A DNA stretch of 64,000 nt from positions 1,302,001 to 1,366,000 of the forward strand of contig NZ_CP013692.1 in NCBI RefSeq assembly GCF_001477625.1, in the 5' to 3' direction. Position numbers and translations under genes: made by a program. The stretch is from Paucibacter sp. KCTC 42545. Its GTDB lineage: Bacteria > Pseudomonadota > Gammaproteobacteria > Burkholderiales > Burkholderiaceae_C. The notes beneath the pieces are model-generated. The model saw only the letters and a list, made by a program, of their open reading frames with translations, did no database searches and was not told the origin of the DNA. Positions 1 to 64,000 of the stretch are shown piece by piece (position 1 is the stretch's first letter; each line of letters opens with the position of its first letter).

Positions 1-2
1 AG

Positions 3-701
3 ATCACTGCGCTGGTCGACGCCGGGATGCAGCGGGCGCGAGCCCAGCAGTCCGAGCGCCAGTATCTTGGTGCCTCGCGGTTGGGCGCTGCCTGCGAGCG
101 TGCGCTGCAGTTTGAGTACGCCAAGGCTCCCGTCGATCACGGCCGGGACACCCCGGGCCGGATGCTGCGCATCTTCGAGCGCGGCCACGTCATGGAGGAC
201 TGCATGGTCGCGTGGCTGCGCGACGCCGGTTTCGACTTGCGTACCCGCAGGGCCGATGGCGAGCAGTTTGGCTTCTCCGTGGCTGATGGCCGTCTGCAGG
301 GCCACATCGACGGTGTCATCGTCGATGGCCCGGAGGGCTTTGCCTACCCGGCGCTCTGGGAAAACAAGTGCTTGGGCATGAAGTCCTGGCGCGAGCTGGA
401 GAAGAACCGGCTCGCCGTGGCCAAGCCCGTCTACGCCGCGCAAGTGGCGATCTACCAAGCCTATCTCGAACTGCACGAGCACCCGGCGATCTTCACGGCG
501 CTCAACGCCGACACGATGGAGATCTACACCGAGGCCGTGCTCTTTGACGCAGCCCTGGCCCAGCGCATGTCAGATCGGGCGGTGAAGGTCATCACGGCCA
601 CCGAAGCAGGCGAACTCCTGCCGCGCGCCTTCAATGACCCGACCCACTTCGAGTGCCGGATGTGCGCGTGGCAAGACCGCTGCTGGAGAACACAAGCATG
701 A
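3..701 (+). CDS. PD-(D/E)XK nuclease, phage recombination type (5' end outside window)
   Basis: The frame is open to the window edge. The residues before the first ATG at 27 read as a natural N-terminus, so the start probably lies just upstream. A GHIDGVI stretch followed by WENKC gives the D...ExK core of the PD-(D/E)XK fold. A C-terminal cysteine pair plus a third cysteine (FECRMCAWQDRCW) resembles the Cas4/RecB-type arrangement. Such proteins process DNA ends in phage replication or recombination. The stop overlaps the next start (ATGA at 698-701), so the two are co-translated. The exact substrate cannot be read from the sequence. Confidence 0.75.
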   Translation: MTALVDAGMQRARAQQSERQYLGASRLGAACERALQFEYAKAPVDHGRDTPGRMLRIFERGHVMEDCMVAWLRDAGFDLRTRRADGEQFGFSVADGRLQGHIDGVIVDGPEGFAYPALWENKCLGMKSWRELEKNRLAVAKPVYAAQVAIYQAYLELHEHPAIFTALNADTMEIYTEAVLFDAALAQRMSDRAVKVITATEAGELLPRAFNDPTHFECRMCAWQDRCWRTQA

Positions 702-952
702 CCGACAACAACACCCCGGCCACCGGCATCGAGCCGATGATCGATGCCAAGCAGGCGGCCGCCGCGTTGCGCCTGCCGTACTACTGGTTCGCCGACCACG
801 CGATGCGCACCAAGTACCGGATTCCGCACTACCTGATGGGCGGTCTGGTGCGCTACCGCCTGTCCGAACTCTCTGCGTGGGCCACGCGCAGCACCGCCGT
901 TCAGGGCCGTGATGCTCAGGATGCGGACGCACCTGTCGAGGGAGCCGAATGA
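698..952 (+). CDS. Small HTH/excisionase-like phage protein
   Basis: This is an 84-residue protein that starts at ATG 698, inside the stop of the nuclease gene. Residues about 14-60 (IDAKQAAAALRLP...YWF...RY.LSELSAW) read like a helix-turn-helix of the MerR/excisionase-like kind, where a short helix recognises DNA and an arginine-rich strand follows. It overlaps the primase start by four bases (949-952). The position in the early block suggests a regulator or replication accessory factor. No close family is recognised. Confidence 0.6.
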   Translation: MTDNNTPATGIEPMIDAKQAAAALRLPYYWFADHAMRTKYRIPHYLMGGLVRYRLSELSAWATRSTAVQGRDAQDADAPVEGAE

Positions 953-3240
953 TCGACTTCAACGACACAACCCAACCTGCGGAGCACAACAGGGAGTCTG
1001 AACGAGACGAGATTCGCGCAGATCTGCTGGCGCGACTGGAGTCGGTGCTGACCACGATGTTTCCGGCTGGCAAGAAGCGCCGTGGCAAGTTCCTGATCGG
1101 CGACATCCTCGGCAGTCCAGGTGACAGCCTCGAGGTGGTGCTCGAAGGTGAGAAGGCCGGTCTGTGGACGGATCGTGCCGACAACTCAGGCGGCGACATC
1201 TATGCGCTGATCGGCGGCTACTGCGGCATCAACGTTCACAGCGACTTTCCCCGCGTGCTGGATGCCGCTGCTGACCTGCTCGGGCGGTCGCGGTCGGTGC
1301 CGGTGCGCAAAACGAAGAAGGAAGCGCCGGTCGACGACCTCGGCCCGGCTACGGCGAAGTGGGACTACTTCGATGCCGTTGGCAAGCTGATCGCCGTCGT
1401 CTACCGCTATGACCCACCGGGTGGCAAGAAGGAATTCCGACCGTGGGACGCCAAACGCCGCAAGATGGCCCCGCCCGAGCCGCGCCCGCTGTTCAACCAG
1501 CCCGGCCTTGCTGCGGCAAGCCACATCGTCCTGGTCGAGGGCGAGAAGTGCGCGCAGGCATTGATCGCCAGCGGCGTGGTGGCCACCACGGCTATGCACG
1601 GTGCCAATGCCCCGGTCGACAAGACCGACTGGTCACCACTGGCTGGCAAAACGGTTCTGATCTGGCCCGACCGCGATGCGCCGGGGTGGGACTATGCCGA
1701 CCGGGCTTCGCAAGCGATTTTGCACGCAGGCGCGACCTCGGTCGCCATCCTCATGCCGCCCGACGACAAGCCGGAGGGGTGGGACGCCGCCGACGCCATT
1801 CCCGAAGGCTTCGATGTCGGTGGCTTTCTGGCCGTCGGCGAGCGGATGCCGGTGATGCGCTCGGTGGAGGAAGCACCTTCGCCAGACCTGCTGACGGGCA
1901 TTGATTGGACGACCGAGGATGGCCTGTCCAGCGCTTTCACCCGCCGCTATGGCGAAGACTGGCGCTACTGTGCCCTTTGGGGCAAGTGGCTGGTCTGGAC
2001 GGGTGTGCGCTGGAATCCCGATCAGGTGCTCTACGTGTCGCATCTCTCCAGGGGCATCTGCCGCAACGCCTCGCTGAAAGCGGACACGCCGAGGCTCAAG
2101 GGCAAGCTGGCCAGTTCCGCCACGATCTCGTCGGTTGAAAAGATCGCGCGCTCCGACCCGAAGCACGCATCCACCGCCGAGGAATGGGACGCCGATATCT
2201 GGGCGCTGAACACCCCTGGTGGCGTGGTCGATCTGCGCACGGGCCGGATGCGCCCGCACCGGCGCGATGACCGAATGACCAAGGTGACCACGGCCACGCC
2301 ACAGGGCAATCCGGACAGCGCCTGCCCGACGTGGCGAGCCTTCCTCACGGATGTCACCGGTGGCGACGCCGATCTGATGGCCTACCTGCAACTGATGGTT
2401 GGCTACTGTCTGACGGGCGTCACCAGCGAACACGCGCTGTTCTTCTTGTACGGCACAGGCGCGAACGGCAAGTCGGTGTTCGTCAACGTGCTGACCACCA
2501 TCCTGGGCGACTACGCGGCCAACGCGCCGATGGACACGTTCATGGAGGCGCGCAACGACCGGCACCCGACCGATCTCGCAGGGCTGCGCGGCGCACGCTT
2601 CGTGTCATCCATCGAAACCGAGCAAGGGCGGCGCTGGAACGAGTCCAAGGTCAAGGCCATCACGGGCGGCGACAAGGTGTCCGCGCGCTTCATGCGCCAG
2701 GACTTCTTCGAGTATCTGCCGCAGTTTAAGTTGGTGATCGCGGGCAATCACAAGCCGTCGATCCGCAATGTCGACGAGGCGATGAAGCGCCGACTTCACC
2801 TGATCCCGTTCACGGTGACGATCCCGCCCGAGCGCCGCGACGGTAGGCTGACCGAGAAGCTGCTCAAGGAGCGCGATGGGATTCTGGCGTGGGCCGTCGA
2901 GGGCTGCAGCCGTTGGCAACGCCAGGGCTTGAAGCCGCCCGCCAGCGTGGTGTCGGCGACCGAGGAGTATTTCGAGGCCGAGGACGCGCTCGGGCAGTGG
3001 ATCGAAGAACGCTGTCTGTTGGCCAAGTCCCACCGTGAAGGCGTCTCTGAACTGTTCGCCGACTGGCGCGAATGGGCCGAGCGCGCGGGCGAGTACGTGG
3101 GCTCGGTCAAGCGCTTCTCGGAGCTGATGGCGACTCGCAAGTTCGAGAAATGTCGGCTGACCGGAGGGGCTCGCGCCATCGCGGGCATCGCCCTCAGGCC
3201 CAAGCCGTACAGCCACGCATACCCCTACCGCGATGACTGA
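949..3240 (+). CDS. Phage/plasmid primase-helicase (P4/D5 family)
   Basis: The product is 763 residues long. The N-terminal half carries a Toprim-like stretch (HIVLVEGEKCAQAL from residue ~192) preceded by a primase-like region. The C-terminal half holds the SF3/D5 helicase with Walker A GTGANGKS at residues 502-509. Downstream are a Walker B/sensor-type segment (KLVIAGNHKP) and the D5-type C-terminal domain. Such proteins prime and unwind DNA at the phage origin. The neighbours (nuclease, HTH, RuvC-like) fit a replication block. A long inverted repeat lies immediately after the stop and could be connected to replication initiation or to transcript folding. Confidence 0.88.
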   Translation: MIDFNDTTQPAEHNRESERDEIRADLLARLESVLTTMFPAGKKRRGKFLIGDILGSPGDSLEVVLEGEKAGLWTDRADNSGGDIYALIGGYCGINVHSDFPRVLDAAADLLGRSRSVPVRKTKKEAPVDDLGPATAKWDYFDAVGKLIAVVYRYDPPGGKKEFRPWDAKRRKMAPPEPRPLFNQPGLAAASHIVLVEGEKCAQALIASGVVATTAMHGANAPVDKTDWSPLAGKTVLIWPDRDAPGWDYADRASQAILHAGATSVAILMPPDDKPEGWDAADAIPEGFDVGGFLAVGERMPVMRSVEEAPSPDLLTGIDWTTEDGLSSAFTRRYGEDWRYCALWGKWLVWTGVRWNPDQVLYVSHLSRGICRNASLKADTPRLKGKLASSATISSVEKIARSDPKHASTAEEWDADIWALNTPGGVVDLRTGRMRPHRRDDRMTKVTTATPQGNPDSACPTWRAFLTDVTGGDADLMAYLQLMVGYCLTGVTSEHALFFLYGTGANGKSVFVNVLTTILGDYAANAPMDTFMEARNDRHPTDLAGLRGARFVSSIETEQGRRWNESKVKAITGGDKVSARFMRQDFFEYLPQFKLVIAGNHKPSIRNVDEAMKRRLHLIPFTVTIPPERRDGRLTEKLLKERDGILAWAVEGCSRWQRQGLKPPASVVSATEEYFEAEDALGQWIEERCLLAKSHREGVSELFADWREWAERAGEYVGSVKRFSELMATRKFEKCRLTGGARAIAGIALRPKPYSHAYPYRDD

Positions 3241-3247
3241 CCAATCC

Positions 3248-3347
3248 GGGCGAGTGACGGATTTGACGGGTTTCCTGATTGACGCGCTACACGTGCGCGC
3301 ACATAAAGGACGTTGTCCTGACAACCCGTCGCATCCGTCACTCGCCC
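3248..3347. repeat. 25-bp imperfect inverted repeat between primase and resolvase genes
   Basis: The left arm is 3248-3272 and the right arm 3323-3347. The arms are reverse complements over 25 bases with two mismatches. The 50-base spacer holds smaller palindromes (AGGAC-GTT-GTCCT, and a GCGC pair). Within the left arm TTTGACGG-like words repeat directly. This is the only noncoding gap in the early block. It could be an origin, a regulatory hairpin or a recombination site. Confidence 0.7.
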
Positions 3348-3368
3348 ACCCAACACGGAGTAAAGACG

Positions 3369-3833
3369 ATGAACACGACAATCCTGGCCCTTGATCTGGG
3401 CACACACACCGGGTGGGCTCTGCAGCACCTGGACGGCACCATCACCAGCGGCACGGAGCACTTCAAGCCGCAGCGATTCGAAGGCGGCGGAATGCGATTC
3501 CTTCGATTCAAGCGCTGGCTCAACGAACTCCTCTCGGCCAGCAATCACATCAACGCGGTTTTCTTCGAGGAAGTTCGACGGCACGCGGGCGTTGATGCGG
3601 CGCACGCCTACGGTGGGTTCATGGGGCACCTGACCGCGTGGTGTGAGCATCACAACATCCCTTACCAGGGCGTTCCGGTTGGCACGATCAAGAAGCACGC
3701 GACCGGCAAAGGCAATGCGGGCAAGGACGAAATGATCACGTCCGTCCGCGAACGTGGTCACACCCCTGTCGATGACAACGAGGCCGACGCGCTGGCCCTG
3801 CTGCATTGGGCCATCGAGACACAGGAGGTGTGA
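3369..3833 (+). CDS. RuvC-like Holliday junction resolvase / RNase H-fold nuclease
   Basis: The 154-residue product starts at ATG 3369, preceded by the GGAGTAAAGACG ribosome-binding region. The N-terminal ALDLGTHTGWAL (Asp9) is the first acidic strand of the RuvC/RNase H fold. A second acidic pair follows in VFFEEV, and the C-terminal DDNEADALALL supplies the last catalytic acidic residues. Phage enzymes of this kind cut branched DNA before packaging. It sits after the primase and 1 nt before a small GTG-start gene. Confidence 0.82.
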   Translation: MNTTILALDLGTHTGWALQHLDGTITSGTEHFKPQRFEGGGMRFLRFKRWLNELLSASNHINAVFFEEVRRHAGVDAAHAYGGFMGHLTAWCEHHNIPYQGVPVGTIKKHATGKGNAGKDEMITSVRERGHTPVDDNEADALALLHWAIETQEV

Positions 3834-3834
3834 C

Positions 3835-4044
3835 GTGAAGGTGCCGACACCCCAATACCGCTGCCCCCTTGGTCGGCTGCAGCCGCAAGCCACGGATCTG
3901 GACGCCATCAAGGAACGTGGCTGGCGTGATCAACACATCCTGGTGGTCAACGCGTCCGACGACCGTCTGGACTTCATCGAACGCGAGATCGTGCGACGCA
4001 TTGGTGAACGCCTGTACGGGCCAGGAGGGACACGTCATGGCTGA
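3835..4044 (+). CDS. Small hypothetical phage protein
   Basis: A GTG start at 3835 is preceded by AGGAGGTG, a strong ribosome-binding site. The product has 69 residues with a mixed basic/acidic helix near the C-terminus (DRLDFIEREIVRRIGERL). The last codons overlap the next gene (ATG at 4037). The gene is supported by its strong ribosome-binding site and tight coupling. No function can be assigned. Confidence 0.6.
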   Translation: MKVPTPQYRCPLGRLQPQATDLDAIKERGWRDQHILVVNASDDRLDFIEREIVRRIGERLYGPGGTRHG

Positions 4045-4453
4045 GTGGACAACTGACGACGTTGCAGTACGCTTCGAAGAGGCCGCCACCACCGGACGAC
4101 GTCTGCCCCCTGTGCGTGTGCAAGGCTACTTCAACTGCTGGCCCGCCTTCGTTCGCAAGGAGTGGGAAGCCTTTGCTGCCGACGAGAAGATGTACCGACC
4201 CTTCCCTCCAAGCCCCGAGGCCATCGACCGGATGCTGGAGACGATGCGCTGGGTGCAGTGGCTCGAGGTTGAGCAGCGCCACCTCGTGTGGATGCGGGCC
4301 AAGCGCTACGGCTGGAGGGACATCACGATTCGCTTTGCCTGCGACCGGACGACGGCGTGGCGGCGTTGGCAGAGGGCAATGGAGATCGTGGCTGCGAACC
4401 TCAACAGCGAAGGCGTGCGGTTGCTTTCCAAAAACGTGGGCAATTTAGGGTAA
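4037..4453 (+). CDS. DUF6362-like phage protein with C-terminal HTH
   Basis: The product is 138 residues from ATG 4037, with GGAGGG upstream. The C-terminal third (LVWMRAKRYGWRDITIRFACDRTTAWRRW) reads as a sigma-like helix-turn-helix. The middle (P.SPEAIDRMLETMRWVQWL) matches my recollection of DUF6362 proteins found ahead of phage packaging genes. It is the last gene before a 315-base noncoding gap and a terminator. A transcription or packaging accessory role is possible. Confidence 0.65.
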   Translation: MAEWTTDDVAVRFEEAATTGRRLPPVRVQGYFNCWPAFVRKEWEAFAADEKMYRPFPPSPEAIDRMLETMRWVQWLEVEQRHLVWMRAKRYGWRDITIRFACDRTTAWRRWQRAMEIVAANLNSEGVRLLSKNVGNLG

Positions 4454-4718
4454 TGCTTGCCGCGCTGGTCCCTGCTTTGCCTTGCTTGTCCGTTTCGAGG
4501 CCCGGAAGCCCTGCAACAAAACAGCCCGGTCGGGGGTAGTATTTCGGCTATCTTCTGGACAGCGGTGACGGTTGAGGCGATGGGCCCAGGCAAAAGGGGT
4601 CCTTCCTTCCCAAATCGCAATGCGGGGGGCGCGAGCGCGGCATTCGCCTAGCGTCCGACTGCAAACCAAGGTTTGCAGGGTTTGCAGTTTGCACCCGCCC
4701 CAGTCCGCACCCATCACG
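4454..4718. other. Noncoding stretch upstream of methyltransferase genes
   Basis: No convincing gene is present. The stretch contains a GGGGTCCTTCC block near 4598, a GC run (GCGGGGGGCGCGAGCGCGGC) near 4621-4641, and reiterated TTTGCA words at about 4661-4692. These features resemble the kind of sequence found at phage cos or regulatory regions, but nothing here proves that. It separates the early block from the ParB-methyltransferase genes. Confidence 0.4.
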
Positions 4719-4755
4719 AGCCCGCCCACGGTTTTCCGTCGGCGGGCTTTCTATT
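4719..4755 (+). terminator. Rho-independent terminator
   Basis: AGCCCGCC (4719-4726) pairs with GGCGGGCT (4741-4748), with an inner ACGG/CCGT stem around a TTTT loop, followed by TTCTATTT. It ends transcription coming from the early block and lies just upstream of the CTG start proposed for the first methyltransferase gene. Confidence 0.75.
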
Positions 4756-4768
4756 TGAGGAATCGATT

Positions 4769-6178
4769 CTGAACACGCTCAACGTCGAGTACCGCAAGGT
4801 CGAGGCGCTGATCCCCTACGCCCGCAATCCACGCACGCACACTGACGAGCAGGTGGCCAAGATCGCCGCCAGCATCGTCGAGTACGGCTGGACGAATCCG
4901 GTGCTGGTGGACGGCGACAACGGGATCATTGCGGGCCACGGTCGTCTGGCCGCCGCGCGCAAGCTCGGGCTGGATCAGGTGCCGGTGATAGAACTGGCAC
5001 ACCTCTCGCCCACGCAGAAGCGTGCCTACGTCATCTCTGACAACCGGCTGGCGCTCGACGCCGGTTGGAACGAGGAGATGCTGGCGCTGGAAATGGCTGA
5101 GCTGTCCGAGGCCGGGTACGACCTTGCGTTGACCGGTTTCGAGGATGCCGAGATCGAGGCCTTGCTCGCTGACGAGGTGGAAACCGATGACGTCGATCAG
5201 GAGCCCGATGCCGACGAGTCGGACGTTGCTGACGATGTGCCCGATGCGCCGGTCGTACCAGTGTCCCGCACCGGCGATGTCTGGGCAATTGGCTCCCATC
5301 GTCTGATCTGTGGCGACGCCACCGACACGGCCGTAGTCGCCACGCTGATGCAGGACGATTCGGCCCGGCTGTGCTTCACCTCACCGCCCTATGGCAACCA
5401 GCGCGACTACACCTCCAGCGGCATCAACGATTGGGATGGCCTGATGCGCGGCGTGTTCGCCAAGGTGCCAATGGCCGACGACGGGCAGGTGCTGGTCAAC
5501 CTCGGGCTGATCCACCGCGACAACGAAGTCATCCCGTATTGGGATGCGTGGCTTGGCTGGATGCGCGCGCAGGGCTGGCGGCGCTTCGCTTGGTACGTCT
5601 GGGATCAGGGACCGGGGATGCCCGGTGACTGGGCGGGCCGCTTCGCCCCGAGCTTCGAGTTCGTGTTTCACTTCAACCGCGCCAGCCGCAAGCCAAACAA
5701 GATCGTGCCCTGCAAGCACGCGGGCCAGGAATCGCATCTGCGCGCCGATGGCTCATCCACGGCGATGCGCGGCAAGGACGGCGAGGTCGGCGGCTGGACG
5801 CACAAGGGGCAGCCGACGCAGGACACCCGGATTCCCGACTCGGTGATCCGCGTGATGCGCCACAAGGGCAAGATCGGTCAGGACATCGACCACCCGGCCG
5901 TGTTCCCGGTGGCGCTGCCGGAGTTCGTGATCGAGGCCTACTCGGACATCGGCGACGTTGTGTTCGAGCCCTTCGGTGGCAGTGGCACGACGATGCTGGC
6001 CGCGCAGCGCACGGGGCGCGTGTGTCGCAGCGTGGAGATCGCGCCGGAGTACGTGGACGTCGCCATCAAGCGCTTCCAGCAGAACCACCCCGGTGTGCCC
6101 GTCACGCTGCTGGTCACCGACCAATCCTTCGATCACGTCGCCAGTGAACGTCTGGCCACCACGGAGGTAGCGCAATGA
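4769..6178 (+). CDS. ParB-like nuclease domain fused to DNA methyltransferase (first copy)
   Basis: The proposed start is CTG 4769, with GAGG at 4757-4760 and 8 nt spacing. Upstream in-frame codons run through the terminator hairpin and are unlikely to be translated. The N-terminal ParB/sulfiredoxin-like domain carries NPRTH and GHGRLAAARKLG. An acidic linker follows, then an N6/N4-type methyltransferase with motif IV SPPY at residues 205-208 and SAM-binding FGGSG at 402-406 (motif IV before motif I, as in beta-class enzymes). Phage methyltransferases of this type probably protect phage DNA from restriction. Its stop overlaps the next, paralogous gene. Confidence 0.82.
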   Translation: MNTLNVEYRKVEALIPYARNPRTHTDEQVAKIAASIVEYGWTNPVLVDGDNGIIAGHGRLAAARKLGLDQVPVIELAHLSPTQKRAYVISDNRLALDAGWNEEMLALEMAELSEAGYDLALTGFEDAEIEALLADEVETDDVDQEPDADESDVADDVPDAPVVPVSRTGDVWAIGSHRLICGDATDTAVVATLMQDDSARLCFTSPPYGNQRDYTSSGINDWDGLMRGVFAKVPMADDGQVLVNLGLIHRDNEVIPYWDAWLGWMRAQGWRRFAWYVWDQGPGMPGDWAGRFAPSFEFVFHFNRASRKPNKIVPCKHAGQESHLRADGSSTAMRGKDGEVGGWTHKGQPTQDTRIPDSVIRVMRHKGKIGQDIDHPAVFPVALPEFVIEAYSDIGDVVFEPFGGSGTTMLAAQRTGRVCRSVEIAPEYVDVAIKRFQQNHPGVPVTLLVTDQSFDHVASERLATTEVAQ

Positions 6179-7446
6179 CCGCCTCGTGGTTTGCCGACAA
6201 GATCGAGCAGTGGCCGACCGCCAAGCTGCTGCCCTATGCCCGCAATGCGCGCACCCACTCGGACGATCAGGTGGCGCAGATCGCTGCGTCGATTGCCGAG
6301 TTCGGATTCACCAACCCGATCCTCGCCGGTAGCGACGGTGTGATCGTCGCTGGTCACGGACGGCTTGCTGCTGCGCAGAAGCTCGGGCTGGCGGTGGTGC
6401 CGGTGGTGGTGCTCGATCATCTGAGCGCGACGCAGCGCCGGGCACTGGTTATCGCGGATAACCGCATTGCCGAGAACGCAGGCTGGGATGACGCGATGCT
6501 GCGCATCGAGATCGCATCACTGCAGGATGACGACTTTGACGTGTCGCTGACCGGCTTCGATGCCGATGCGCTTGCCGAATTGATGGCGGGCGACGAGCCG
6601 GATGGCGAAGGCGAAACAGATGACGATGCGGTGCCCGACGTGTCAGAGACACCCGTCTCGCGCCCGGGCGACATCTGGTTGCTGGGCGGCCACCGTCTGC
6701 TGTGTGGCGACTCCACCGTGGCTGAGAGCTACGACCGGGTTCTCGATGGCGAGCCGGTGGATATGGTCTTCACCGACCCGCCGTACAACGTGAACTACGC
6801 CAACAGCGCCAAGGACAAGATGCGGGGCAAGGATCGCGCAATCCTGAACGACAACCTCGGCGACGGCTTCTACGACTTCCTGCTGGCGGCGCTGACGCCG
6901 ACCATCGGGAACTGCCGGGGCGGCATCTACGTGGCGATGTCGTCCAGCGAACTGGATGTGCTGCAGGCAGCGTTCCGTGCCGCCGGTGGAAAGTGGTCGA
7001 CGTTCATCATTTGGGCCAAGAACACCTTCACGCTGGGCCGGGCCGACTACCAGCGCCAGTACGAGCCAATCCTGTACGGATGGCCCGAGGGCGCGCAGCG
7101 TCACTGGTGCGGCGACCGCGACCAGGGCGACGTATGGAACATCAAGAAGCCGCAGAAGAACGACCTGCATCCGACGATGAAGCCGGTGGAGTTGGTCGAG
7201 CGCGCCATTCGCAATTCGAGCCGCCCCGGCAACGTGGTGCTCGATCCCTTCGGTGGTTCCGGCACAACACTGATCGCCGCCGAAAAGTCAGGACGGCTGG
7301 CACGGCTGATCGAGCTCGACCCGAAGTACGCGGACGTGATCGTGCGCCGCTGGCAGGAATGGACTGGCAAGCAAGCCACCCGTGAGTCAGATGGCGCGCT
7401 GTTCGATGATCAGGCGGCGAGCGACTCTTCCGCGATCTCGCAATGA
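6175..7446 (+). CDS. ParB-like nuclease domain fused to DNA methyltransferase (second copy)
   Basis: The 423-residue product has the same layout as the preceding gene: a ParB-like domain (YARNARTHSDDQ, GHGRLAAAQKLG), an acidic linker, and a methyltransferase with DPPY at residues 201-204 and DPFGGSGTT near the C-terminus. The DPPY motif differs from SPPY in the first copy, so the two probably recognise different targets or bases. It overlaps the first gene by four bases (6175-6178). It also overlaps, tail to tail, the leftward gene ending at 7410. This gives a convergent 37-base overlap. Confidence 0.85.
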   Translation: MTASWFADKIEQWPTAKLLPYARNARTHSDDQVAQIAASIAEFGFTNPILAGSDGVIVAGHGRLAAAQKLGLAVVPVVVLDHLSATQRRALVIADNRIAENAGWDDAMLRIEIASLQDDDFDVSLTGFDADALAELMAGDEPDGEGETDDDAVPDVSETPVSRPGDIWLLGGHRLLCGDSTVAESYDRVLDGEPVDMVFTDPPYNVNYANSAKDKMRGKDRAILNDNLGDGFYDFLLAALTPTIGNCRGGIYVAMSSSELDVLQAAFRAAGGKWSTFIIWAKNTFTLGRADYQRQYEPILYGWPEGAQRHWCGDRDQGDVWNIKKPQKNDLHPTMKPVELVERAIRNSSRPGNVVLDPFGGSGTTLIAAEKSGRLARLIELDPKYADVIVRRWQEWTGKQATRESDGALFDDQAASDSSAISQ

Positions 7447-7778
7447 ATCACGAACCCCGTCAGGTAAGGCAGGCCGCGCGGGATGCCGTACTGCTTGCTG
7501 GTCTGGCGGCCAATCGTCCAGCCCATCCACTGTTGGGTGGCGGCGGTGATCGCGTCCGCCAGGGTCTGGCCCCCGTACAGCCCGTTTTGCACATCGTCCG
7601 CAAAGTGGCGTCCGTGGCGGCTGTCGAGGAAGACCTGGACTGATTCGAGGGGCTGGCTGGTGGCGTCCGAGATGGCGGTCATCGCCAGGGGCCACGCGGC
7701 GATGGCGTGTTCGTTCATCGTGCCCCAGAAGCCCCAGGCTTCGTTCTGGGTGGCGGGGATCTGTTGGCTGGTATTCAT
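7410..7778 (-). CDS. Hypothetical phage protein
   Basis: The product has 122 residues from ATG 7778, with GGAGCC upstream. Visible features are an aromatic N-terminus (AWGFWGTMNEHA) and a C-terminal GIPRGLPYLTG segment. It is the last gene of the leftward four-gene cluster. It is preceded by a copy of the shared leader repeat 39 bases before its start. The function is unknown. Its 3' end overlaps the end of the second methyltransferase gene on the other strand. Confidence 0.7.
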   Translation of the reverse strand: MNTSQQIPATQNEAWGFWGTMNEHAIAAWPLAMTAISDATSQPLESVQVFLDSRHGRHFADDVQNGLYGGQTLADAITAATQQWMGWTIGRQTSKQYGIPRGLPYLTGFVIHCEIAEESLAA

Positions 7779-7817
7779 CTCTGGCTCCTTGGGGTTGATC
7801 GTTGCGACACCCGTAGT

Positions 7818-7867
7818 AACGCGCTGTTCGATTGAGAAGCCAAGTTGTTCTTGGCTTCTTTCTCAAT
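7818..7867 (-). repeat. Leader repeat copy 1 with hairpin
   Basis: AACGCGCTGTTC at 7818-7829 is followed by a hairpin at 7831-7867 (GAAGCCAAG / CTTGGCTTC with an outer ATTGAG / CTCAAT pair). The core lies 39 bases upstream of the leftward start at 7778. The same arrangement occurs at two other genes in the cluster. Confidence 0.75.
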
Positions 7868-7876
7868 CTATTTCGA

Positions 7877-8236
7877 TCACCCGAGACGGGCTACGTAGCG
7901 TGCGTAGTCGCCGCCCTCTGGATTCACGTAAAGGTAGGGGCGACCCGGTGCGGTGACCTCGACGCAGAGATAGCCGTCGCCGGTGCCGCCACCTTTGCCA
8001 CGCAGCCAGTCGCGCGATACCAACAGGCTGCGGGCAAAGGCATCGAACTCGTCGACGGTGAGTTCCTTCGTCTCGGTGACGTAAACCTTGGTCTGACCCA
8101 GGCCGCCAACTTCGTCCAAGTCGGCAGGCTTGCGGGCAAACGGCAATCGGAGGCTCAACTCCTCGACCTGCAAGGTGGTGTCACCAAACTGCAGGGTGCG
8201 AGGCGTGCGTTCGATGGTGATGGTCATGGTGCTCAT
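7877..8236 (-). CDS. Hypothetical phage protein
   Basis: The product is 119 residues from ATG 8236, with GGAGAACATCC upstream. It appears to be a compact beta-rich protein: the N-terminus reads MTITIERTPRTLQFGD and the C-terminus ends in YLYVNPEGGDYARYVARLG. It follows the DUF3489 gene with a 29-base gap and is the one gene of this cluster that lacks the leader repeat. That suggests co-transcription with its upstream neighbour. The function is unknown. Confidence 0.68.
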   Translation of the reverse strand: MSTMTITIERTPRTLQFGDTTLQVEELSLRLPFARKPADLDEVGGLGQTKVYVTETKELTVDEFDAFARSLLVSRDWLRGKGGGTGDGYLCVEVTAPGRPYLYVNPEGGDYARYVARLG

Positions 8237-8265
8237 GGATGTTCTCCTGGGTGTTGGCGTGTCGA

Positions 8266-8790
8266 TCAGGCTTCTGCGGCGATCCGGTAGACCCGCTCGC
8301 CACCTTGGGCCTTGTCCGAGACGATGGTCAGGCCGAGCTTCTTCTTGAAGGCCCCGGCAAAGGCGCCTCGCACCGTGTGCGCCTGCCAGCCGGTGGTCTG
8401 GCAGATCTGCTGCACGGTTGCGCCCTCGGGGCGCTGCAGCATCTGGATCACGGTGGCCTGCTTGCTGTTCTCGCGGGTGCGGGGCTTGGCGACCGCCTTT
8501 TCTTGCGCCCACGTGGCCTCGGCTGCCGTCACGGCTGCGTCGAGTTCGGAGTCGGCGGTCACTGGCGCAGGTGCAGGTCGTTCGCGCCCCATCGCGTCGT
8601 AGCCCTTGGCGGCAACGAACCAGTGGGTGCCGTTGGAGGTAATCAGGGCGCGGTTGAACAGGCCGTCGAGCACCTTCTTGCGTGCGCCGCCTTTGATGTT
8701 TTCGGGAAACCAATCGATCTTGCCGCCAGTGTGTTCGAGGGCGTAGGCGAGGATCGCGTGCTGGGCGGGTGTCAGTTGGGTGGTGGTCAT
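8266..8790 (-). CDS. DUF3489 domain protein
   Basis: The product has 174 residues from ATG 8790, with GGAGAAGCAA upstream. The N-terminal part (LTPAQHAILAYAL...GARKKVLDGL) looks like a winged helix. The C-terminal DUF3489 region (KQATVIQMLQRPEGATVQQICQ, WQAHTVRGAFAG) resembles an HTH repeat. DUF3489 proteins are common in proteobacterial prophages and have no proven role; the folds point to DNA binding. A leader repeat lies 41 bases before the start. Confidence 0.82.
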   Translation of the reverse strand: MTTTQLTPAQHAILAYALEHTGGKIDWFPENIKGGARKKVLDGLFNRALITSNGTHWFVAAKGYDAMGRERPAPAPVTADSELDAAVTAAEATWAQEKAVAKPRTRENSKQATVIQMLQRPEGATVQQICQTTGWQAHTVRGAFAGAFKKKLGLTIVSDKAQGGERVYRIAAEA

Positions 8791-8831
8791 TTGCTTCTCC
8801 TTGTGCAAGGGGTTGATGGGGTGACGTGATG

Positions 8832-8876
8832 AACGCGCTGTTCGGGAGTGAAGCCAAGCGTTTTCTGCTTGGCTTC
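8832..8876 (-). repeat. Leader repeat copy 2 with hairpin
   Basis: AACGCGCTGTTC at 8832-8843 is followed by a perfect 10-bp stem, GAAGCCAAGC (8850-8859) / GCTTGGCTTC (8867-8876), with a 7-base loop. The core is 41 bases upstream of the DUF3489 gene start at 8790. Confidence 0.75.
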
Positions 8877-8888
8877 GAAGGTTCTTGA

Positions 8889-9086
8889 TCAGCTGTTGGC
8901 CGCGTCCGACTTCGCCGCCTTGCGGCCTTGTTCGACGCCTGCGTTGAACGCGGCCTCCAGGGCGTCGCGCAGGCACCAGACCGCCACGTCGTGGAAGTCG
9001 AGGCTGTCTGACTTGCGGGTTTCCAGGGTTTCAATGCCCAGCTTGTTTTGTGCGATCTGGGTCAGGAGTTGTTCGAACTTGCTCAT
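8889..9086 (-). CDS. Small DUF6900-like phage protein
   Basis: The product is 65 residues from ATG 9086, with GGAAGCAGC upstream. The sequence (FEQLLTQIAQNKLGIETLETR...DSLDFHDVAVW) is a helical protein that I recall as the DUF6900 type seen in phages and plasmids. It is the first gene of the leftward cluster, divergent from the terminase small subunit. A leader repeat core sits 37 bases upstream of the start. The function is unknown. Confidence 0.7.
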   Translation of the reverse strand: MSKFEQLLTQIAQNKLGIETLETRKSDSLDFHDVAVWCLRDALEAAFNAGVEQGRKAAKSDAANS

Positions 9087-9123
9087 TGCTGCTTCCTTTG
9101 ATGGTGTTGATGACGTCCGTATG

Positions 9124-9150
9124 AACGCGCTGTTCCAGAGAGAAGCCAAG
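9124..9150 (-). repeat. Leader repeat copy 3 (half hairpin)
   Basis: AACGCGCTGTTC at 9124-9135 and GAAGCCAAG at 9142-9150 match the other two copies, but the second hairpin arm is missing. It lies 37 bases before the start at 9086, in the divergent region between the leftward cluster and the terminase operon (9087-9203). Confidence 0.7.
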
Positions 9151-9203
9151 CTGATTTCGAGTGAATGTCGAAAAAATGATTGAAGGGGTAACCGGTTCTC
9201 AAA

Positions 9204-9743
9204 ATGGGCATTTCGATTCGCGCTTACGCCCGTCACCGTGGTGTGACCGACACCGCTGTTCACAAGGCAATTCGCGCAGGTCGGATCACGCCGGAGGCCG
9301 ACGGCACCATTGATGCCGACCGTGCTGATCGCGAGTGGGCTCGCAACTCCGATATGCCGAAGTCCGGAACGCGAGCCAAGGCTGTAAAGGCCGCCGTACC
9401 GGAGGGCGGTTCGGGTGTTGCCGGTGAGGGGCCTGCCGCCTTACCTGCTGGCGGCGCGTCCTTGCTTCAGGCGCGCACGGTCAACGAGGTGGTCAAGGCG
9501 CAGACCAACAAGGTGCGTCTGGCCCGACTGAAGGGCGAGTTGGTGGATCGGCCGCAGGCCATCGCCCACGTTTTCAAGCTGGCGCGCTCCGAGCGCGATG
9601 CGTGGCTGAACTGGCCCGCGCGCATCTCGGCGCAGATGGCGGCCAAGCTCAATATCGATCCGCACACGATGCACGTCGCCCTGGAGGCGGCGGTACGTGA
9701 GCACCTGCAGGAACTTGGCGAACTGCGGCCCCGGGTGGACTGA
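9204..9743 (+). CDS. Terminase small subunit
   Basis: The product has 179 residues. An N-terminal HTH (IRAYARHRGVTDTAVHKAIRAG) fits DNA binding at the packaging site. A central helical segment (VVKAQTNKVRLARLKGELVDR) and the C-terminal half are as expected for Nu1-like subunits. Its last base overlaps the ATG of the large subunit gene at 9743. It recognises phage DNA and recruits the large subunit for packaging into proheads. Confidence 0.85.
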   Translation: MGISIRAYARHRGVTDTAVHKAIRAGRITPEADGTIDADRADREWARNSDMPKSGTRAKAVKAAVPEGGSGVAGEGPAALPAGGASLLQARTVNEVVKAQTNKVRLARLKGELVDRPQAIAHVFKLARSERDAWLNWPARISAQMAAKLNIDPHTMHVALEAAVREHLQELGELRPRVD

Positions 9744-11710
9744 TGCTGGATGTTGAATACGACGGCGCTGCCGAAATCGAGCGCGCGTGGCGCGAAGGGC
9801 TCACACCTGATCCTCTGCTTTCGGTGTCCGAATGGTCGGATCGCCACAGGATGCTTTCAAGCAAGGCGTCCGCCGAGCCCGGGCGCTGGCGTACCAGCCG
9901 CACGCCTTACCTGAAGGCCATCATGGACTGCCTGTCGCCGACCTCGCCAGTCGAGCGCGTGGTGTTCATGAAAGCCGCACAGCTCGGTGCGACCGAGATG
10001 GGCTCGAACTGGATCGGCTACGTGATCCACCACGCGCCGGGGCCGATGATGGCGGTATGGCCGACGGTGGATATGGCCAAGCGCAATTCCAAGCAGCGGA
10101 TCGATCCGTTGATCGAGGAGTCGGCGGCGCTGAGCGAACTGATCTCCCCGGCGCGCTCTCGCGACTCGGGCAACACCATCCTGGCCAAGGAGTTCCGGGG
10201 CGGTGTGCTGGTGATGACCGGGGCCAACAGCGCGGTCGGACTGCGCTCGATGCCGGTGCGGTATCTGTTCCTCGACGAGGTCGACGGCTATCCGCTGGAC
10301 GTCGAGGGTGAAGGCGATGCGATCTCGCTGGCCGAAGCGCGCACGCGAACTTTCGCTCGGCGCAAGATTTTCATCGTGTCGACGCCGACGATCTCGGGGG
10401 CGTCGGCCATTGAGCGCGAGTACGAAGCCAGTGACCAGCGCCGCTACTTCGTGCCGTGCCCACATTGCTCGCATCGCCAGTGGCTGCGCTTCGAGCAGTT
10501 GCGATGGGAGAAGGGTCAACCGGACACGGCGGCGTACATCTGCGAATCGTGCGACGAGTCGATTGCCGAGCACCACAAGACCTGGATGCTGGAGCACGGC
10601 GAATGGCGCGCGATGATCAGCGATGGCACGGGCAAGACGGCGGGGTTTCACCTGTCGTCGCTTTACAGCCCGGTCGGCTGGCGCGGTTGGCGCGACATTG
10701 CCGCCGCGTGGGAAAGCTCGGTCAACAAGGAGTCGGGGTCGGCGGCCGCCATCAAGACCTTCAAGAACACCGAACTGGGTGAGACCTGGGTCGAGGAAGG
10801 CGAAGCCCCCGACTGGCAACGGCTGGTCGAGCGCCGCGAGGAATACCGGATCGGCACGGTGCCACCGGGTGGATTGCTCCTGGTGGGCGCTGCCGACGTG
10901 CAGAAGGATCGCATCGAGGCGTCCATCTGGGCGTTCGGGCGTGGCAAGGAGTCCTGGCTGGTCGAACACCGCGTGCTGATGGGCGACACCGCCCGCGACG
11001 CGGTGTGGAAGCGACTCGCCGAGTTGCTTGCCGAGAACTGGACGCACGCCTCGGGCGCGGCGATGCCGCTGGCCCGTTTCGCCCTGGACACTGGCTTTGC
11101 GACGCAGGAGGCCTACGCCTTCGTGCGCGCCTGCCGCGACCCGCGCGTGATGCCCGTGAAGGGGGTGCCGCGCGGCGCAGCCCTGATCGGCACGCCGACG
11201 GCCATCGATGTTTCGCAAGGCGGCAAGAAGCTGCGCCGGGGCATCAAGGTGTTCTCGGTGGCGGTCGGCATCGCCAAGCTGGAGTTCTACAACAACCTGC
11301 GCAAGGGCGCGGACGTCAGCGAGGACGGCGTGACCACCGTCTACCCGACGGGGTTCGTCCACCTGCCCAAGATCGACGCGGAGTTCATCCAGCAGCTCTG
11401 CGCCGAACAGTTGATTACCCGCCGCGACCGCAACGGCTTCCCGGTGCGCGAGTGGCAAAAGATGCGCGAGCGCAATGAAGCGCTCGACTGCTACGTGTAC
11501 GCCCGCGCGGCCGCATCGGCGGCGGGCCTGGATCGCTTCGAGGAACGCCACTGGCGCGAATTGGAGCGGCAACTCGGGATGGAACGGCCACCGGATGAGC
11601 CGCCCCCGATTCAAGCATTCGACCCAGACGAGGCCACCCAACGAGGTGGCCTTTCTGTTTCTGCAACCCCATCACGGCGGCGCGTCATCAAGAGCCGCTG
11701 GCTGTCCTGA
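9743..11710 (+). CDS. Terminase large subunit, GpA family
   Basis: The 655-residue protein belongs to the lambda gpA type. The ATPase region begins with FMKAAQLGATEMG (about residue 76), the GpA-style deviant Walker A region, followed by a Walker B-type YLFLDEVDGYP near 176. CPHC...CESC cysteines near residues 237-272 suggest a zinc site. A C-terminal nuclease region carries FALDTGFAT. It translocates DNA into proheads and cuts it. A terminator-like hairpin lies inside the last 27 codons (11631-11652). Confidence 0.92.
   Translation: MLDVEYDGAAEIERAWREGLTPDPLLSVSEWSDRHRMLSSKASAEPGRWRTSRTPYLKAIMDCLSPTSPVERVVFMKAAQLGATEMGSNWIGYVIHHAPGPMMAVWPTVDMAKRNSKQRIDPLIEESAALSELISPARSRDSGNTILAKEFRGGVLVMTGANSAVGLRSMPVRYLFLDEVDGYPLDVEGEGDAISLAEARTRTFARRKIFIVSTPTISGASAIEREYEASDQRRYFVPCPHCSHRQWLRFEQLRWEKGQPDTAAYICESCDESIAEHHKTWMLEHGEWRAMISDGTGKTAGFHLSSLYSPVGWRGWRDIAAAWESSVNKESGSAAAIKTFKNTELGETWVEEGEAPDWQRLVERREEYRIGTVPPGGLLLVGAADVQKDRIEASIWAFGRGKESWLVEHRVLMGDTARDAVWKRLAELLAENWTHASGAAMPLARFALDTGFATQEAYAFVRACRDPRVMPVKGVPRGAALIGTPTAIDVSQGGKKLRRGIKVFSVAVGIAKLEFYNNLRKGADVSEDGVTTVYPTGFVHLPKIDAEFIQQLCAEQLITRRDRNGFPVREWQKMRERNEALDCYVYARAAASAAGLDRFEERHWRELERQLGMERPPDEPPPIQAFDPDEATQRGGLSVSATPSRRRVIKSRWLS
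11631..11662 (+). terminator. Terminator-like hairpin inside the 3' end of the terminase gene
   Basis: AGGCCACC (11631-11638) pairs with GGTGGCCT (11645-11652) across a 6-base loop and is followed by TTCTGTTTC. The form is that of an intrinsic terminator, but it lies in the coding sequence of the terminase C-terminus. It could attenuate read-through into the head genes. The structure is clear; its activity is not known. Confidence 0.5.
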
Positions 11711-11727
11711 TTTTCAGAGGAGTTTTC

Positions 11728-12219
11728 ATGAGTCTTGCCACCCGTATCGAGAGCCTGGTCATCCGGGTTGCTCAGGAGTTCAACGACGTCCGTGCGACGG
11801 CAGGCAGTCTGGCCAGCCTGTCCACCAACGACAAGTCGAGTCTGGTCGCTGCCATCAACGAGCTCAAGGCAGCGGTTCTGTCCGCGATGGCCATCGATGA
11901 CAACCAGATCGCCACCACCAGCACCTACTCGTCGAACAAGATCGTGTCGTTGCTGGACGCGCTCAAGGCCGACATTCTGGGTGGTGCCGACGCCGCCTAC
12001 GACACCCTGGTGGAAATCCAGCAGGCGCTGCAGAACGGCACCAGCGGTTTAGATGCGATTCTGGCTGCGGTCAATCTCCGTGTTCGCTTCGACGCGGCGC
12101 AGACCTTGACCGTAGCCGAGCAGCTGCAGGCCCGTACCAACATCGGGGCGGTCGCGGCCAGCGACGTTGGCAACACCGATACCGACTTCGTCGTGATCTT
12201 CGACGGGGCGCTGGCCTGA
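11728..12219 (+). CDS. Putative head or tail fibre shaft protein
   Basis: The 163-residue product follows AGAGGAGTTTTC, a strong ribosome-binding site. The N-terminal two thirds are helical with heptad-like spacing (LVAAINELKAAVLSAM, IVSLLDALKADIL). Near the C-terminus QLQARTNIGAVAASD matches a motif common in phage fibre proteins. It lies between terminase and the gpW-like gene, where lambda has no extra genes. Its stop overlaps the start of the next protein. The N-terminus (MSLATRIESLVIRV) resembles that of its neighbour, which may be a shared attachment peptide. Confidence 0.5.
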   Translation: MSLATRIESLVIRVAQEFNDVRATAGSLASLSTNDKSSLVAAINELKAAVLSAMAIDDNQIATTSTYSSNKIVSLLDALKADILGGADAAYDTLVEIQQALQNGTSGLDAILAAVNLRVRFDAAQTLTVAEQLQARTNIGAVAASDVGNTDTDFVVIFDGALA

Positions 12220-12611
12220 TGAGTCTTGCGTCCAGCATCGCCGCCTTGGCGGCGCGCATTGGCTTCGAGGTCAAGACCAAGATCGACGCCACCCATCCCG
12301 GCGTTGCCCGGGTTTGGGTCAGCTTCGGCTACGTGGGCGGTCAAGTCGTGATTGCCAGCGCGCTCAACGTCGCCAGCGTGGTGCGCACGGCGGCTGGCCG
12401 GTACCGCGTGCACTTCGCGGTAGCGATGCCGGATGCGAATTACTGCTGGACGGCGCTCGCCCGCAGCAGCACCAACACCGGCCAGCAGCGCGTAGCCATC
12501 GTGCGCGCTAGCTCTGACCTCAAGACCGCGCAGTACGTTGACATCTCCTGTGCGACGGCTGCGGCGTCATTTGACGACTCCTCTGAAATCAACCTCGTGG
12601 TGTACCGCTGA
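12219..12611 (+). CDS. Putative fibre-tip / receptor domain protein
   Basis: The product has 130 residues. The central pattern (ALNVASVVRTAAGRYRVHF, MPDANYCW) and the C-terminal EINLVVYR closely resemble the beta-sandwich C-terminal domain of many phage tail fibres. The start codon shares a base with the stop of the previous gene. It begins with MSLASSIAALAARI, similar to that neighbour. Together they look like a two-gene fibre inserted in the head operon. The assignment is by pattern memory only. Confidence 0.5.
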   Translation: MSLASSIAALAARIGFEVKTKIDATHPGVARVWVSFGYVGGQVVIASALNVASVVRTAAGRYRVHFAVAMPDANYCWTALARSSTNTGQQRVAIVRASSDLKTAQYVDISCATAAASFDDSSEINLVVYR

Positions 12612-12832
12612 TGGCCTACACAGAAGTCCAACTCCAGGCATTGGAGACCGCGCTCGCCAAGGGCGAACGCCGCGTCAGCTTCGGCGACAAGACCGTCGAG
12701 TACCGCTCGGTCGATGAACTGAAGGCCGCGATCCGCGAGGTCAAGCGCGGCATCCTGGAACAGGCAGCCGCCACCGGTCTATGGCCGGGTGCGCCGCGCC
12801 AGATCCGGGTCACGACCTCGAAGGGGTTCTGA
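12611..12832 (+). CDS. gpW-like head-tail joining protein
   Basis: The product is 73 residues. The sequence (LQALETALAKGERRVSFGDKTVEYRSVDELKAAI) matches the small gpW-type connector that stabilises the filled head. The location immediately before the portal gene is the lambda order (A-W-B). It overlaps the genes on both sides by one base. Confidence 0.75.
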   Translation: MAYTEVQLQALETALAKGERRVSFGDKTVEYRSVDELKAAIREVKRGILEQAAATGLWPGAPRQIRVTTSKGF

Positions 12833-14343
12833 TGGCCTGGTATTCGAAGATCCGAAGCCTGTTCGGCCAGCCACCCGTCCACGAAGCGGCTGGCCGTGGC
12901 CGCCGTTCGCTGGCGTGGATGCCCGGCAACCCCGGCGCGGTCGCCGCGATGTTGGCGACCAACACTGAACTGCGCATCAAGAGCCGCGACCTCGTGCGCC
13001 GCAATGCCTGGGCGCAGGCCGGGATCGAGGCCTTCGTGTCCAACGCTGTCGGCACCGGCATCAAGCCGCAGAGTCTGGCAGCAGACGAGCGTTTCAAGAC
13101 CGACGTGCAGGCGCTGTGGCGTGACTGGACGGAGGAAGCCGACGCTGCAGGTCAGACCGACTTCTATGGCCTGCAGGCACTAGCCTGCCGCGCGATGCTC
13201 GAAGGCGGTGAATGCCTGATCCGGCTGCGCCCGCGTCGCCCGGAGGACGGACTGGTTGTTCCTCTGCAGCTTCAATTGCTGGAGCCCGAGCATCTGCCAA
13301 TCAGCCTCAACCTCGATCTGCCTTCGGGCAACGTGGTGCGCTCTGGCATCGAATTCGACAGCCTCGGGCGGCGCGTTGCTTACCACCTGTACCGCTCGCA
13401 CCCCGAAGACGGTCGGCTGGCTCCGATGTCGGGCCAGGGCGGGATGGACACGGTGCGCATCGATGCGAAGGAAGTCATCCACCTGTTCCGCGTGCTGCGT
13501 CCCGGCCAGATCCGGGGCGAGCCGTGGTTGTCGCGGGCCCTGGTCAAGCTCAACGAACTCGACCAGTACGACGACGCCGAACTGGTGCGCAAGAAGACCG
13601 CCGCGATGTTCGCTGGCTTTGTCACACGACAGAACCCGGAGGACAACCTGATGGGCGAAGGTGCTGCCGATGGCGATGGCATCGCGCTGGCCGGTCTGGA
13701 GCCGGGCACCTTGCAGATATTGGAGCCCGGCGAGGACATCAAGTTCTCTGACCCAGCCGATGTCGGTGGCTCGTATGGCGAGTTCCTGCGCACGCAGTTC
13801 CGTGCGGTCGCCGCTGCCATCGGCGTCACCTACGAGCAGTTGACCGGCGACCTCACAGGCGTGAACTACTCGTCCATTCGCGCCGGGATGCTGGAGTTCC
13901 GGCGTCGCTGCGAGATGGTGCAGCACGGGGTTCTTGTGCATCAGATGTGCCGTCCGGTGTGGGCCGCGTGGATGAAGCAGGCCGTGCTTGCCGGTGCAAT
14001 CGAAGCTCCCGGCTTCGCTCGTGGCGGCCCAGCCCGTCGCCGCCAGTACCTGCAGGTGAAGTGGATTCCCCAGGGCTGGCAGTGGGTCGACCCCGAGAAG
14101 GAGTTCAAGGCAATGCTGCTGGCCATCCGCGCCGGGCTGATGAGCCGCTCGGAAGCCATTTCCGCCTTTGGCTACGACGCCGAAGACGTTGACCGCGAGA
14201 TCGCCGCCGACAACCAGCGCGCCGACGACCTCGGGTTGATCTTCGACTCCGACCCGCGCCGCACCTCCAAGGACGGCGGAAGCGCCGAGCCGAACAAGAA
14301 CGCTGCAGACACCACTCAAACCGGCGACTCACCGTCTGCCTGA
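12832..14343 (+). CDS. Portal protein, lambda family
   Basis: The 503-residue product starts at ATG 12832, overlapping the gpW-like stop. LVRRNAWAQAGIEAFVSNAVGTG and the later GVTYEQLTGDLTGVNYSSIR are typical of lambda gpB-type portals. It forms the dodecameric ring at one vertex through which DNA enters. The C-terminal tail is low-complexity and charged. Terminase and connector genes on the left and the head protease on the right confirm the role. Confidence 0.92.
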   Translation: MAWYSKIRSLFGQPPVHEAAGRGRRSLAWMPGNPGAVAAMLATNTELRIKSRDLVRRNAWAQAGIEAFVSNAVGTGIKPQSLAADERFKTDVQALWRDWTEEADAAGQTDFYGLQALACRAMLEGGECLIRLRPRRPEDGLVVPLQLQLLEPEHLPISLNLDLPSGNVVRSGIEFDSLGRRVAYHLYRSHPEDGRLAPMSGQGGMDTVRIDAKEVIHLFRVLRPGQIRGEPWLSRALVKLNELDQYDDAELVRKKTAAMFAGFVTRQNPEDNLMGEGAADGDGIALAGLEPGTLQILEPGEDIKFSDPADVGGSYGEFLRTQFRAVAAAIGVTYEQLTGDLTGVNYSSIRAGMLEFRRRCEMVQHGVLVHQMCRPVWAAWMKQAVLAGAIEAPGFARGGPARRRQYLQVKWIPQGWQWVDPEKEFKAMLLAIRAGLMSRSEAISAFGYDAEDVDREIAADNQRADDLGLIFDSDPRRTSKDGGSAEPNKNAADTTQTGDSPSA

Positions 14344-14352
14344 AGGATTCCC

Positions 14353-15582
14353 ATGACCCTGTTGCCCCATTTGGCGGCACGCCTCTACGGTGTGCCGCTG
14401 GCGATCCATCGCCCAAAACTTGACGTGATTCTGTCCGTGCTCGGCCCCCGGATCGGCTTGGCTGATTTGGCTGCACCCTCGGGCTTCACGCCGCCCGTGC
14501 GTCCCACAGCCACACAGACGACGAAGGTCGCGGTCATCCCCATCCACGGCACGCTGGTGCGACGCACCGTGGGCCTGGAAGCCGAATCCGGCTTGACCAG
14601 CTACGCAGGGCTGACCGCCCAGTTGGACGCCGCGTTGGCCAGCCCGGATGTCACCGCCATCCTGCTCGACGTTGACTCGCCGGGTGGCGAGTCGGGCGGC
14701 GTGTTCGATCTGGCCGACCGCATCCGTGCGGCGTCCAGCATCAAGCCAGTCTGGGCGGTGGCCAATGACATGGCGTTCTCGGCGGCCTACGCCCTGGCAT
14801 CTGCGGCGAGCAAGGTGTTCGTGTCGCGCACCGGTGGCGTCGGCTCGATTGGTGTCATTGCGATGCACGTCGACCAGTCCGAGAAGGATGCCCAAGACGG
14901 CGTTCGCTACACGGCGGTCTTTGCGGGCGACCGCAAGAACGATCTCAACCCGCACGAGCCGATTTCCAGCGAAGCCCACGCCTTTCTCAAGGGCGAGGTG
15001 AATCGCGTCTACGGCCTGTTCGTCGAGACGGTGGCCCGCAACCGTGGCATCGAGGCATCTGCCGTGCGCGACACGGAGGCCGGGCTGTTCTTCGGGCAAG
15101 CCGCCGTTGCCATCGGGCTGGCCGATGCCATCGGCACCTTCGACGACGCGCTCGCCCAGCTCCTCGAATCCGTTTCCCCACTCCCGAAGTTGGCGGCAAG
15201 CCACTCCGGTCTTTTTAGCAACCCCCAGATGGAGTCATCAATGAATGATCGAACCGACCCCGCTGCTCCTGATCGGCTTGCTGCTGATCCTGCTGGCAGT
15301 TCTTCTCAACCGGCGGCCGCCACCGCCATGACCGTGGCCGACGCGATTGAGGTCGCCCAGACCTGCACCCTGGCCGGGCGCACCGACCTGATCGCGGGCT
15401 TCCTCGAAGCGAAGGCATCACCCGCCAAGGTACGTAGCCAGTTGCTGGCGGCGAAGGCCGAAGCGTCCCCCGAAATCGTCAGCCGCATCGCTCCCGATGC
15501 TGCTGCATCCACGAGCAACCCGCTGCTCGATGCCGCGAAGCAGCTCGCGGCCAAGTCCGCATCACTGAAGAAGGAGATCTGA
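14353..15582 (+). CDS. S49-type head maturation protease with scaffold C-terminus (lambda C-like)
   Basis: The product has 409 residues. The N-terminal ~285 residues are an S49/ClpP-fold peptidase with DVDSPGGESGG, the catalytic serine in AFSAAY (Ser143) and the RTGGVGSIGV block. The remaining ~115 residues are Ala-rich and helical, like a scaffold. An internal in-frame ATG at 15241 with GGAG upstream would yield a separate scaffold, as with lambda C/Nu3. The protease matures the prohead. The decoration and capsid genes follow directly. Confidence 0.88.
   Translation: MTLLPHLAARLYGVPLAIHRPKLDVILSVLGPRIGLADLAAPSGFTPPVRPTATQTTKVAVIPIHGTLVRRTVGLEAESGLTSYAGLTAQLDAALASPDVTAILLDVDSPGGESGGVFDLADRIRAASSIKPVWAVANDMAFSAAYALASAASKVFVSRTGGVGSIGVIAMHVDQSEKDAQDGVRYTAVFAGDRKNDLNPHEPISSEAHAFLKGEVNRVYGLFVETVARNRGIEASAVRDTEAGLFFGQAAVAIGLADAIGTFDDALAQLLESVSPLPKLAASHSGLFSNPQMESSMNDRTDPAAPDRLAADPAGSSSQPAAATAMTVADAIEVAQTCTLAGRTDLIAGFLEAKASPAKVRSQLLAAKAEASPEIVSRIAPDAAASTSNPLLDAAKQLAAKSASLKKEI
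15241..15582 (+). CDS. Nested scaffold protein (Nu3-like), in frame within the protease gene
   Basis: ATG 15241 is in frame with the protease gene (codon 297) and has GGAG at 15231-15234. The 113-residue product would be the helical, Ala-rich C-terminus. Lambda-like phages make their scaffold exactly this way. The case rests on the start site and the family precedent; expression is not shown. Confidence 0.6.
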   Translation: MNDRTDPAAPDRLAADPAGSSSQPAAATAMTVADAIEVAQTCTLAGRTDLIAGFLEAKASPAKVRSQLLAAKAEASPEIVSRIAPDAAASTSNPLLDAAKQLAAKSASLKKEI

Positions 15583-15583
15583 G

Positions 15584-15964
15584 ATGCCCACCGTGTTTTC
15601 TGAATCGATTAACTTGGGCGACCTGCTCAAGTACGAGGCCCCGAACCTCTACTCGCGCGACCGCGTCACCGTGGTCGCAGGCCAGACCCTGCCGCTGGGC
15701 GCGGTCGTCGGGATGGTCACTGCCACGGGCAAGGTCAAGCAGATCGACCCGTCGGCTACCGATGGCAGCCAGTACTCCGCTGGTGTGCTGATGCAGGACG
15801 CCGATGCTGCTCTCGCCGACCGCAACGACGGGCTGATGGTGGCGCGTCACGCCATCGTGTCAGACCACGCACTACATTGGCCCACCGGCATCACGACTGC
15901 GGAGCAGCAAGCAGCGATCCAACAACTCAAAGCACTGGGCGTCCTGGTGCGTATCGGCGCCTAA
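15584..15964 (+). CDS. Head decoration protein, gpD-like
   Basis: The product is 126 residues. The beta-rich sequence (VTVVAGQTLPLGAVVGMVTATGKVKQIDP; AGVLMQDADA) fits lambda gpD-type trimers that stabilise the expanded capsid. The start has GGAGATCTGAG upstream. It lies between the protease/scaffold and the major capsid gene, in the lambda order. Confidence 0.85.
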   Translation: MPTVFSESINLGDLLKYEAPNLYSRDRVTVVAGQTLPLGAVVGMVTATGKVKQIDPSATDGSQYSAGVLMQDADAALADRNDGLMVARHAIVSDHALHWPTGITTAEQQAAIQQLKALGVLVRIGA

Positions 15965-15981
15965 CGCCAAGGAGACTCAAT

Positions 15982-17001
15982 ATGCAAAACCCATTCATCA
16001 GTCCGGCATTTTCGATGGCATCAATGACTGCAGCCATCAACTTGATCCCCAACCGCTACGGACGCCTGGAGGAGTTGAATCTGTTTCCGCCCAAGCCGGT
16101 TCGAACGCGCCAGGTGATTGTTGAAGAGCGCGCCGGTGTCCTGAACCTCCTTCCGACCCAGCCGCCAGGCTCTCCAGGAACAGTGAATGTGCGTGGCAAG
16201 CGAACCGTCCGTTCCTTCGTCGTTCCGCACATCCCGCACGACGACGTTGTGTTGCCCGAGGAGGTTCAAGGTCTACGTGCGTTTGGCAGCGAAACCGAAA
16301 TGGAGTCGATTGCCGGAGTGCTGGCCCAACACTTAGAGACGATGCGCAACAAGCACGCCATCACCCTAGAGCACTTGCGTATGGGGGCGTTGAAAGGCGA
16401 GATCCTCGACGCCGACGGCAGCCGTATCTACAACCTGTTTGACGAGTTTGGCATCGATCAACAGAGTGTGGACTTCGAAATCAGCAGCCCGACTACTGGC
16501 ACTGACGTCAAAGGCAAATGCACTGATGTGTTGGGCATCATCGAAGAAGCGCTTCTCGGCGAGTTCATGACGGGAGTCCACTGCTTGTGTTCTCCAGAGT
16601 TTTTCAAGGCATTGACCGGCCATAAGGATGTCAAGACTGCCTTCACGAACTGGCAGCAAGGCGCCGTCCTTATCAATGATGTTCGCCGTGGCTTCACTTT
16701 TGGCGGCATCACTTTCGAGGAGTACCGAGGCAAGGCGACTGATGTCAACAAGACGGTTCGTCGCTTCATCGCTGCTGGCGAAGCACATGCGTTCCCTCTG
16801 GGCACCATCGACACCTTCGGAACTTACTTTGCGCCGGCCGACTTCAACGAGACTGTCAACACGATGGGCCAGCCGCTTTATGCGAAGCAGGAGCCGCGCA
16901 AGTTCGACCGGGGCACAGATTTGCACACTCAGGCCAACCCGCTACCGATGTGCCATCGTCCCGGGGTTCTGGTCAGGCTCGTCATGGGTGGTGGCGTATG
17001 A
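15982..17001 (+). CDS. Major capsid protein, gpE family
   Basis: The product is 339 residues from ATG 15982, with AAGGAG upstream. FSMASMTAAINLIPNRYGRL, VPHIPHDDVVLPEEVQG and the late FNETVNTMGQPLYAKQ are typical of phage capsid protein E. It forms the icosahedral shell. By eye the gene has lower G+C and more A/T-ending codons than its neighbours, suggesting mosaic exchange or expression-related codon use. Confidence 0.92.
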   Translation: MQNPFISPAFSMASMTAAINLIPNRYGRLEELNLFPPKPVRTRQVIVEERAGVLNLLPTQPPGSPGTVNVRGKRTVRSFVVPHIPHDDVVLPEEVQGLRAFGSETEMESIAGVLAQHLETMRNKHAITLEHLRMGALKGEILDADGSRIYNLFDEFGIDQQSVDFEISSPTTGTDVKGKCTDVLGIIEEALLGEFMTGVHCLCSPEFFKALTGHKDVKTAFTNWQQGAVLINDVRRGFTFGGITFEEYRGKATDVNKTVRRFIAAGEAHAFPLGTIDTFGTYFAPADFNETVNTMGQPLYAKQEPRKFDRGTDLHTQANPLPMCHRPGVLVRLVMGGGV

Positions 17002-17300
17002 GTTTGGTCGCCCAGATCTATGAGTCGGCCGCGAACGCTGGGCTGCTGAAGGAATGCCTTTGGTATCCGTCGAACGGTGCGCCATCGCAAAGGCATCAGG
17101 TCGGCTTTGCCGCGCCGGATGAGTCCCTTCTCGACGGCCTGACCTTGAGCACCGACTACGAGATGACCTACCCGGTCACGGCGTTCGGGGGACTTGTTGC
17201 CCGCGAAGTCGTCGAAATCGGTGGCACGTCCTTCCAGGTGCGAGACATCCGGGCCGTGGGTGACGGCTCCGAGATCCGCGCCAAGCTTACTCGGCTGTAA
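16998..17300 (+). CDS. Head-tail connector protein (FII-like)
   Basis: The product has 100 residues from ATG 16998, overlapping the capsid stop. It is beta-rich (GLTLSTDYEMTYPVTAFGGL, IGGTSFQVRDIRAVGDGSEI). It has the position, size and fold impression of lambda FII-type head-tail attachment proteins. The assignment rests mainly on gene order. Confidence 0.65.
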   Translation: MSLVAQIYESAANAGLLKECLWYPSNGAPSQRHQVGFAAPDESLLDGLTLSTDYEMTYPVTAFGGLVAREVVEIGGTSFQVRDIRAVGDGSEIRAKLTRL

Positions 17301-17304
17301 ACCC

Positions 17305-17751
17305 ATGGCGGATAACTCCATCCGCGAGCGGATTCTGCTGGCGGTGATGGCGGCTGCCCGTCCGGCGGTCGAAGGCCTCGGGGCCACGTTGCACCGGTCG
17401 CCCACGGCGGCCATTAGCCGAGAGCAATGCCCAGCGCTGGCGGTGTTTCCCGAGGCCGAGTCCATCACCGAGCGCGCCAATGACCGCGTCACCCGCGAAC
17501 TGACCGTTCGCGTCGTGGCGCTGGCCCGTGCCGTTCCCCCCGCGTCTCCCGAAACCGAGGCCGACCGCCTGCTTACCGCCGCGCACGCCGCCTTGTTCGC
17601 GGACGGCACGTTTGGTGGGTTGGCGCTGGGCATCCGTGAGCAGGAAAGCGAGTGGGAGGTCGAGGACGCCGATGCGGTGGCCGTGGCCATCCCGGCGCGC
17701 TATCGGCTGACGTACCGGACGCTGGCCAATGACCTTGCAACCCTTGGATGA
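17305..17751 (+). CDS. Tail terminator / minor tail protein U-like
   Basis: The product is 148 residues from ATG 17305. The sequence (RERILLAVMAAARPAV; FPEAESITERANDRVTRELTVRVVAL; two-strand ending YRLTYRTL) matches the pattern of gpU/Z-like tail completion proteins. It is placed between the connector and the tail tube genes. It probably caps the tail tube. Confidence 0.65.
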   Translation: MADNSIRERILLAVMAAARPAVEGLGATLHRSPTAAISREQCPALAVFPEAESITERANDRVTRELTVRVVALARAVPPASPETEADRLLTAAHAALFADGTFGGLALGIREQESEWEVEDADAVAVAIPARYRLTYRTLANDLATLG

Positions 17752-17951
17752 CACCTATGACCCAACTTGTCCTGATGCGCCCGCACACCCACGCGGGCAA
17801 GACGTATGGCGTCGGTGACCGGATCGAGATCGACGCGACATCAGCCGACTGGTTGATCGCGCACGACATCGCCACGCCGGAGCCGACCGCCTCAACCGCT
17901 GAATTCATTCCCGAACCCAAACCCCTCCAACGCAAGGAACCCAAGCAATGA
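17748..17951 (+). CDS. Small DUF7210-like phage protein
   Basis: The product is 67 residues. The core LVLMRPHTHAGKTYGVGD resembles small phage proteins that I recall as DUF7210, often ahead of tail tube genes. The start at 17748 overlaps the previous stop; a second ATG at 17757 is also possible. The Pro-rich C-terminus looks disordered. The role is unknown. Confidence 0.6.
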   Translation: MTPMTQLVLMRPHTHAGKTYGVGDRIEIDATSADWLIAHDIATPEPTASTAEFIPEPKPLQRKEPKQ

Positions 17952-18700
17952 GCACCTATGCCAGTTTTCAAGGCCGCGTCTTCCTCGGCAAGCGCGACAC
18001 CGACGGCCTTCCTATCGAAGTGCGCTCGCCCGGCAACGTCGCCGAGCTGAAGCTCTCCCTCAAGACCGACGTCCTGGAGCACTACGAGAGCCAGACCGGC
18101 CAGCGCTCGCTCGATCACCGAATGGTCAAGCAGAAGTCCGCCACCGTGAACCTCACCATCGAGGAATTCACCAAGGAGAACCTTGCGCTGGCCCTGTACG
18201 GCAACCACGTCGTCGGCACGCCGGGAACGGTCACCGCCGAGCCGGTGGGCGGTGCCACGCCGATTGCGGGCGACCGCTACTTCCTGGCCCACCCGAAAGT
18301 GTCGTCCTTGGTCGTGGTGGATTCGGCAGGCACGCCCGCGACCCTGGCCTTGGGCGCGAACTACACGGCTGATCCCGACTTCGGTGCCCTCCAGTTTCTG
18401 GATACCACCGGCCTCACCGCACCGTTCAAGGCCAGCTATGCCTATGGCGTGGCCACCGAGATCGGTATCTTCACGCAGGCACTGCCGGAGCGCTTCCTGC
18501 GGCTCGAAGGCATCAACACGGCCCAGGGGAATGCCAAGGTGCTGGTCGAGCTCTACCGCGTGGCCTTCGATCCGCTGAAGGAAATCTCTTTCATCTCGGA
18601 CGAGTACAACAAGTTCGAGCTGGAAGGCTCGTTGCTGGCCGACACCACCAAGCCATTCGATGCGGTGTTGGGCCAGTTCGGCCGCATCGTGCAACTCTGA
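17948..18700 (+). CDS. Major tail tube protein
   Basis: The product is 250 residues. The sequence has a tube-like beta pattern (GRVFLGKRDTDGLP; VAELKLSLKTDVLEHYES; KSATVNLTIEEF). Siphophage tail tube proteins with an inserted domain have this size and sit before the tail chaperone gene. It overlaps both neighbours by one to four bases. Confidence 0.78.
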   Translation: MSTYASFQGRVFLGKRDTDGLPIEVRSPGNVAELKLSLKTDVLEHYESQTGQRSLDHRMVKQKSATVNLTIEEFTKENLALALYGNHVVGTPGTVTAEPVGGATPIAGDRYFLAHPKVSSLVVVDSAGTPATLALGANYTADPDFGALQFLDTTGLTAPFKASYAYGVATEIGIFTQALPERFLRLEGINTAQGNAKVLVELYRVAFDPLKEISFISDEYNKFELEGSLLADTTKPFDAVLGQFGRIVQL

Positions 18701-19113
18701 TGGGGTCCACCATGAGTGATCTGGACACCCTGATTCCGCAGTCGGTCGAATTGGTCATCGACGGTGAGCCGCTGGCCATCAAACCGCTGAAGGTCGGGCA
18801 GATGCCCGGTTTCTTGCGGGCGATCTCGCCGGTGATGCAGCAGCTCACTGCCTCCGACATCGACTGGCTGGCGCTGTTCGGCGAGCGCGGCGACGATCTG
18901 CTGTCGGCCATCGCCATTGCCGTCGGCAAACCTCGGGCTTGGGTCGATGAGCTGGCGGCCGACGAGGCCATCCTGCTGGCGGCCAAGGTGATAGAGGTGA
19001 ACGCCGATTTTTTTACCCGAACGGTGATTCCGAAGCTCGACGGTCTGTTCGGCCAAGTGAAGCTGCCGCCCATCGTGAAAGCGGTGGCTGGTTCGAAGCA
19101 GTCCAGCACCTGA
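18700..19113 (+). CDS. Tail assembly chaperone, short product (G-like)
   Basis: The 137-residue zero-frame product starts at ATG 18700; ATG 18712 is an alternative. The sequence (VELVIDGEPLAIKPLKVGQMPGFL) fits tail assembly chaperones that load tape measure protein. It lies between the tube and tape measure genes. The T7 heptamer at 19008-19014 is in the right phase for a -1 shift. Confidence 0.75.
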   Translation: MGSTMSDLDTLIPQSVELVIDGEPLAIKPLKVGQMPGFLRAISPVMQQLTASDIDWLALFGERGDDLLSAIAIAVGKPRAWVDELAADEAILLAAKVIEVNADFFTRTVIPKLDGLFGQVKLPPIVKAVAGSKQSST

Positions 19114-19313
19114 TCGAGCACGGTCACCGCCTGCCGGACATCCTCGACTACACCTTGGCGCAGGTGCGCGGCTTCGTCGCAGCGACGGCGCGCACCGATG
19201 CGGCCCGCGATGCACGGCTGCTGTCCGTGATTGCCATCGGCACGCGCGGCGATGCCCGCCACCTCGACCAAACCCTCGACCGACTCACCGACAAAGCCGC
19301 CGACCGTGCCTGA
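18700..19313 (+). CDS. Tail assembly chaperone, -1 frameshift product (GT-like)
   Basis: After reading to 19014 and slipping back one base, the frame runs without a stop from 19014 to the TGA at 19311-19313. It adds 99 residues, including the chaperone-like WFEAVQHLIEHGHRLPDIL. The total is 204 residues. In lambda, G and GT are made this way and both are needed for tail assembly. The second frame has no independent good start, which supports the shift. Confidence 0.72.
19008..19014 (+). promoter_or_regulatory. -1 ribosomal frameshift slippery heptamer (T TTT TTT)
   Basis: Seven Ts lie exactly as X XXY YYZ in the zero frame (GAT TTT TTT ACC). Both frames continue well past it, and the -1 frame stays open for 99 codons. 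The gene context is the classical location of programmed frameshifts. Confidence 0.72.
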
Positions 19314-19318
19314 CGATC

Positions 19319-19963
19319 ATGCGCATTTCCATCCAGATCGATAGCGCAGCCGCCCAGGCGCAGTTGCGCCGTTGGGGCGGCGAGTTCCGCGACAAGGTCA
19401 AGAAGGCGGTGTCTCGGGCGATTGCCAGCGAGGCAGTCGAACTCAAGCAGGACGTGCGCAGCCACGTCGCCAGCCAGATAGCCGTGGTCAAGAAGTCCTT
19501 CCTCAAGGGCTTCAGCGCCAAGGTGTTGGACAAAGACCCGAACCGATTGCCAGCGCTCTACGTGGGCTCGCGCATTCCGTGGTCGGGGATGCACGAAACC
19601 GGCGGCCAGATTGCCGGGCGGATGCTGATTCCACTGAACGGTCGGGTTGGCCGCAAGCGCTTCAAGGCGCAGGTGGCCGAGCTGATGCGCGGCGGCAATG
19701 CCTATTTCATCAAGAACGCGAAGGGAAACATCGTCCTGATGGCCGAGAACATCAAAGAGCACGACCGGCCACTGGCGGGGTTCAAGCGCCGCTACCGCAA
19801 AGCAGAGGGCATCAAGCGCCTCAAGCGCGGCGCGGACATCCCGATTGCCGTCCTGGTGCCCAAGGTTGCGCTCAGGAAGCGCCTTGATGTCGAGCGCTTG
19901 GTCGCGGGTCGTATCCCGCGTCTGGCGGCGGCGGTCGAGAAGCAGATCAGCACGGTGGATTGA
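19319..19963 (+). CDS. DUF6441-like tail protein (minor tail Z-like)
   Basis: The product is 214 residues and strongly basic. RISIQIDSAAAQAQLRRWGGEFRDKVKKAVSRA and the C-terminal basic helices fit minor tail proteins that lie before the tape measure gene. I recall DUF6441 as the closest family. It has no catalytic motifs. Confidence 0.65.
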   Translation: MRISIQIDSAAAQAQLRRWGGEFRDKVKKAVSRAIASEAVELKQDVRSHVASQIAVVKKSFLKGFSAKVLDKDPNRLPALYVGSRIPWSGMHETGGQIAGRMLIPLNGRVGRKRFKAQVAELMRGGNAYFIKNAKGNIVLMAENIKEHDRPLAGFKRRYRKAEGIKRLKRGADIPIAVLVPKVALRKRLDVERLVAGRIPRLAAAVEKQISTVD

Positions 19964-19966
19964 TTC

Positions 19967-22900
19967 ATGGCCAAGCGAATTTCCATCCTCGTCGCGCTCG
20001 AAGGGGCTGACGATGGGCTCAAACGTGCCATCACGTCGGCCGAGCGCAGTCTCGGTGAGCTGTCGACCACCGCCAAGACCGCTGGAGCGAAGGCTGCCGC
20101 CGGAATGGCTGAGGTCAAGGCCGGGATGTCAGCCTTCGGCGATCAGGTGGCAACGGCCAAGACGCAGTTGCTGGCCTTCCTGTCGATCAGCTGGGCCGCT
20201 GGCAAGGTGCAGGAGATCGTCCAGATCGCCGACGCCTGGAACATGATGTCCGCGCGCCTGAAGCTGGCGACGGCGGGCCAGCGTGAGTTCACCACCGCGC
20301 AAGCGGCCCTGTTCGACATCGCCCAGCGCATTGGCGTGCCGATTCAGGAAACGGCCACCCTGTACGGCAAGCTCCAGCAGGCCGTGCGGATGCTGGGTGG
20401 TGAGCAGAAGGACGCGCTCACGATCACCGAGAGCATCTCGCAGGCACTGCGCCTGTCGGGCGCATCGGCCACCGAGGCGCAGTCGTCCCTGCTGCAGTTC
20501 GGGCAGGCGCTCGCCTCCGGGGTGCTGCGGGGAGAGGAATTCAACTCCGTCGTCGAGAACAGCCCCCGTCTGGCGCAGGCCTTGGCCGATGGTCTGAATG
20601 TGCCCATCGGGCGGCTGCGCAAGCTGGCCGAAGAAGGCCGCCTGACTGCTGACGTGGTGGTCAACGCGCTCATGAGCCAGAAGGACAAGCTGGCCAGCGA
20701 GTACGCCCAACTGCCGCAGACGGTGAGCCAGGCCTTCGAGCGCCTGCGCAATGCCTTCGGGCAGTGGATCAACCGGGTCGATGAATCTACGGGCCTGACC
20801 AAGAAGCTGGCCGAGGCGCTGACCTTTCTTGCCAACAACCTCGACACGGTGATGCAGTGGCTCAAGCGCATCGCCGAAGTCGGGCTGGCCGTGCTGATCT
20901 ACCGCCTGATCCCGGCGCTGATCACGGCGTGGCAGACCGCCGGTGCGGCGGCCGTCACCGCCGCCAGCGCCACCGCTGCGGCGTGGACGACGGCGAATCT
21001 TTCGGTGTCGGCCGCCGTAGCCAGCGTCGGCGTGCTCAAGACGGCGTTCGCCGTGCTGGGCGCGTTCCTGGTCGGCTGGGAGATCGGGACTTGGTTGTCG
21101 GAGAAATTCGAGATCGTCCGCAAGGCGGGCATCTTCATGGTCGAGATGCTGGTCAAGGCGGTTGAGCAGCTGCGCTACCGCTGGGAAGCCTTCGCCGCCA
21201 TCTTCACGTCGGACACGATTGCCGAGGCCACCAAGCGCCACGAGGAACGGCTTGCGGAGATGAACCAGATCTTCGCGCAGATGTACGCCGACGCCTCTCG
21301 CGGGGCGGAAGCGGCCAAGGGCGCGATGAACACCGCCGCGACGACCGCCGAGGAGATCGCCAAGCGGCTGGAGGCTGTGCGCCAGGGCACGCAGGAAGCG
21401 GTCGGTCGCGGCATTGAGGCCGTCCACAGCGCTCTGGAGAAGCTGAAATCCCGCCTCGGTGAGGTCGAGCAGGCTGTCGGCAAGGCCAATCAGACGGTCA
21501 ACGACGCCACCGCCAAAATGGCCGAGGCCTACAAGGGCCTGACGTCCATCGTTGAGGCCAACCTGCTGCGGCAGATCGAAGCGGTCAAGGCGCGCTACCA
21601 GCAGGAACAGTCGGCGCTGGAGACATCCAAGCAGTCCGAAGCGGCGCTGATCACCAAGTCGACGCAGCTGCTGACGGATGCACTCACGCAGCAGACCACG
21701 CTGCGGCGGCAGTCCACGACCGACACGCTAAAACTCATTGACGATGAGTCGAAAGCCCGGATCGAGTCGGCCCGCCGCCAGGGTCAGACGGAAGAAGAGC
21801 GCCGCGCCAACGTCCAGCGGGTCGAAAACGACATCCTGGCCACCAAGCGCCAGACGATGACGCAGGCGCTGGCCGAGTACCGGCAGCACATCGACGCGCT
21901 CAACGCCGAGGCCAACCGGCATCTGGCCGAGATCAAACGCATCGAGGAGGAGAAGCGCCAGCTCTCGATGACGACCGAGGAACGTGTCCGCGACATCCGT
22001 CGTCAGGGAATGACCGACTTCGAGGCCACGGAGGACCGCAAGCGTCAGATCGCCGAGTACCAGGGGAAGGCCCGCGAGGCGCTGGCCAATGGCGAGTTCG
22101 AGCAGGCGCGGCAACTTGCCCAGAAGGCGATGGACTTGGCCTCGCAGGTGGCCAGCTCGCAAACCAGTGAAGCCAAGCGCGGTGAGGACGCCCGCAAACA
22201 GTCCGAGCAGGCGGTTTCTCAGGTCACCCAACTGGAATCGCAGTCCCGCGATGCCTACCGCAAGCAGGAATACGCGCAGGCAGAAGCCCTGATGCGCCAA
22301 GCAGACGCGTTGCGCGCTGAACTGGCCCAGAAGACCAAGGATGCCGACGCACAGATCGCACAGGGCAAGGATGGCGTCAATCAAGCCATCCAGCGCATCC
22401 GCGAGTCCGAGGAGATTCTCAACAAGACCCTGGATGCCGAAGCCAAGGCGCACCAGACGGCTGCACAGGCTGCGCTGACTGCGCGCGAGCAGATTCAGCA
22501 GACCTTCACGCAGACCGAAAACCAGATCGACCAGATCACGGCCAAGCTGAAAGACGGTCTGAAGGTCACGCTGGATGCCGATACGACCCGCTTCGACAAA
22601 GCAATCGCTGACCTCGACAAGGCCATCGCCGAGAAGGAGTACCTGCTCAAGATTCAGGCCGACTTGCAGGAGGCAGAGAAGAAGCTGCAGCAGTACGAGC
22701 AGCTGCTGAAGGAAGGCAAGACCCTGCCTGTCGATGCCGACGTGTCCAAGGCCAAGGAGGCGCTGGACAAGCTCAAGACCTACGCCGACCAGAACTCGCA
22801 GTTCGAACTGAAGGTGGCCACCGAGAAGGCGCAGGCCGCGATCACCAACGTCGAGGGGATGATCAAGGCGCTGGATCGTATCCAGACCGAGTCCCGGCAT

Positions 22901-24010
22901 CAGGTCAGCACCAACGCCGATGCGGCCCGCGCCGAAATCATGAGTCTCAACGGGGCCAATACCTCGAGCACACACACGATCTACGTGCGCAAGGTGGAGG
23001 CAAACGCGACCGGCGGTTTGGTGGGCGGTGGCGTGCGCCGCTATGCCGATGGCGGCGCGGTGGCCTCGGCCTTTCCTCGGATGAGTGGCGGATCGGTTCC
23101 CGGCTCAGGCCACCACGACACCGTGCCGCGAACTCTGGATGCCGGTGCCTTCGTGATTCGCAAAGCTGCGGTGCAGAAGTATGGCGGCGGCGCGCTCTCG
23201 CGTCTGGCCAATGGCGTGGCACGGTTTGCTACTGGCGGCGCGGTGATGCTGGGCGGCGGCAAGCGCCCATCCGGCAATGATGTTGATGGCACGCCCAGCA
23301 CACCAAAGAAGAACCGGGAGGCAGTCGAGGCGATGAAGATGATCGACCTCGGCCTACAGGGGATGAACGAGTACACCAATTGGCTCCAGTGGAACTACGG
23401 TGCCTCGGTCAGTCTGGATATGCGCAGCAAGACGATGGATAGCTACGGCAAGCAGGCCCAGCAGGATCGGCGTGCGCTGGAGGACTTCATCAGCCGCAAG
23501 ACGCTCACCGGCAACGAGCGACAGAACCTGGAGCGCATCAAGCAGACGTGGCGGCAGGCGATGGCCCAGCCGCTGCTCTGGGGCAAAGACCTGGAGCGCG
23601 AGCTGATCGATTACATGGAGCAGAACCAGGGCGAGTTCTACCGGCGCGGCGGTATGGCCAAGTCCGATACCGTCCCGGCGATGCTCACGCCGGGCGAGTT
23701 CGTCGTGAACAAGGATGCCGTATCCCGCTACGGCGCTGGCTTCTTCGAGGCGATCAACAACCTGTCGGCTCCGGCGCAAGCCCTGGCCGGTAGAGCGCTG
23801 GCGGGCGTTCAGGGCTTCGCCACGGGTGGCTTGGTGCAACCCAGCGGGTCGCGGCTGGCCCGTCCGGTGTTGGCCAGCGATGCCGGGCCCAGCCGCACGG
23901 TGCGCGTGGAACTGTCCTCGGGACAGCAGAAGGTAAACGCCACCGTAGACGCACGAGACGAGTCTCGTCTGCTGCAACTGTTGGACGCTGCCCGCGCCCG
24001 CACTGCATGA
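19967..24010 (+). CDS. Tape measure protein
   Basis: The product is 1347 residues. The N-terminal region (residues 1-300) is the conserved tape-measure N-terminal domain (GVPIQETATLYGKLQQAVR). A hydrophobic Ala-rich membrane-like segment covers about 303-377. Long coiled coil follows to about residue 980, rich in K/E/Q/A. Near the C-terminus are Gly-rich repeats (GGLVGGGVRRYADGG; two matching PGEF/DAGAFVI-type segments). Its length sets tail length; the size predicts a siphophage tail of roughly 200 nm by the usual 0.15 nm per residue rule. Confidence 0.93.
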   Translation: MAKRISILVALEGADDGLKRAITSAERSLGELSTTAKTAGAKAAAGMAEVKAGMSAFGDQVATAKTQLLAFLSISWAAGKVQEIVQIADAWNMMSARLKLATAGQREFTTAQAALFDIAQRIGVPIQETATLYGKLQQAVRMLGGEQKDALTITESISQALRLSGASATEAQSSLLQFGQALASGVLRGEEFNSVVENSPRLAQALADGLNVPIGRLRKLAEEGRLTADVVVNALMSQKDKLASEYAQLPQTVSQAFERLRNAFGQWINRVDESTGLTKKLAEALTFLANNLDTVMQWLKRIAEVGLAVLIYRLIPALITAWQTAGAAAVTAASATAAAWTTANLSVSAAVASVGVLKTAFAVLGAFLVGWEIGTWLSEKFEIVRKAGIFMVEMLVKAVEQLRYRWEAFAAIFTSDTIAEATKRHEERLAEMNQIFAQMYADASRGAEAAKGAMNTAATTAEEIAKRLEAVRQGTQEAVGRGIEAVHSALEKLKSRLGEVEQAVGKANQTVNDATAKMAEAYKGLTSIVEANLLRQIEAVKARYQQEQSALETSKQSEAALITKSTQLLTDALTQQTTLRRQSTTDTLKLIDDESKARIESARRQGQTEEERRANVQRVENDILATKRQTMTQALAEYRQHIDALNAEANRHLAEIKRIEEEKRQLSMTTEERVRDIRRQGMTDFEATEDRKRQIAEYQGKAREALANGEFEQARQLAQKAMDLASQVASSQTSEAKRGEDARKQSEQAVSQVTQLESQSRDAYRKQEYAQAEALMRQADALRAELAQKTKDADAQIAQGKDGVNQAIQRIRESEEILNKTLDAEAKAHQTAAQAALTAREQIQQTFTQTENQIDQITAKLKDGLKVTLDADTTRFDKAIADLDKAIAEKEYLLKIQADLQEAEKKLQQYEQLLKEGKTLPVDADVSKAKEALDKLKTYADQNSQFELKVATEKAQAAITNVEGMIKALDRIQTESRHQVSTNADAARAEIMSLNGANTSSTHTIYVRKVEANATGGLVGGGVRRYADGGAVASAFPRMSGGSVPGSGHHDTVPRTLDAGAFVIRKAAVQKYGGGALSRLANGVARFATGGAVMLGGGKRPSGNDVDGTPSTPKKNREAVEAMKMIDLGLQGMNEYTNWLQWNYGASVSLDMRSKTMDSYGKQAQQDRRALEDFISRKTLTGNERQNLERIKQTWRQAMAQPLLWGKDLERELIDYMEQNQGEFYRRGGMAKSDTVPAMLTPGEFVVNKDAVSRYGAGFFEAINNLSAPAQALAGRALAGVQGFATGGLVQPSGSRLARPVLASDAGPSRTVRVELSSGQQKVNATVDARDESRLLQLLDAARARTA

Positions 24011-24020
24011 AGGATTCCCG

Positions 24021-24428
24021 ATGCAACTGACGAACCTCGATGCCGGGGTGGCTTTGCCATTGCCTGACGATTTGCTTTGGAGTGATGAGCACGCGTGGTC
24101 ACCCGCCGTGGCGAATACGTCCTACCTCATCACCGGAGCCTTGTTGATCCAGTCTGCCACCCGGCAAGCCGGTCGTCCCATCACGCTGGTGGGCGCACCC
24201 GACATGGCTTGGGTGACGCGGGCCACGGTCGAACAACTGCGGGCCTGGGCCGCGCTTCCAGTCGGCAGCGCCACAGGTCGCTTCGGCTTGACCTTCTCCG
24301 ATGGCCGCTCCTTCACCGTCGCATTCCGCCACGCAGAAACGGCCATCGAAGCCGAGCCGGTGTTGGGCATCCCGGCCCGTGCCGACACCGATTTCTATCG
24401 CCTGACCCTTCGATTTCTGGAGATCTGA
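24021..24428 (+). CDS. Distal tail small protein
   Basis: The product is 135 residues. LTNLDAGVALPLPDDLLWSDEH and the C-terminal RADTDFYRLTLRFLEI look like a small beta protein of the tail tip. Its place right after the tape measure gene agrees. Its own family is not recognised. Confidence 0.65.
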   Translation: MQLTNLDAGVALPLPDDLLWSDEHAWSPAVANTSYLITGALLIQSATRQAGRPITLVGAPDMAWVTRATVEQLRAWAALPVGSATGRFGLTFSDGRSFTVAFRHAETAIEAEPVLGIPARADTDFYRLTLRFLEI

Positions 24429-24429
24429 A

Positions 24430-27400
24430 ATGCCGATCCAATCCGGCGACGTGAAACTGCTGAAGTCCGCCGTGATGGCGGACGTGCCCGAGGGCGGTGG
24501 CGCGCCCACGGGCAACACCATCGCCGATGGCGTCTCGAACGCCATCTTCCCTGACATCTCGGAACTGGACCGCGCCGGAGGCCGGGTCAACCTGCGGAAG
24601 TCCTTTGTCTCGGTGCAGACCGACGACACCGACACCTACTTCGGTGCCAACGTGATCGTGGCTGAGCCGCCGCAGGATGCGCGCGTCAGCGTCACGCTGT
24701 TCAGCACCGAAAAGACCTTCGACACCCGCGAGCAGGCGCAAGTCCGCATCGAGGCTTACCTCAACAAGGGCCCCGAGTGGGCGGGCTACCTGTTCGAGAA
24801 CCACATCGCGGGCCAGCGCGTCATTCAGCTTTTACAGCGCACCACCGACACAGTTCCCAATGTCGGCCAGACGCTGGTCTTGATCGAGAACGAGGGGCTG
24901 GGCACCCAGAAGGAGCAGTACGTCCGGGCCACCTCGGTGTCTGTCGTCGAGCGCACCTTCACCTACGACGGTGACAAGGACTACAAGGCCAGCATCGTCA
25001 CGGTCGACATCAGCGACGCCCTGCGCTACGACTTCACCGGCTCGCCCGCAAGTCGCACGTTCACTCGCGCCGCGAATAGCACCAAGACGCGCGACACGGT
25101 CGTGGCGGACGCCGGAACCTACGTCGGGGTAGTACCGCTGACGCAGGCCGCCGCTGTCGGCGACTTCACGATCAAGGGCACCTCGATCTACACGCAGTTG
25201 GTGCCGAGCGCGCAGACCGAGACGCCCATTTCCTTCGTGCCGCCGTATGCGGCAGCAGGACTGCCAGTACCAGGGGCCGTCGCGGTGAGCTACACGGCCA
25301 GCCACGCATGGACGACCAGCATCAAATTCAATCTGCCGGGCGGTTGCTTGCCAGGGTCACTGACCATCGGAACGGACGGCATCACGATCTTTGACGACGC
25401 AGGCCTGCTCAAAACCGCCAGCGGGACGGTCGGAATCATCGATTACGCCAACGGCATCCTGACCCTGAACTCGGGGACGATGTCGAACGCGAAAGCAGTC
25501 ACCTACACGCCTGCCGCGCAGATTTTGCGTGCGCCGCAAAGCTCGGAGATCCCGGTCACGCCCGAGTCGCGCAGCCAGTCCTACGTGGGTACGGTCAACC
25601 CGGTGCCGCAGCCCGGCACGCTGTCGATCAGCTACATGGCCCAAGGGCGCTGGTATGTGCTTTCCGACAGTGGCAACGGCTCCCTCAAGGGCCTGGACGC
25701 CAGCTACGGCGCGGGCACCTTCAACCGGAACACCGGCGCGTTCGTCGTCACCTTGGGCGCATTGCCCGACGTCGGCAGTTCGCTCGTGCTGACCTGGAAC
25801 GTGCCGACGCAGGAGACGCAGCAGCCATCGACCACCCTCAAGGCGGCGCAGAGTCTTGCATTGAATCCGCCCGCAGGGACGGCGGTACAACCCGGCTCGC
25901 TCACGGTGTCCTGGGAGTATGGCGGCACCAAGACGGCAACGGCGGCCACCTCCGGCGTGCTGTCTGGTGCGGCCACCGGCAGTCTGAGCGTGGCGCAGAA
26001 CCGCGTGGACTTCGCGCCCAATGTGCTGCCAGCGGTGGGCACGCAACTCACCGTGAGCTACGTAGCGGGCCCGAAGCAGGAAGATTCGTTTGCGCATCCG
26101 TCACGCAACGGATCGGGGCTGTTGCCGGTCACCGCGACCCTTGGGGCCATCGAGCCGGGTTCGCTCGAAGTCGAGTGGAACACGTTCACCGACGAGGCGG
26201 TTCTCGGCGCGTACACCTTCGCTCAATTGCAGGAGATGGGTATCGCCGTCTCGATCTGGCGCGACCCCACCCAGATCGCCCGAGATGACGGGAACGGCGG
26301 TGTAGTGCTGAACGGGATCTCGATTGGCACCGTCAACTACGCAACCGGTCAGGTGACCTTCAATCCGGATGTCTCGATCCGTATCCCACGCCCGGTCTAC
26401 ACGGCAGTCGCCATCAACGGCACCGGTCGGTGGCGATTGAACTACGGCGGCATCGCCTACGTCGATGCGCCATCGCTGTACCCCAACGACGAGTCCGGCT
26501 ACGTCAAGCTGCGCTACAACAGCGCGGGCTCGACCAGCAACCAGACCGAGACGTTCCAGTTCCTCCCGGCCTTCAAGCTGGTACCGGGGGTGAATGCCCA
26601 GGTGGTGACGGGCACGGTGCTTCTCTCCATCAGTGGCGCGCAGCCTTGGGGCGACAACGGCCAGGGCACCCTGCGGGAGTTCACCACCAGTGGCTGGGTC
26701 ACGCGCGGCACGATCAACTACCTGTCCGGGGACGTGGCGCTGACGTCCTGGACGGCGGGCACGAACAACGCGATCACGCGAGCCAGTTGCGTGACCACGG
26801 TCGGCGAGAACATCTCCAGCGAGTTCGTGTTCCGAACTGGCGCGGCACCGCTTCGTCCTGGGTCGCTGTCGATCCAGTACGCCCGCGCGGTTGGTGGCAC
26901 GCAAAACGTGACAGCCGGAATTGACGGCAAGATCGAGGCAACCGGCATCAGCGGCAGCGTCGACTACGAGACCGGTCTGGTGCGCGTTCGCTTCGGAACG
27001 ATGGTCACGGCGGCAGGGAACGAGAGCCAGCCTTGGTACGCCGCCGACCGGGTGGGCACGGACGGCAAGATCTTCCGACCCGAGCCAGTGGCTGTATCCA
27101 GCGTTCGCTACAGCGCTGTGGCCTACAGCTATCTGCCGCTGGACGCTGATTTGCTTGGCATCGATCCGGTGCGCCTGCCCAGCGATGGGCGCGTGCCGAT
27201 CTTTCGCCCGGGCGGCTTCGCCGTGGTGGGTCACACCGGCAAGATCACTACATCGGTCAGCAACGGCCAGACCATCAACTGCGCTCGAGTGCGCCTGTCG
27301 CGCGTGCGCGTCGTCGGCCACGACGGAGCGGTGATCCACACCGGGTACTCCACCGATCTGGAAGCGGGCACCGTCACCTTCATCAACGTGTCGGGCTACA

Positions 27401-27993
27401 GCCAGCCCGTGACCATCGAGCACCGGATCGAGGACATGGCCGTGGTGCGGGATGTGCAGATCAGCGGCGAGATCAGTTTCACGCGCGCCCTGACGCACGA
27501 ATATCCGCTGGGGAGTCACGTCTCCAGCGCCTTAGTGGCCGGTGACCTGTTTGCCCGCGTGAATCTGGTGTTCGATCAGTCGACGTGGAACGGCGCGTGG
27601 TCGGATGCCTTGTCGGGCAGTTCGGCGACAGCGACGTTCAACAACACGCAGTACCCCATCCGCGTGACGAACCGGGGCGCACTGACCGAACGCTGGATCG
27701 TGCGCCTGACCAACAGCACCTCGTTCGAAGTCATCGGCGAGAACGTCGGCGTGATCGCCACGGGCAACACCAGTGCGGATTGCGCGCCCAACAACCCGGC
27801 GACCGGCGTGCCGTACTTCCATCTGCCCGCGCTCGGCTGGGGCAATGGCTGGGCCACCGGCAACGTGCTTCGCTTCAACACCGTCGGCGCGCAGTTCCCG
27901 GTCTGGGTGGTGCGCACCGTCCAGCAGGGGCCGGAGTCCGTGCCCGCCGACAACTTCACGTTGCTGATTCGCGGCGACGTGGACACACCCTGA
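24430..27993 (+). CDS. Large repeat-containing tail protein
   Basis: The product is 1187 residues. After an N-terminal attachment-like region, a module recurs at least five times: PGSL/PGTL, a V/I-x-Y strand, a variable middle and then (V/I)(N/D)Y-x-TG-x-(V/L) (for example near residues 285-360, 390-455, 485-545, 570-640, 805-865). The repeats look like beta sandwiches lining a long fibre or hub. It may contact the host surface. The exact function is unknown. Confidence 0.7.
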   Translation: MPIQSGDVKLLKSAVMADVPEGGGAPTGNTIADGVSNAIFPDISELDRAGGRVNLRKSFVSVQTDDTDTYFGANVIVAEPPQDARVSVTLFSTEKTFDTREQAQVRIEAYLNKGPEWAGYLFENHIAGQRVIQLLQRTTDTVPNVGQTLVLIENEGLGTQKEQYVRATSVSVVERTFTYDGDKDYKASIVTVDISDALRYDFTGSPASRTFTRAANSTKTRDTVVADAGTYVGVVPLTQAAAVGDFTIKGTSIYTQLVPSAQTETPISFVPPYAAAGLPVPGAVAVSYTASHAWTTSIKFNLPGGCLPGSLTIGTDGITIFDDAGLLKTASGTVGIIDYANGILTLNSGTMSNAKAVTYTPAAQILRAPQSSEIPVTPESRSQSYVGTVNPVPQPGTLSISYMAQGRWYVLSDSGNGSLKGLDASYGAGTFNRNTGAFVVTLGALPDVGSSLVLTWNVPTQETQQPSTTLKAAQSLALNPPAGTAVQPGSLTVSWEYGGTKTATAATSGVLSGAATGSLSVAQNRVDFAPNVLPAVGTQLTVSYVAGPKQEDSFAHPSRNGSGLLPVTATLGAIEPGSLEVEWNTFTDEAVLGAYTFAQLQEMGIAVSIWRDPTQIARDDGNGGVVLNGISIGTVNYATGQVTFNPDVSIRIPRPVYTAVAINGTGRWRLNYGGIAYVDAPSLYPNDESGYVKLRYNSAGSTSNQTETFQFLPAFKLVPGVNAQVVTGTVLLSISGAQPWGDNGQGTLREFTTSGWVTRGTINYLSGDVALTSWTAGTNNAITRASCVTTVGENISSEFVFRTGAAPLRPGSLSIQYARAVGGTQNVTAGIDGKIEATGISGSVDYETGLVRVRFGTMVTAAGNESQPWYAADRVGTDGKIFRPEPVAVSSVRYSAVAYSYLPLDADLLGIDPVRLPSDGRVPIFRPGGFAVVGHTGKITTSVSNGQTINCARVRLSRVRVVGHDGAVIHTGYSTDLEAGTVTFINVSGYSQPVTIEHRIEDMAVVRDVQISGEISFTRALTHEYPLGSHVSSALVAGDLFARVNLVFDQSTWNGAWSDALSGSSATATFNNTQYPIRVTNRGALTERWIVRLTNSTSFEVIGENVGVIATGNTSADCAPNNPATGVPYFHLPALGWGNGWATGNVLRFNTVGAQFPVWVVRTVQQGPESVPADNFTLLIRGDVDTP

Positions 27994-28016
27994 ATTCGTA
28001 GACAGGAACCCATGAA

Positions 28017-29288
28017 ATGACCGACCTGACCGTCAAATACTTCAACAGCGGCATGACCGGCGCGCCACAGATCTCCAACAACTGGGGCGATCTGGTGACG
28101 ATGCTCGATGCCTGCCTCGTCAACGGTTTCGCGCTGAAGGCCATCGACACCTTGACCTTCGCCGATGGCGTGGCCACCGCCACCATCACGGCGGGCCACG
28201 CCTACCAGCCACATCAGGTGGTGTTGGTCGCCGGAGCCGAGCAGCCCGAGTACAACGGATCGTTCCGCGTGCTGACGACGACCATGACCACCTTCACCTA
28301 CGCGGTGACGGGCACGCCGGTGTCACCCGCAACGACCACCACAAACCTGAGCGCCAAGGTGGCTCCGCTTGGGTGGGAGAAGCCATTCGCGGGGACGGGC
28401 AAGGCAGCCTACCGCAGCAAGAACCCGCAGTCACCGCAGAATATCCTGCTGATCGACGACAGTCTCAAGACGCCGGGTTACACGACCACCTGGGCCAAGT
28501 GGGCGAATGTCGGAATCGTGGAAGACCTGTCGGACATCGACACCATCGTCGGCGCGCAGGCCCCCTACGACCCGAACAACCCGACGCAGAACTGGAAGCA
28601 AGTTCAAACTGGCCAGTGGGGTTGGTACAAGTGGTACCACGGCCGCACCAGCGGCTACGACAACTCTGGTGACAGCGGCGGGGGAAACCGCAACTGGGTG
28701 CTCATCGGCGATGACCGGCTGTTCTTCTTGTTCTGCACCAATGCTGCCGGATACGGCTGGTACGGGCGCAGCTCGTATTGCTTCGGCGACATCAGCGGCT
28801 TCAAGCCCGGCGACAACTATTGCACCGTGCTCTGCGCTGACGACCTCTACTGGAGCAACAGCAGCAGCGGCTATTCGAGCTACCCGGGGCAGTACAACGG
28901 CTACGGGCTGGTTTCATCCCTGGACTTCACGGGCAAAGTCCTGCTGCGCAATCACACCCAGCTCGGCAACCCGGTTCGCTTCGGGCTGACTTCCCTGAAC
29001 ACGAACAACGGCCAGCAAATCTGCGGCCGAGGCCCAACGCCGTTTCCGAACGGAGCCGACTACAGCTTGTGGCTGCTGCCTACTTATGTGCGGCAGGAGG
29101 ACGGCCATATGCGTGGCATCTTGCCCGGGATGCTGTGGATGCCGCAAGATCGACCCTACAGCGATCAGACCATCGTGGATAACGTGGTCGGTCAGTCGGG
29201 CAAGCGCTTCCTGTTGGTCAGGACGCAGTACAGCTCGGAAACCGAAGGCGCGCAGATCGCGTTCGACATCACCGGGCCGTGGAGGTAA
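28017..29288 (+). CDS. Putative tail tip / receptor-binding protein
   Basis: The product is 423 residues. The N-terminal ~110 residues are an attachment-like beta domain. The C-terminal part is rich in Tyr, Gly, Ser and Trp (for example WYKWYHGRTSGYDNSGDSGG, SNSSSGYSSYPGQYNGYG), as often seen in receptor-contact surfaces. It lies within the run of tail-tip genes. The start at 28017 follows AGGAACCC; the start is not certain. Confidence 0.6.
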   Translation: MTDLTVKYFNSGMTGAPQISNNWGDLVTMLDACLVNGFALKAIDTLTFADGVATATITAGHAYQPHQVVLVAGAEQPEYNGSFRVLTTTMTTFTYAVTGTPVSPATTTTNLSAKVAPLGWEKPFAGTGKAAYRSKNPQSPQNILLIDDSLKTPGYTTTWAKWANVGIVEDLSDIDTIVGAQAPYDPNNPTQNWKQVQTGQWGWYKWYHGRTSGYDNSGDSGGGNRNWVLIGDDRLFFLFCTNAAGYGWYGRSSYCFGDISGFKPGDNYCTVLCADDLYWSNSSSGYSSYPGQYNGYGLVSSLDFTGKVLLRNHTQLGNPVRFGLTSLNTNNGQQICGRGPTPFPNGADYSLWLLPTYVRQEDGHMRGILPGMLWMPQDRPYSDQTIVDNVVGQSGKRFLLVRTQYSSETEGAQIAFDITGPWR

Positions 29289-29291
29289 GCC

Positions 29292-30377
29292 ATGAGCTAC
29301 CCGCTGAGCGAAACCTTCGCCACGGCTCCTGCCACCGGCTACACCGCAGTCCTCGGTGGAATGTCCGCGACGCACAACAGCGTGCAGCAGTCCATCGACA
29401 TCTCGACCCCCAACAGTCAGTCCATCCTGCGCTTCAACGAAACCGCCCACGGCGATTTCTGGTTCGAGGCCGATGTCGAGTTGCTGACCGACCCGAGCGC
29501 CCGCAAACACATCGGCCTGTGGATGACCACCGGCAATGGCTCCGAAGGCTACCGGTTTGCCCATCTGGACGGTTCGTGGAGCGTGTCGCGCTGGAACAGC
29601 GGCTTCGGTGACGGCGCGGCGGTATCGGGGGGCATCAACGAGGGAGCCAAGCCCGTCGCTGGTGTTGCCGACGTGGCTCCGACTTTCAATGTCGGCCAGC
29701 GATTGATATTGCGCTGTGAGGTGATCGTCGGAGCCTTCGACGCCAATGGTGTGCCGTGGGCGCGGCTGATTCAGTTCAAGGCTGGTGGCGTGCTGATGTT
29801 CCAGATCGGCGATGCTGCCTACCGGGGCAAGCTGATTCCGGGCGTGTTCCTTTACGGGGCGACCGCTCGTGTCCACGCAATTGCGGGTGACACACCTTCA
29901 GGTCTGCCCGCATTTCCAGCGACGGTGGCGGTGAACGCAGCCGATGACCTGCTGCCGCTGGCGGGTGGGTCGACGTCGGTGCTTCCTGATCCTGCCGCCA
30001 ACATCGGCGTCAACGCCGACGGTGACCTGATGCGCTTGAACAGCCCCAACTCTGAGCTGTGGAACCGGGGTGGTGGCTACGACTGGCACTTCCATGCGAT
30101 TCCGAATGGCCGCAAGAACATCCACTTCAGTGGCCACGGTTTCATCGCCGGAACCGTCAAGGAGAAGGGTCAGCCCGACCAGCCCCTGGTGCGGCGAGTG
30201 CAACTGGTCAGCGAGAACGCCCGCGTTCTGGTGGCCGAAACCTGGAGCGACGCTACCGGTGCGTACCTGTTCGAGTTGATCGATCCGTCCCAGAGATACA
30301 CCGTGGTCAGCTACGACTACAAGCAGATGTACCGCGCCGTGATTGCGGACAACCTGCGCCCGGAGATGATGCCGTGA
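29292..30377 (+). CDS. Putative tail protein with lectin-like and carboxypeptidase-regulatory-like domains
   Basis: The product is 361 residues. The N-terminal 190 residues have a concanavalin-like beta pattern (FWFEADVELLTD, HIGLWMTTGNGSEGYRF). The C-terminal ~85 residues (GFIAGTVKEKG; ETWSDATGAYLFELID; YTVVSYDY) look like a carboxypeptidase-regulatory-type beta domain common in phage tail proteins. It probably contributes to host binding. The stop overlaps the next GTG. Confidence 0.55.
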   Translation: MSYPLSETFATAPATGYTAVLGGMSATHNSVQQSIDISTPNSQSILRFNETAHGDFWFEADVELLTDPSARKHIGLWMTTGNGSEGYRFAHLDGSWSVSRWNSGFGDGAAVSGGINEGAKPVAGVADVAPTFNVGQRLILRCEVIVGAFDANGVPWARLIQFKAGGVLMFQIGDAAYRGKLIPGVFLYGATARVHAIAGDTPSGLPAFPATVAVNAADDLLPLAGGSTSVLPDPAANIGVNADGDLMRLNSPNSELWNRGGGYDWHFHAIPNGRKNIHFSGHGFIAGTVKEKGQPDQPLVRRVQLVSENARVLVAETWSDATGAYLFELIDPSQRYTVVSYDYKQMYRAVIADNLRPEMMP

Positions 30378-30769
30378 CCGTCGCCATCACTGTCGAACAC
30401 AACGAGGCGCGGTTGGCAGGTACCCTGGCATTCCTGGATGCAGGCAGCAACCCGGCGCGTCTGCGCATCTACGGCGGTACGCGACCCGCCACCCCGGCGA
30501 CGACGCCTGCCAGCGCGATGCTGGTCGAGATCAGACTCACCAAGCCCGCAGGCACGATTACGGGCGGACTCCTCACGCTGACGCAACAGGAGGATGGATT
30601 GATCACCAGTACCGGCGTCGCCACGTGGGCGCGGCTGGTCAACGGCAATGAGGTGACCGCCCTGGATCTGGACTGCAGCGGCACCGATGGCAGCGGTGAC
30701 GTGAAGCTGGCCAGCACCAACCTCTATCTGGGTGGCGATGCCCGGATGGTGTCTGCGATTCTGGGGTAG
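30374..30769 (+). CDS. Small tail protein
   Basis: The product is 131 residues from GTG 30374, overlapping the previous stop. Strongly beta (VTVAITVEHNEARLAGTLAF; LDLDCSGTDGSGDVKLASTNLYLGG). It sits between two tail-tip genes; no family is recognised. Confidence 0.6.
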   Translation: MTVAITVEHNEARLAGTLAFLDAGSNPARLRIYGGTRPATPATTPASAMLVEIRLTKPAGTITGGLLTLTQQEDGLITSTGVATWARLVNGNEVTALDLDCSGTDGSGDVKLASTNLYLGGDARMVSAILG

Positions 30770-30772
30770 GCC

Positions 30773-32791
30773 GTGCCAAGCGCACCCAGCGAACTGACGC
30801 TGGCCGCCACTTTGCCAGTGCCCGGAGTCAGCATTCAGATCGGGCCACCACTGGTCGACCTGCTGTTCGACCAACCCGCAGCAACAGACGCCGAATTGGT
30901 GTTCGGGGCGAGCTTCATCGCTCCGCGCGACGACGTCGTGGTGGCGGCCAACCTGCCGTTGCTGGTCGTAGCGATCAAGTTTATCCCGCCAGCGCGGGCC
31001 GAACTGCTGGCCGAGCTACCTGCATTGACGGTCAGCACGCTGTTGCTGCGCCCGAGCGTGCCCTTGGACGTGGCGGGTGCAAGTCTTCCCGGTGTCGTGT
31101 TCTCTGGCGAGGTCGGGTACTACTCGCGTACCCAGCGACCGACGGTGGGCCAGACCGCGCACCCTTGGCAGGTGGCGAGTCAGACCGAGGGAGGCGCCAC
31201 GCAGGGCCAGCAGGACGCTGCCGCTACTCCGGCAGGTTGGGACGCGTTCTGGCGACGCACCTTGGGTATTCCGCAGGGCATCGAGCACAGGTTGCCGCCG
31301 GTGCTGGCGGCAGCGCCTGAGCAACGAGGCGCTCGCCACCAGGATGCGATCCGGCTGCATGATTCGACGTGGTTCGCGCACCAGGACGCCACGCGTTTTG
31401 CGGCGGCCCGACAAGGTCTGTTCCAGAACGCAGACCCGATACGGCATGCCACGCGGTTCCGGCATCAGGACGGTGATCGCACCAAGCGCGCGGGGCGGGT
31501 GAGCTTTTGGCAGATTGCACGGCTGCTCACCCAGAGCCAGGGGAGTGATTTTCAGAGTGCCAGCCCGTTACTCAAAGGATGGCGTGGCCGGTATCAGGAC
31601 GCCGTGCCGCCACCGCCGGGGATCAGCGTCTGGGTGATCCCAGAGCCGCCCGCACCGCAGCCTTGCTACACGCCGAGTGCGCATCTGCTGTTTGCCGCGC
31701 TGGTACCGGCAGGCAGCGACCTGCTGTTCGTTTGTGAAAACCACATCAACCCACCGCCTCCCGATGGGGAGCCGGTGGTCGTTCCTGTTCGGAGGGTGTA
31801 TTTCGTGATCAACAACGTGACCCTGTACCGCGTGTCCGATGGCGCGCCGGTGCCGGTGTTCAATCTCTCGCTGTCGCTCGATGCATCGTCATGGGCGTGG
31901 GGCTTCGATGCGGTGCTGCCTGCCAGAGCCGAGGCCCTGGTCGCGCCCGGCAGCGCATCCGGGCCCGTCGAACTCGTGGCCAGCGTCAACGGCACCCCGT
32001 TTCGCGTGCTGGCCGAGAGCATCAGCCGCGAGCGCATCTTTGGCGACGCGAGCATCCGCATTTCCGGCCGGGGCCACAACGCCGTTCTGGCCCCACCTTA
32101 CGCGCCGGTGATGACGTTCTCGAACACCGAGGGCCGCACTGCTCGGCAGTTGATGGACGACGTGCTCACGGTCAATGGCATCCCGCTGGGCTGGACGGTC
32201 GATTGGGGCCTGACGGACTGGAACGTGCCAGCCGGTGCGTTCGCGCAGCAGGGAACGTGGATCGAGGCGTTGACGGCAATCGCTGGCGCTGTGGGTGGAT
32301 ACCTGATCCCGCACCCATCGGCCCAGACCATTCGCGTGCGCCATCGCTACCCCGTGGCCCCGTGGGAGTGGAGCACCGTTACACCCGATTTCGTTTTGCC
32401 CGTCGATGCCGTCGCCCGCGAGTCGCTGCGATGGTTGGAAAAGCCTGCGTACAACCGAGTGTTCGTTTCCGGGCAGGACATCGGCGTGCTCGGGCAGGTG
32501 ACCCGAGCCGGGACTGCCGGAGATGTGCTGGCACCGATGGTCGTCGATCCGCTGATCACCGAGGCCGCTGCCGCAAGGCAGCGCGGCATCGCCGTGCTGG
32601 CTGACACCGGCCACCAGATCGAGGTCAGCTTGCGCCTGCCGGTGCTCGCCGAGACCGGGATCATCGAGCCGGGTGCGTTCGTTGAGTACCAGGACGGCAG
32701 CGTGACGCGGCTGGGCATCGTCCGGGCGACGCAGGTGGAAGCCGGGATGCCCGAGGTCTGGCAGACGTTGGGAGTGCAGGCCTATGCATAA
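30773..32791 (+). CDS. Tail hub / baseplate-like protein
   Basis: The product is 672 residues from GTG 30773. The first ~100 residues contain repeated strand pairs. Residues ~110-280 contain repeated H/F/Y-QDA units (RHQDAIRLHD, AHQDATRF, RYQDAVPP). The C-terminal ~320 residues (NVTLYRVSDGAPVPV; DASSWAWGFDAVLP) read like the hub domains of phage late-control D / Mu gp44-type proteins. A hub role at the tail end is inferred. The stop overlaps the next start. Confidence 0.62.
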   Translation: MPSAPSELTLAATLPVPGVSIQIGPPLVDLLFDQPAATDAELVFGASFIAPRDDVVVAANLPLLVVAIKFIPPARAELLAELPALTVSTLLLRPSVPLDVAGASLPGVVFSGEVGYYSRTQRPTVGQTAHPWQVASQTEGGATQGQQDAAATPAGWDAFWRRTLGIPQGIEHRLPPVLAAAPEQRGARHQDAIRLHDSTWFAHQDATRFAAARQGLFQNADPIRHATRFRHQDGDRTKRAGRVSFWQIARLLTQSQGSDFQSASPLLKGWRGRYQDAVPPPPGISVWVIPEPPAPQPCYTPSAHLLFAALVPAGSDLLFVCENHINPPPPDGEPVVVPVRRVYFVINNVTLYRVSDGAPVPVFNLSLSLDASSWAWGFDAVLPARAEALVAPGSASGPVELVASVNGTPFRVLAESISRERIFGDASIRISGRGHNAVLAPPYAPVMTFSNTEGRTARQLMDDVLTVNGIPLGWTVDWGLTDWNVPAGAFAQQGTWIEALTAIAGAVGGYLIPHPSAQTIRVRHRYPVAPWEWSTVTPDFVLPVDAVARESLRWLEKPAYNRVFVSGQDIGVLGQVTRAGTAGDVLAPMVVDPLITEAAAARQRGIAVLADTGHQIEVSLRLPVLAETGIIEPGAFVEYQDGSVTRLGIVRATQVEAGMPEVWQTLGVQAYA

Positions 32792-33005
32792 CCTCTACGA
32801 GCAGTTTCGCCAACTGATCCCCGACCCGCCGCTGCAGGCGGGCACTGTGATCGATGTCGGCTCCGGCGTGGTCACGGTCGCATTGCCCGGTGGTGGCCGA
32901 ATCAAGGCGCGGGGCTCTGCGGCCCTTGGCCAGAAGGTGTTCGTGCGCGACGACGCCATCGAAGGCATCGCCCCCAGCCTGACGCTGGAAATCATCGAGA
33001 TCTGA
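32784..33005 (+). CDS. Small OB-fold-like tail tip protein
   Basis: The product is 73 residues. The pattern (GTVIDVGSGVVTVALPGGGRIKARG; LGQKVFVRDDAIEG) fits a small OB-fold-like beta barrel. It overlaps the hub gene by eight bases and is the last tail gene before a terminator. It may cap or plug the tail tip. Confidence 0.62.
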   Translation: MHNLYEQFRQLIPDPPLQAGTVIDVGSGVVTVALPGGGRIKARGSAALGQKVFVRDDAIEGIAPSLTLEIIEI

Positions 33006-33028
33006 AACCCAACTGATTCAACCCTGAG

Positions 33029-33068
33029 ACCCGCCCTGATGTTCACGCATCGGGCGGGTTTCGCATTT
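33029..33068 (+). terminator. Rho-independent terminator between tail and lysis genes
   Basis: ACCCGCCC (33029-33036) pairs with GGGCGGGT (33052-33059), with an inner GATG/CATC stem, followed by TTCGCATTTC. It separates the tail operon from the lysis cassette. Confidence 0.75.
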
Positions 33069-33081
33069 CTGGAGAAAGCAA

Positions 33082-33384
33082 ATGACCGAACCCGAACAAC
33101 AGCCCGTACTTGTCGAGAACATGCTTCTGCTGCGCAAGGAGGACTTCGACGATCTGCTTGACCGTGCCGCCGAACGTGGTGCCGAGCGCTGTCTCGCCCA
33201 TCTTGGATTGGAGAACGGCCACGCAGCCCGCGACATCCGGGAGTTGCGCGATCTGCTGGAGGCTTGGCGCGATGCCCGCCGCACGGCTTGGCAGACGACC
33301 ATCAAGGTGGCCACCACTGGCATCCTGGCCGCGTTGCTGGTCGGCGCCGCCATCAAGCTCAAGCTGATGGGAGGTCCCCAATGA
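33082..33384 (+). CDS. DUF6127-like membrane protein of the lysis cassette
   Basis: The product is 100 residues, with GGAGAAAGC upstream. The N-terminal two thirds are charged and helical (LLLRKEDFDDLLDRAAERGAE). One membrane segment lies near the C-terminus (TTGILAALLVGAAIKLKLM). The layout resembles DUF6127 proteins next to holins. It may be an antiholin or holin accessory. It overlaps the next gene by four bases. Confidence 0.65.
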   Translation: MTEPEQQPVLVENMLLLRKEDFDDLLDRAAERGAERCLAHLGLENGHAARDIRELRDLLEAWRDARRTAWQTTIKVATTGILAALLVGAAIKLKLMGGPQ

Positions 33385-33857
33385 TCGAGACCTTGCTCGG
33401 TGGCCTCCTGGGCGGGGCCTTCCGTCTCGCGCCCGAAATCCTCAAGTGGATGGACCGCAAGGGCGAACGCGGCCACGAGCTGGCCATGCAGGACAAGGCG
33501 CTGGAGTTCGAGAAAATTCGCGGGGCGCAGCGGATGGCCGAAATCGGCGCGAGTGCTGAAGCCGCCTGGAATGTCGGTGCCGTCGATGCGCTGCGCGAGG
33601 CCGTCCGAACCCAAGGTGAGAAGACCGGTGTGCGCTGGGCTGACGCGTTGTCGATCAGCGTGCGCCCGGTAATCACCTACTGGTTCATGGCGCTGTACTG
33701 TGCGGCCAAGACGGCTGCTTTCGCGGCTGCCGTCACCGCTGGCGCTGGCTGGGGCGCCGCGATCCTGCATGCCTGGACGGAAGCCGATCAGGCGCTGTGG
33801 GCTGGGGTTCTGAACTTCTGGTTCCTCGGGCGCGTGTTCGACCGGGTGCGCTCGTGA
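33381..33857 (+). CDS. Holin, 3TM type
   Basis: The product is 158 residues from ATG 33381, with GGAGG upstream. A short N-terminal glycine-rich segment (LLGGLLGGAFRLAPEIL) and two C-terminal hydrophobic segments (VRPVITYWFMALYCAAKTAAFAAAV; WAGVLNFWFLG) fit the three-TM holin family known from gene-transfer agents and prophages. It would permeabilise the membrane so lysozyme can reach the wall. Confidence 0.75.
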   Translation: MIETLLGGLLGGAFRLAPEILKWMDRKGERGHELAMQDKALEFEKIRGAQRMAEIGASAEAAWNVGAVDALREAVRTQGEKTGVRWADALSISVRPVITYWFMALYCAAKTAAFAAAVTAGAGWGAAILHAWTEADQALWAGVLNFWFLGRVFDRVRS

Positions 33858-34318
33858 CCGGGGTGCCGAAAACGGCCATCGAGCTGGCCAAGCGCTTCGA
33901 GGGGTTCCACCGGGTGCCGAGGACCGATCCGGGCCGCGCGCATCCGTACATCTGCCCAGCGGGCTACTGGACGATTGGCTACGGCCATCTGTGCCAGTCG
34001 ACGCACCCGCCGATCACCGAGTCCGAAGCAGAAGTCTATTTGGCGCGTGACCTGCAGACGGCGCTCGCAGCAACGCTGCGTCACTGCCCGGTGCTGGCCA
34101 CCGAGCACGAAGGGCGGCTCGCGGCCATCGTGGATTTCACCTTCAACCTTGGGGCTGGGCGGCTGCAGACGTCGACGCTGCGGCGACGGATCAATCAGAG
34201 GGACTGGGCCGCTTCCGCCAAGGAGGTTCAGCGATGGGTCTATGGTGGAGGAAAAGTGCTGCCGGGGCTGGTTACACGGCGAGCGGCTGAGGCAGCTTGG
34301 CTACTTCGCAACACCTGA
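33854..34318 (+). CDS. Endolysin, GH24 lysozyme
   Basis: The product is 154 residues from GTG 33854, overlapping the holin stop. The catalytic Glu16 lies in KRFEGFH and the TIGYGH block follows, both typical of T4/P22-type lysozymes; VDFTFNLGAG is also conserved. It cleaves the glycan strands of peptidoglycan. No signal-anchor is visible, so export should depend on the holin. It ends 8 nt before the leftward gene of the defence island. Confidence 0.92.
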   Translation: MTGVPKTAIELAKRFEGFHRVPRTDPGRAHPYICPAGYWTIGYGHLCQSTHPPITESEAEVYLARDLQTALAATLRHCPVLATEHEGRLAAIVDFTFNLGAGRLQTSTLRRRINQRDWAASAKEVQRWVYGGGKVLPGLVTRRAAEAAWLLRNT

Positions 34319-34325
34319 TCTCTGA

Positions 34326-35087
34326 TCAGCGTCCTTCAAGCACTCGATCCGCAGACTCGCCAGCGGCAACGAAACTTCGCAGAATGTTTCCACCGGATTC
34401 GCCGACCAATAGATAAGCCAGCCTGTAACGGTCTTCTGCTGTGGCCAGCGTCTCCAACCTGCGGACTTGCTCTTGGAGCTTGACCATATCCTCGCCGAGC
34501 CAGCTCATAATGCGGCGAATCCGATCTTCGACGTTTGAGCTCTCCTGCAATTCGTCGAGTTCGTGGATGACATCGTGTTTAGTTCCGATCCAGTCCGCAC
34601 AAAGGGACTCGACCGAAGCGCGAATATCTGTGGGCAACTCGACGGTCGGAAGCTCCTTCTGGACGTAGTTGGCGTTGCTCATCAGGCTCATCGCGCAAGC
34701 ATATGCCGCCGAGGAAAATTCTTCGAGCAGGCCGCTTGCGGGTGCTGCGGACGGTGGATCGTCGGGGGTCTTCGCGCTGAAATACTCTTGACTGAAGGGC
34801 TTCCACTCATCCTCGGTGAATAGGCGGGAGACATACTCACGGGCCGAGCCCGGTTCCCATTGATACTTTTCGGAGAACTGATCAAGAAAGCCGAGGAGGT
34901 GAAAAAATGCTCGATTGCCGATATCCCAATGGAGTTGCTCGCCGACGTAGTCGCCGTTGATTCCTTTGTACTCGTCGAGCTCCCGTCGCAGAGCAAGGCA
35001 GAACTCTTCGATGACCCGACTGACCACGGCCGGTTCTTGCTCGGTGTTGGTAGCAACCTGATCAATAAATGAGCGATCCTTGGTCAC
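34326..35087 (-). CDS. Unknown protein at the end of the BREX operon
   Basis: The product is 253 residues from GTG 35087 with AAGGTGAG upstream. It appears helical, with a segment MSWLGEDMVKLQEQVRRLETL suggesting a short coiled coil, and has no membrane segment or known motif. It is the last gene of the leftward transcript, 18 nt after the DUF262-DUF1524 gene. It could be a partner or immunity-like protein for that gene. No family is recognised. Confidence 0.62.
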   Translation of the reverse strand: MTKDRSFIDQVATNTEQEPAVVSRVIEEFCLALRRELDEYKGINGDYVGEQLHWDIGNRAFFHLLGFLDQFSEKYQWEPGSAREYVSRLFTEDEWKPFSQEYFSAKTPDDPPSAAPASGLLEEFSSAAYACAMSLMSNANYVQKELPTVELPTDIRASVESLCADWIGTKHDVIHELDELQESSNVEDRIRRIMSWLGEDMVKLQEQVRRLETLATAEDRYRLAYLLVGESGGNILRSFVAAGESADRVLEGR

Positions 35088-35105
35088 AGTGGCTCACCTT
35101 TCGCA

Positions 35106-36941
35106 TCAAACATCGATAGGCGTCGTCTTCCAGACGTCCTGCGCCAAAGCGATGAGCATTGCGTGCCGCTTTTCGATGGTTGCGGCATTCCATCCGGGGA
35201 ATGCCTCCAGCTTGGCGTTGATCCGCGAAATGGACGTGTTCTGCCCAACGTCGGTCAGCGCGACAAGACTGCGTGTCAGGTAGTTGCCGCTCTTGCTGTA
35301 CTCTGACTGTTTGGCGGTGTAGAAATCATTACCCGCGACGATGTTGATGGGCTTCTCCAGCAAGGTCAGGTTGCCCAGCCTGTTTTTGTAGTCGTCGTAG
35401 ACCATCCCCGGGTTTTCGGTGACCCACTTGCCGCGCAGATCGTCCTCTGGCTTGTTGGGCAGGATGTGCTCGATTTCCAGATTGGTGAATGGCTCCAGGC
35501 TGCCCGGCACCTTCAGCCCGCTGAACGCCATCTCGACGTGCTGCGTCAGCCGAGCCAGCAGGTAACGCGTCCTGTATTGCTGCATCGAGTACAGGGTGAA
35601 GCGTTTGAGGGCATCGGCCAGTTCCTGTGACTTGCCCGCCATATTCTTCTCGAAACGATCGGCGACGAATATGTTGAGCTGAACCTTTTGCTTGACCTGA
35701 TCAGTCGTCTCCGCAATCGCGCGCAGCTCGTCTGCCCATTGTGAGAAGCTGCGCTCCAGATCCTTGGTCGGCGTTTTGGTGAAGATTTAGTAGAAGAGGA
35801 AGCTCTCCAGCTGCGCCACGAAATGGTCGAACAGCTGCTTCGGGAAATTCGCTGCCGCCAGCAGCAGGACGAAGTGCAAACTGAACGCGCCGCCTGCCAG
35901 CCGTTTCAGGCTGTCCATCGCCAGACTCGGCTTGCCATCGTTACCGAGGCCATTGGCGAAGGCCAGGTAGTGCTCGACGTTGCGGATCACCTTGCGCACG
36001 AACTCGAAGGGCTTGCCTGCGTAATCGCACAGTGCCGCGTTGTCCTTCGCGATGAACCAGTCGTAGATTTCGTCCTCGCGGACTACCGCGTCCCCGCGTT
36101 CGTTCTTGATGACGTAGTTGGCCATCAGGAAGTAGCGCAGGAAGCGCAGCGGCTTTTCCTTTTGCTTCTCCAGCGGCTTGGTGATCTTCTTCCACTCGTC
36201 CTTGAGTTGGGTGAACTGGGCTTGCTTGACCTGCGTGAACAGCAGGTTTTTCAGCAAGTCCATCGGGTTCAGGCCCACGCCGCGTTCGTTGATGGTCTCA
36301 AAGATCTTCAGCGCGCTGCTCACGTCGGTGGAGATCTGGATGAACACCACGTTGTTGGCCAGATAGCCCCAATACTTCTTCAGTTTGGGGGCATCGTCGT
36401 AGTTATCTTTCAGGTAGCGGTACAGCGTGCTGTAGGCGTTGACCAGATTTTCCAGGGAGCCGAAGCTGGCGATACCTGAAGCCTGAATACCTGCGCGCAC
36501 CGTCTGTGGATCGGCATCCAATTCCACCAGCTTGGCCATCACTTCACCCGCGCTCTCGTAACGGGGCTCCAGCTTCAGGTTGGTGCGCACCTCACCGTCA
36601 CTGTCCACATAGCTGGTCGAGATCAGCCCCGAAATCATCTGCCGTTGGGGCTCACCCTGGAACAGATGTTTGAGCGCGCACAGCAGAAGGAAGAACGTGG
36701 TCAGCCGTTGTTGGCCGTCGATGACCTCATAGTGGTTTTTCTGGTCGGTCGGCGATACCAATACGGTACCGATGAAATATTCCCGCGTCGTGCCCGCATC
36801 GATTTGCTCACCGATGTCCTCCAGCAGCTGATGCACTTCCTTGTCCGTCCAGACGTACTCGCGCTGGTAGTCTGGGACGATGTAGAAGCACTCCCTAAAG
36901 GCTTCCTCGATGCTGTATTTGTGATTTTCGATACGTGCCAT
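35106..36941 (-). pseudogene. GmrSD-like DUF262-DUF1524 gene split by an in-frame TAA
   Basis: The first 384 codons (36941 to 35790) encode DUF262 with VPDYQREYVWTDKEV and EVIDGQQRLTTFFLL (ParB-like nucleotide/DNA-processing core). An in-frame TAA at 35787-35789 stops it. The next 48 codons are open and continue without a shift into a DUF1524 HNH domain (EIEHILPNKPE...NRLGNLTLLEKPINI) ending at 35106. The joined frame is 611 codons, the usual size. GmrSD-type enzymes cut modified DNA. If the TAA is real, the nuclease half is lost or depends on read-through or reinitiation at ATG 35642. Confidence 0.82.
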
Positions 36942-37782
36942 ATTCCGATCCTTGTCATTCTTGTTTGTCGCGCTAACCTTTTAATCAGGCTTTTGCTTTG
37001 ATGCCGCAGCTTTAGCGGTGGTGCGCTGACTCGCCTCCAAACCCTCGAGGCGGGTACCCTGCGACTTCACCTGCTCCAGAAGCGCCTGATTTTCTCGTTC
37101 AAGAGCGGAACGCTGCTGATTTCCCTGCTCGATGGCGGTCAACACTTTCGCTTGCCACTGATCACCGGCGGTGTTGTTCTCACCGTCTTGGAAGTATGAG
37201 AAGCCTGCAAGTATTGCTGCGACTAACGCCAAGACTGCCGAAGAGGCGACAGACCACAGCGCAATTTTGATTTGCGTACGCGTCGCCTGATCAGTTCTCT
37301 GGTCGCGCGCTTCCATCTGCTCCATCATGGTCGTCGCTGCGTCTACCAAGTCTTTGAGTGCTTTGGCGGATTCGGCGGTCATTTGACCAGTGAGACGAGT
37401 CAACGCCATTTCTTCAGCACGCTCTTTCGCTCGTTCGCGTGCTTGCTCAGCCATCAAATTGTTCACCCTACTGAAGTGATCAGTGTGGATGGGATGGATT
37501 TCCAGCGTCGATTCGCGCGACGGCTTGGTGAGCTTCTCGAAGGCGCTCAAAGTTGAGCCCAATGCAGATGTGCTTTTACGCACCTGATCGAATAGGCCAC
37601 TACTGGAGCCAAGCATCTTCTCGCGAAGTTGCTTCGATGCCTGTATTTGCTGTTCGACTTCATGCTGCATCAGCCGAATCAGGTAAGCCGAAGCCGCTTT
37701 ACCTTCTTCCCTCGACGGAGGCTTGTGATCCTGACCGTCTTCCCTGACCGTCTGCCACCCAGAAGATTGCACGTAGGCTTCG

Positions 37783-37788
37783 GCTAGC
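37783..37788. repeat. IS481 target-site duplication, left copy (GCTAGC)
   Basis: GCTAGC abuts the TGTGAAG end of the element. An identical copy lies at 38832-38837. The sequence is palindromic. Confidence 0.85.
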
Positions 37789-38831
37789 TGTGAAGTTCCA
37801 ATAGGTTGTATCGGGTGTTCACCCGGACTGGTTCTGAGAGACTGGAAATCGCCAAACCCCCAGTCAGCTCAGGAGGACAACCCAGATGAACATTCATAAG
37901 AATGCCCGATTGACCTACGTGCGTCGAATCGAAATGGTTCAGGACATCACATTGAGAGGCCAAACTGTGGCGCAAGCCGCAAAGGCTCATGGTGTCAGCG
38001 AGATGACGACCCGCAAGTGGCTTGGGCGCTACCTTGCTCAAGGCGAAGTCGCCCTGGTCGACAAGTCCTCAAGGCCGCAGAAGTCGCCCAGAGCGATTGA
38101 GCCGGGCAAGGCGCTTGCCATCGTTGAGTTGCGCCGCAAGTTCATGCTGCAAGCAAGCATTGCCTCCAGCCTGACCGTTTCCAAGGCCACCGTCAGCCGC
38201 GTCCTCAGACGAGCCGGCCTGTCCAAGCTCAGCGATCTACGTCCGCCTGAGCCTGTCGTGCGCTATGAACATGAAGCGCCTGGCGACCTGCTGCACATCG
38301 ATACCAAGAAGCTCGGGCGTATTGAGCGACCCAGTCATCGCGTAACCGGCAACCGCGCAGACACGTTCGGCGGCGCAGGCTGGGAAGTCTTGTTTGTGGC
38401 CGTGGATGACCACGCCCGCATCGGGTTCACGCAGATTCACCCCGATGAGCGCAAGAGCAGCGCAGTGGCCTTCCTGCAGGCTTCAGTGAGCTACTACGCG
38501 GGGCTGGGTGTCACGGTGCGAGCGCTTCTCACGGACAACGGCTCGCCGTTCAGGTCGAAGGACTTCAAGCAGGCCTGCGCTGAGTTGAACATCAAACATC
38601 GCTTCACGCGGGCCTACCGTCCACAAACAAACGGCAAGGCCGAGCGGTTCATTCAATCGGCACTGCGAGAGTGGGCGTACAGCCAGACCTACCAGCACTC
38701 CCGCGACAGAACCAGCGCGCTGGCGCGATGGATTCATCACTACAACTGGCATCGACCGCATCACGGCATTGGATGCCGCCCGCCCATGTCCCGTCTTCCT
38801 GATTCAGGCAACAACGTCTTGACTCTTCACA
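37789..38831 (+). mobile_element. IS481-family insertion sequence, 1043 bp
   Basis: The ends are inverted repeats beginning TGTGAAG; 16 of the first 21 bases match between the ends. GCTAGC at 37783-37788 and 38832-38837 is a 6-bp target duplication. The size and the single DDE transposase fit IS481. Because both duplications are intact and the host frame closes exactly, the insertion appears recent. Confidence 0.92.
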
Positions 38832-38836
38832 GCTAG
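37886..38836 (+). CDS. IS481-family transposase
   Basis: The product is 316 residues from ATG 37886, with AGGAGG at 37871-37876. An N-terminal HTH (TVAQAAKAHGVSEMTTRKWLGRY) precedes a DDE integrase core with Asp139 (HIDTKK), Asp217 (LTDNGSPF) and Glu253 (GKAERF); the D-E spacing is 35. The stop codon TAG (38834-38836) lies outside the element, in the duplicated target. The gene appears intact and is oriented opposite to the BREX operon. Confidence 0.93.
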   Translation: MNIHKNARLTYVRRIEMVQDITLRGQTVAQAAKAHGVSEMTTRKWLGRYLAQGEVALVDKSSRPQKSPRAIEPGKALAIVELRRKFMLQASIASSLTVSKATVSRVLRRAGLSKLSDLRPPEPVVRYEHEAPGDLLHIDTKKLGRIERPSHRVTGNRADTFGGAGWEVLFVAVDDHARIGFTQIHPDERKSSAVAFLQASVSYYAGLGVTVRALLTDNGSPFRSKDFKQACAELNIKHRFTRAYRPQTNGKAERFIQSALREWAYSQTYQHSRDRTSALARWIHHYNWHRPHHGIGCRPPMSRLPDSGNNVLTLHS

Positions 38837-38837
38837 C
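38832..38837. repeat. IS481 target-site duplication, right copy (GCTAGC)
   Basis: It directly follows CTTCACA, the right end of the element, and provides the transposase stop codon (TAG at 38834-38836). Confidence 0.85.
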
Positions 38838-39149
38838 TGCTCGACTTCATCTACCGAAAGCGTCTTCGCGATCTCAGGATCGAGAGGAATCCGTTCCGGA
38901 GCCTCATCGGATTCCACGGTCAGGCTGGCAATACTGGTGAGGAAGTTCCTGACCTGATTGACAGCCTCCCCAGGCTCCAGCTTTTCGAAATCGGTCATAT
39001 CCCTTACCCGCAGTGGGTAGAGGTAGATGCGGCCAGCCGCCGTGTCAACCTCGGCAGCAGGCTTTGAGCGAAGCAACAACTTCAGCGATTTCTTCTTCGG
39101 CTCCTGGCCAGATGTTGGATTCGACCCTGTCATCGCCCAAGTCTCTTTC

Positions 39150-39872
39150 TCATATCGTGCTGCGCAAAGCGACGAACTGGTTACTCGGCCCCTCCGACCG
39201 GAGGTCGAGGTATGGGCAGTTCGACACTACGTATGCCAAAGGTCTCGTCAAGCCAAACGGAAACAGGACAGGCAGTGATTGAAGGCTATGAACTGAAACA
39301 GGCTTGCCGACGTAGCGCACAGCTGCCTCGATGAGCCATACCGTCAGTTCGTCGCTGTCGATTGACGTCGGTGCAAGACGGATGACGCGCTTGCCTTTCT
39401 CGACACGCTCTACCGCGCCCCAGCTTGCTTGTGTCTGGATGACCATATTGGTCATGCGTCGCGTGCCTTCGCGTTCGCCGTAGATCTCGCTCATACGGCG
39501 ATGCACTTCGGCAGCCGCGCAGTCGTCTTGGATAGCCGACAAGCGACCCACCAACTCAGCCACTTTCCCGAAAAACGGATAGCAGGCTATGGCCACGCCC
39601 CAGCACAGTGCCGGAATTGGTGTGCCGGGCTGGCTTTTGTAGAGAGCCGCTGCCCGGTCGGCGTAGTCCACCAGCTCGGCGCGTGGCTCCAACCACAGCC
39701 GGTTCAAGACGGTTCGTGTTTTTTTCTTGGCTTCCACGCCAAGTTCAGCTGCGTCGAGCAGTGCATTCAGATCATCTAGCCCAGCTGTACCCGCACGAAC
39801 TCGTAGTGCCGCAGCCGCCCAATCAAGCTGAATGAACCGATCGAACCCAATCTGAGGGGCTGATGTATTCAT
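39150..39872 (-). CDS. brxA: BREX protein BrxA (DUF1819 family)
   Basis: The product is 240 residues from ATG 39872, overlapping the pglZ stop. The sequence (FIQLDWAAAALRVRAG...; YGEREGTRRMTNMVIQTQASWGAVE) fits DUF1819, the BrxA family, a small DNA-binding, NusB-like helical protein in type I and III BREX. Type III loci end with brxA after pglZ, exactly as here. It is needed for phage exclusion in characterised systems. Confidence 0.82.
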   Translation of the reverse strand: MNTSAPQIGFDRFIQLDWAAAALRVRAGTAGLDDLNALLDAAELGVEAKKKTRTVLNRLWLEPRAELVDYADRAAALYKSQPGTPIPALCWGVAIACYPFFGKVAELVGRLSAIQDDCAAAEVHRRMSEIYGEREGTRRMTNMVIQTQASWGAVERVEKGKRVIRLAPTSIDSDELTVWLIEAAVRYVGKPVSVHSLQSLPVLFPFGLTRPLAYVVSNCPYLDLRSEGPSNQFVALRSTI

Positions 39873-41890
39873 TCGTTTCCAATCACATATTTAACTTTCA
39901 CAAACGGCACGATCAGTTCTTCAACCGAGATGCCACCGTGGACGACCACTTGCTCACCATCGGGAACAAAAGCCGTTCGGCCACCTGCGAATAAGGGCAT
40001 ATAGCCCGCCGGTAGTCCAGCGATGTCCAACTGAACCGAGTTGGCATTTGCCGCTGCGGATTTCGCCAACAACGATTCACTGCGATACACGCGCACCCGT
40101 TCGCCACGGGCTTCTGGAACATCCCCTTCGGATGGACGACCCACGCCAACGGCTTCAACGTTGCCGTGATCCGCTGTCAGATAGATGTGAAAGCCTCTGT
40201 CGAGCAGCAGCGCAAACAAGCGATCGACGAAGCCTGTTTTCAACCAGTTCGCGATCCACAAGGCCACATCTTGTTTGGAGCGTTCCTTGTGCAGTCGGTC
40301 GTCCACTTCGTCGACCACCAGCCCTACCACCTTGGGCCTACGATCGTCCAGCGCGGCTTGCAAGGCATCCAGCTGCTCAATCTGCCGCAAAGAACGCTGG
40401 TAGTAGATCTCGCCTGGCTTGACGCCTTGCTCCTGCCAATAGGCCTTCCACAGGTATTCTTCTTTGTTGGTATGGCCGATCGACTCTTCAAATTCGCGCG
40501 GTTTACGGCCAGAGAACAGGGCCTGTCGTGACACCGAGGTCACGGTGGGGAGCCAAGCGAAGGAAGTACCTTCATCAAACGCAAAGCGCTTCGTCGCCTC
40601 GACTAACCGCTCCCGAATCTGTACCCACTGGTCCAAGGCCAAGCCATCAAAAACCAGTAGAGCGATTTTGTCGGCCCCGAGCGCTTTCCGGCGAGAGCTC
40701 AGATAGTCGGGAATCCGATGCACCATCACCGGCCCGTTGTGGAACGAGAGCGTGCTCAGATCCGCATAGTGCTTGGCAGCCACCCAGGCCTGTAGCTGCG
40801 CATCCGACTGTTCTTGCAGCGTTTTCACGAGAGCCTGCACTTCTGCCAAACCGTCTGTGCCATAGGCATTGCCCAGATCGTGCACGCGGGCGAGAGTTTC
40901 GCCGTACTGCTTGGCAAACTCGCTCCAGGCCTTGTGCGTAGCCGTCGCGCTTGGAATCGCCTCGATCATCTTGGCAATTCCCTCTTTCACAAAAGCGTTG
41001 CGCGCTTGCGGGTCTTGCACAATCCCGGCCTTGATCCAGCCTGGCGCTTCAACTGGCACAACCTCAACGACCAGCGGGTGCAAGGAGCCATTCAAGAACA
41101 TCGAATCAACGATGGATTGCACATCCGAGTGCGCAAACGGAATATCGACTTTTGCCACGTAATCGGGGGGTGGCGGCTCGCCAATGCGTGAGCCTTCCAT
41201 GCCCAACTTCGCCAGGTAGCGATGCCAAGCCTCCTGCACCACGCGCAGCAAAGCACTTTTCGACGACAGCCACGTGGCCACCGGAAGGCCTGCAAGCAGT
41301 CCCTTGTTCTGGATGATGCTGGCTGCGTGCTCGGCAAAGACCTGGGGCAGCGCACGATTGGCAAAGTGCATCCGCAGCACATCACGCCAGAAATCACTTT
41401 CCGTGCGAATGCTGGAGCGCGGTGCCAGCTGATAGACCCGCTCCAGGATGAAATCTTTGGACTCGTTATCGCCGCGAACACCCTGCAGCTCAGTGTCGTG
41501 CGCCTCCAGCAAGGCGGCAAAGTGCTCGGGTTCAAGCTGCTTGACTACGTTGTAAGCCAAACGCGGAAACAACTGTGCCAAGCCCAGACTTACGGCACGA
41601 CCATAGTGCCCAAGGTCCCAAGGCAGCTCATTGGGATCTGCGCCGCGCCAGTGCACGACCACAGCGGGCGTTGGGCCGGGCTCGCCTCGGTCCCAGGCGG
41701 CGCGATATCGCTCCTCAAACTCTGTACGGAACACAAAAGGGTCTTCGTACAACAGCACCTCGAAGCCACGGCTGCGCAGTTCGGCCAACAAACGCTCGTC
41801 CAGCAAGACGTCATCGGGATCGCAGGCCACCCACAGCCGGTCGAGATCAGCTGTGAAGCGGCTGAGAATTCGTTCAATCCACTGGCTCAT
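39869..41890 (-). CDS. pglZ: BREX phosphatase-like protein PglZ
   Basis: The product is 673 residues. The alkaline-phosphatase-like PglZ core shows the metal-site aspartate in ALLVFDGLALDQW (near residue 411) and YLTADHGNVEAVG (near 572). PglZ is the signature BREX protein. It overlaps brxHII (ATGA at 41887-41890) upstream and brxA downstream, so the three are translationally coupled. The gene is intact. Confidence 0.9.
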   Translation of the reverse strand: MSQWIERILSRFTADLDRLWVACDPDDVLLDERLLAELRSRGFEVLLYEDPFVFRTEFEERYRAAWDRGEPGPTPAVVVHWRGADPNELPWDLGHYGRAVSLGLAQLFPRLAYNVVKQLEPEHFAALLEAHDTELQGVRGDNESKDFILERVYQLAPRSSIRTESDFWRDVLRMHFANRALPQVFAEHAASIIQNKGLLAGLPVATWLSSKSALLRVVQEAWHRYLAKLGMEGSRIGEPPPPDYVAKVDIPFAHSDVQSIVDSMFLNGSLHPLVVEVVPVEAPGWIKAGIVQDPQARNAFVKEGIAKMIEAIPSATATHKAWSEFAKQYGETLARVHDLGNAYGTDGLAEVQALVKTLQEQSDAQLQAWVAAKHYADLSTLSFHNGPVMVHRIPDYLSSRRKALGADKIALLVFDGLALDQWVQIRERLVEATKRFAFDEGTSFAWLPTVTSVSRQALFSGRKPREFEESIGHTNKEEYLWKAYWQEQGVKPGEIYYQRSLRQIEQLDALQAALDDRRPKVVGLVVDEVDDRLHKERSKQDVALWIANWLKTGFVDRLFALLLDRGFHIYLTADHGNVEAVGVGRPSEGDVPEARGERVRVYRSESLLAKSAAANANSVQLDIAGLPAGYMPLFAGGRTAFVPDGEQVVVHGGISVEELIVPFVKVKYVIGNE

Positions 41891-44730
41891 GTGCTTTGTG
41901 TCTCCCTCACGCTCTCGCCGGGCTGAACCTCGGCGGAGACGCGTACCATCATTACCGCGTTCAGATCCGGCACGCTGGCCGCAGCCTCGGCCAATGCAGC
42001 CAGTCTGGCGTCGTGTTCTTGTTGCAGGCGCTTGCGGCGATGCTCGCGCACAGCAGGCAGCCCGATGCGGCCGATAGCCTGTTGCCTTGCTTCAAAGGCG
42101 TAGTCAGCACGCTCCCGCTCCTCTTGCAGTCGGGTCCGATGCGCCTCCAGCATCTCGGTAAAGATCCGCTCGCCCTGGGCTTTTGCCGCCGTGAGTGCTG
42201 CGTCAAACCATTTAACCGCCTCTTCGGTGCCGCTGACCCCGTGTACGACCACTGTTTCGGTCAGCAGCAAATCCCACACGCGTTTTGCCGTCGGCACAAA
42301 AGCGCGGCCCTCTTCGTTGGTAAAAACGGGCAGGTAACGCTTGCGGTTCAAGCCTTCTGCCGCAAGGCTGATCTCCCAGAGTGACCAGACTCCGCTCACA
42401 GAATCAGGCAGGCCCGTCACCCGAATCACTGGCAAGGGTTGGCCCGCCACAAAGCGGGGCAACTCGCTGATCACTGCGCGTGCGCGCGGGTCTTCCAGCG
42501 TCACCCACTCAATCTCAGGGTTCTCGTCAGCGGTGCGCGCGTCAAAACACACCTGCGCTGCTTCGCTGCCATCCGCCCAAGTCACACGCCACGCCTTGCC
42601 CACCTTGGTTGCTGCGCCGCCGCGTGCGGCCAAGCCAGAGGTGATGGCCCGCTCCAGCCAGAACTGTGCGGGGTGGTCGCGCCATTTGCGGGCATCGTCC
42701 GCTTCAAGCTCGTGCCCGTCCGAGAGCAATTCGCTGCTCTTTTTTGACTCGGCCAAGGTCTCGCGCAACTGCGAGACCACCACATCGCACTCTTGCTCGA
42801 TTGAAGCTGGGTTCTGCAGACCGTGTACGAACAGTTCTTCAAACAAAGGCTCCGCTTCCGCAGAGTCCATCACGTCAGAGGCCTTGTCCACGCCGAACTG
42901 TTGGGCGATCACTTCCAACTTTTCTTCCAACACCTGGCGAACCCGATGCTCCACGGTGTCTTCCAGCACAAAGTTGATGGCGCGCACCACGTGCCGCTGG
43001 CCAATACGGTCGACGCGGCCAATGCGCTGTTCAATGCGCATAGGGTTCCAAGGCATGTCGAAATTGACGATGACGTGGCAGAACTGCAGGTTCAAACCTT
43101 CGCCGCCAGCGTCTGTCGAGATCAGCACGCGCACGTCTTGTGAGAACGCCTTTTGCGCCTTGCTGCGTGCATCCAGATCCATGCCGCCGTTAAGGGTGGC
43201 CACCGAGAAGCCACGGCTTTCCAGGAAATTGGCCAGCATGGCTTGGGTCGGCACAAACTCGGTGAAAAGCAACACCTTCAGGGCCGGATCGTTTTCTTCC
43301 TGTTGCAGTTTGTAGATCAGCTCCAGCAAGGCTTCTGCCTTGGCATCGGTGCCCGAGGCTTCGGTCTCGCGGGCCAGATCGAGCAGCGTTTCCACCTCGG
43401 ACTTTTCCAGCTCCCATCCGGTGGCCTGCATGGCCAAATCGACCTGCGACTGGCCGTCCAGGTCAGCCCAGTCTTCCTCGTTGGTGTTCTCAAACAACGA
43501 GGGCTGTGGCTGCGGCTCCTCCAGCAGTGCCATTCGCTTTTCCAGCGTGGTGCGAATGGCGGCCGTGCTGGACGTCACCAAGCGCTGCATCAGAATCATC
43601 AAGAAGCCGATGTGGCGCTGCTTGGCGGCCATTGCCTGGTTGTAGCCGTGGCGCACATAGTCGGTTACGGCCTCATACAAGCGTTGCTGCGCGTTGTGGC
43701 GTGCCTGCCAAGCCACCGCTTGCAGCCGGGTGACTCGCGGCTTGAACAGTGGCTGACCATCGGCGTTGATCGACAAGCGCTTTTCGGTGCGAATCACAAA
43801 TGGCCGCACGCGATCGCGGTTTACGCTGCTCTCGTCGGGGAAGGCTTCGCGGTCCAGCAACTGCATCAAGCGCAGGAACTGGTCGGTCTTGCCTTGGTGC
43901 GGTGTGGCCGACAGCAGCAGGAGGTAAGGCGACGCTTCGGCCAGCGCTGCCCCCAGCTTGTACCGCGCCACCTGTTCGGTGCTGCCGCCCATGCGGTGGG
44001 CTTCATCGATGATGACCAGATCCCAGGAGGCAGAGATCAGGTCTTCAAAGCGCTCGCGGTTGTAGTTGTTGAGCTGCTCCAGACTCCAGCCACGCCGACT
44101 CTCCATCGGCTTGACCGAATCCAAGGAGCAGATCACCTGGTCGTGCATACGCCACAGGTTGTCTTCGTCCCCTTTGTTGCCGCTACGCCATTGGCGAAAC
44201 GCCGCCAACTCAGAGGGTTCGATGAACTGCAGTTGCTCACCGAAATGCAAACGCATTTCAGCCTGCCACTGGCGCACCAGCCCTTTGGGCGCGACCACCA
44301 GCACGCGCTTTACCCGGCCCCGCAGCTTTAACTCCCGCAGCACCAGCCCGGCTTCGATGGTCTTGCCCAAGCCGACCTCATCGGCCAGCAGGTAGCGGAT
44401 ACGGTCGCGGCTGATGGCGCGATTCAGTGCGTACAACTGGTGCGGTAGAGGCACTACGCTGGACTGGATGGGCGCAAGCAACAAGTTGTCTTCCAGCGCA
44501 TCCAGCAGCTTGGCCGCCGCAGTGGTGTGCAGGATTTCCTCCACCGTCGGGCGAACACTATCGAGCGGCGCAAGGTCTGAGGCACGCGCCCTCACCACCG
44601 CGTCTTTGGCTGGAAGCCAGACCCGGTAGGCACTCTCACCCCACACCTCTTGCCGATCGATGACGCGGCACGACGCAGCCTGCCGCGTCAGCCAGCACCA
44701 ATCGCCAACGTTGAAGCCACCGCCCGCCAC
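41887..44730 (-). CDS. brxHII: BREX SNF2-type helicase BrxHII
   Basis: The product is 947 residues. The SNF2/RapA-like helicase has motif I DEVGLGKTIEAG (GLGKT at 120-124), DEAH in LVIIDEAHRMGG (~240), motif V TDAGGEGLNLQF and motif VI EQRIGRVDRIGQ. A C-terminal coiled coil (~850-910) follows. Type III BREX is defined by this helicase together with BrxF and PglXI. It probably remodels or translocates on DNA during phage exclusion. The start follows the pglXI stop by 2 nt. Confidence 0.9.
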   Translation of the reverse strand: MAGGGFNVGDWCWLTRQAASCRVIDRQEVWGESAYRVWLPAKDAVVRARASDLAPLDSVRPTVEEILHTTAAAKLLDALEDNLLLAPIQSSVVPLPHQLYALNRAISRDRIRYLLADEVGLGKTIEAGLVLRELKLRGRVKRVLVVAPKGLVRQWQAEMRLHFGEQLQFIEPSELAAFRQWRSGNKGDEDNLWRMHDQVICSLDSVKPMESRRGWSLEQLNNYNRERFEDLISASWDLVIIDEAHRMGGSTEQVARYKLGAALAEASPYLLLLSATPHQGKTDQFLRLMQLLDREAFPDESSVNRDRVRPFVIRTEKRLSINADGQPLFKPRVTRLQAVAWQARHNAQQRLYEAVTDYVRHGYNQAMAAKQRHIGFLMILMQRLVTSSTAAIRTTLEKRMALLEEPQPQPSLFENTNEEDWADLDGQSQVDLAMQATGWELEKSEVETLLDLARETEASGTDAKAEALLELIYKLQQEENDPALKVLLFTEFVPTQAMLANFLESRGFSVATLNGGMDLDARSKAQKAFSQDVRVLISTDAGGEGLNLQFCHVIVNFDMPWNPMRIEQRIGRVDRIGQRHVVRAINFVLEDTVEHRVRQVLEEKLEVIAQQFGVDKASDVMDSAEAEPLFEELFVHGLQNPASIEQECDVVVSQLRETLAESKKSSELLSDGHELEADDARKWRDHPAQFWLERAITSGLAARGGAATKVGKAWRVTWADGSEAAQVCFDARTADENPEIEWVTLEDPRARAVISELPRFVAGQPLPVIRVTGLPDSVSGVWSLWEISLAAEGLNRKRYLPVFTNEEGRAFVPTAKRVWDLLLTETVVVHGVSGTEEAVKWFDAALTAAKAQGERIFTEMLEAHRTRLQEERERADYAFEARQQAIGRIGLPAVREHRRKRLQQEHDARLAALAEAAASVPDLNAVMMVRVSAEVQPGESVRETQST

Positions 44731-44732
44731 GC

Positions 44733-47573
44733 TCAGAGCCCGTCCTCTGTGCGGGTCAACGCCATGTCATAGAGGGTGAGCAGCTTTTCGTCTTCCTGCA
44801 GTGCATCGTCTGGTACTTTCTTTGCGATGCTGATGATCGTTGCGTAATCCTTGCTGGCCCACGCGGCACGGAAGCCAGCCCGCAAAGCCTCGAGACGAAA
44901 CTCTTTCAGACGACGCCCGGTAAAGCCGCGATAGTGATCAAACTCTTTAAGTAGGGCCTTCTCTCGCTTCTTCTCCAAATCCTGAGCTTTATTCGGGTCG
45001 GGTACGTACCAGCGGTCATTAGCCTTGGCGATCAATGCAGTATCGGTTTTGTCCAAGTTACGAAGATCTTTATGATTTGAGGACAGATATGCATGGATCT
45101 GACTGGGCACTTCACCAGTGCCGTCGTACTGGATGAAGTTGTCCTCCAGTAAGGCGTTCAATTCAGGTTTGGATTCGTGCTTCTTCCAGCCAGCGCCCAG
45201 TTGACTAATAAAGTCAGTGTGGATTTCTTGATACGTAGAAGGCCGACGCTTTAAGAAATCCGTTAACCAATCGATCGCACTGCGTTCGTCAGAAACAAAC
45301 ATCTCCATTTGCGGCGCAACTGCAACTTGCAATCGCTTTCTGTCGTACTCAGTTACCTGATCGGCCAAAAATATCATTCCATCGCGCTCAATGAAGCGTT
45401 GAACCAATCCAGCTTGAAACTCCTGCGTAGACATTGGGACCTGGACATTGTGGCGGAAGAACCATGCCACCATCCGGTCAAAAATAATCCGAGGGTCTCG
45501 TTCGGAAATGAACTCTAATTGACCATCTTTGACCTTCACTGTTGGCAGGTAGTGCAGGTGAGTTCTGACAAAATCCCAAACTGAATCCTCGCTTCCGCCG
45601 GCCTTGGCGAATCTATCTTCAAGTCCTCCATTTGGTTTGTATGCTGAAATTACTAGATCTTGCTTGACGGAGGTTTTGTTATTTACAGCGTTAAAGCTTC
45701 CCTGCTTCTTATCCAGGGCAGAGACATTGGCGACTACAAACCCTGCCTCCTGCAAAGAAGTTTGAATCGCATTCCACACGGCAGCTTGGCTGTTTGAGAA
45801 TTCGACTGTCATCCAACGTCCGGGCTTAAGTGTGCGAAATGCTTCACCAAAGCAACCAGTCATTAGTCGACGGTAGCTGTCCAATGATTTGGATTGACTG
45901 TTGTTTTCGATAGCCTCAGATTTTGAATTGGTCCGGACCCCAAGCCACCCTTCGGTTAAGAAATTTAGCTCCGAATACATCAGATTCCCTCCGAAAGGTG
46001 GGTCAACAAAGATGTAATCAAGTGAGGCGCTGCCTACGCTTGCCAATGCTCCCATGGAGCCCGTAGAAACTACATTTCCACCTCGAGCAGAAATTAATCG
46101 CTTCATGCGGAACGTCTTATCGACATGCTCGTTCAAAAGCTTAATGGCTGGTATTTCCTTAATGAGCGACGGAACATAAAGAGTTCCGTTCATAGGTCCT
46201 CCACCCGCTCCCAGACTTCCGTTCTGAGAACGGAACCGATACATTAGTGATGCCACCTGTGCTGTGGATGTGAGATTGAATGCGTAGCTCAATGGCCGGG
46301 TTCCTGCTCGGTAGGCGGCAAGAATTTCTAGGTTACGGCGAGTGTAGAAGTGATGTTGCTTGGTTATGCCAACACTCATTGGGTCACTGGTCTTGTCACC
46401 TTTGGGGATGGACTCGGTTGGTACATACCGGGTGACCGGCATTGACTCAATCTTTTCAACGAGGGCTAGGTCTGCCGAATCAGGCCCTTTGGTAAAAAAT
46501 GACTTCCCGACTGAATAGTGAATTAGTGCCGGCCGCCGTTTTACGAAACGCCGCTCTTCGCCAGTCACCGGGTCTAATTGAGTGACAAAGAGGCGGTCTA
46601 GTGCCTTTTTGTTCAAATTTTTTCCGCATGACGGGCAATCGAATACTTCTTTTACTTGGAAGTCACTTTTGTCTACAGCTGAGTCCCAATAGATAATTTC
46701 TGATGCGCACTCTGGGCACGAAAATACATCAGACCACACCGTGTAATTTATCCGACCAATACGACCACTAAGTTGTGGAGTGCTTGATGCGCCGATCTCT
46801 TTAATGGCTAACGATATTTGATTGGCGTCAGGCTGATGCAATGTTTGAAACATCCAGCCGAATTCATCTTCTATTTGGCGCAATACCTTTTTGGCTTTTG
46901 CCTCTTGTAGATCTAAATCCAATGGAGAGTTGTAATTGTGTGAAATGAAGGTTGCTGCTGTCGATAGATCATTCAAAATTGCGTGACGCGCCCCAAGTTT
47001 CGAAAATACTTTCCAGTCAGCACCTTTTTCGTCGCTGACTGGGGCAAGAATATTGCCGTGCTGATCTACTCTGTATCCGAGCGACTCGACTACTGATTTA
47101 TCTCCACACAGCCTAGCAGCGACACCTGTCATCCCTGTGCCAGCAAAGCCATCCAAGACAAAATCACCCGGCACCGTGTAATGCAGGATGTAGCGCATGA
47201 TTGCCTTATGCGGAACTTTTGTGTGATAGCTGTGTGCCGTGTAAATGGGATCGTTTTTTCCCTCGCTCACATCAGCTGTGAACGGCTCCTTGCTATAGCT
47301 TTCAGTTGAGCTGTAAGGGCGTCCAAAATGCTTAACAAAGTCTTCAATGAATGGGTTTGGACACGCGGTGTAATAGGGTGGATCGGATAGTTCCAAAATA
47401 TGCTCGTCAGATCCGATTGAAAACCCATCGAGTTTTCGGAATGTTGGATCTTTGAGCTTTTCTGCGAGTAGGCTTAGATAATGCTCGCGACGGGCCTCGT
47501 CGGTTGGGAAAGTCTTCCCAAGGCATTCCACTGGACCAGATTGGGGCGCGTGGTTTTGAAAAAGATCACTCAT
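44733..47573 (-). CDS. pglXI: BREX adenine methyltransferase PglXI
   Basis: The product is 946 residues. SAM-binding DGFAGTGMTG lies near residue 140 and the catalytic DPPF motif near 524 (VDPPFGGNLMYSEL). A zinc-ribbon pair, CPECASEI and CPSCGKNL, sits between them. BREX methyltransferases mark host DNA so that the system ignores self. The gene is visibly more A+T-rich than brxHII and brxC on its two sides, especially 45300-47500, which suggests replacement of the specificity gene. The frame is intact. Confidence 0.88.
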   Translation of the reverse strand: MSDLFQNHAPQSGPVECLGKTFPTDEARREHYLSLLAEKLKDPTFRKLDGFSIGSDEHILELSDPPYYTACPNPFIEDFVKHFGRPYSSTESYSKEPFTADVSEGKNDPIYTAHSYHTKVPHKAIMRYILHYTVPGDFVLDGFAGTGMTGVAARLCGDKSVVESLGYRVDQHGNILAPVSDEKGADWKVFSKLGARHAILNDLSTAATFISHNYNSPLDLDLQEAKAKKVLRQIEDEFGWMFQTLHQPDANQISLAIKEIGASSTPQLSGRIGRINYTVWSDVFSCPECASEIIYWDSAVDKSDFQVKEVFDCPSCGKNLNKKALDRLFVTQLDPVTGEERRFVKRRPALIHYSVGKSFFTKGPDSADLALVEKIESMPVTRYVPTESIPKGDKTSDPMSVGITKQHHFYTRRNLEILAAYRAGTRPLSYAFNLTSTAQVASLMYRFRSQNGSLGAGGGPMNGTLYVPSLIKEIPAIKLLNEHVDKTFRMKRLISARGGNVVSTGSMGALASVGSASLDYIFVDPPFGGNLMYSELNFLTEGWLGVRTNSKSEAIENNSQSKSLDSYRRLMTGCFGEAFRTLKPGRWMTVEFSNSQAAVWNAIQTSLQEAGFVVANVSALDKKQGSFNAVNNKTSVKQDLVISAYKPNGGLEDRFAKAGGSEDSVWDFVRTHLHYLPTVKVKDGQLEFISERDPRIIFDRMVAWFFRHNVQVPMSTQEFQAGLVQRFIERDGMIFLADQVTEYDRKRLQVAVAPQMEMFVSDERSAIDWLTDFLKRRPSTYQEIHTDFISQLGAGWKKHESKPELNALLEDNFIQYDGTGEVPSQIHAYLSSNHKDLRNLDKTDTALIAKANDRWYVPDPNKAQDLEKKREKALLKEFDHYRGFTGRRLKEFRLEALRAGFRAAWASKDYATIISIAKKVPDDALQEDEKLLTLYDMALTRTEDGL

Positions 47574-47623
47574 CCATTAATTCCTCAAATTCTTCGGTTC
47601 ATCGCCATGCGATCGGAGATTCA

Positions 47624-50600
47624 TCACTCAATGATGAAGCGCAGTTTTTCCGGATCTTCCTTGCCCTTGCAGCGCTCTTTCAGGAAGGCCTCAAAGCGCT
47701 CGCGCACGTCCTTGAGCGTGGCCGGTGAACCACCCAACAGCAGCGCTTGCTTGATCTCGTCTCCTTTGACCACGACTTTTTCCAAACCAACCAGTGCCAT
47801 CTGCACGGCGTTGGAAAACTCGCTGGTGATGGGGTCTGGCAGCGTGCGTGACGACAAGAATGCGTTGATGAGCTTCTTGCTGGCGTCCGGCAACAGGCCA
47901 AGGCTTTCCTGTGTGAAGGGGTCTTCCAAGTTTTCCAGCAGGGTTTGCTGCCAGTTGGCAATGAGCTGATCCAGATCGTCATCCAGCTTATGCAGTGCTT
48001 TGGCGGCGGGGATGCTCAGCTCCAACTGCTCGGCAGAGGGGCGGTATTGGCAGTGCGGGCACACCGCGACGGTGTTCAACGTCGGCTCGTCCAGTGCTGA
48101 GCAGCTTTTGAGGCCGTTCAGCGACTCTTCAAACGTGGTGAGCTGGCTGACGTTCATCATCTCCACACCGGCCAAGACGCGCAGGCCTTGCAGACGCGGG
48201 TCGTTGCGCAGGGTGTTGCGGCTCTTTTCTTCTGACACGCCGAGCCGCGCCTTGGTGTGGCTGGCGATGTAGGCGTTGATGTAGTCCTTCTTGAGCTGGT
48301 TGAGCGTTTGCCGGTACTCGCTGGCGTGTTCCGCCGTGCGGTCTTTACTCAGCTTTTCTTGCATCGCTTTGCGGGCGGCTTCGGCCTGCTTGACCCATTC
48401 GTGCGCAGCAGGCAGCACCATTTCGGCTTGCGACAGGTAGGCTGCCGTGCTGCCCAGCTCCACCACCAGATCGAGCATGCGCTCAACGGCGGCCAGGACC
48501 TCCAGATTCTTTTTCTGCGCTTCGATGTCCTCTTGGGTGACGCGCAGATTCTTCAGCTTGCCGACGGTGTTGTACGGCGACAGGTCTTCGGTGAACTTTT
48601 TGAGCGAATCCAGCCGGGCGTGCCAGTCCTTGGATTCTTCCTCGCGCAGCAGGTTTTGGCCCCAAAAGCCGAGCTTGCCTTGTTGCAGATCCGAGCCCGC
48701 CTTGAGCACGCGTGGCGTCATGACGCTGATGCGGTCTTGCAGTTCACGCACCGATTCCGGGTCGCCCTGCGTGGCCTTTTGCGCCCAGCCGGAGGCCAAG
48801 CCAAAGAACTCGAACAAGGCCTTCAGCACGGCGACATTGATTTCTTTGGGCGCTTCGATGTGTTTGAACTGCTTGAGGTCTTCAAGCGAACGTTCAGCCA
48901 GTTGCACCAGCTTGCCGGAGTCGATCTTGTCGCCGGTGATGGACAGCACCAAGTCACCGGAGTAAACCAAGCCGCTCAGCACGGTGACCAATAGGTCGGG
49001 CTCCAAGCGGTACTTGATGGGCGCAAAGTATTCGACATCCGCAGTGCCCGAGAGCAGTTCGCTGCGGTTGAGCACCTGGCCGTGGCCCTTGTCCTTCAGG
49101 CGCTTCAGCACTTCCTGGGCGTAGCGGGAGCTGGCGGGCTCGATGCGATCGCCGTCCAGCAGTTCCAGTGCATCCAGGATGGCCACGGCGTCTTTGGTGC
49201 GGTTTCCACCGGCCAGGGCACGCAGCGCATTGCCGACCAGTTGCTTGCGGTTGGCTTCAGTAAACAGAACCGAGAACGTGGGGTACTCGGGGGCCAGATC
49301 CACAAAGTGCTGGCTGAGTGCCAGTCCAGAAGTGATGTTGACCACATCGCGGAAGTTGATGCGCTCATCCGGCCCAAGGCGCGCACGGTCGCGCAGGGAG
49401 ATGCCTTTGGACCAGTCTTGCAGGGTCTTGGTTTTGCCCTGGTAGGTCACTTCAAAGGCGGTCATCTGCTTTTCCTGCAGCCATTTACCCATGGCTTTGA
49501 GGAAGTCCTGGGCCTTGGACATGTAGATGGCCTTGGCCCCGCCACTGGCGGTGGAAGCCAGTTCCAGCGCCGCAGCGTAGGAGGACAGGTGGCGCTTGAT
49601 GTCTTCGTCCAGGCCTTTCAGACGGAAAAAGACTTCATCGGACAGGTTGTTGTCTGTGAACTTGCGTTTTTCGAATGGCGGGATGAAGTAGATGTAGAAG
49701 TCCCGCTCGGGCTGGGCCGTGGGCCGGTCGTTCGGCGCACCAAAGAACAGGTAACCGATGCGATCGGCACGGCGCTCCTGCCATTCGATCTGGTACTGCC
49801 AGATCTGAAAACCAGAGACGTAGCTTGGATCGTTCGGATTCTCTCGAACCAGCTGCAGCAGGGCCGCGTAGTAGGCGCGATCAAGTTGGTCGTCATCGAG
49901 GCTACCGGTGCGGTTTTCGATTTGCGCGTCGTAGTCGATGTCTTTTTTCAGGTCGAGGTAGTACTGCTCGGTGTCAGCGGCTTTAGAGATGAACTGGCCG
50001 TTGACGGTTTTGAGCACTTCCCGCAGGACCGTCACGACCTTTGAGAGCAAGTTCTCGGCCGCATCACCGGGCAAGTCAGCAATCGTTGGGTCAAACAAGC
50101 AGAGGGCGTCACGCAACTCTGCTGCGGTGGGGCCGATAGGCACGTGAATGTCGCCGCCGGTGGTCAGGCGATGCACGGCCAGTGCGTTGATGACGCGCAG
50201 CGCCATCCCTTTGTAGGCTGGCCGGGTGAACGACTGCTGCACGCGAGACTCCAGCACATCGGAGACGCGCAGGACTTCCTTGATGTTGGCATCTGGGCGC
50301 AACGCAGAATTCTTCTTGATGGTCTGCCAGTAGCTCTCGTAGCTGATGAGCTCGGGCTTGTCGGTGGGTACTTCCTGGTCCAGTAGCGCCTTCATCGCGG
50401 CTTCGATGGTGGTCAGTGCGCCCCGCTTTTCGGCGAAATGGATCTGCTCAAAGGTTTTGAGGTAGTCCGGGTGAACGGGGAACAGTCGGACGTATTCGTC
50501 CATGCGTTCGTTCATGGAGCCGTAGAACTTGGTGAACGGCGTGAGGTACTCGCGGATCTTGTTTTGCTGATCGGCGCTCTTTTTGAGCAAGCGCGCGGCG

Positions 50601-51376
50601 ACCACAAAGCTGACGTCATTGCGGTCGATCAGAATTTGCGTAAAGCGTTCGTGCACGCGGCGCATGCTGCTGGCCACGTGCTCGAAGCGGGCACTATCAA
50701 AAATGGCTTCCTGCACACCTGCAACAAAGCGGAACTTGAGGTGCTTGGTGACTTCGCCAATCTGGCGCAGGATGGCCAGATCGAGTGCCAGTTCGTGGCC
50801 GCGACGGGAATCGAGGTATTCAAGGAACTCGTCCACCACCAACAGAATGCCTTGGCCCGGGTAGACGTCTTCAAACGCTCCCATCATTTCTTCGAAGGAG
50901 TGCTTGTTGTCCAGCTCCTGGTCGGCCGTGGGGAACGTGTAGGAGACGCCAAGGTTGGCCAGGAACTCTTGCAGCCTGCGGGTGATGATTTGGCGCAGGG
51001 GCATCTCCAGACCACCCACCTCGATACGCAGCACCTTGAACTTGCCCGCGATGGACGCAGCGGCTTCGGCCACCTTCGGATGGCGAAGCATAGGGGCGTA
51101 GGCCGCATCTTCGGCCACCAGCGACAACACCGACATCAGGTGCGACTTACCCGTGCCGTAGTTGCCGACGATCAGCACACCTTTATGGTCAACGGTGTCG
51201 TCGAAGCTGATTTGAGGAATCATGAGCTTGGCGATCCGCTCGGCCATGTCATCGGAAATGACGTAGGTGGTGACGAGCTTCTTGGCCTCATCGGGCCGCC
51301 CGGCGTCGAGCAATTGAATGACCGATTCGATTTGCTCGAACTGGACCAGATCACCGTATTTCATCTTGTTAGCCAT
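47624..51376 (-). CDS. brxC: BREX ATPase BrxC
   Basis: The product is 1250 residues. Walker A GNYGTGKS is at residues 71-78 and Walker B-like GILLVVDEFLEYL near 175. Long helical regions follow, with a CPHCQYRPS zinc knuckle near the C-terminus. The family is the large AAA+ BrxC/PglY/DUF6079 group, essential in BREX. It lies 22 nt after brxF and 50 nt before pglXI. The gene is intact and high-G+C. Confidence 0.9.
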   Translation of the reverse strand: MANKMKYGDLVQFEQIESVIQLLDAGRPDEAKKLVTTYVISDDMAERIAKLMIPQISFDDTVDHKGVLIVGNYGTGKSHLMSVLSLVAEDAAYAPMLRHPKVAEAAASIAGKFKVLRIEVGGLEMPLRQIITRRLQEFLANLGVSYTFPTADQELDNKHSFEEMMGAFEDVYPGQGILLVVDEFLEYLDSRRGHELALDLAILRQIGEVTKHLKFRFVAGVQEAIFDSARFEHVASSMRRVHERFTQILIDRNDVSFVVAARLLKKSADQQNKIREYLTPFTKFYGSMNERMDEYVRLFPVHPDYLKTFEQIHFAEKRGALTTIEAAMKALLDQEVPTDKPELISYESYWQTIKKNSALRPDANIKEVLRVSDVLESRVQQSFTRPAYKGMALRVINALAVHRLTTGGDIHVPIGPTAAELRDALCLFDPTIADLPGDAAENLLSKVVTVLREVLKTVNGQFISKAADTEQYYLDLKKDIDYDAQIENRTGSLDDDQLDRAYYAALLQLVRENPNDPSYVSGFQIWQYQIEWQERRADRIGYLFFGAPNDRPTAQPERDFYIYFIPPFEKRKFTDNNLSDEVFFRLKGLDEDIKRHLSSYAAALELASTASGGAKAIYMSKAQDFLKAMGKWLQEKQMTAFEVTYQGKTKTLQDWSKGISLRDRARLGPDERINFRDVVNITSGLALSQHFVDLAPEYPTFSVLFTEANRKQLVGNALRALAGGNRTKDAVAILDALELLDGDRIEPASSRYAQEVLKRLKDKGHGQVLNRSELLSGTADVEYFAPIKYRLEPDLLVTVLSGLVYSGDLVLSITGDKIDSGKLVQLAERSLEDLKQFKHIEAPKEINVAVLKALFEFFGLASGWAQKATQGDPESVRELQDRISVMTPRVLKAGSDLQQGKLGFWGQNLLREEESKDWHARLDSLKKFTEDLSPYNTVGKLKNLRVTQEDIEAQKKNLEVLAAVERMLDLVVELGSTAAYLSQAEMVLPAAHEWVKQAEAARKAMQEKLSKDRTAEHASEYRQTLNQLKKDYINAYIASHTKARLGVSEEKSRNTLRNDPRLQGLRVLAGVEMMNVSQLTTFEESLNGLKSCSALDEPTLNTVAVCPHCQYRPSAEQLELSIPAAKALHKLDDDLDQLIANWQQTLLENLEDPFTQESLGLLPDASKKLINAFLSSRTLPDPITSEFSNAVQMALVGLEKVVVKGDEIKQALLLGGSPATLKDVRERFEAFLKERCKGKEDPEKLRFIIE

Positions 51377-51398
51377 GTTTTCCTCGTTCCCCTAAGCT

Positions 51399-51854
51399 TT
51401 AAATCTCAAGTGCGACCACGCCATTAGCGTCGTAGTCGCGGTATTCCGGGTGGGTCATCTCGGCGTAATACAGCCGATTCCCGCGCAGTTCGCCGGGCCA
51501 AACGGCCACGACGCGCTTGGAGTGCGCCAGTCGTTTGATCAGATCCAGCGGATTGATCTCCAAGCCACGCTCAAACAACAACTCGATGTTGTCGAGCAGC
51601 AGCACCTCTTCTTTACCCTGCTTGTCAGCGATATCCCGCAGCAGCTGGCCCGCAGAAAAGCCACGCGCTGCGTGCGGCGTAGCCGACAAGCGACGCCCCA
51701 ACTCCAAGTTGACGTTCAGCGGCTGGACACCCAGCTTGGTTCCCAACTCTTGTAGCAACTTGGTTTTGCCACTGCCACGCGGCCCAGCCAGCACGATGAG
51801 TTTTGTGTGCAATTCACCAAGCTGGTCTACGTACCGTTCCAGTTTTGTCAGCAT
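51399..51854 (-). CDS. brxF: BREX small ATPase BrxF
   Basis: The product is 151 residues. Walker A GPRGSGKT lies at residues 24-31 and Walker B EEVLLLDNIE near 87. The size and position immediately before brxC match BrxF, a marker of type III BREX. It begins 10 nt after the brxR stop, so it shares that transcript. Confidence 0.87.
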   Translation of the reverse strand: MLTKLERYVDQLGELHTKLIVLAGPRGSGKTKLLQELGTKLGVQPLNVNLELGRRLSATPHAARGFSAGQLLRDIADKQGKEEVLLLDNIELLFERGLEINPLDLIKRLAHSKRVVAVWPGELRGNRLYYAEMTHPEYRDYDANGVVALEI

Positions 51855-51864
51855 CAGCAGCCCC

Positions 51865-52779
51865 TCATTCCGCCTCGGCTTCTGGCCGAAGGTGGTCAGG
51901 CGAGCGGTAGCCGGGTGCGAGCAGCGCGTTCTTCACGCCATAGAGCGCCAGGTGATCCCGCAGCCACAGTCGATATTCAGGGCCTCGCAGGCTGTGATCG
52001 GGGGAGCAGTCCACGCTCCACTTGCGCAACACATAACCGGCAGTGGCGGCGCGCAGATTCATCTTGAGCAGGCCATCGCGCATGCCGTAGTCCAGCAGAG
52101 TGACCTCTGGTCGTGACTGATCTGGGTGGGGAACGAGCTCCAGTTCAACGATGCGAGTCCACTGGATATCCTGATCAGGACGCTCATGTGCCTCAACATG
52201 GGCATCTTTCAACACGGCAGGGTCTTGAATCCGGGTCAGCACAAAGTCTCGAAACTCACCCGACTTGCGGTCGAAGGCGCGGGTGTGCCAGCGCAAGCCA
52301 GTGTCCAGTAAGGCGAAAGGGACGATCTCACGCTCGCTTTGGCCGTTTTCGACAGATTGGTACTTGATTCGCACGGGGCACTTGTGACTGATGGCCCGGG
52401 TGATGCTGGCCAGCGTGCTGAGATCGGGCTGCCCCAGCTTGTTGGGAATGTCGCAGGTGATACCGGTGCGGGAGCGGACCGGTTCTCCATCCCCAAAGCC
52501 TTCAGCCAGCCACGTCAGGACTCGCTCGGCCGGAAAGTCAAACAGAGGCGTGAACGCTCGCCCAATGATGTATGTCTTGGAGCTCCCGTCGTACTCGATG
52601 TTTGCTGGGGCCATCTCTTTGTAGAGCCCCAGGTCTCGGGTAGCTGCGGCTGTTTGGATTCCGAAGCGGGACGCCATGTCCTGGCGGCGGATTTCGCCCA
52701 CGAACCATAGTCGCAGCTCGATGTACGCCATTCGGTCACGCTGGGCGTGTCCAAGTTCTTGTAGGCGATCTGTGGTCAT
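51865..52779 (-). CDS. brxR: WYL-domain transcriptional regulator of the BREX operon (BrxR-like)
   Basis: The product is 304 residues. An N-terminal winged HTH (RMAYIELRLWFVGEIRRQDMASRFGI, ~17-55) precedes a WYL domain (~122-200) with RIKYQS at 137-142, and a WCX-like C-terminal extension. BrxR proteins repress BREX and adjacent promoters and release on ligand binding. It is the first gene of the operon. The 151-base region upstream is shared with the divergent Nudix-like gene. Confidence 0.85.
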   Translation of the reverse strand: MTTDRLQELGHAQRDRMAYIELRLWFVGEIRRQDMASRFGIQTAAATRDLGLYKEMAPANIEYDGSSKTYIIGRAFTPLFDFPAERVLTWLAEGFGDGEPVRSRTGITCDIPNKLGQPDLSTLASITRAISHKCPVRIKYQSVENGQSEREIVPFALLDTGLRWHTRAFDRKSGEFRDFVLTRIQDPAVLKDAHVEAHERPDQDIQWTRIVELELVPHPDQSRPEVTLLDYGMRDGLLKMNLRAATAGYVLRKWSVDCSPDHSLRGPEYRLWLRDHLALYGVKNALLAPGYRSPDHLRPEAEAE

Positions 52780-52930
52780 CTTCTGTTACTCGATTCCAAG
52801 TGGACTGATGTAGATCGTCGAGAGTATAAAGGGTCGATTGTTGTGTGTCGATACGATCCTGTAGTTAAATAATCAGCATCAAAAAGAGTCTGATTGAAGT
52901 ATGATTGTGCAAGTCAAGGAGAGCAAAACT
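52780..52930. promoter_or_regulatory. Divergent promoter region with possible BrxR operator
   Basis: This region drives brxR leftward and the 52931 operon rightward. GATCGTCGA (52813-52821) faces TCGATACGATC (52848-52858), an imperfect inverted repeat that could be the operator. The AAGGAG for the rightward gene is at 52916-52921. No clear -35/-10 pair was picked out. Confidence 0.45.
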
Positions 52931-54931
52931 ATGTGGCTCATCACCTCCGTCGGATTTTTCAGCGTTGTACAGAAGCCGGGCGACAAGCAGAACGGCACGT
53001 TGACGGTGCGCTCGCGAGTCCGTAGCGACCTGGCAGCTCTCAAGCAGCACTATCTTCCTGGCTTGGGGCCGATCCAGGAGAGTCTCGATACCGACTACCG
53101 TTTCAGGGCGGTCGCGCCGCGCGCCGAGGTCTCCGCCGCCATGGCGCGGATGATCGAAAACTTGGACTATGGCAACTTCAAGTCAGAGGTGGCCAAAAAG
53201 CAGGGGCCAAAGCGCGCGAGCCTGTATCACCAGGTTTGGGATGTGCTCTACCAGTTGCAGACCTCCCCAAATTTTGTCGAAACAGAACCCACCGCAGACA
53301 GCTATGGTGGCGTGGTGGTCAGTGGTGGGCACAAAGTCCTTCTTCGCGAGCCAGCCAAGCACCACGGCGGGTATGCCTGGACCTTTGCCAAGACCGTGGC
53401 CAAGGAGGGAGAGTCACCGCGCGATGCTGCCATCCGCGCCGTGCGAGAGAAAACGGGCTATGACGCGGAAATCCGCATCAGCGTCCCAGGCGTCTTCAAA
53501 GGCTCCTCGTCCAACACCTGCTACTACGTGATGGATGCCAAGCATCCCCCTGCGAAGCCGAGCTGGCAGACCGCTGCCTTGCGTTGGGTAATTTTTGATG
53601 AGGCTCGCGATCTGCTTCGGCAGTCACCAAACGCCGAAGGTCGCGATCGGGATCTGGCCATTCTTGACGCGGCGGAGAAGGTGGCCGGGATCATCGCTTA
53701 CAAGGAACACCCGAATGTCCAGCCGGAAGACTGGACGGACCTCAAGTCCATGCCTGAGCGGCACACCGTGCTCTATCCGAAGCTGCGCTTCAACCCCGAT
53801 GAGATGGCGAACATCCGGCGCGGCTTCTTACCCACGGTAATGGAGCAGAAGTGGTTTTTGTACTTCACCGGCGACCGGCTAAGGATGCACCGGAGCTGGA
53901 CTGGCGTCCTGATCTTTGACGTGGGATTCGCCTTTGACCCCAAGGGTGGCGCCTACGTCACCGACGTGATCGTGAACCGGGAAAACCGGGAGTACAGCAA
54001 CACGGATGACGATGAAGACCTGAAGCTGCTGGAGGAGATCATTCGGTACCACCTGCTTCAGCCGTTGGAGGAGCCGGAGGTGGATGGCTTCGTGAAGGCA
54101 ATGGGTCTGGCCATGCAGCCGAAATACCTCGGATCACCAGAGGTGGTGACTGCGCTGGTCAAAGAGATTTTCGACGTCGCCATTCGCGCGTTGGCCGAAG
54201 AAGCGACCGAGAAAGACTTCGTCGAAGCCGTAGGGAAGGTGATTGCAGCGTTTACGGATGACAACGCGGGCTACACCCGGATGCCGGGTTGGCACAGCGC
54301 CGAGCAGATGGGGGGCTACATCAAAAAGTACCTCAGCGGCAGCGACCAGGGCGAGCACCTGGCAGAGATCATCGGTAACGGCATGACTGCGCTAATTGCC
54401 AAGTTGCAGGAAATGCTGGGTGGTTTCTTGCAGGACCCTGCCGCCAATTGGGAGGAGCACGCGCTGGTTCAACTCAACGCGCTTCATCAGTTCGTGGTGA
54501 CAGTTCTTCTTGGCACCAATACGGTGCTGTCTGGCGGGAAGACCTTGAGCGACTTTCAGTGGGTGCCGATTGCCGCCGGAGCCGGGAATAAGCAGGTCAT
54601 CGTCGACGTGGGTTCCGAAGGTGGTTCATTGACCTTGTACGGCGTGCAGTCTCCCGAGGGCTGGCAGTTCCGGGTTGAAACCAATGAATCTGCACTGGAG
54701 GACGATGAGGATATGACGGATCTGCCGGAGCGTCCCTGGGTGGGAACGTGGCGCAGTGCCCTGAAGCAGCTTGATGCACACCCGTGGACTCAACTTCATC
54801 CTCTGGCGGTTCATTCGGAGTTTTGCGATCGAGTTTTCAAGGCCTTGCAGACCCGGAAGAAAAAAGGCCTTGTGATCGATTGGGATCAATGGGGCAATGT
54901 CCTGAAAATCTTCGTAGATGAAGAACAGTGA
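52931..54931 (+). CDS. Large protein with degenerate Nudix domain, divergent from brxR
   Basis: ATG 52931 is preferred because AAGGAG lies 9 nt upstream and MWLITSVGFFSVV is a typical family N-terminus; an upstream ATG at 52901 lacks this. The 666-residue product has an N-terminal domain (1-110) seen elsewhere as a small stand-alone protein and a Nudix fold at ~122-232. A module with WFLYF...HRSWTG near residues 305-325 follows, and then a C-terminal half of unknown fold. The Nudix box is altered: two of three expected glutamates are Ala170 and Lys174. It may sense rather than hydrolyse a nucleotide. Confidence 0.72.
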   Translation: MWLITSVGFFSVVQKPGDKQNGTLTVRSRVRSDLAALKQHYLPGLGPIQESLDTDYRFRAVAPRAEVSAAMARMIENLDYGNFKSEVAKKQGPKRASLYHQVWDVLYQLQTSPNFVETEPTADSYGGVVVSGGHKVLLREPAKHHGGYAWTFAKTVAKEGESPRDAAIRAVREKTGYDAEIRISVPGVFKGSSSNTCYYVMDAKHPPAKPSWQTAALRWVIFDEARDLLRQSPNAEGRDRDLAILDAAEKVAGIIAYKEHPNVQPEDWTDLKSMPERHTVLYPKLRFNPDEMANIRRGFLPTVMEQKWFLYFTGDRLRMHRSWTGVLIFDVGFAFDPKGGAYVTDVIVNRENREYSNTDDDEDLKLLEEIIRYHLLQPLEEPEVDGFVKAMGLAMQPKYLGSPEVVTALVKEIFDVAIRALAEEATEKDFVEAVGKVIAAFTDDNAGYTRMPGWHSAEQMGGYIKKYLSGSDQGEHLAEIIGNGMTALIAKLQEMLGGFLQDPAANWEEHALVQLNALHQFVVTVLLGTNTVLSGGKTLSDFQWVPIAAGAGNKQVIVDVGSEGGSLTLYGVQSPEGWQFRVETNESALEDDEDMTDLPERPWVGTWRSALKQLDAHPWTQLHPLAVHSEFCDRVFKALQTRKKKGLVIDWDQWGNVLKIFVDEEQ

Positions 54932-54958
54932 GGTTTAAATGCAAAGAAGGGAGCAGAG

Positions 54959-55492
54959 ATGAGTGCAGCAGCGATTGTGAAGGCAGCCCAGTTTGCGGCC
55001 GAGAAACACAAGAACCAACGTCGAAAGGATGCCGATGCGTCCCCGTACATCAATCACCCCCTGGCGTTGGCCAGTGTGTTGGCCGTTGAGGGGGGAGTTG
55101 AAACGCCGGAAGTAATTTGTGCCGCACTGCTGCACGACACCGTTGAGGACACAGAAACCACTGCTAAGGAACTGGCGGCCATCTTCGGCGCCAAGGTGAC
55201 TGGCATCGTGCTGGAGGTGACCGACGATAAGAGTCTCGACAAGGCGGTGCGAAAAGAAGAACAGGTACGCCATGCCCCGCACATTTCGCCGGAGGCCAAA
55301 CTCGTCAAGCTGGCCGACAAGATCTGCAATCTCAGGGACATCCTGGCATCCCCGCCAGCGGACTGGAGTGCTGACCGAAAACGGGAGTACTTTGACTGGG
55401 CAGCAAGGGTTGTGGCAGGGCTTCGTGGTGTGCATCCTGCGCTAGAGGCTGTTTTTGACGAGCTGTACGGCCGACAGGCTGAACTGCTTTAA
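54959..55492 (+). CDS. MESH1-type HD-domain (p)ppGpp hydrolase
   Basis: The product is 177 residues, the length of animal MESH1. It keeps the metal and substrate residues: His33 (INHPL), His59-Asp60 and Glu63-Asp64 (ALLHDTVEDT), Asp120 and Asn124 (KLVKLADKICNLRD), plus the basic NQRRKDADASPY loop. There is no synthetase domain. Such enzymes remove pyrophosphate from (p)ppGpp and some act on NADPH. It sits 27 nt after the Nudix-like gene and 2 nt before the next gene, in a clear operon. Confidence 0.88.
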   Translation: MSAAAIVKAAQFAAEKHKNQRRKDADASPYINHPLALASVLAVEGGVETPEVICAALLHDTVEDTETTAKELAAIFGAKVTGIVLEVTDDKSLDKAVRKEEQVRHAPHISPEAKLVKLADKICNLRDILASPPADWSADRKREYFDWAARVVAGLRGVHPALEAVFDELYGRQAELL

Positions 55493-55494
55493 CG

Positions 55495-56553
55495 GTGGCG
55501 CGGATGCGAATCGAACAGCACATCGTTGCAGCCTGGGCAAGGCAACTGAGCGACAAGCTCATCAAGGATTCCATAGCGGCTTTGGAGCAGATGGATGCCA
55601 ATGAAATGCTCTCCGGAGATGACTCGGGCCTGAAAAATGTGTGGGAGGAGATTTGCGTCCAGGTACAACAGGAAGAGTCCATCTTTTGGGATGCCTACCT
55701 CGAGACTATGGAGGGTCTTTTGACTGGCTTCGTCGAGTTGCTGGATAGGGACGCGCGCATGGCCTTGTGGGCAGTTACCGACGAGGGTTCGGACTATGTT
55801 GATGACCACCAGGCAGACACAGACGGCGTTCGTGACGTCCCTGTCTCAGAAGATGAAATTGTCAGCAAGCTGAAGGATGAGTTGTTGTCAGCGGCAGCCA
55901 ATTATTCGAACTCGCGCATCACGAAGTTTCTCGCGCGCCACGAGGATGGCTACGACGAACTCGAGGAAGATGAGGATGACGAGGATCTGGATGACGATGG
56001 AGCAGAAGAGCAAGCGGAAACCACAAAGCGATTTTTCGACCTGCGACCTGCAGTAACTGACCCGGTGGTTTTTGTTATCACTAGGCAGCTGATCGATGAT
56101 ATGGATGTTGAAAGCTCTCTCGATTTCCTCCGGTCCCTCGTTCCTGTCGAACGCCCTGAACACGCATGGGCCTACAAGGGGCGCTTGTCGTTGATGATCA
56201 GCGGGTATGACAGTGATCCGCGAGAGCTGTACGAGATTTCTGAGGTCTGCCATTACTTGCGCGCGCTGGATGCCGAATGGCCGTTCTGGCTGTTTTTCTT
56301 CAATCAGGCAGATGAGTCCATCAAAGTGGTCGCAATGTGTTTGGCCTCGGCGATTGAAGTCGCACCCGGTGCCGCGCACATCGATTCGAAAGGTCTGAAG
56401 CACTTTCTGGAGAGAGGATTTGCAGCCGTTAATTACCTGTTTGATACCTACGGGTTCCCCGAGTCGGAAAACGAAGTGCTGTCGATGGGTGTGACGCAGA
56501 TACTCGAAAACAGCATGATTGAACCGGATCGTGATGGATACAGCCTTGGGTAA
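55495..56553 (+). CDS. Unknown acidic protein, third gene of the MESH1 operon
   Basis: GTG 55495 or ATG 55504 starts a 352- or 349-residue protein just after the hydrolase stop. The N-terminal third is helical. An acidic stretch at about 160-178 (ELEEDEDDEDLDDDGAEE) forms a linker. The C-terminal half (FLRSLVPVERPEHAWAYKG...) looks helical and globular. No known motif is visible. Its 2-nt spacing from the hydrolase gene implies a linked function. Confidence 0.65.
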   Translation: MARMRIEQHIVAAWARQLSDKLIKDSIAALEQMDANEMLSGDDSGLKNVWEEICVQVQQEESIFWDAYLETMEGLLTGFVELLDRDARMALWAVTDEGSDYVDDHQADTDGVRDVPVSEDEIVSKLKDELLSAAANYSNSRITKFLARHEDGYDELEEDEDDEDLDDDGAEEQAETTKRFFDLRPAVTDPVVFVITRQLIDDMDVESSLDFLRSLVPVERPEHAWAYKGRLSLMISGYDSDPRELYEISEVCHYLRALDAEWPFWLFFFNQADESIKVVAMCLASAIEVAPGAAHIDSKGLKHFLERGFAAVNYLFDTYGFPESENEVLSMGVTQILENSMIEPDRDGYSLG

Positions 56554-56610
56554 ATCTCGGAACCTCGACAGCGCTCGCGGCTGTGGTGAGCTTGCAAGGC
56601 AAAGTTCAGT

Positions 56611-57360
56611 ATGACCATTGTTCGTGGCGTCAGAATTATGGCTTCGACGTGTTGTGGGGCACAGTATTCCTTTCCCAGGTATGTGTCGATGAACTTTTCG
56701 GCATTCGAATACTGGACCGACGGCTGGCGAGAGTACTCACTCATGCCTAACGATGAGGGGATTCGTCGCTGCACTTGCGGTCAATTTGTCTTGCTGAAAG
56801 ACATGGTCGCAGTCGATGCCGCTGACTCCTCGGAGCTGCCGTATATGGATCGTGTACCAGATGAGCTTTTACCCGAGTGCATTTCCAAGGCAGCAAGCGA
56901 GGAAATGGAGGTTGCGGCAAGGCTCGGGTACTGGCGACATCTCAATCACGAATATCGACAGGCTTACCGTCAGCACAGGGATGCGGAAGAAGCCACCACC
57001 AAGGCGGCATGGGAGGCCGCCAACCCCGATCGCCGAACTTGGTGGGATAAGTTGCGCCGCCAGAAACCGCCCAGCTACAGCAGGCCGGTGGACAGCCCGT
57101 TCACGTATCCGGCGTTCGAAGCCACAGACGCGCAGCTTGAAAACATGAAGCTATTGAGCGCGATACTGGAGAAATGGGGCTTCGCCTCGCGGCCTGGGTA
57201 CACCATGGAGCTTACAGAGCTGTACCGAGAGCAGGGTCGCTTTGATGAGTCCCAGAAGGTAATTCTGACACTTGACCAACGAGATGTCGGCGTAACCAGC
57301 AACCTCATTGGCAAACTGATCAAGGAAAAGCAATCCGCGCCAATGCGCTACAGGATGTGA
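56611..57360 (+). CDS. Unknown protein with zinc-ribbon-like N-terminus
   Basis: The start is uncertain (ATG 56611 or ATG 56638). The N-terminal part has CCGAQYSFPRY, a WTDGW motif and CTCGQF, which could form a zinc ribbon. The middle has a basic helical stretch (RRTWWDKLRRQKPPSY) and the C-terminus a TPR-like pair of helices (LTELYREQGRFDESQKVIL). It resembles an uncharacterised bacterial family I know only from the C-x-C...WTDG pattern. It is the last gene of the operon. Confidence 0.6.
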   Translation: MTIVRGVRIMASTCCGAQYSFPRYVSMNFSAFEYWTDGWREYSLMPNDEGIRRCTCGQFVLLKDMVAVDAADSSELPYMDRVPDELLPECISKAASEEMEVAARLGYWRHLNHEYRQAYRQHRDAEEATTKAAWEAANPDRRTWWDKLRRQKPPSYSRPVDSPFTYPAFEATDAQLENMKLLSAILEKWGFASRPGYTMELTELYREQGRFDESQKVILTLDQRDVGVTSNLIGKLIKEKQSAPMRYRM

Positions 57361-57405
57361 CCCAGTTTTGGATTTTCTCTTGGTAACGTCCGTGCAAGGA
57401 CTTAG

Positions 57406-57485
57406 GCGAAATCAGCGAAATCAGCGAAATTAGTGATGCGACAAGCACTTGCGGGTGACCAACGTCGGCGAAGTCAGCGAAAAAT
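57406..57485. repeat. Short 9-bp repeats (GCGAAATCA-type)
   Basis: Three tandem units at 57406-57432 (GCGAAATCA, GCGAAATCA, GCGAAATTA) and two related units at 57468-57485 (GCGAAGTCA, GCGAAAAAT) are separated by 35 bases. They lie just past the 3' end of the DUF3987 gene, in a 142-base gap. They could be binding sites for the nearby ParB-like proteins or an element end. Confidence 0.6.
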
Positions 57486-57502
57486 TCCCCCTCAGCCTGG
57501 CG

Positions 57503-58882
57503 CTATGGCGCTGCCAGCCTGTACAACCGCAGTGGCGCGCCAGGTGCGCCGTCGCTGCGGTCGGCCTGCCGCACAGTAATCTTTGGCGGCGTACTCGTCA
57601 GAAGGCATTGCAGACTGTCATCGATCAACGACTTCGGCACCTTGCCACGGAAGCATTCTGTGCTGATCTGACTGCGCGTGGCCTGACCTCGCTCGTGCAG
57701 GAAAGCCAGCACTCGGTTGGAAAGTTCGAGCGCATGGGCCATCCTGGCATCGTCAGCAGCACTCACAAAAACGTACCGGACGGATGCCGTGATGTACTGT
57801 ATCCAAGCCATCGCTGCATCGATGTGCGGCACATCGACTCGAGTCTGCAAATCGGTCAGCGCGAACAACATCGCCAAGCGCAGCAACATCGGCGAACGGC
57901 GTTCCAGCATCGAATTGACCACTTCGCTACCCTGATCCTCGTTGAGTTCGGTTCGATAGAGTTGGGCGTACCGCCACTGTGCCTGCGCAGACAACTCCAT
58001 CCGCAAGTGGTCGCGCTGATCCACCTGATCGGCTCCTGTGAATCTGAGTATCTCCAGAACCCTGCTTGCCAAGGCGTCCACGGTGGCCTGTGGTGTCGCT
58101 TTCGGAAAAGGCAAGATTTGCGATCGCTCGGCCCAGATCATCAGAAACCGGTTGGCAAAGCCATTGGTCAACTCGCGAGCAGTCATCATTTCCGTCAGTT
58201 CACTGGGCGAAATCGCGCCACTGAGGCATACGTGTGGATGACTGGCGTACATCCGGTTCGACTTCGTCGCGGGCTTGAGACTGACGCCGTCCCAGCAATC
58301 TCGTAACGCTGCGGACAGCGTGTTGCCTTCGCGGCGTCCCTGGTGCAGCACGTTCGCGAATTCAGACTCGACCACCCACAATCGCTTGTCGTCAATCGCC
58401 GGAATTTCCTGTTTGCCTTGTCGATAGCCGTCGTGCATCAGGGCCACAAGGCCCTCGCGACTGGACAGGCCGCCACGGTGAATCTGCGGTGCAAAACGAT
58501 CATCCAACTCGCGCAGGGCCTGATCGATTCGCAAGACAAGTTGCACGGCGTCGCCTTTGCGGCCGCGCCCCGAGCGCCCGATGTGCAGGCAGAAAATTCG
58601 AGTGTGGTGCCAAGTATTCCCAATGGGCAGGTACACGCCCCGACCAATGGCGCAGGAAAGATATGCGATGAAATTGGCTGCGATGGCATAGGGATTGGTT
58701 TCCGTTCCCTCGCCGCCAGCACAGGCCACCTCGCCAACCAAGCCGTAAAGGCAAGACCGGTGGGGGTGCGGCGCATTGCGATGGATGCCAGCTCCTGAGT
58801 TCGCAAAAGGCGTAACCTCATCAAGGGAGGAGCCGAGCGGAGGATCTGACACATCCTCCCCGGGCATTCCAGGGCCCTGCAT
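57503..58882 (-). CDS. DUF3987/YfjI-like primase-helicase-type protein
   Basis: The product is 459 residues from ATG 58882, 3 nt after the RepB-like stop. IGRSGRGRKGDAVQLVL (~125) resembles the loose P-loop of DUF3987 proteins; KRLWVVESEFANVL and FANRFLMIWAERS are further family blocks. Such proteins are found on plasmids and integrated elements, with a suggested role in replication or maintenance. It is the last gene of the recombinase-ParB operon. Confidence 0.72.
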   Translation of the reverse strand: MQGPGMPGEDVSDPPLGSSLDEVTPFANSGAGIHRNAPHPHRSCLYGLVGEVACAGGEGTETNPYAIAANFIAYLSCAIGRGVYLPIGNTWHHTRIFCLHIGRSGRGRKGDAVQLVLRIDQALRELDDRFAPQIHRGGLSSREGLVALMHDGYRQGKQEIPAIDDKRLWVVESEFANVLHQGRREGNTLSAALRDCWDGVSLKPATKSNRMYASHPHVCLSGAISPSELTEMMTARELTNGFANRFLMIWAERSQILPFPKATPQATVDALASRVLEILRFTGADQVDQRDHLRMELSAQAQWRYAQLYRTELNEDQGSEVVNSMLERRSPMLLRLAMLFALTDLQTRVDVPHIDAAMAWIQYITASVRYVFVSAADDARMAHALELSNRVLAFLHERGQATRSQISTECFRGKVPKSLIDDSLQCLLTSTPPKITVRQADRSDGAPGAPLRLYRLAAP

Positions 58883-58885
58883 TCA

Positions 58886-59767
58886 CTACTTGTCCAGAGC
58901 CGTGGCCTGGACGATCCCCGAAAACTCGCGCAGGATGTCGGGGTTGTTCTGCGACAGGAACCGGATCACGGCTTCGTTGTCCAGCAGTTTCGTCAGGTAG
59001 CCCCTGGCCAGCACCAGGTTGAGGACGTCCTGCCCGTACGACTGCTCGACCAGCTTGAACTGACTTTCCAGGTTTGCCATTTCGCGCTCCATCTTCGCCA
59101 TTTGATCGGCGGTGACACCTTTGACTTTCTTTGGGCCTCCCTCGTTGACCAGCATGTTTGGGGGCGTGGCCGCCAGCAAGGCCTGGGCGTAGGACACCGT
59201 GATGTTGTTTGTGGCCACCATCAGTTCGACGCACTCGACCTGGCGCGTCGGTTTGAGCTTGCGCAGGACCGGACTCAGGTTGGCCGAAAAGTGCTTGTCC
59301 CTGAGCAGTCGAACAGCCTCCGCGCAGATCCCGTCCAGCAGGTTGATCTTCTTGGTGATGTGCTCCAGGTCCAGTTCCAATGATTTCGCCAATCGAGCCG
59401 GTGTGACGCCACGGTCCACCGCCCGCCGGATCATGAAATGCTCCTGGATGGTCGACAACCGGTTGATACGGTTGTTGTAGGTGTAGCTCTCGTCGTCCTT
59501 GGCGATCAGGCATGGAGCATCAGTGAAGCCCAATTCCTGCAAGGCAAACATTCGGATGTGCCCGTCCAGCAGCAGGTGCATACCACTGGTCCTGTCTGCT
59601 TTGGCGATCGTGAGGGGTTCGATCAGGCCAACGGCATCGATGGAGGAAATGATCTGCTTGAACTTGCGCGAACTCATGAGACCGTCAGGGGCTTTGCGAG
59701 AGGGCAACAGTTTGTCGAAGGCCACCGTAATGGGGTCAGGGATGAATCCCAGGTTGCTTTGCGTCAT
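58886..59767 (-). CDS. RepB/ParB-like partition protein
   Basis: The product is 293 residues. The N-terminal ParB-type region has LLLDGHIRMFALQELG; a KorB-type HTH follows (GVTPARLAKSLELDLEHITKKINLL). The C-terminal half (NNITVSYAQALLAATPP onward) is the plasmid RepB C-terminal type. It overlaps the previous parB-like gene by four bases. Two ParBs without a ParA are unusual for partition; they may act as regulators or CTP switches. Confidence 0.78.
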   Translation of the reverse strand: MTQSNLGFIPDPITVAFDKLLPSRKAPDGLMSSRKFKQIISSIDAVGLIEPLTIAKADRTSGMHLLLDGHIRMFALQELGFTDAPCLIAKDDESYTYNNRINRLSTIQEHFMIRRAVDRGVTPARLAKSLELDLEHITKKINLLDGICAEAVRLLRDKHFSANLSPVLRKLKPTRQVECVELMVATNNITVSYAQALLAATPPNMLVNEGGPKKVKGVTADQMAKMEREMANLESQFKLVEQSYGQDVLNLVLARGYLTKLLDNEAVIRFLSQNNPDILREFSGIVQATALDK

Positions 59768-60666
59768 GAGGCGTTTCCTGCGGGCCAGACGCGTTCAGCA
59801 ATGTATTTTGGAAGGCTATCCAGCCCCTCGGCGCGCAGCAGGTTGGTGAAGTTCTCATCGGCCATGAGTTGGCGCATGGCTTCAGCCACGAAGAGCAGTC
59901 GCTGCTGGGCGAATTCCGCCTTCTTGACCATGAGCTTTTGCCGTTCGACCTCGTGCTGGTACGTCCTGATAAGGCTGGAGGACGTCACGTCCGGGACCTT
60001 GCGCGGAGCCCCCCTTGCGATTGACCGCCCCAGCGATCGGCGCTTTTCGATGACCTTGCGCGCCTGGATCAGGTGGTTGCCGCGCAATTGACCGTTTTCA
60101 TAGGCCTCTTGCAGGGCCGCCTGGATGTCCTTGTCATTACTACCAGCCCCTGCGATGGCCAGCGCAGCGTTGAGCGGGATGCGGCCACTTTCAACCGCAA
60201 TCAGTAGCCGCTCCTCGCCGTTTTTGAGCAACTGCAAGATGCCATGAACGTAGTCCTGGCCAAGCCCCGTCTTTTGGGCGATGGCCTTTTTGTCGTAGCC
60301 CTGATCTCGCATCTGTTCGATGCCTGCCAGCAACTCCAGGGTTCGCCCCTGGCGGCGGGCGATGTTTTCAGCCAGGCTCATGATGAAACCGTCTTCGTCG
60401 CTGACATCGACGACCATGGCCGGGATGGTGGTCTCGCCCAGGGACTTGAAGGCCTTGAGCCGACCTTCACCGCAGATCAGCAAGAATTTCTCCCGGCCAT
60501 CGCCGTCCTTGCGCGGCGTGACCGTGATCGGCTTCTTCAAGCCAATGTTCTTGATGTTTCCGACGATGTCATCGAAGATTCGGCCATTGCGGTCGCGCGG
60601 ATTGAGGACTTCGATCTTGTCGATCGGAATCATCTGGAGATTGCTGGACGGATGTTCTTTGCTCAT
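59764..60666 (-). CDS. ParB/Spo0J-family protein
   Basis: The product is 300 residues. NPRDRNGRIFDDIVGNIKNIGLKKPI, CGEGRLKAFKSLG and SLAENIARRQGRTLELL are the ParB N-terminal blocks, with an HTH in DKKAIAQKTGLGQDYVHGIL. It overlaps the recombinase stop (60663-60666) and the RepB-like start. Conserved CTP-binding-type motifs appear present. It likely binds parS-like DNA in the element. Confidence 0.82.
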   Translation of the reverse strand: MSKEHPSSNLQMIPIDKIEVLNPRDRNGRIFDDIVGNIKNIGLKKPITVTPRKDGDGREKFLLICGEGRLKAFKSLGETTIPAMVVDVSDEDGFIMSLAENIARRQGRTLELLAGIEQMRDQGYDKKAIAQKTGLGQDYVHGILQLLKNGEERLLIAVESGRIPLNAALAIAGAGSNDKDIQAALQEAYENGQLRGNHLIQARKVIEKRRSLGRSIARGAPRKVPDVTSSSLIRTYQHEVERQKLMVKKAEFAQQRLLFVAEAMRQLMADENFTNLLRAEGLDSLPKYIAERVWPAGNAS

Positions 60667-62228
60667 GCGGCCCTCCTGACGCGGGTACGTTCTGCCATGC
60701 CGTGGAGATAGTCCAGGCTGTCAAAGCGGTAGCTCTCGAACTCGATGCCGTTGTGTTCGGCCAGGCTGATGCGTGGCAGGCCGAAGTCCAGGCGCGGGAG
60801 CAAGTAGTAATCCAGTGGAGCTTGGTTCGGTTGGTCCAGGCGCACGGCCACCGTGATGTCAGGTGCCAGACTGGTGTCGAAGCGAACCTTCCAGCGCAGA
60901 CGCCTGCTGTCGTGGGTTTGGCACCGGGCCAAAACGACCGAAATGCTGAACTCCCGGTTCACCGTCAGCAGGTCGGTGGCCGGGTCTCGCACGACCGTGC
61001 CACCGAGTTGCGCGATTGCCCGTTCGGTCTGACCGATGATTTCCGGGTGCAGCTTGCGCAGGAACTTGTTGACCTCCAGGAACTGGTAGTCCCGATCGGG
61101 GGTGAAGCCCACCGCCTCATAGGCCCGGATCAGGCTGCCGAAGCGGTGGATGTAAGCGGCGGCCGACGGCATCCCTTCGGCCTCATCGATGATCAGACCC
61201 GACAAAAAGCCACGATGCTGGTACAGGTTGCGCAGTTTTTCGATCAACTCCTCGCTGCTGAACCGGTGCGCCCGGGCCCGGATGATGCCTTGAGCCATGT
61301 AGAACACCTCCGGCGGCACGATCGCCTCGAAGGCGCCTTCTTTCTTGATCCACATGTCCGGTTGGTTCGTGATCCGGTGTTTTTTGAGCTTGAAGGAGAT
61401 CCGGTTGTACACGTTGTTGCCGATGTACTTTTCGTTGGTCAGCACCTCGCGGACAGTGGCCCGGGTCCAATCCCGGTCCAAGTCGGTACGAATTCCCTGG
61501 CCATTGAGTCGGGCCGCGATTTCCGACTCCGGTATGCCGCCATCGATGAACCACTTGTAGATCTGGTTGACCGTCTGTACCTCGGAGTCGGGGCCTGGCA
61601 TCAGGATCACCCGATCCGTTTGCAGGCTTTTGTGCTCTCCACGAGTCAACTCACTTTTGACGGAGCCACTCTGGTCGATCAGGACGCGGCGCAGGCCGTA
61701 ACCGGCCGGGCCACCTTGCCGGTACCCCAATTCGATCAGGCGGCACTGCCCGGCAAACACCTTGGCGGACAGTTCCCGGCTGTACTCGCCCGCCATGGCA
61801 CGTTTGACACCTTTGACGATGGTGGAAACCGGTGAGCCGTCGTTTTCAAACTGTTCGGCCACGTAGGTGACGTGGATGCCAGCGCGGCGACAGATGTACT
61901 CGTAATAGGCGCTTTCGTCAGCGTCCTGGAACCGGCCCCAGCGGCTGACGTCATACACCAGCACCATTTGGAAGTCGGTGGTACCGGACTCCACGTCTTT
62001 GATCAATTGCTGCAGCGCCAGCCGCCCGCCAATGTTCAGACCGCTTTTGCCTTCGTCGGCATAGGTCCGCACGATCTCGATGCCGCGTTGAGCAGCGTAC
62101 TCGCGGATCTTGTCGGCCTGGTTTTCGGTCGAGTACTGTTGGTGCTCGGTCGACATCCGGACGTATTCGGCGGCTCGGAACAAGGCAGGTTGGTCTGGCC
62201 TTCCACTTTCTGATTCTTCTGATTGCAT
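60663..62228 (-). CDS. Large serine recombinase
   Basis: The product is 521 residues. The resolvase N-terminus carries the catalytic Ser26 (YVRMSTEHQ) and the YADEGKSGLNIGGR block. The recombinase domain follows (~175-290; ARLNGQGIRTDLDRDWTRATVREVL, NEKYIGNNVYN). Large serine recombinases integrate and excise mobile elements at specific att sites. It leads an operon with two ParB-type genes and the DUF3987 gene. Confidence 0.92.
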   Translation of the reverse strand: MQSEESESGRPDQPALFRAAEYVRMSTEHQQYSTENQADKIREYAAQRGIEIVRTYADEGKSGLNIGGRLALQQLIKDVESGTTDFQMVLVYDVSRWGRFQDADESAYYEYICRRAGIHVTYVAEQFENDGSPVSTIVKGVKRAMAGEYSRELSAKVFAGQCRLIELGYRQGGPAGYGLRRVLIDQSGSVKSELTRGEHKSLQTDRVILMPGPDSEVQTVNQIYKWFIDGGIPESEIAARLNGQGIRTDLDRDWTRATVREVLTNEKYIGNNVYNRISFKLKKHRITNQPDMWIKKEGAFEAIVPPEVFYMAQGIIRARAHRFSSEELIEKLRNLYQHRGFLSGLIIDEAEGMPSAAAYIHRFGSLIRAYEAVGFTPDRDYQFLEVNKFLRKLHPEIIGQTERAIAQLGGTVVRDPATDLLTVNREFSISVVLARCQTHDSRRLRWKVRFDTSLAPDITVAVRLDQPNQAPLDYYLLPRLDFGLPRISLAEHNGIEFESYRFDSLDYLHGMAERTRVRRAA

Positions 62229-62399
62229 AGGGACCGATCACACAATTTTTGATTGGTGCTCTCGGGCCCTGCGTTTCACTTCATCTGTAGCTGTGGCGCC
62301 GGTGGTTGCCAGCGTCGAGGTACCGTTGAGGCGGTTGCCATGCAGGTGTTCGAGAGCTCATTTGGGCGCAACGGTAATGCCAATGAAATCAGCTGTCGA

Positions 62400-62807
62400 T
62401 CAGGTGGAGTCTTTGCACGCGTTCACTTTGCATGGACAACTTATGCAAGCAGGGGTAATTTCAGCAATCCACGCGTCGCTCTTAGCAAGGTCCGTGTTTG
62501 GCACGAATCTGATGTGGTACAGACCGGACATTGGCCTGTCGGCGACCGGGGATTCTGAAAATGATGGCTGCGGTTTGTTGACGTCCTTCTTTCTGTACTC
62601 GCGCCAGTAATTGGGATTACGATCCAGCCAGTCTCGCTGGATACGGGATTTGTTGTCACGGTAGTCGGGGTCCGTCTTCATTTTGGTTTGTCGCCACGCC
62701 TTGCGTCGTTCTTTCTGACAGTCCGCTGCTGAACAGTAGGTGTGGTTTTTGACGCGTGGGTCTGGCTGGAAAGACTGGGCACAGCAAGCGCAAATTTTGG
62801 TGCTCAT
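62400..62807 (-). CDS. Small cysteine-motif protein upstream of the recombinase
   Basis: ATG 62807 with GGAG at 62815-62818 gives 135 residues; the frame upstream of it is not well supported. ICACCAQSF and YCSAADCQKERRKAW form a C2C2-like zinc knuckle, followed by a basic NPNYWREYRKKD segment. Proteins of this kind often accompany serine recombinases and may be directionality or DNA-binding factors. It is 171 bases upstream of the recombinase; the gap holds nothing recognisable. Confidence 0.68.
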   Translation of the reverse strand: MSTKICACCAQSFQPDPRVKNHTYCSAADCQKERRKAWRQTKMKTDPDYRDNKSRIQRDWLDRNPNYWREYRKKDVNKPQPSFSESPVADRPMSGLYHIRFVPNTDLAKSDAWIAEITPACISCPCKVNACKDST

Positions 62808-62888
62808 CAAATTTCTCCATACGAAAATTCGTATGGGAACTGCTGAGCACCACAAGCCGCAGGGCGTGAACCAATAAAACATCCATTC

Positions 62889-62952
62889 ACACCCATTCTT
62901 CCGTTGGGACTCCGCAGGGTTCACATCTTGAGAAATGGGTGTTATTGGGTGT
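62889..62952. promoter_or_regulatory. Inverted and direct repeats upstream of the Fic gene
   Basis: ACACCCATTCT (62889-62899) faces AGAAATGGGTGT (62931-62942), a near-perfect inverted repeat. TGGGTGTTAT then repeats as TGGGTGTATTAT at 62946. The cluster sits 13-76 bases before ATG 62965 and could be an operator. It also lies in the divergent region toward the 62807 gene. Confidence 0.45.
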
Positions 62953-62964
62953 ATTATTGGTTCT

Positions 62965-64000
62965 ATGCTTCGCTCTGACACCCTTCAGATCACCCCCGAG
63001 ATCTTGAGCCTGATCGCTCGGATTGATGAGTTCAAAGGCGCTTGGCGTGCCTTGGGCACCCTTGCGCCTGATCGTCTGTCTGCCTTGCGCAGGGTGGCCA
63101 CCATCGAGAGCATCGGGTCGTCAACCCGTATCGAGGGCAGCAAGCTGTCCGACAGGGAAGTGGAGAAGCTGCTTTCCAACCTGGCCATCCAGTCTTTCGA
63201 GACCCGTGATGAGCAGGAGGTGGCTGGCTACGCCGAACTGATGGACTTGGTGTTCAGCTCCTGGCGTGACATTCCGTTCAACGAGAACCACGTCAAGCAA
63301 CTGCACCAGATCCTGCTGCGCCACAGTGAGAAGGACTCGCGGCACCGCGGACAGTACAAGACCAACTCAAACAGCGTGGCCGCTTTCGATGAAAACGGTG
63401 TGCAGATCGGGATCGTGTTCGAGACGGCAAGCCCGTTCGACACGCCGCGTCTGATGGCTGAATTGGTTGCCTGGGTGAATGGGGAGCGCGACAAGGCGCA
63501 GTTGCACCCGCTTTTGATCATTGCCATCTTCGTCGTGGTGTTCTTGGAGATCCACCCGTTCCAAGATGGCAATGGCCGCCTCAGTCGTGTCTTGACCACT
63601 TTGTTGCTCATTCAGGCAGGCTACGCTTACGTGCCGTACAGCTCACTGGAGAGCGTGATCGAGCTGAATAAAGAGGCTTACTACCTAGCCTTGCGGCAGA
63701 CGCAGGGGTCCATCCGGACCGATGCTCCCAACTGGCAACCGTGGCTGGTGTTCTTCCTGCGGTCACTGGCCGAGCAGGTACGGCGGCTTGAAAAGAAGGT
63801 GGAGCGCGAGAAGATCGTATTGGCTGCCTTGCCCGAGCTGTCACTGCAGATCGTCGAATTTGCCCGCGAGCACGGGCGCGTCACGATTGGCGATGCGATC
63901 AAATTGACGGGTGTCAGCCGTAACACGCTGAAGCAACATTTCCGCAACCTGGTCGAGCACGGTCATTTGAATCAGCAGGGCAGCGGGCGTGGTGTTTGGT
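62965..64000 (+). CDS. Fic-domain AMP-transferase (3' end outside window)
   Basis: 345 codons are visible and still open at the edge. The Fic motif HPFQDGNGR starts at His197. The N-terminal inhibitory helix SSTRIEGS (Ser53, Glu57, Gly58) matches S/T-xxx-E-G/N, typical of self-inhibited class II Fic proteins. A C-terminal wHTH (GRVTIGDAIKLTGVSRNTL) follows. ATG 62965 is the family-like start; ATG 62935 is in frame but less likely. No strong ribosome-binding site is seen. It probably AMPylates a target protein. Confidence 0.88.
   Translation, partial: MLRSDTLQITPEILSLIARIDEFKGAWRALGTLAPDRLSALRRVATIESIGSSTRIEGSKLSDREVEKLLSNLAIQSFETRDEQEVAGYAELMDLVFSSWRDIPFNENHVKQLHQILLRHSEKDSRHRGQYKTNSNSVAAFDENGVQIGIVFETASPFDTPRLMAELVAWVNGERDKAQLHPLLIIAIFVVVFLEIHPFQDGNGRLSRVLTTLLLIQAGYAYVPYSSLESVIELNKEAYYLALRQTQGSIRTDAPNWQPWLVFFLRSLAEQVRRLEKKVEREKIVLAALPELSLQIVEFAREHGRVTIGDAIKLTGVSRNTLKQHFRNLVEHGHLNQQGSGRGVW

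Follow-up and report, generated by a model that had tools for sequence, protein, structure and literature searches.

Gene content of the locus

The window, a 64,000-nt stretch of the Paucibacter sp. KCTC 42545 genome (NZ_CP013692.1, positions 1,302,001 to 1,366,000), was confirmed to carry an operon of four co-directional plus-strand ORFs at 52931–57360. A regulatory gene is divergent from the operon, and a type 3 BREX gene set (brxF, brxC, pglX, helicase, and pglZ) lies beside it. The features are as follows.

39869–41890, minus strand: pglZ
41887–44730, minus strand: brxH helicase
44733–47573, minus strand: pglX methyltransferase
47624–51376, minus strand: brxC/pglY (DUF6079)
51399–51854, minus strand: brxF of type 3 BREX (NF033453, 175 bits, cut-off 50)
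51865–52779, minus strand: BrxR/CapW-type WYL transcription factor, divergent from gene 1
52871–52895, no strand: imperfect inverted repeat resembling an operator, 10-5-10 layout (AATCAGCATC-AAAAA-GAGTCTGATT), in the region separating brxR from gene 1
52931–54931, plus strand: gene 1, 666-aa Nudix-fold multidomain protein
53285–53716, plus strand: Nudix domain of gene 1, degenerate box RAVREKTG (residues 169–176)
53717–54580, plus strand: C-domain of gene 1, HRSWxG motif
54959–55492, plus strand: gene 2, single-domain MESH1-type HD phosphohydrolase, 177 aa
55504–56553, plus strand: gene 3, unknown function, C-terminal half weakly CRR6-like
56611–57360, plus strand: gene 4, 249 aa, unknown function, cysteine-rich start

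The ORF at 39150–39872, considered as a possible brxA, had no NCBIfam or Pfam match. The close, operon-like spacing of genes 1–4 given in the preliminary description held, with gaps of 27, 2, and 57 nt; the second is 11 nt with the likelier start of gene 3, whose ORF opens at GTG 55495 and most of whose printed relatives begin with MRIEQ, equivalent to ATG 55504. For gene 1, the start at 52931 (MWLIT...) was preferred over the longer alternative at 52901 because it has a ribosome-site-like AAGGAGA stretch and the Accumulibacter ORF of its relative begins at the aligned ATG. The promoter and terminator scan gave a result no better than chance. PADLOC assigned no defence family to genes 1–4, with one weak SIR2 match on gene 1 (E 0.056).

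The gene content of the loci compared below was taken from annotated records and direct tblastn. The ORF callers were unreliable: the first chose wrong strands in places, and the codon-position caller missed genes (e.g., in L004).

Proteins encoded by the operon

Gene 1 was divided, by our own cuts, into an N-domain (residues 1–118), a Nudix domain (119–262), an RSW C-domain (263–550), and a C-terminal extension (551–666). The Pfam NUDIX match (3.4e-9) places it in the Nudix fold. The consensus of the active Nudix box is RExxxEExG, and gene 1 has RAVREKTG in its place; thus, its earlier description as a degenerate Nudix protein was correct. Two glutamates of the box are lost in the clade of gene 1. 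For 120 listed relatives, the box was A..EK in 69, S..EK in one, E..EE in 16, and another form in three, and it was not read in 31. Relatives in viral contigs were found at 15 loci, mostly as Nudix-only matches and some in very long ORFs. The C-domain carries an HRSWxG motif, with T in 21 of the 23 sequences aligned, and the beta part of this domain is found elsewhere alone or fused to ADP-ribosylglycohydrolase (ARG).

The assignment of gene 2 to the MESH1-type hydrolases was upheld by the HD_4 match (Pfam, 5.8e-18) and by its closest solved structures, human and fly MESH1 (best 5.9e-54, 186 bits, PDB); the next solved relative was a Listeria protein (62 bits). The protein has a single HD domain and no synthetase domain, and the HD motif stretches, with the presumed metal and catalytic motifs, are retained in the alignment to solved relatives. 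ppGpp is one of several candidate substrates.

Gene 3 had a CRR6 match below the threshold, and no confident family was found for gene 4 in Pfam and NCBIfam. Neither had a confident Pfam match to a peptide-binding chaperone (vWA, SseB, TY-Chap) or ARPP; the N- or C-domain of gene 1 may be one of these components of ARG-centric systems. Within the family, relatives of gene 3 were present in 10 of 250 genomes and those of gene 4 in 2 of 180, counts that include the genome of the window, and a Rhodoferax plasmid carries gene 4 without Nudix or HD. No relatives of genes 3 and 4 were found in the viral contigs searched.

Divergent regulator and intergenic repeat

The WYL protein matched 7qfz, which we take to be E. 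fergusonii BrxR, over nearly its full length (278 bits, 7.1e-82, residues 5–292). It also matched CapW 9c5g (123 bits) and BrxR 7t8k (85 bits); the similarity to solved BrxR/CapW proteins covers both the wHTH and the WYL part. The control region common to the operon and the BREX regulator, as claimed previously, is that of a divergent BrxR-type gene.

Published BrxR sites have arms of 10–11 bp and a 5-bp spacer (PMC9122601). The inverted repeat of the window is weak when taken alone, being matched by 30 of 500 shuffles of the window and, for the Candidatus Accumulibacter locus L004, by 152 of 500. The intergenic regions of these two loci are 71% identical over 151 columns and contain an invariant run of 25 nt, which spans the repeat except for its outermost base and whose length was reached in 71 of 20,000 shuffles. 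No repeat clearly above chance was obtained for L005, L007, and L062. A degenerate operator pattern had nine matches in the window against a mean of 2.3, and none of 100 shuffles reached nine; one match was exact (52872–52894), one had a single mismatch (43589–43611, inside brxH), and seven had three mismatches. The exact pattern was absent from the viral contigs.

Recurrence across loci

The preliminary description had treated the four genes as one system. Among the loci compared, they occur together only in the window and in L003, an approximately 98% identical copy, and the four-gene set was rejected as a single conserved system. The recurring unit is instead WYL-Nudix-HD. In L004, WYL is 92% (270/294), the Nudix protein 86%, and HD 86–87% identical to those of the window; the operator-like block is kept, and RtcB is inserted between Nudix and HD. 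The neighbours in L004 are DUF499 and DUF1156/DUF7680 genes ("BREX-related"). The link to defence islands proposed earlier stood, with BREX-3 beside the operon and DUF499/DUF1156 beside the L004 block. These findings suggest that a control region of brxR can move together with an operon outside BREX and serve again next to different restriction systems. The dN/dS values against the Accumulibacter relative were 0.064 (Nudix protein), 0.049 (HD), and 0.037 (WYL), which are approximate because dS was 1.3–1.8; they indicate conservation beyond chance and strong purifying selection on all three proteins.

Partial sets were also observed. The edge of the contig in L064 carries a fragment of HD (60% over 40 aa), and N-domain and Nudix genes come after it. 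In two genomes, the N-domain and Nudix genes follow a GTPase gene, presumably YchF-like. When partner genes were queried around nine further loci with HD of at least 60% identity (L018–L022, L125, and L131–L133), none was found in seven. Of the 39 HD loci, 32 were viral contigs, and HD was at 29–43% identity in 29 of these.

Association with ADP-ribosylglycohydrolase

ARG-centric anti-phage systems, predicted in 2022 to reverse viral ADP-ribosylation, have WYL or Nudix regulators and accessory phosphatases that include HD proteins related to alarmone enzymes (PMC9503650). In the fetched loci, the ARG profile was matched in 5 of 14 with the C-domain, 1 of 26 with the N-domain and no C-domain, and 0 of 39 with HD. 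The WYL profile had matches in six of the 14 C-domain loci and five of the 26 N-domain loci. These counts are descriptive and not a test because the profile seeds came partly from the same loci and L003 copies the window. The ARG profile was seeded partly from the counted loci L006, L045, and L007, and the WYL profile partly from the window, L005, L007, L062, L008, L067, L101, and others. Among the 39 HD loci, L125 has a partial ARG that Pfam detects and the profile missed. Some of the C-domain loci without WYL (8/14) or without ARG (9/14) lie at contig ends or consist of a lone beta domain. The viral loci L045 and L059 were kept in the counts, and 13 others (L046–L058, four of which also had an N-domain match), L106, and short search stubs were left out.

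Gene arrangements in relatives also tie the domains of the Nudix protein to ARG. In L059, the beta part of the C-domain is joined to a complete ARG, and L076 has a NUDIX-ARG fusion ahead of an N-domain stretch. In both L006 and L045, the gene immediately upstream of the Nudix gene encodes an IMPase-ARG fusion. The C-terminal half of an ARG is flanked by HD and gene 4 in L125. In L008, the N-domain gene is two genes downstream of a MavL-type ADP-ribosylhydrolase gene; this locus also encodes Sir2, a gene ruled out by the ARG-centric template. No ARG was detected in the operon (Pfam), in window positions 42001–64000 (profile), in the whole genome, or in L003 and L004. As the genome has no ARG, the ADP-ribose link rests on relatives.

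Proposed function and alternatives

The best explanation, to which we assign a probability of roughly 45%, is that the genes form an accessory cassette under BrxR repression, shared by BREX and BREX-related islands. Its targets would be nucleotides that carry ADP-ribose or phosphate, or RNA ends, arising in infection. This reading draws on the computed gene content, divergent regulator, conserved operator-like site, purifying selection, change of partner in L004, and ARG ties of the domains of the Nudix protein. We infer repression, ligand, substrate, scaffold role, and any phage phenotype along the following lines. The WYL protein, bound to the inverted repeat (52871–52895) just upstream of gene 1, would hold the operon off until a nucleotide or RNA fragment made during infection releases it. 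The MESH1-type HD protein may then act as a hydrolase of a 2'- or 3'-(pyro)phosphate carried by a small nucleotide or by the end of an RNA, the Nudix-fold protein may bind an ADP-ribose-like ligand or modified target as a receptor or scaffold without cleaving it, and genes 3 and 4 could be exchangeable adaptors. The block has close kin beside another defence system and is therefore more likely to be a mobile helper module than a new defence system complete in itself.

The RtcB gene inserted into the L004 block, between the genes for Nudix and HD, would fit a role in RNA-end or tRNA repair, in which HD would strip the 3' pyrophosphate or phosphate of tRNA, RtcB would rejoin the RNA, and Nudix would handle or bind 5' ends, limiting the damage by tRNA-cutting immune effectors or phage enzymes. 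Pyrophosphorylation by toxSAS is reversible by hydrolase antitoxins (PMC9712102), and RtcB ligates cleaved RNA, a reaction that often restores tRNA (PMC11090510). However, RtcB was present in one locus only and was not found in the genome of the window, the genome search found no small alarmone synthetase, no tRNA-cutting effector was seen among the scanned window proteins, and the Nudix box is lost; we regard this reading as somewhat unlikely. The neutralization of toxSAS by SAH-type hydrolases (PMC9712102) would also fit an antitoxin of a toxSAS pair, but the only two RelA/SpoT synthetase (PF04607) matches in the genome are 765- and 777-aa open frames outside the window, and this role is disfavoured as highly improbable.

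Gene 2 might instead be a nucleotide-depletion effector that, upon release of BrxR, lowers NADPH, CoA, or (p)ppGpp, hampering phage and backing BREX. A bacterial SAH acts on (p)ppGpp, pppApp, and NADPH (PMC9765508), MESH1 acts on CoA (PMC13221220), a BREX survey notes that in other systems phosphoesterases serve as antiviral effectors by depleting nucleotides (PMC12839542), and the operon and brxR have a control region in common. This is unlikely, as some HD relatives of 67–71% identity (L018–L020) lie amid genes without a listed defence function and no partner toxin was seen. The four genes could also be unrelated metabolic or cargo genes brought beside brxR by chance in a mobile island, as their joint occurrence in two near-identical loci and the relatives of HD, gene 3, and gene 4 found without the remaining genes would allow. 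Such a passenger role is likewise unlikely, given the strong purifying selection and the continued linkage of WYL, Nudix, HD, and the intergenic site while the defence partner changes.

A bolder form of the accessory-cassette reading is that one BrxR-type switch drives both the BREX or BREX-related DNA-modification system and a portable nucleotide-processing arm, in which a catalytically dead Nudix resembling Ap4A/Ap6A hydrolases would sense an infection-made ADP-ribose-type nucleotide and direct the MESH1-type hydrolase. We consider it quite improbable; if true, BREX would gain a previously unknown role in second-messenger signalling or RNA repair.

The cassette offers a concrete, testable tie of BREX-type defence to ADP-ribose or alarmone chemistry. 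It is also an entry point to the predicted ARG-centric systems through a candidate operator, an assayable MESH1-type enzyme class, and a degenerate-Nudix binding candidate.

Comparison with known systems

The WYL-Nudix-HD block adjoining both BREX-3 and DUF499 loci without a glycohydrolase is new. The arrangement is less novel than first proposed, similar ARG-centric systems having been predicted (PMC9503650). Among the matches listed in open-access literature searches (BREX/Nudix/alarmone, RtcB/ARG/WYL, and small alarmone hydrolase/Mesh1 anti-phage), no paper on such a cassette was found. The main text of a BREX survey has no mention of Nudix, HD domain, SpoT, RtcB, or ADP-ribos; its type 3 BREX and DUF499 BREX-related systems are the neighbours of the cassette in the window and L003 and in L004, respectively (PMC12839542).

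The window resembles the ARG-centric systems in its divergent BrxR-type WYL regulator, HD phosphatase partner, and variable accessory genes, and its Nudix protein has relatives that are joined to ARG or encoded next to it. It differs in that ARG was not found in the window, L003, and L004, the Nudix protein is large, has a degenerate box, and is not a regulator, RtcB is present in L004, and the sites are beside BREX-3 or DUF499 genes. Gene 2 is like MESH1 and the small alarmone hydrolases in its single HD domain, kept motifs, and score to human MESH1, while its setting in a BREX-linked operon is different and its activity is predicted from sequence. The regulator shares near full-length similarity and a 10-5-10 repeat in the divergent region with the BrxR/CapW family; in the window, unlike in that family, the repeat immediately precedes an operon outside BREX, located across brxR from the BREX genes.

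Retention of the regulator–Nudix–HD block across defence loci

In a Ca. Accumulibacter metagenome-assembled genome (locus L004), a WYL gene stands divergent to genes for, in this order, Nudix, RtcB, HD, and 574-aa proteins, followed by MksE, ATPase, and DUF7281 genes, which we take to be Wadjet-like. The far side of the WYL gene carries DUF499, DUF7680, and DUF1156 genes, and a partial ORF on the DUF499 side clustered with helicases. As the L004 block lies with a WYL protein 92% identical to that of the window (294 residues) beside DUF499 genes, the WYL–Nudix–HD block and its promoter region are retained and the defence partner is swapped. Neither gene 3 nor gene 4 was seen at L004 in the locus comparison. 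A DUF499 ATPase, an N6-methyltransferase, and a helicase are described as the core of the 'BREX-related' systems reported in 2026 (PMC12839542).

On the short contig L125, relatives of gene 4 (77%) and the HD gene (71%) lie either side of the C-terminal half of an ADP-ribosylglycohydrolase (ARG), and ahead of this set lies a partial sequence akin to the 574-aa protein of L004.

L125 1016–1942, between the HD and gene 4 relatives: C-terminal half of ARG joined to an N-terminal part of ~150 aa

The N-terminal part had no Pfam hit, and the ORF is either a relic or a novel combination of domains. A Rhodoferax plasmid carries a gene 4 relative without Nudix or HD, and HD relatives of 60–80% identity were present in 14 plasmid records. 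Among five plasmid HD contexts (L018–L022), the HD run included NUDIX and metallophosphoesterase genes in one (L022); no NUDIX gene is listed for L018–L021 in a gene table that is incomplete. The operon-like run of L022 (6337–8483, Variovorax plasmid) comprises NUDIX, hypothetical, calcineurin-like phosphoesterase, and MESH1-type HD genes, and is an independent Nudix–HD pairing.

The gene 1 family was matched, in most cases over a single domain, in 18/399 genomes of the family, 14/399 of the order, and 4/398 of the phylum, each count including its own genome. The single-protein query matched 7/369 genomes of the class, namely its own and six weak matches, and a pattern scan of named genomes gave three loci with close relatives. 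Gene 3 was matched in 10 of 250 genomes of the family and gene 4 in 2 of 180, both including their own genome; the gene 3 matches in other genomes spanned at most roughly half of its length. Gene 1-type Nudix domains also occur within very long ORFs (about 1200–4700 aa) of viral contigs (L048, L051, L052, L054, L055, L057, and L058).

Genomic setting and near copy

The window (bases 1302001–1366000 of a single-contig genome of 5.17 Mb) holds, from left to right, a prophage, two GmrSD ORFs, an IS481-type transposase, type 3 BREX on the minus strand, the WYL gene, and the operon, beyond which lie ParB-like, DUF3987, and serine recombinase genes.

949–24010: lambda-like prophage genes (GpA terminase, portal, S49 protease, tape measure)
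35106–36941 and 37886–38836, minus strand: type IV restriction protein GmrSD, split into an N-terminal and a C-terminal ORF

Two N6/N4 methylase genes lie side by side in the prophage region (4673–7446), and the split GmrSD ORFs are close to the transposase.

The BREX–WYL–operon stretch is also present on a Hydrogenophaga MAG contig (L003), with identities of 99% for BrxC, 96% for BrxF, 99.7% for WYL, and ~98% for the four operon proteins; genes as far as the recombinase are 98–100% identical. As PglX is just 55% identical (window 44733–47573, L003 570–3347) while BrxC, WYL, and the operon proteins are 98–99% identical, pglX is, judged by sequence, an exchanged BREX methyltransferase gene, and the exchange likely changed the DNA specificity. 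L003 has an extra ~1.4 kb between pglX and brxC, which is absent from the window.

Candidate operator of the WYL regulator

The noncoding region between the WYL gene and gene 1 is 71% identical to that of L004 over 151 columns, with one invariant run of 25 nt, a length reached in 71 of 20000 column shuffles. The run spans, except for the outermost base, an inverted repeat located 35 nt upstream of the gene 1 start.

52871–52895: AATCAGCATC-AAAAA-GAGTCTGATT, 8/10 inverted repeat with a 5-bp spacer, candidate operator

The sites bound by BrxR proteins are described as 10–11 bp repeats with 5-bp spacers (PMC9122601). The repeat by itself is statistically weak (matched in 30/500 mononucleotide shuffles for the window and 152/500 for L004), and it is position, layout, and conservation combined that make it an operator candidate. 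The degenerate operator pattern had 9 hits in the window with ≤3 mismatches versus 2.3 expected; one hit with a single mismatch lies inside brxH (43589–43611).

Four plasmid WYL relatives (L121–L124, 57–60% identity) were also inspected. Repeats centred on ATC-AAATT-GAT were found for two, L121 (25/500 shuffles) and L124 (87/500, 11-bp arms); no repeat at 5-bp spacing exceeded chance at L122 and L123, or clearly so at L005, L007, and L062. The plasmid WYL relatives precede restriction-modification or other genes, and thus this regulator family is not restricted to BREX, as was likewise stated in the BrxR paper (PMC9122601).

Proposed link to ADP-ribose

The fetched loci were compared using small ARG and WYL profiles. 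ARG was found at 5/14 C-domain loci, 1/26 N-domain loci lacking the C-domain, and 0/39 HD loci, and WYL at 6/14, 5/26, and 0/39, respectively. These counts are descriptive and do not amount to a test, because the profiles were seeded in part from the very loci counted, L003 nearly duplicates the window, the annotated WYL gene of L006 (truncated by the locus end) was left uncounted, viral contigs make up 32 of the 39 HD loci (29 with distant HD), and 13 viral loci and L106 were omitted. The partial ARG of L125 was missed by the small profile and detected by Pfam. Five further gene 3 loci showed neither ARG nor WYL with these profiles.

At L059, the beta C-domain is fused to a whole ARG. A NUDIX–ARG fusion directly precedes an N-domain stretch (with an inside stop) at L076, and an IMPase–ARG fusion directly precedes the Nudix gene at L006 and L045, the Nudix protein of L006 being annotated as two ORFs. 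L007 has ARG, a hypothetical gene, and an N-domain–Nudix gene in this order, with a divergent WYL gene. At L008, Sir2, MavL-type macrodomain, and DSP genes precede the N-domain gene.

L008 2056–12539 (Sphaerotilus plasmid): WYL, ATPase, Sir2, MavL-type macrodomain, DSP phosphatase, N-domain, 592-aa protein, MoxR, VWA

By matching ORFs, this cluster is also present at L068, and it may be an ADP-ribose conflict system.

Proposed mechanism

Most likely, the WYL protein would keep the operon repressed in the absence of a nucleotide-type ligand. Catalysis would fall to the HD protein, and the Nudix protein would bind without cleavage. Reported substrates of MESH1-type enzymes include (p)ppGpp, pppApp, and NADPH (PMC9765508), (p)ppApp (PMC7644958), and CoA (PMC13221220). 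Pyrophosphorylation by toxSAS is described as reversible by hydrolase antitoxins (PMC9712102); no small alarmone synthetase was found in the genome of the window. A role of the cassette in RNA repair stays a rival to this nucleotide-responsive HD mechanism, as RtcB is present in L004.

Comparison with ARG-centred systems

ARG-centred systems were predicted as host counters to phage ADP-ribosylation. In that prediction, they combine a WYL or Nudix regulator with phosphatases (of the rhodanese/DSP type, calcineurin-like, or HD proteins akin to the alarmone enzymes) and further components, and lack coupled transferases and sirtuins (PMC9503650). The cassette of the window has parts and partners in common with these systems but differs in that ARG is missing; none was found in the operon or anywhere in the genome. 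Therefore, the cassette is not filed as a member of the ARG-centred systems, yet it may work like them and be derived from them.
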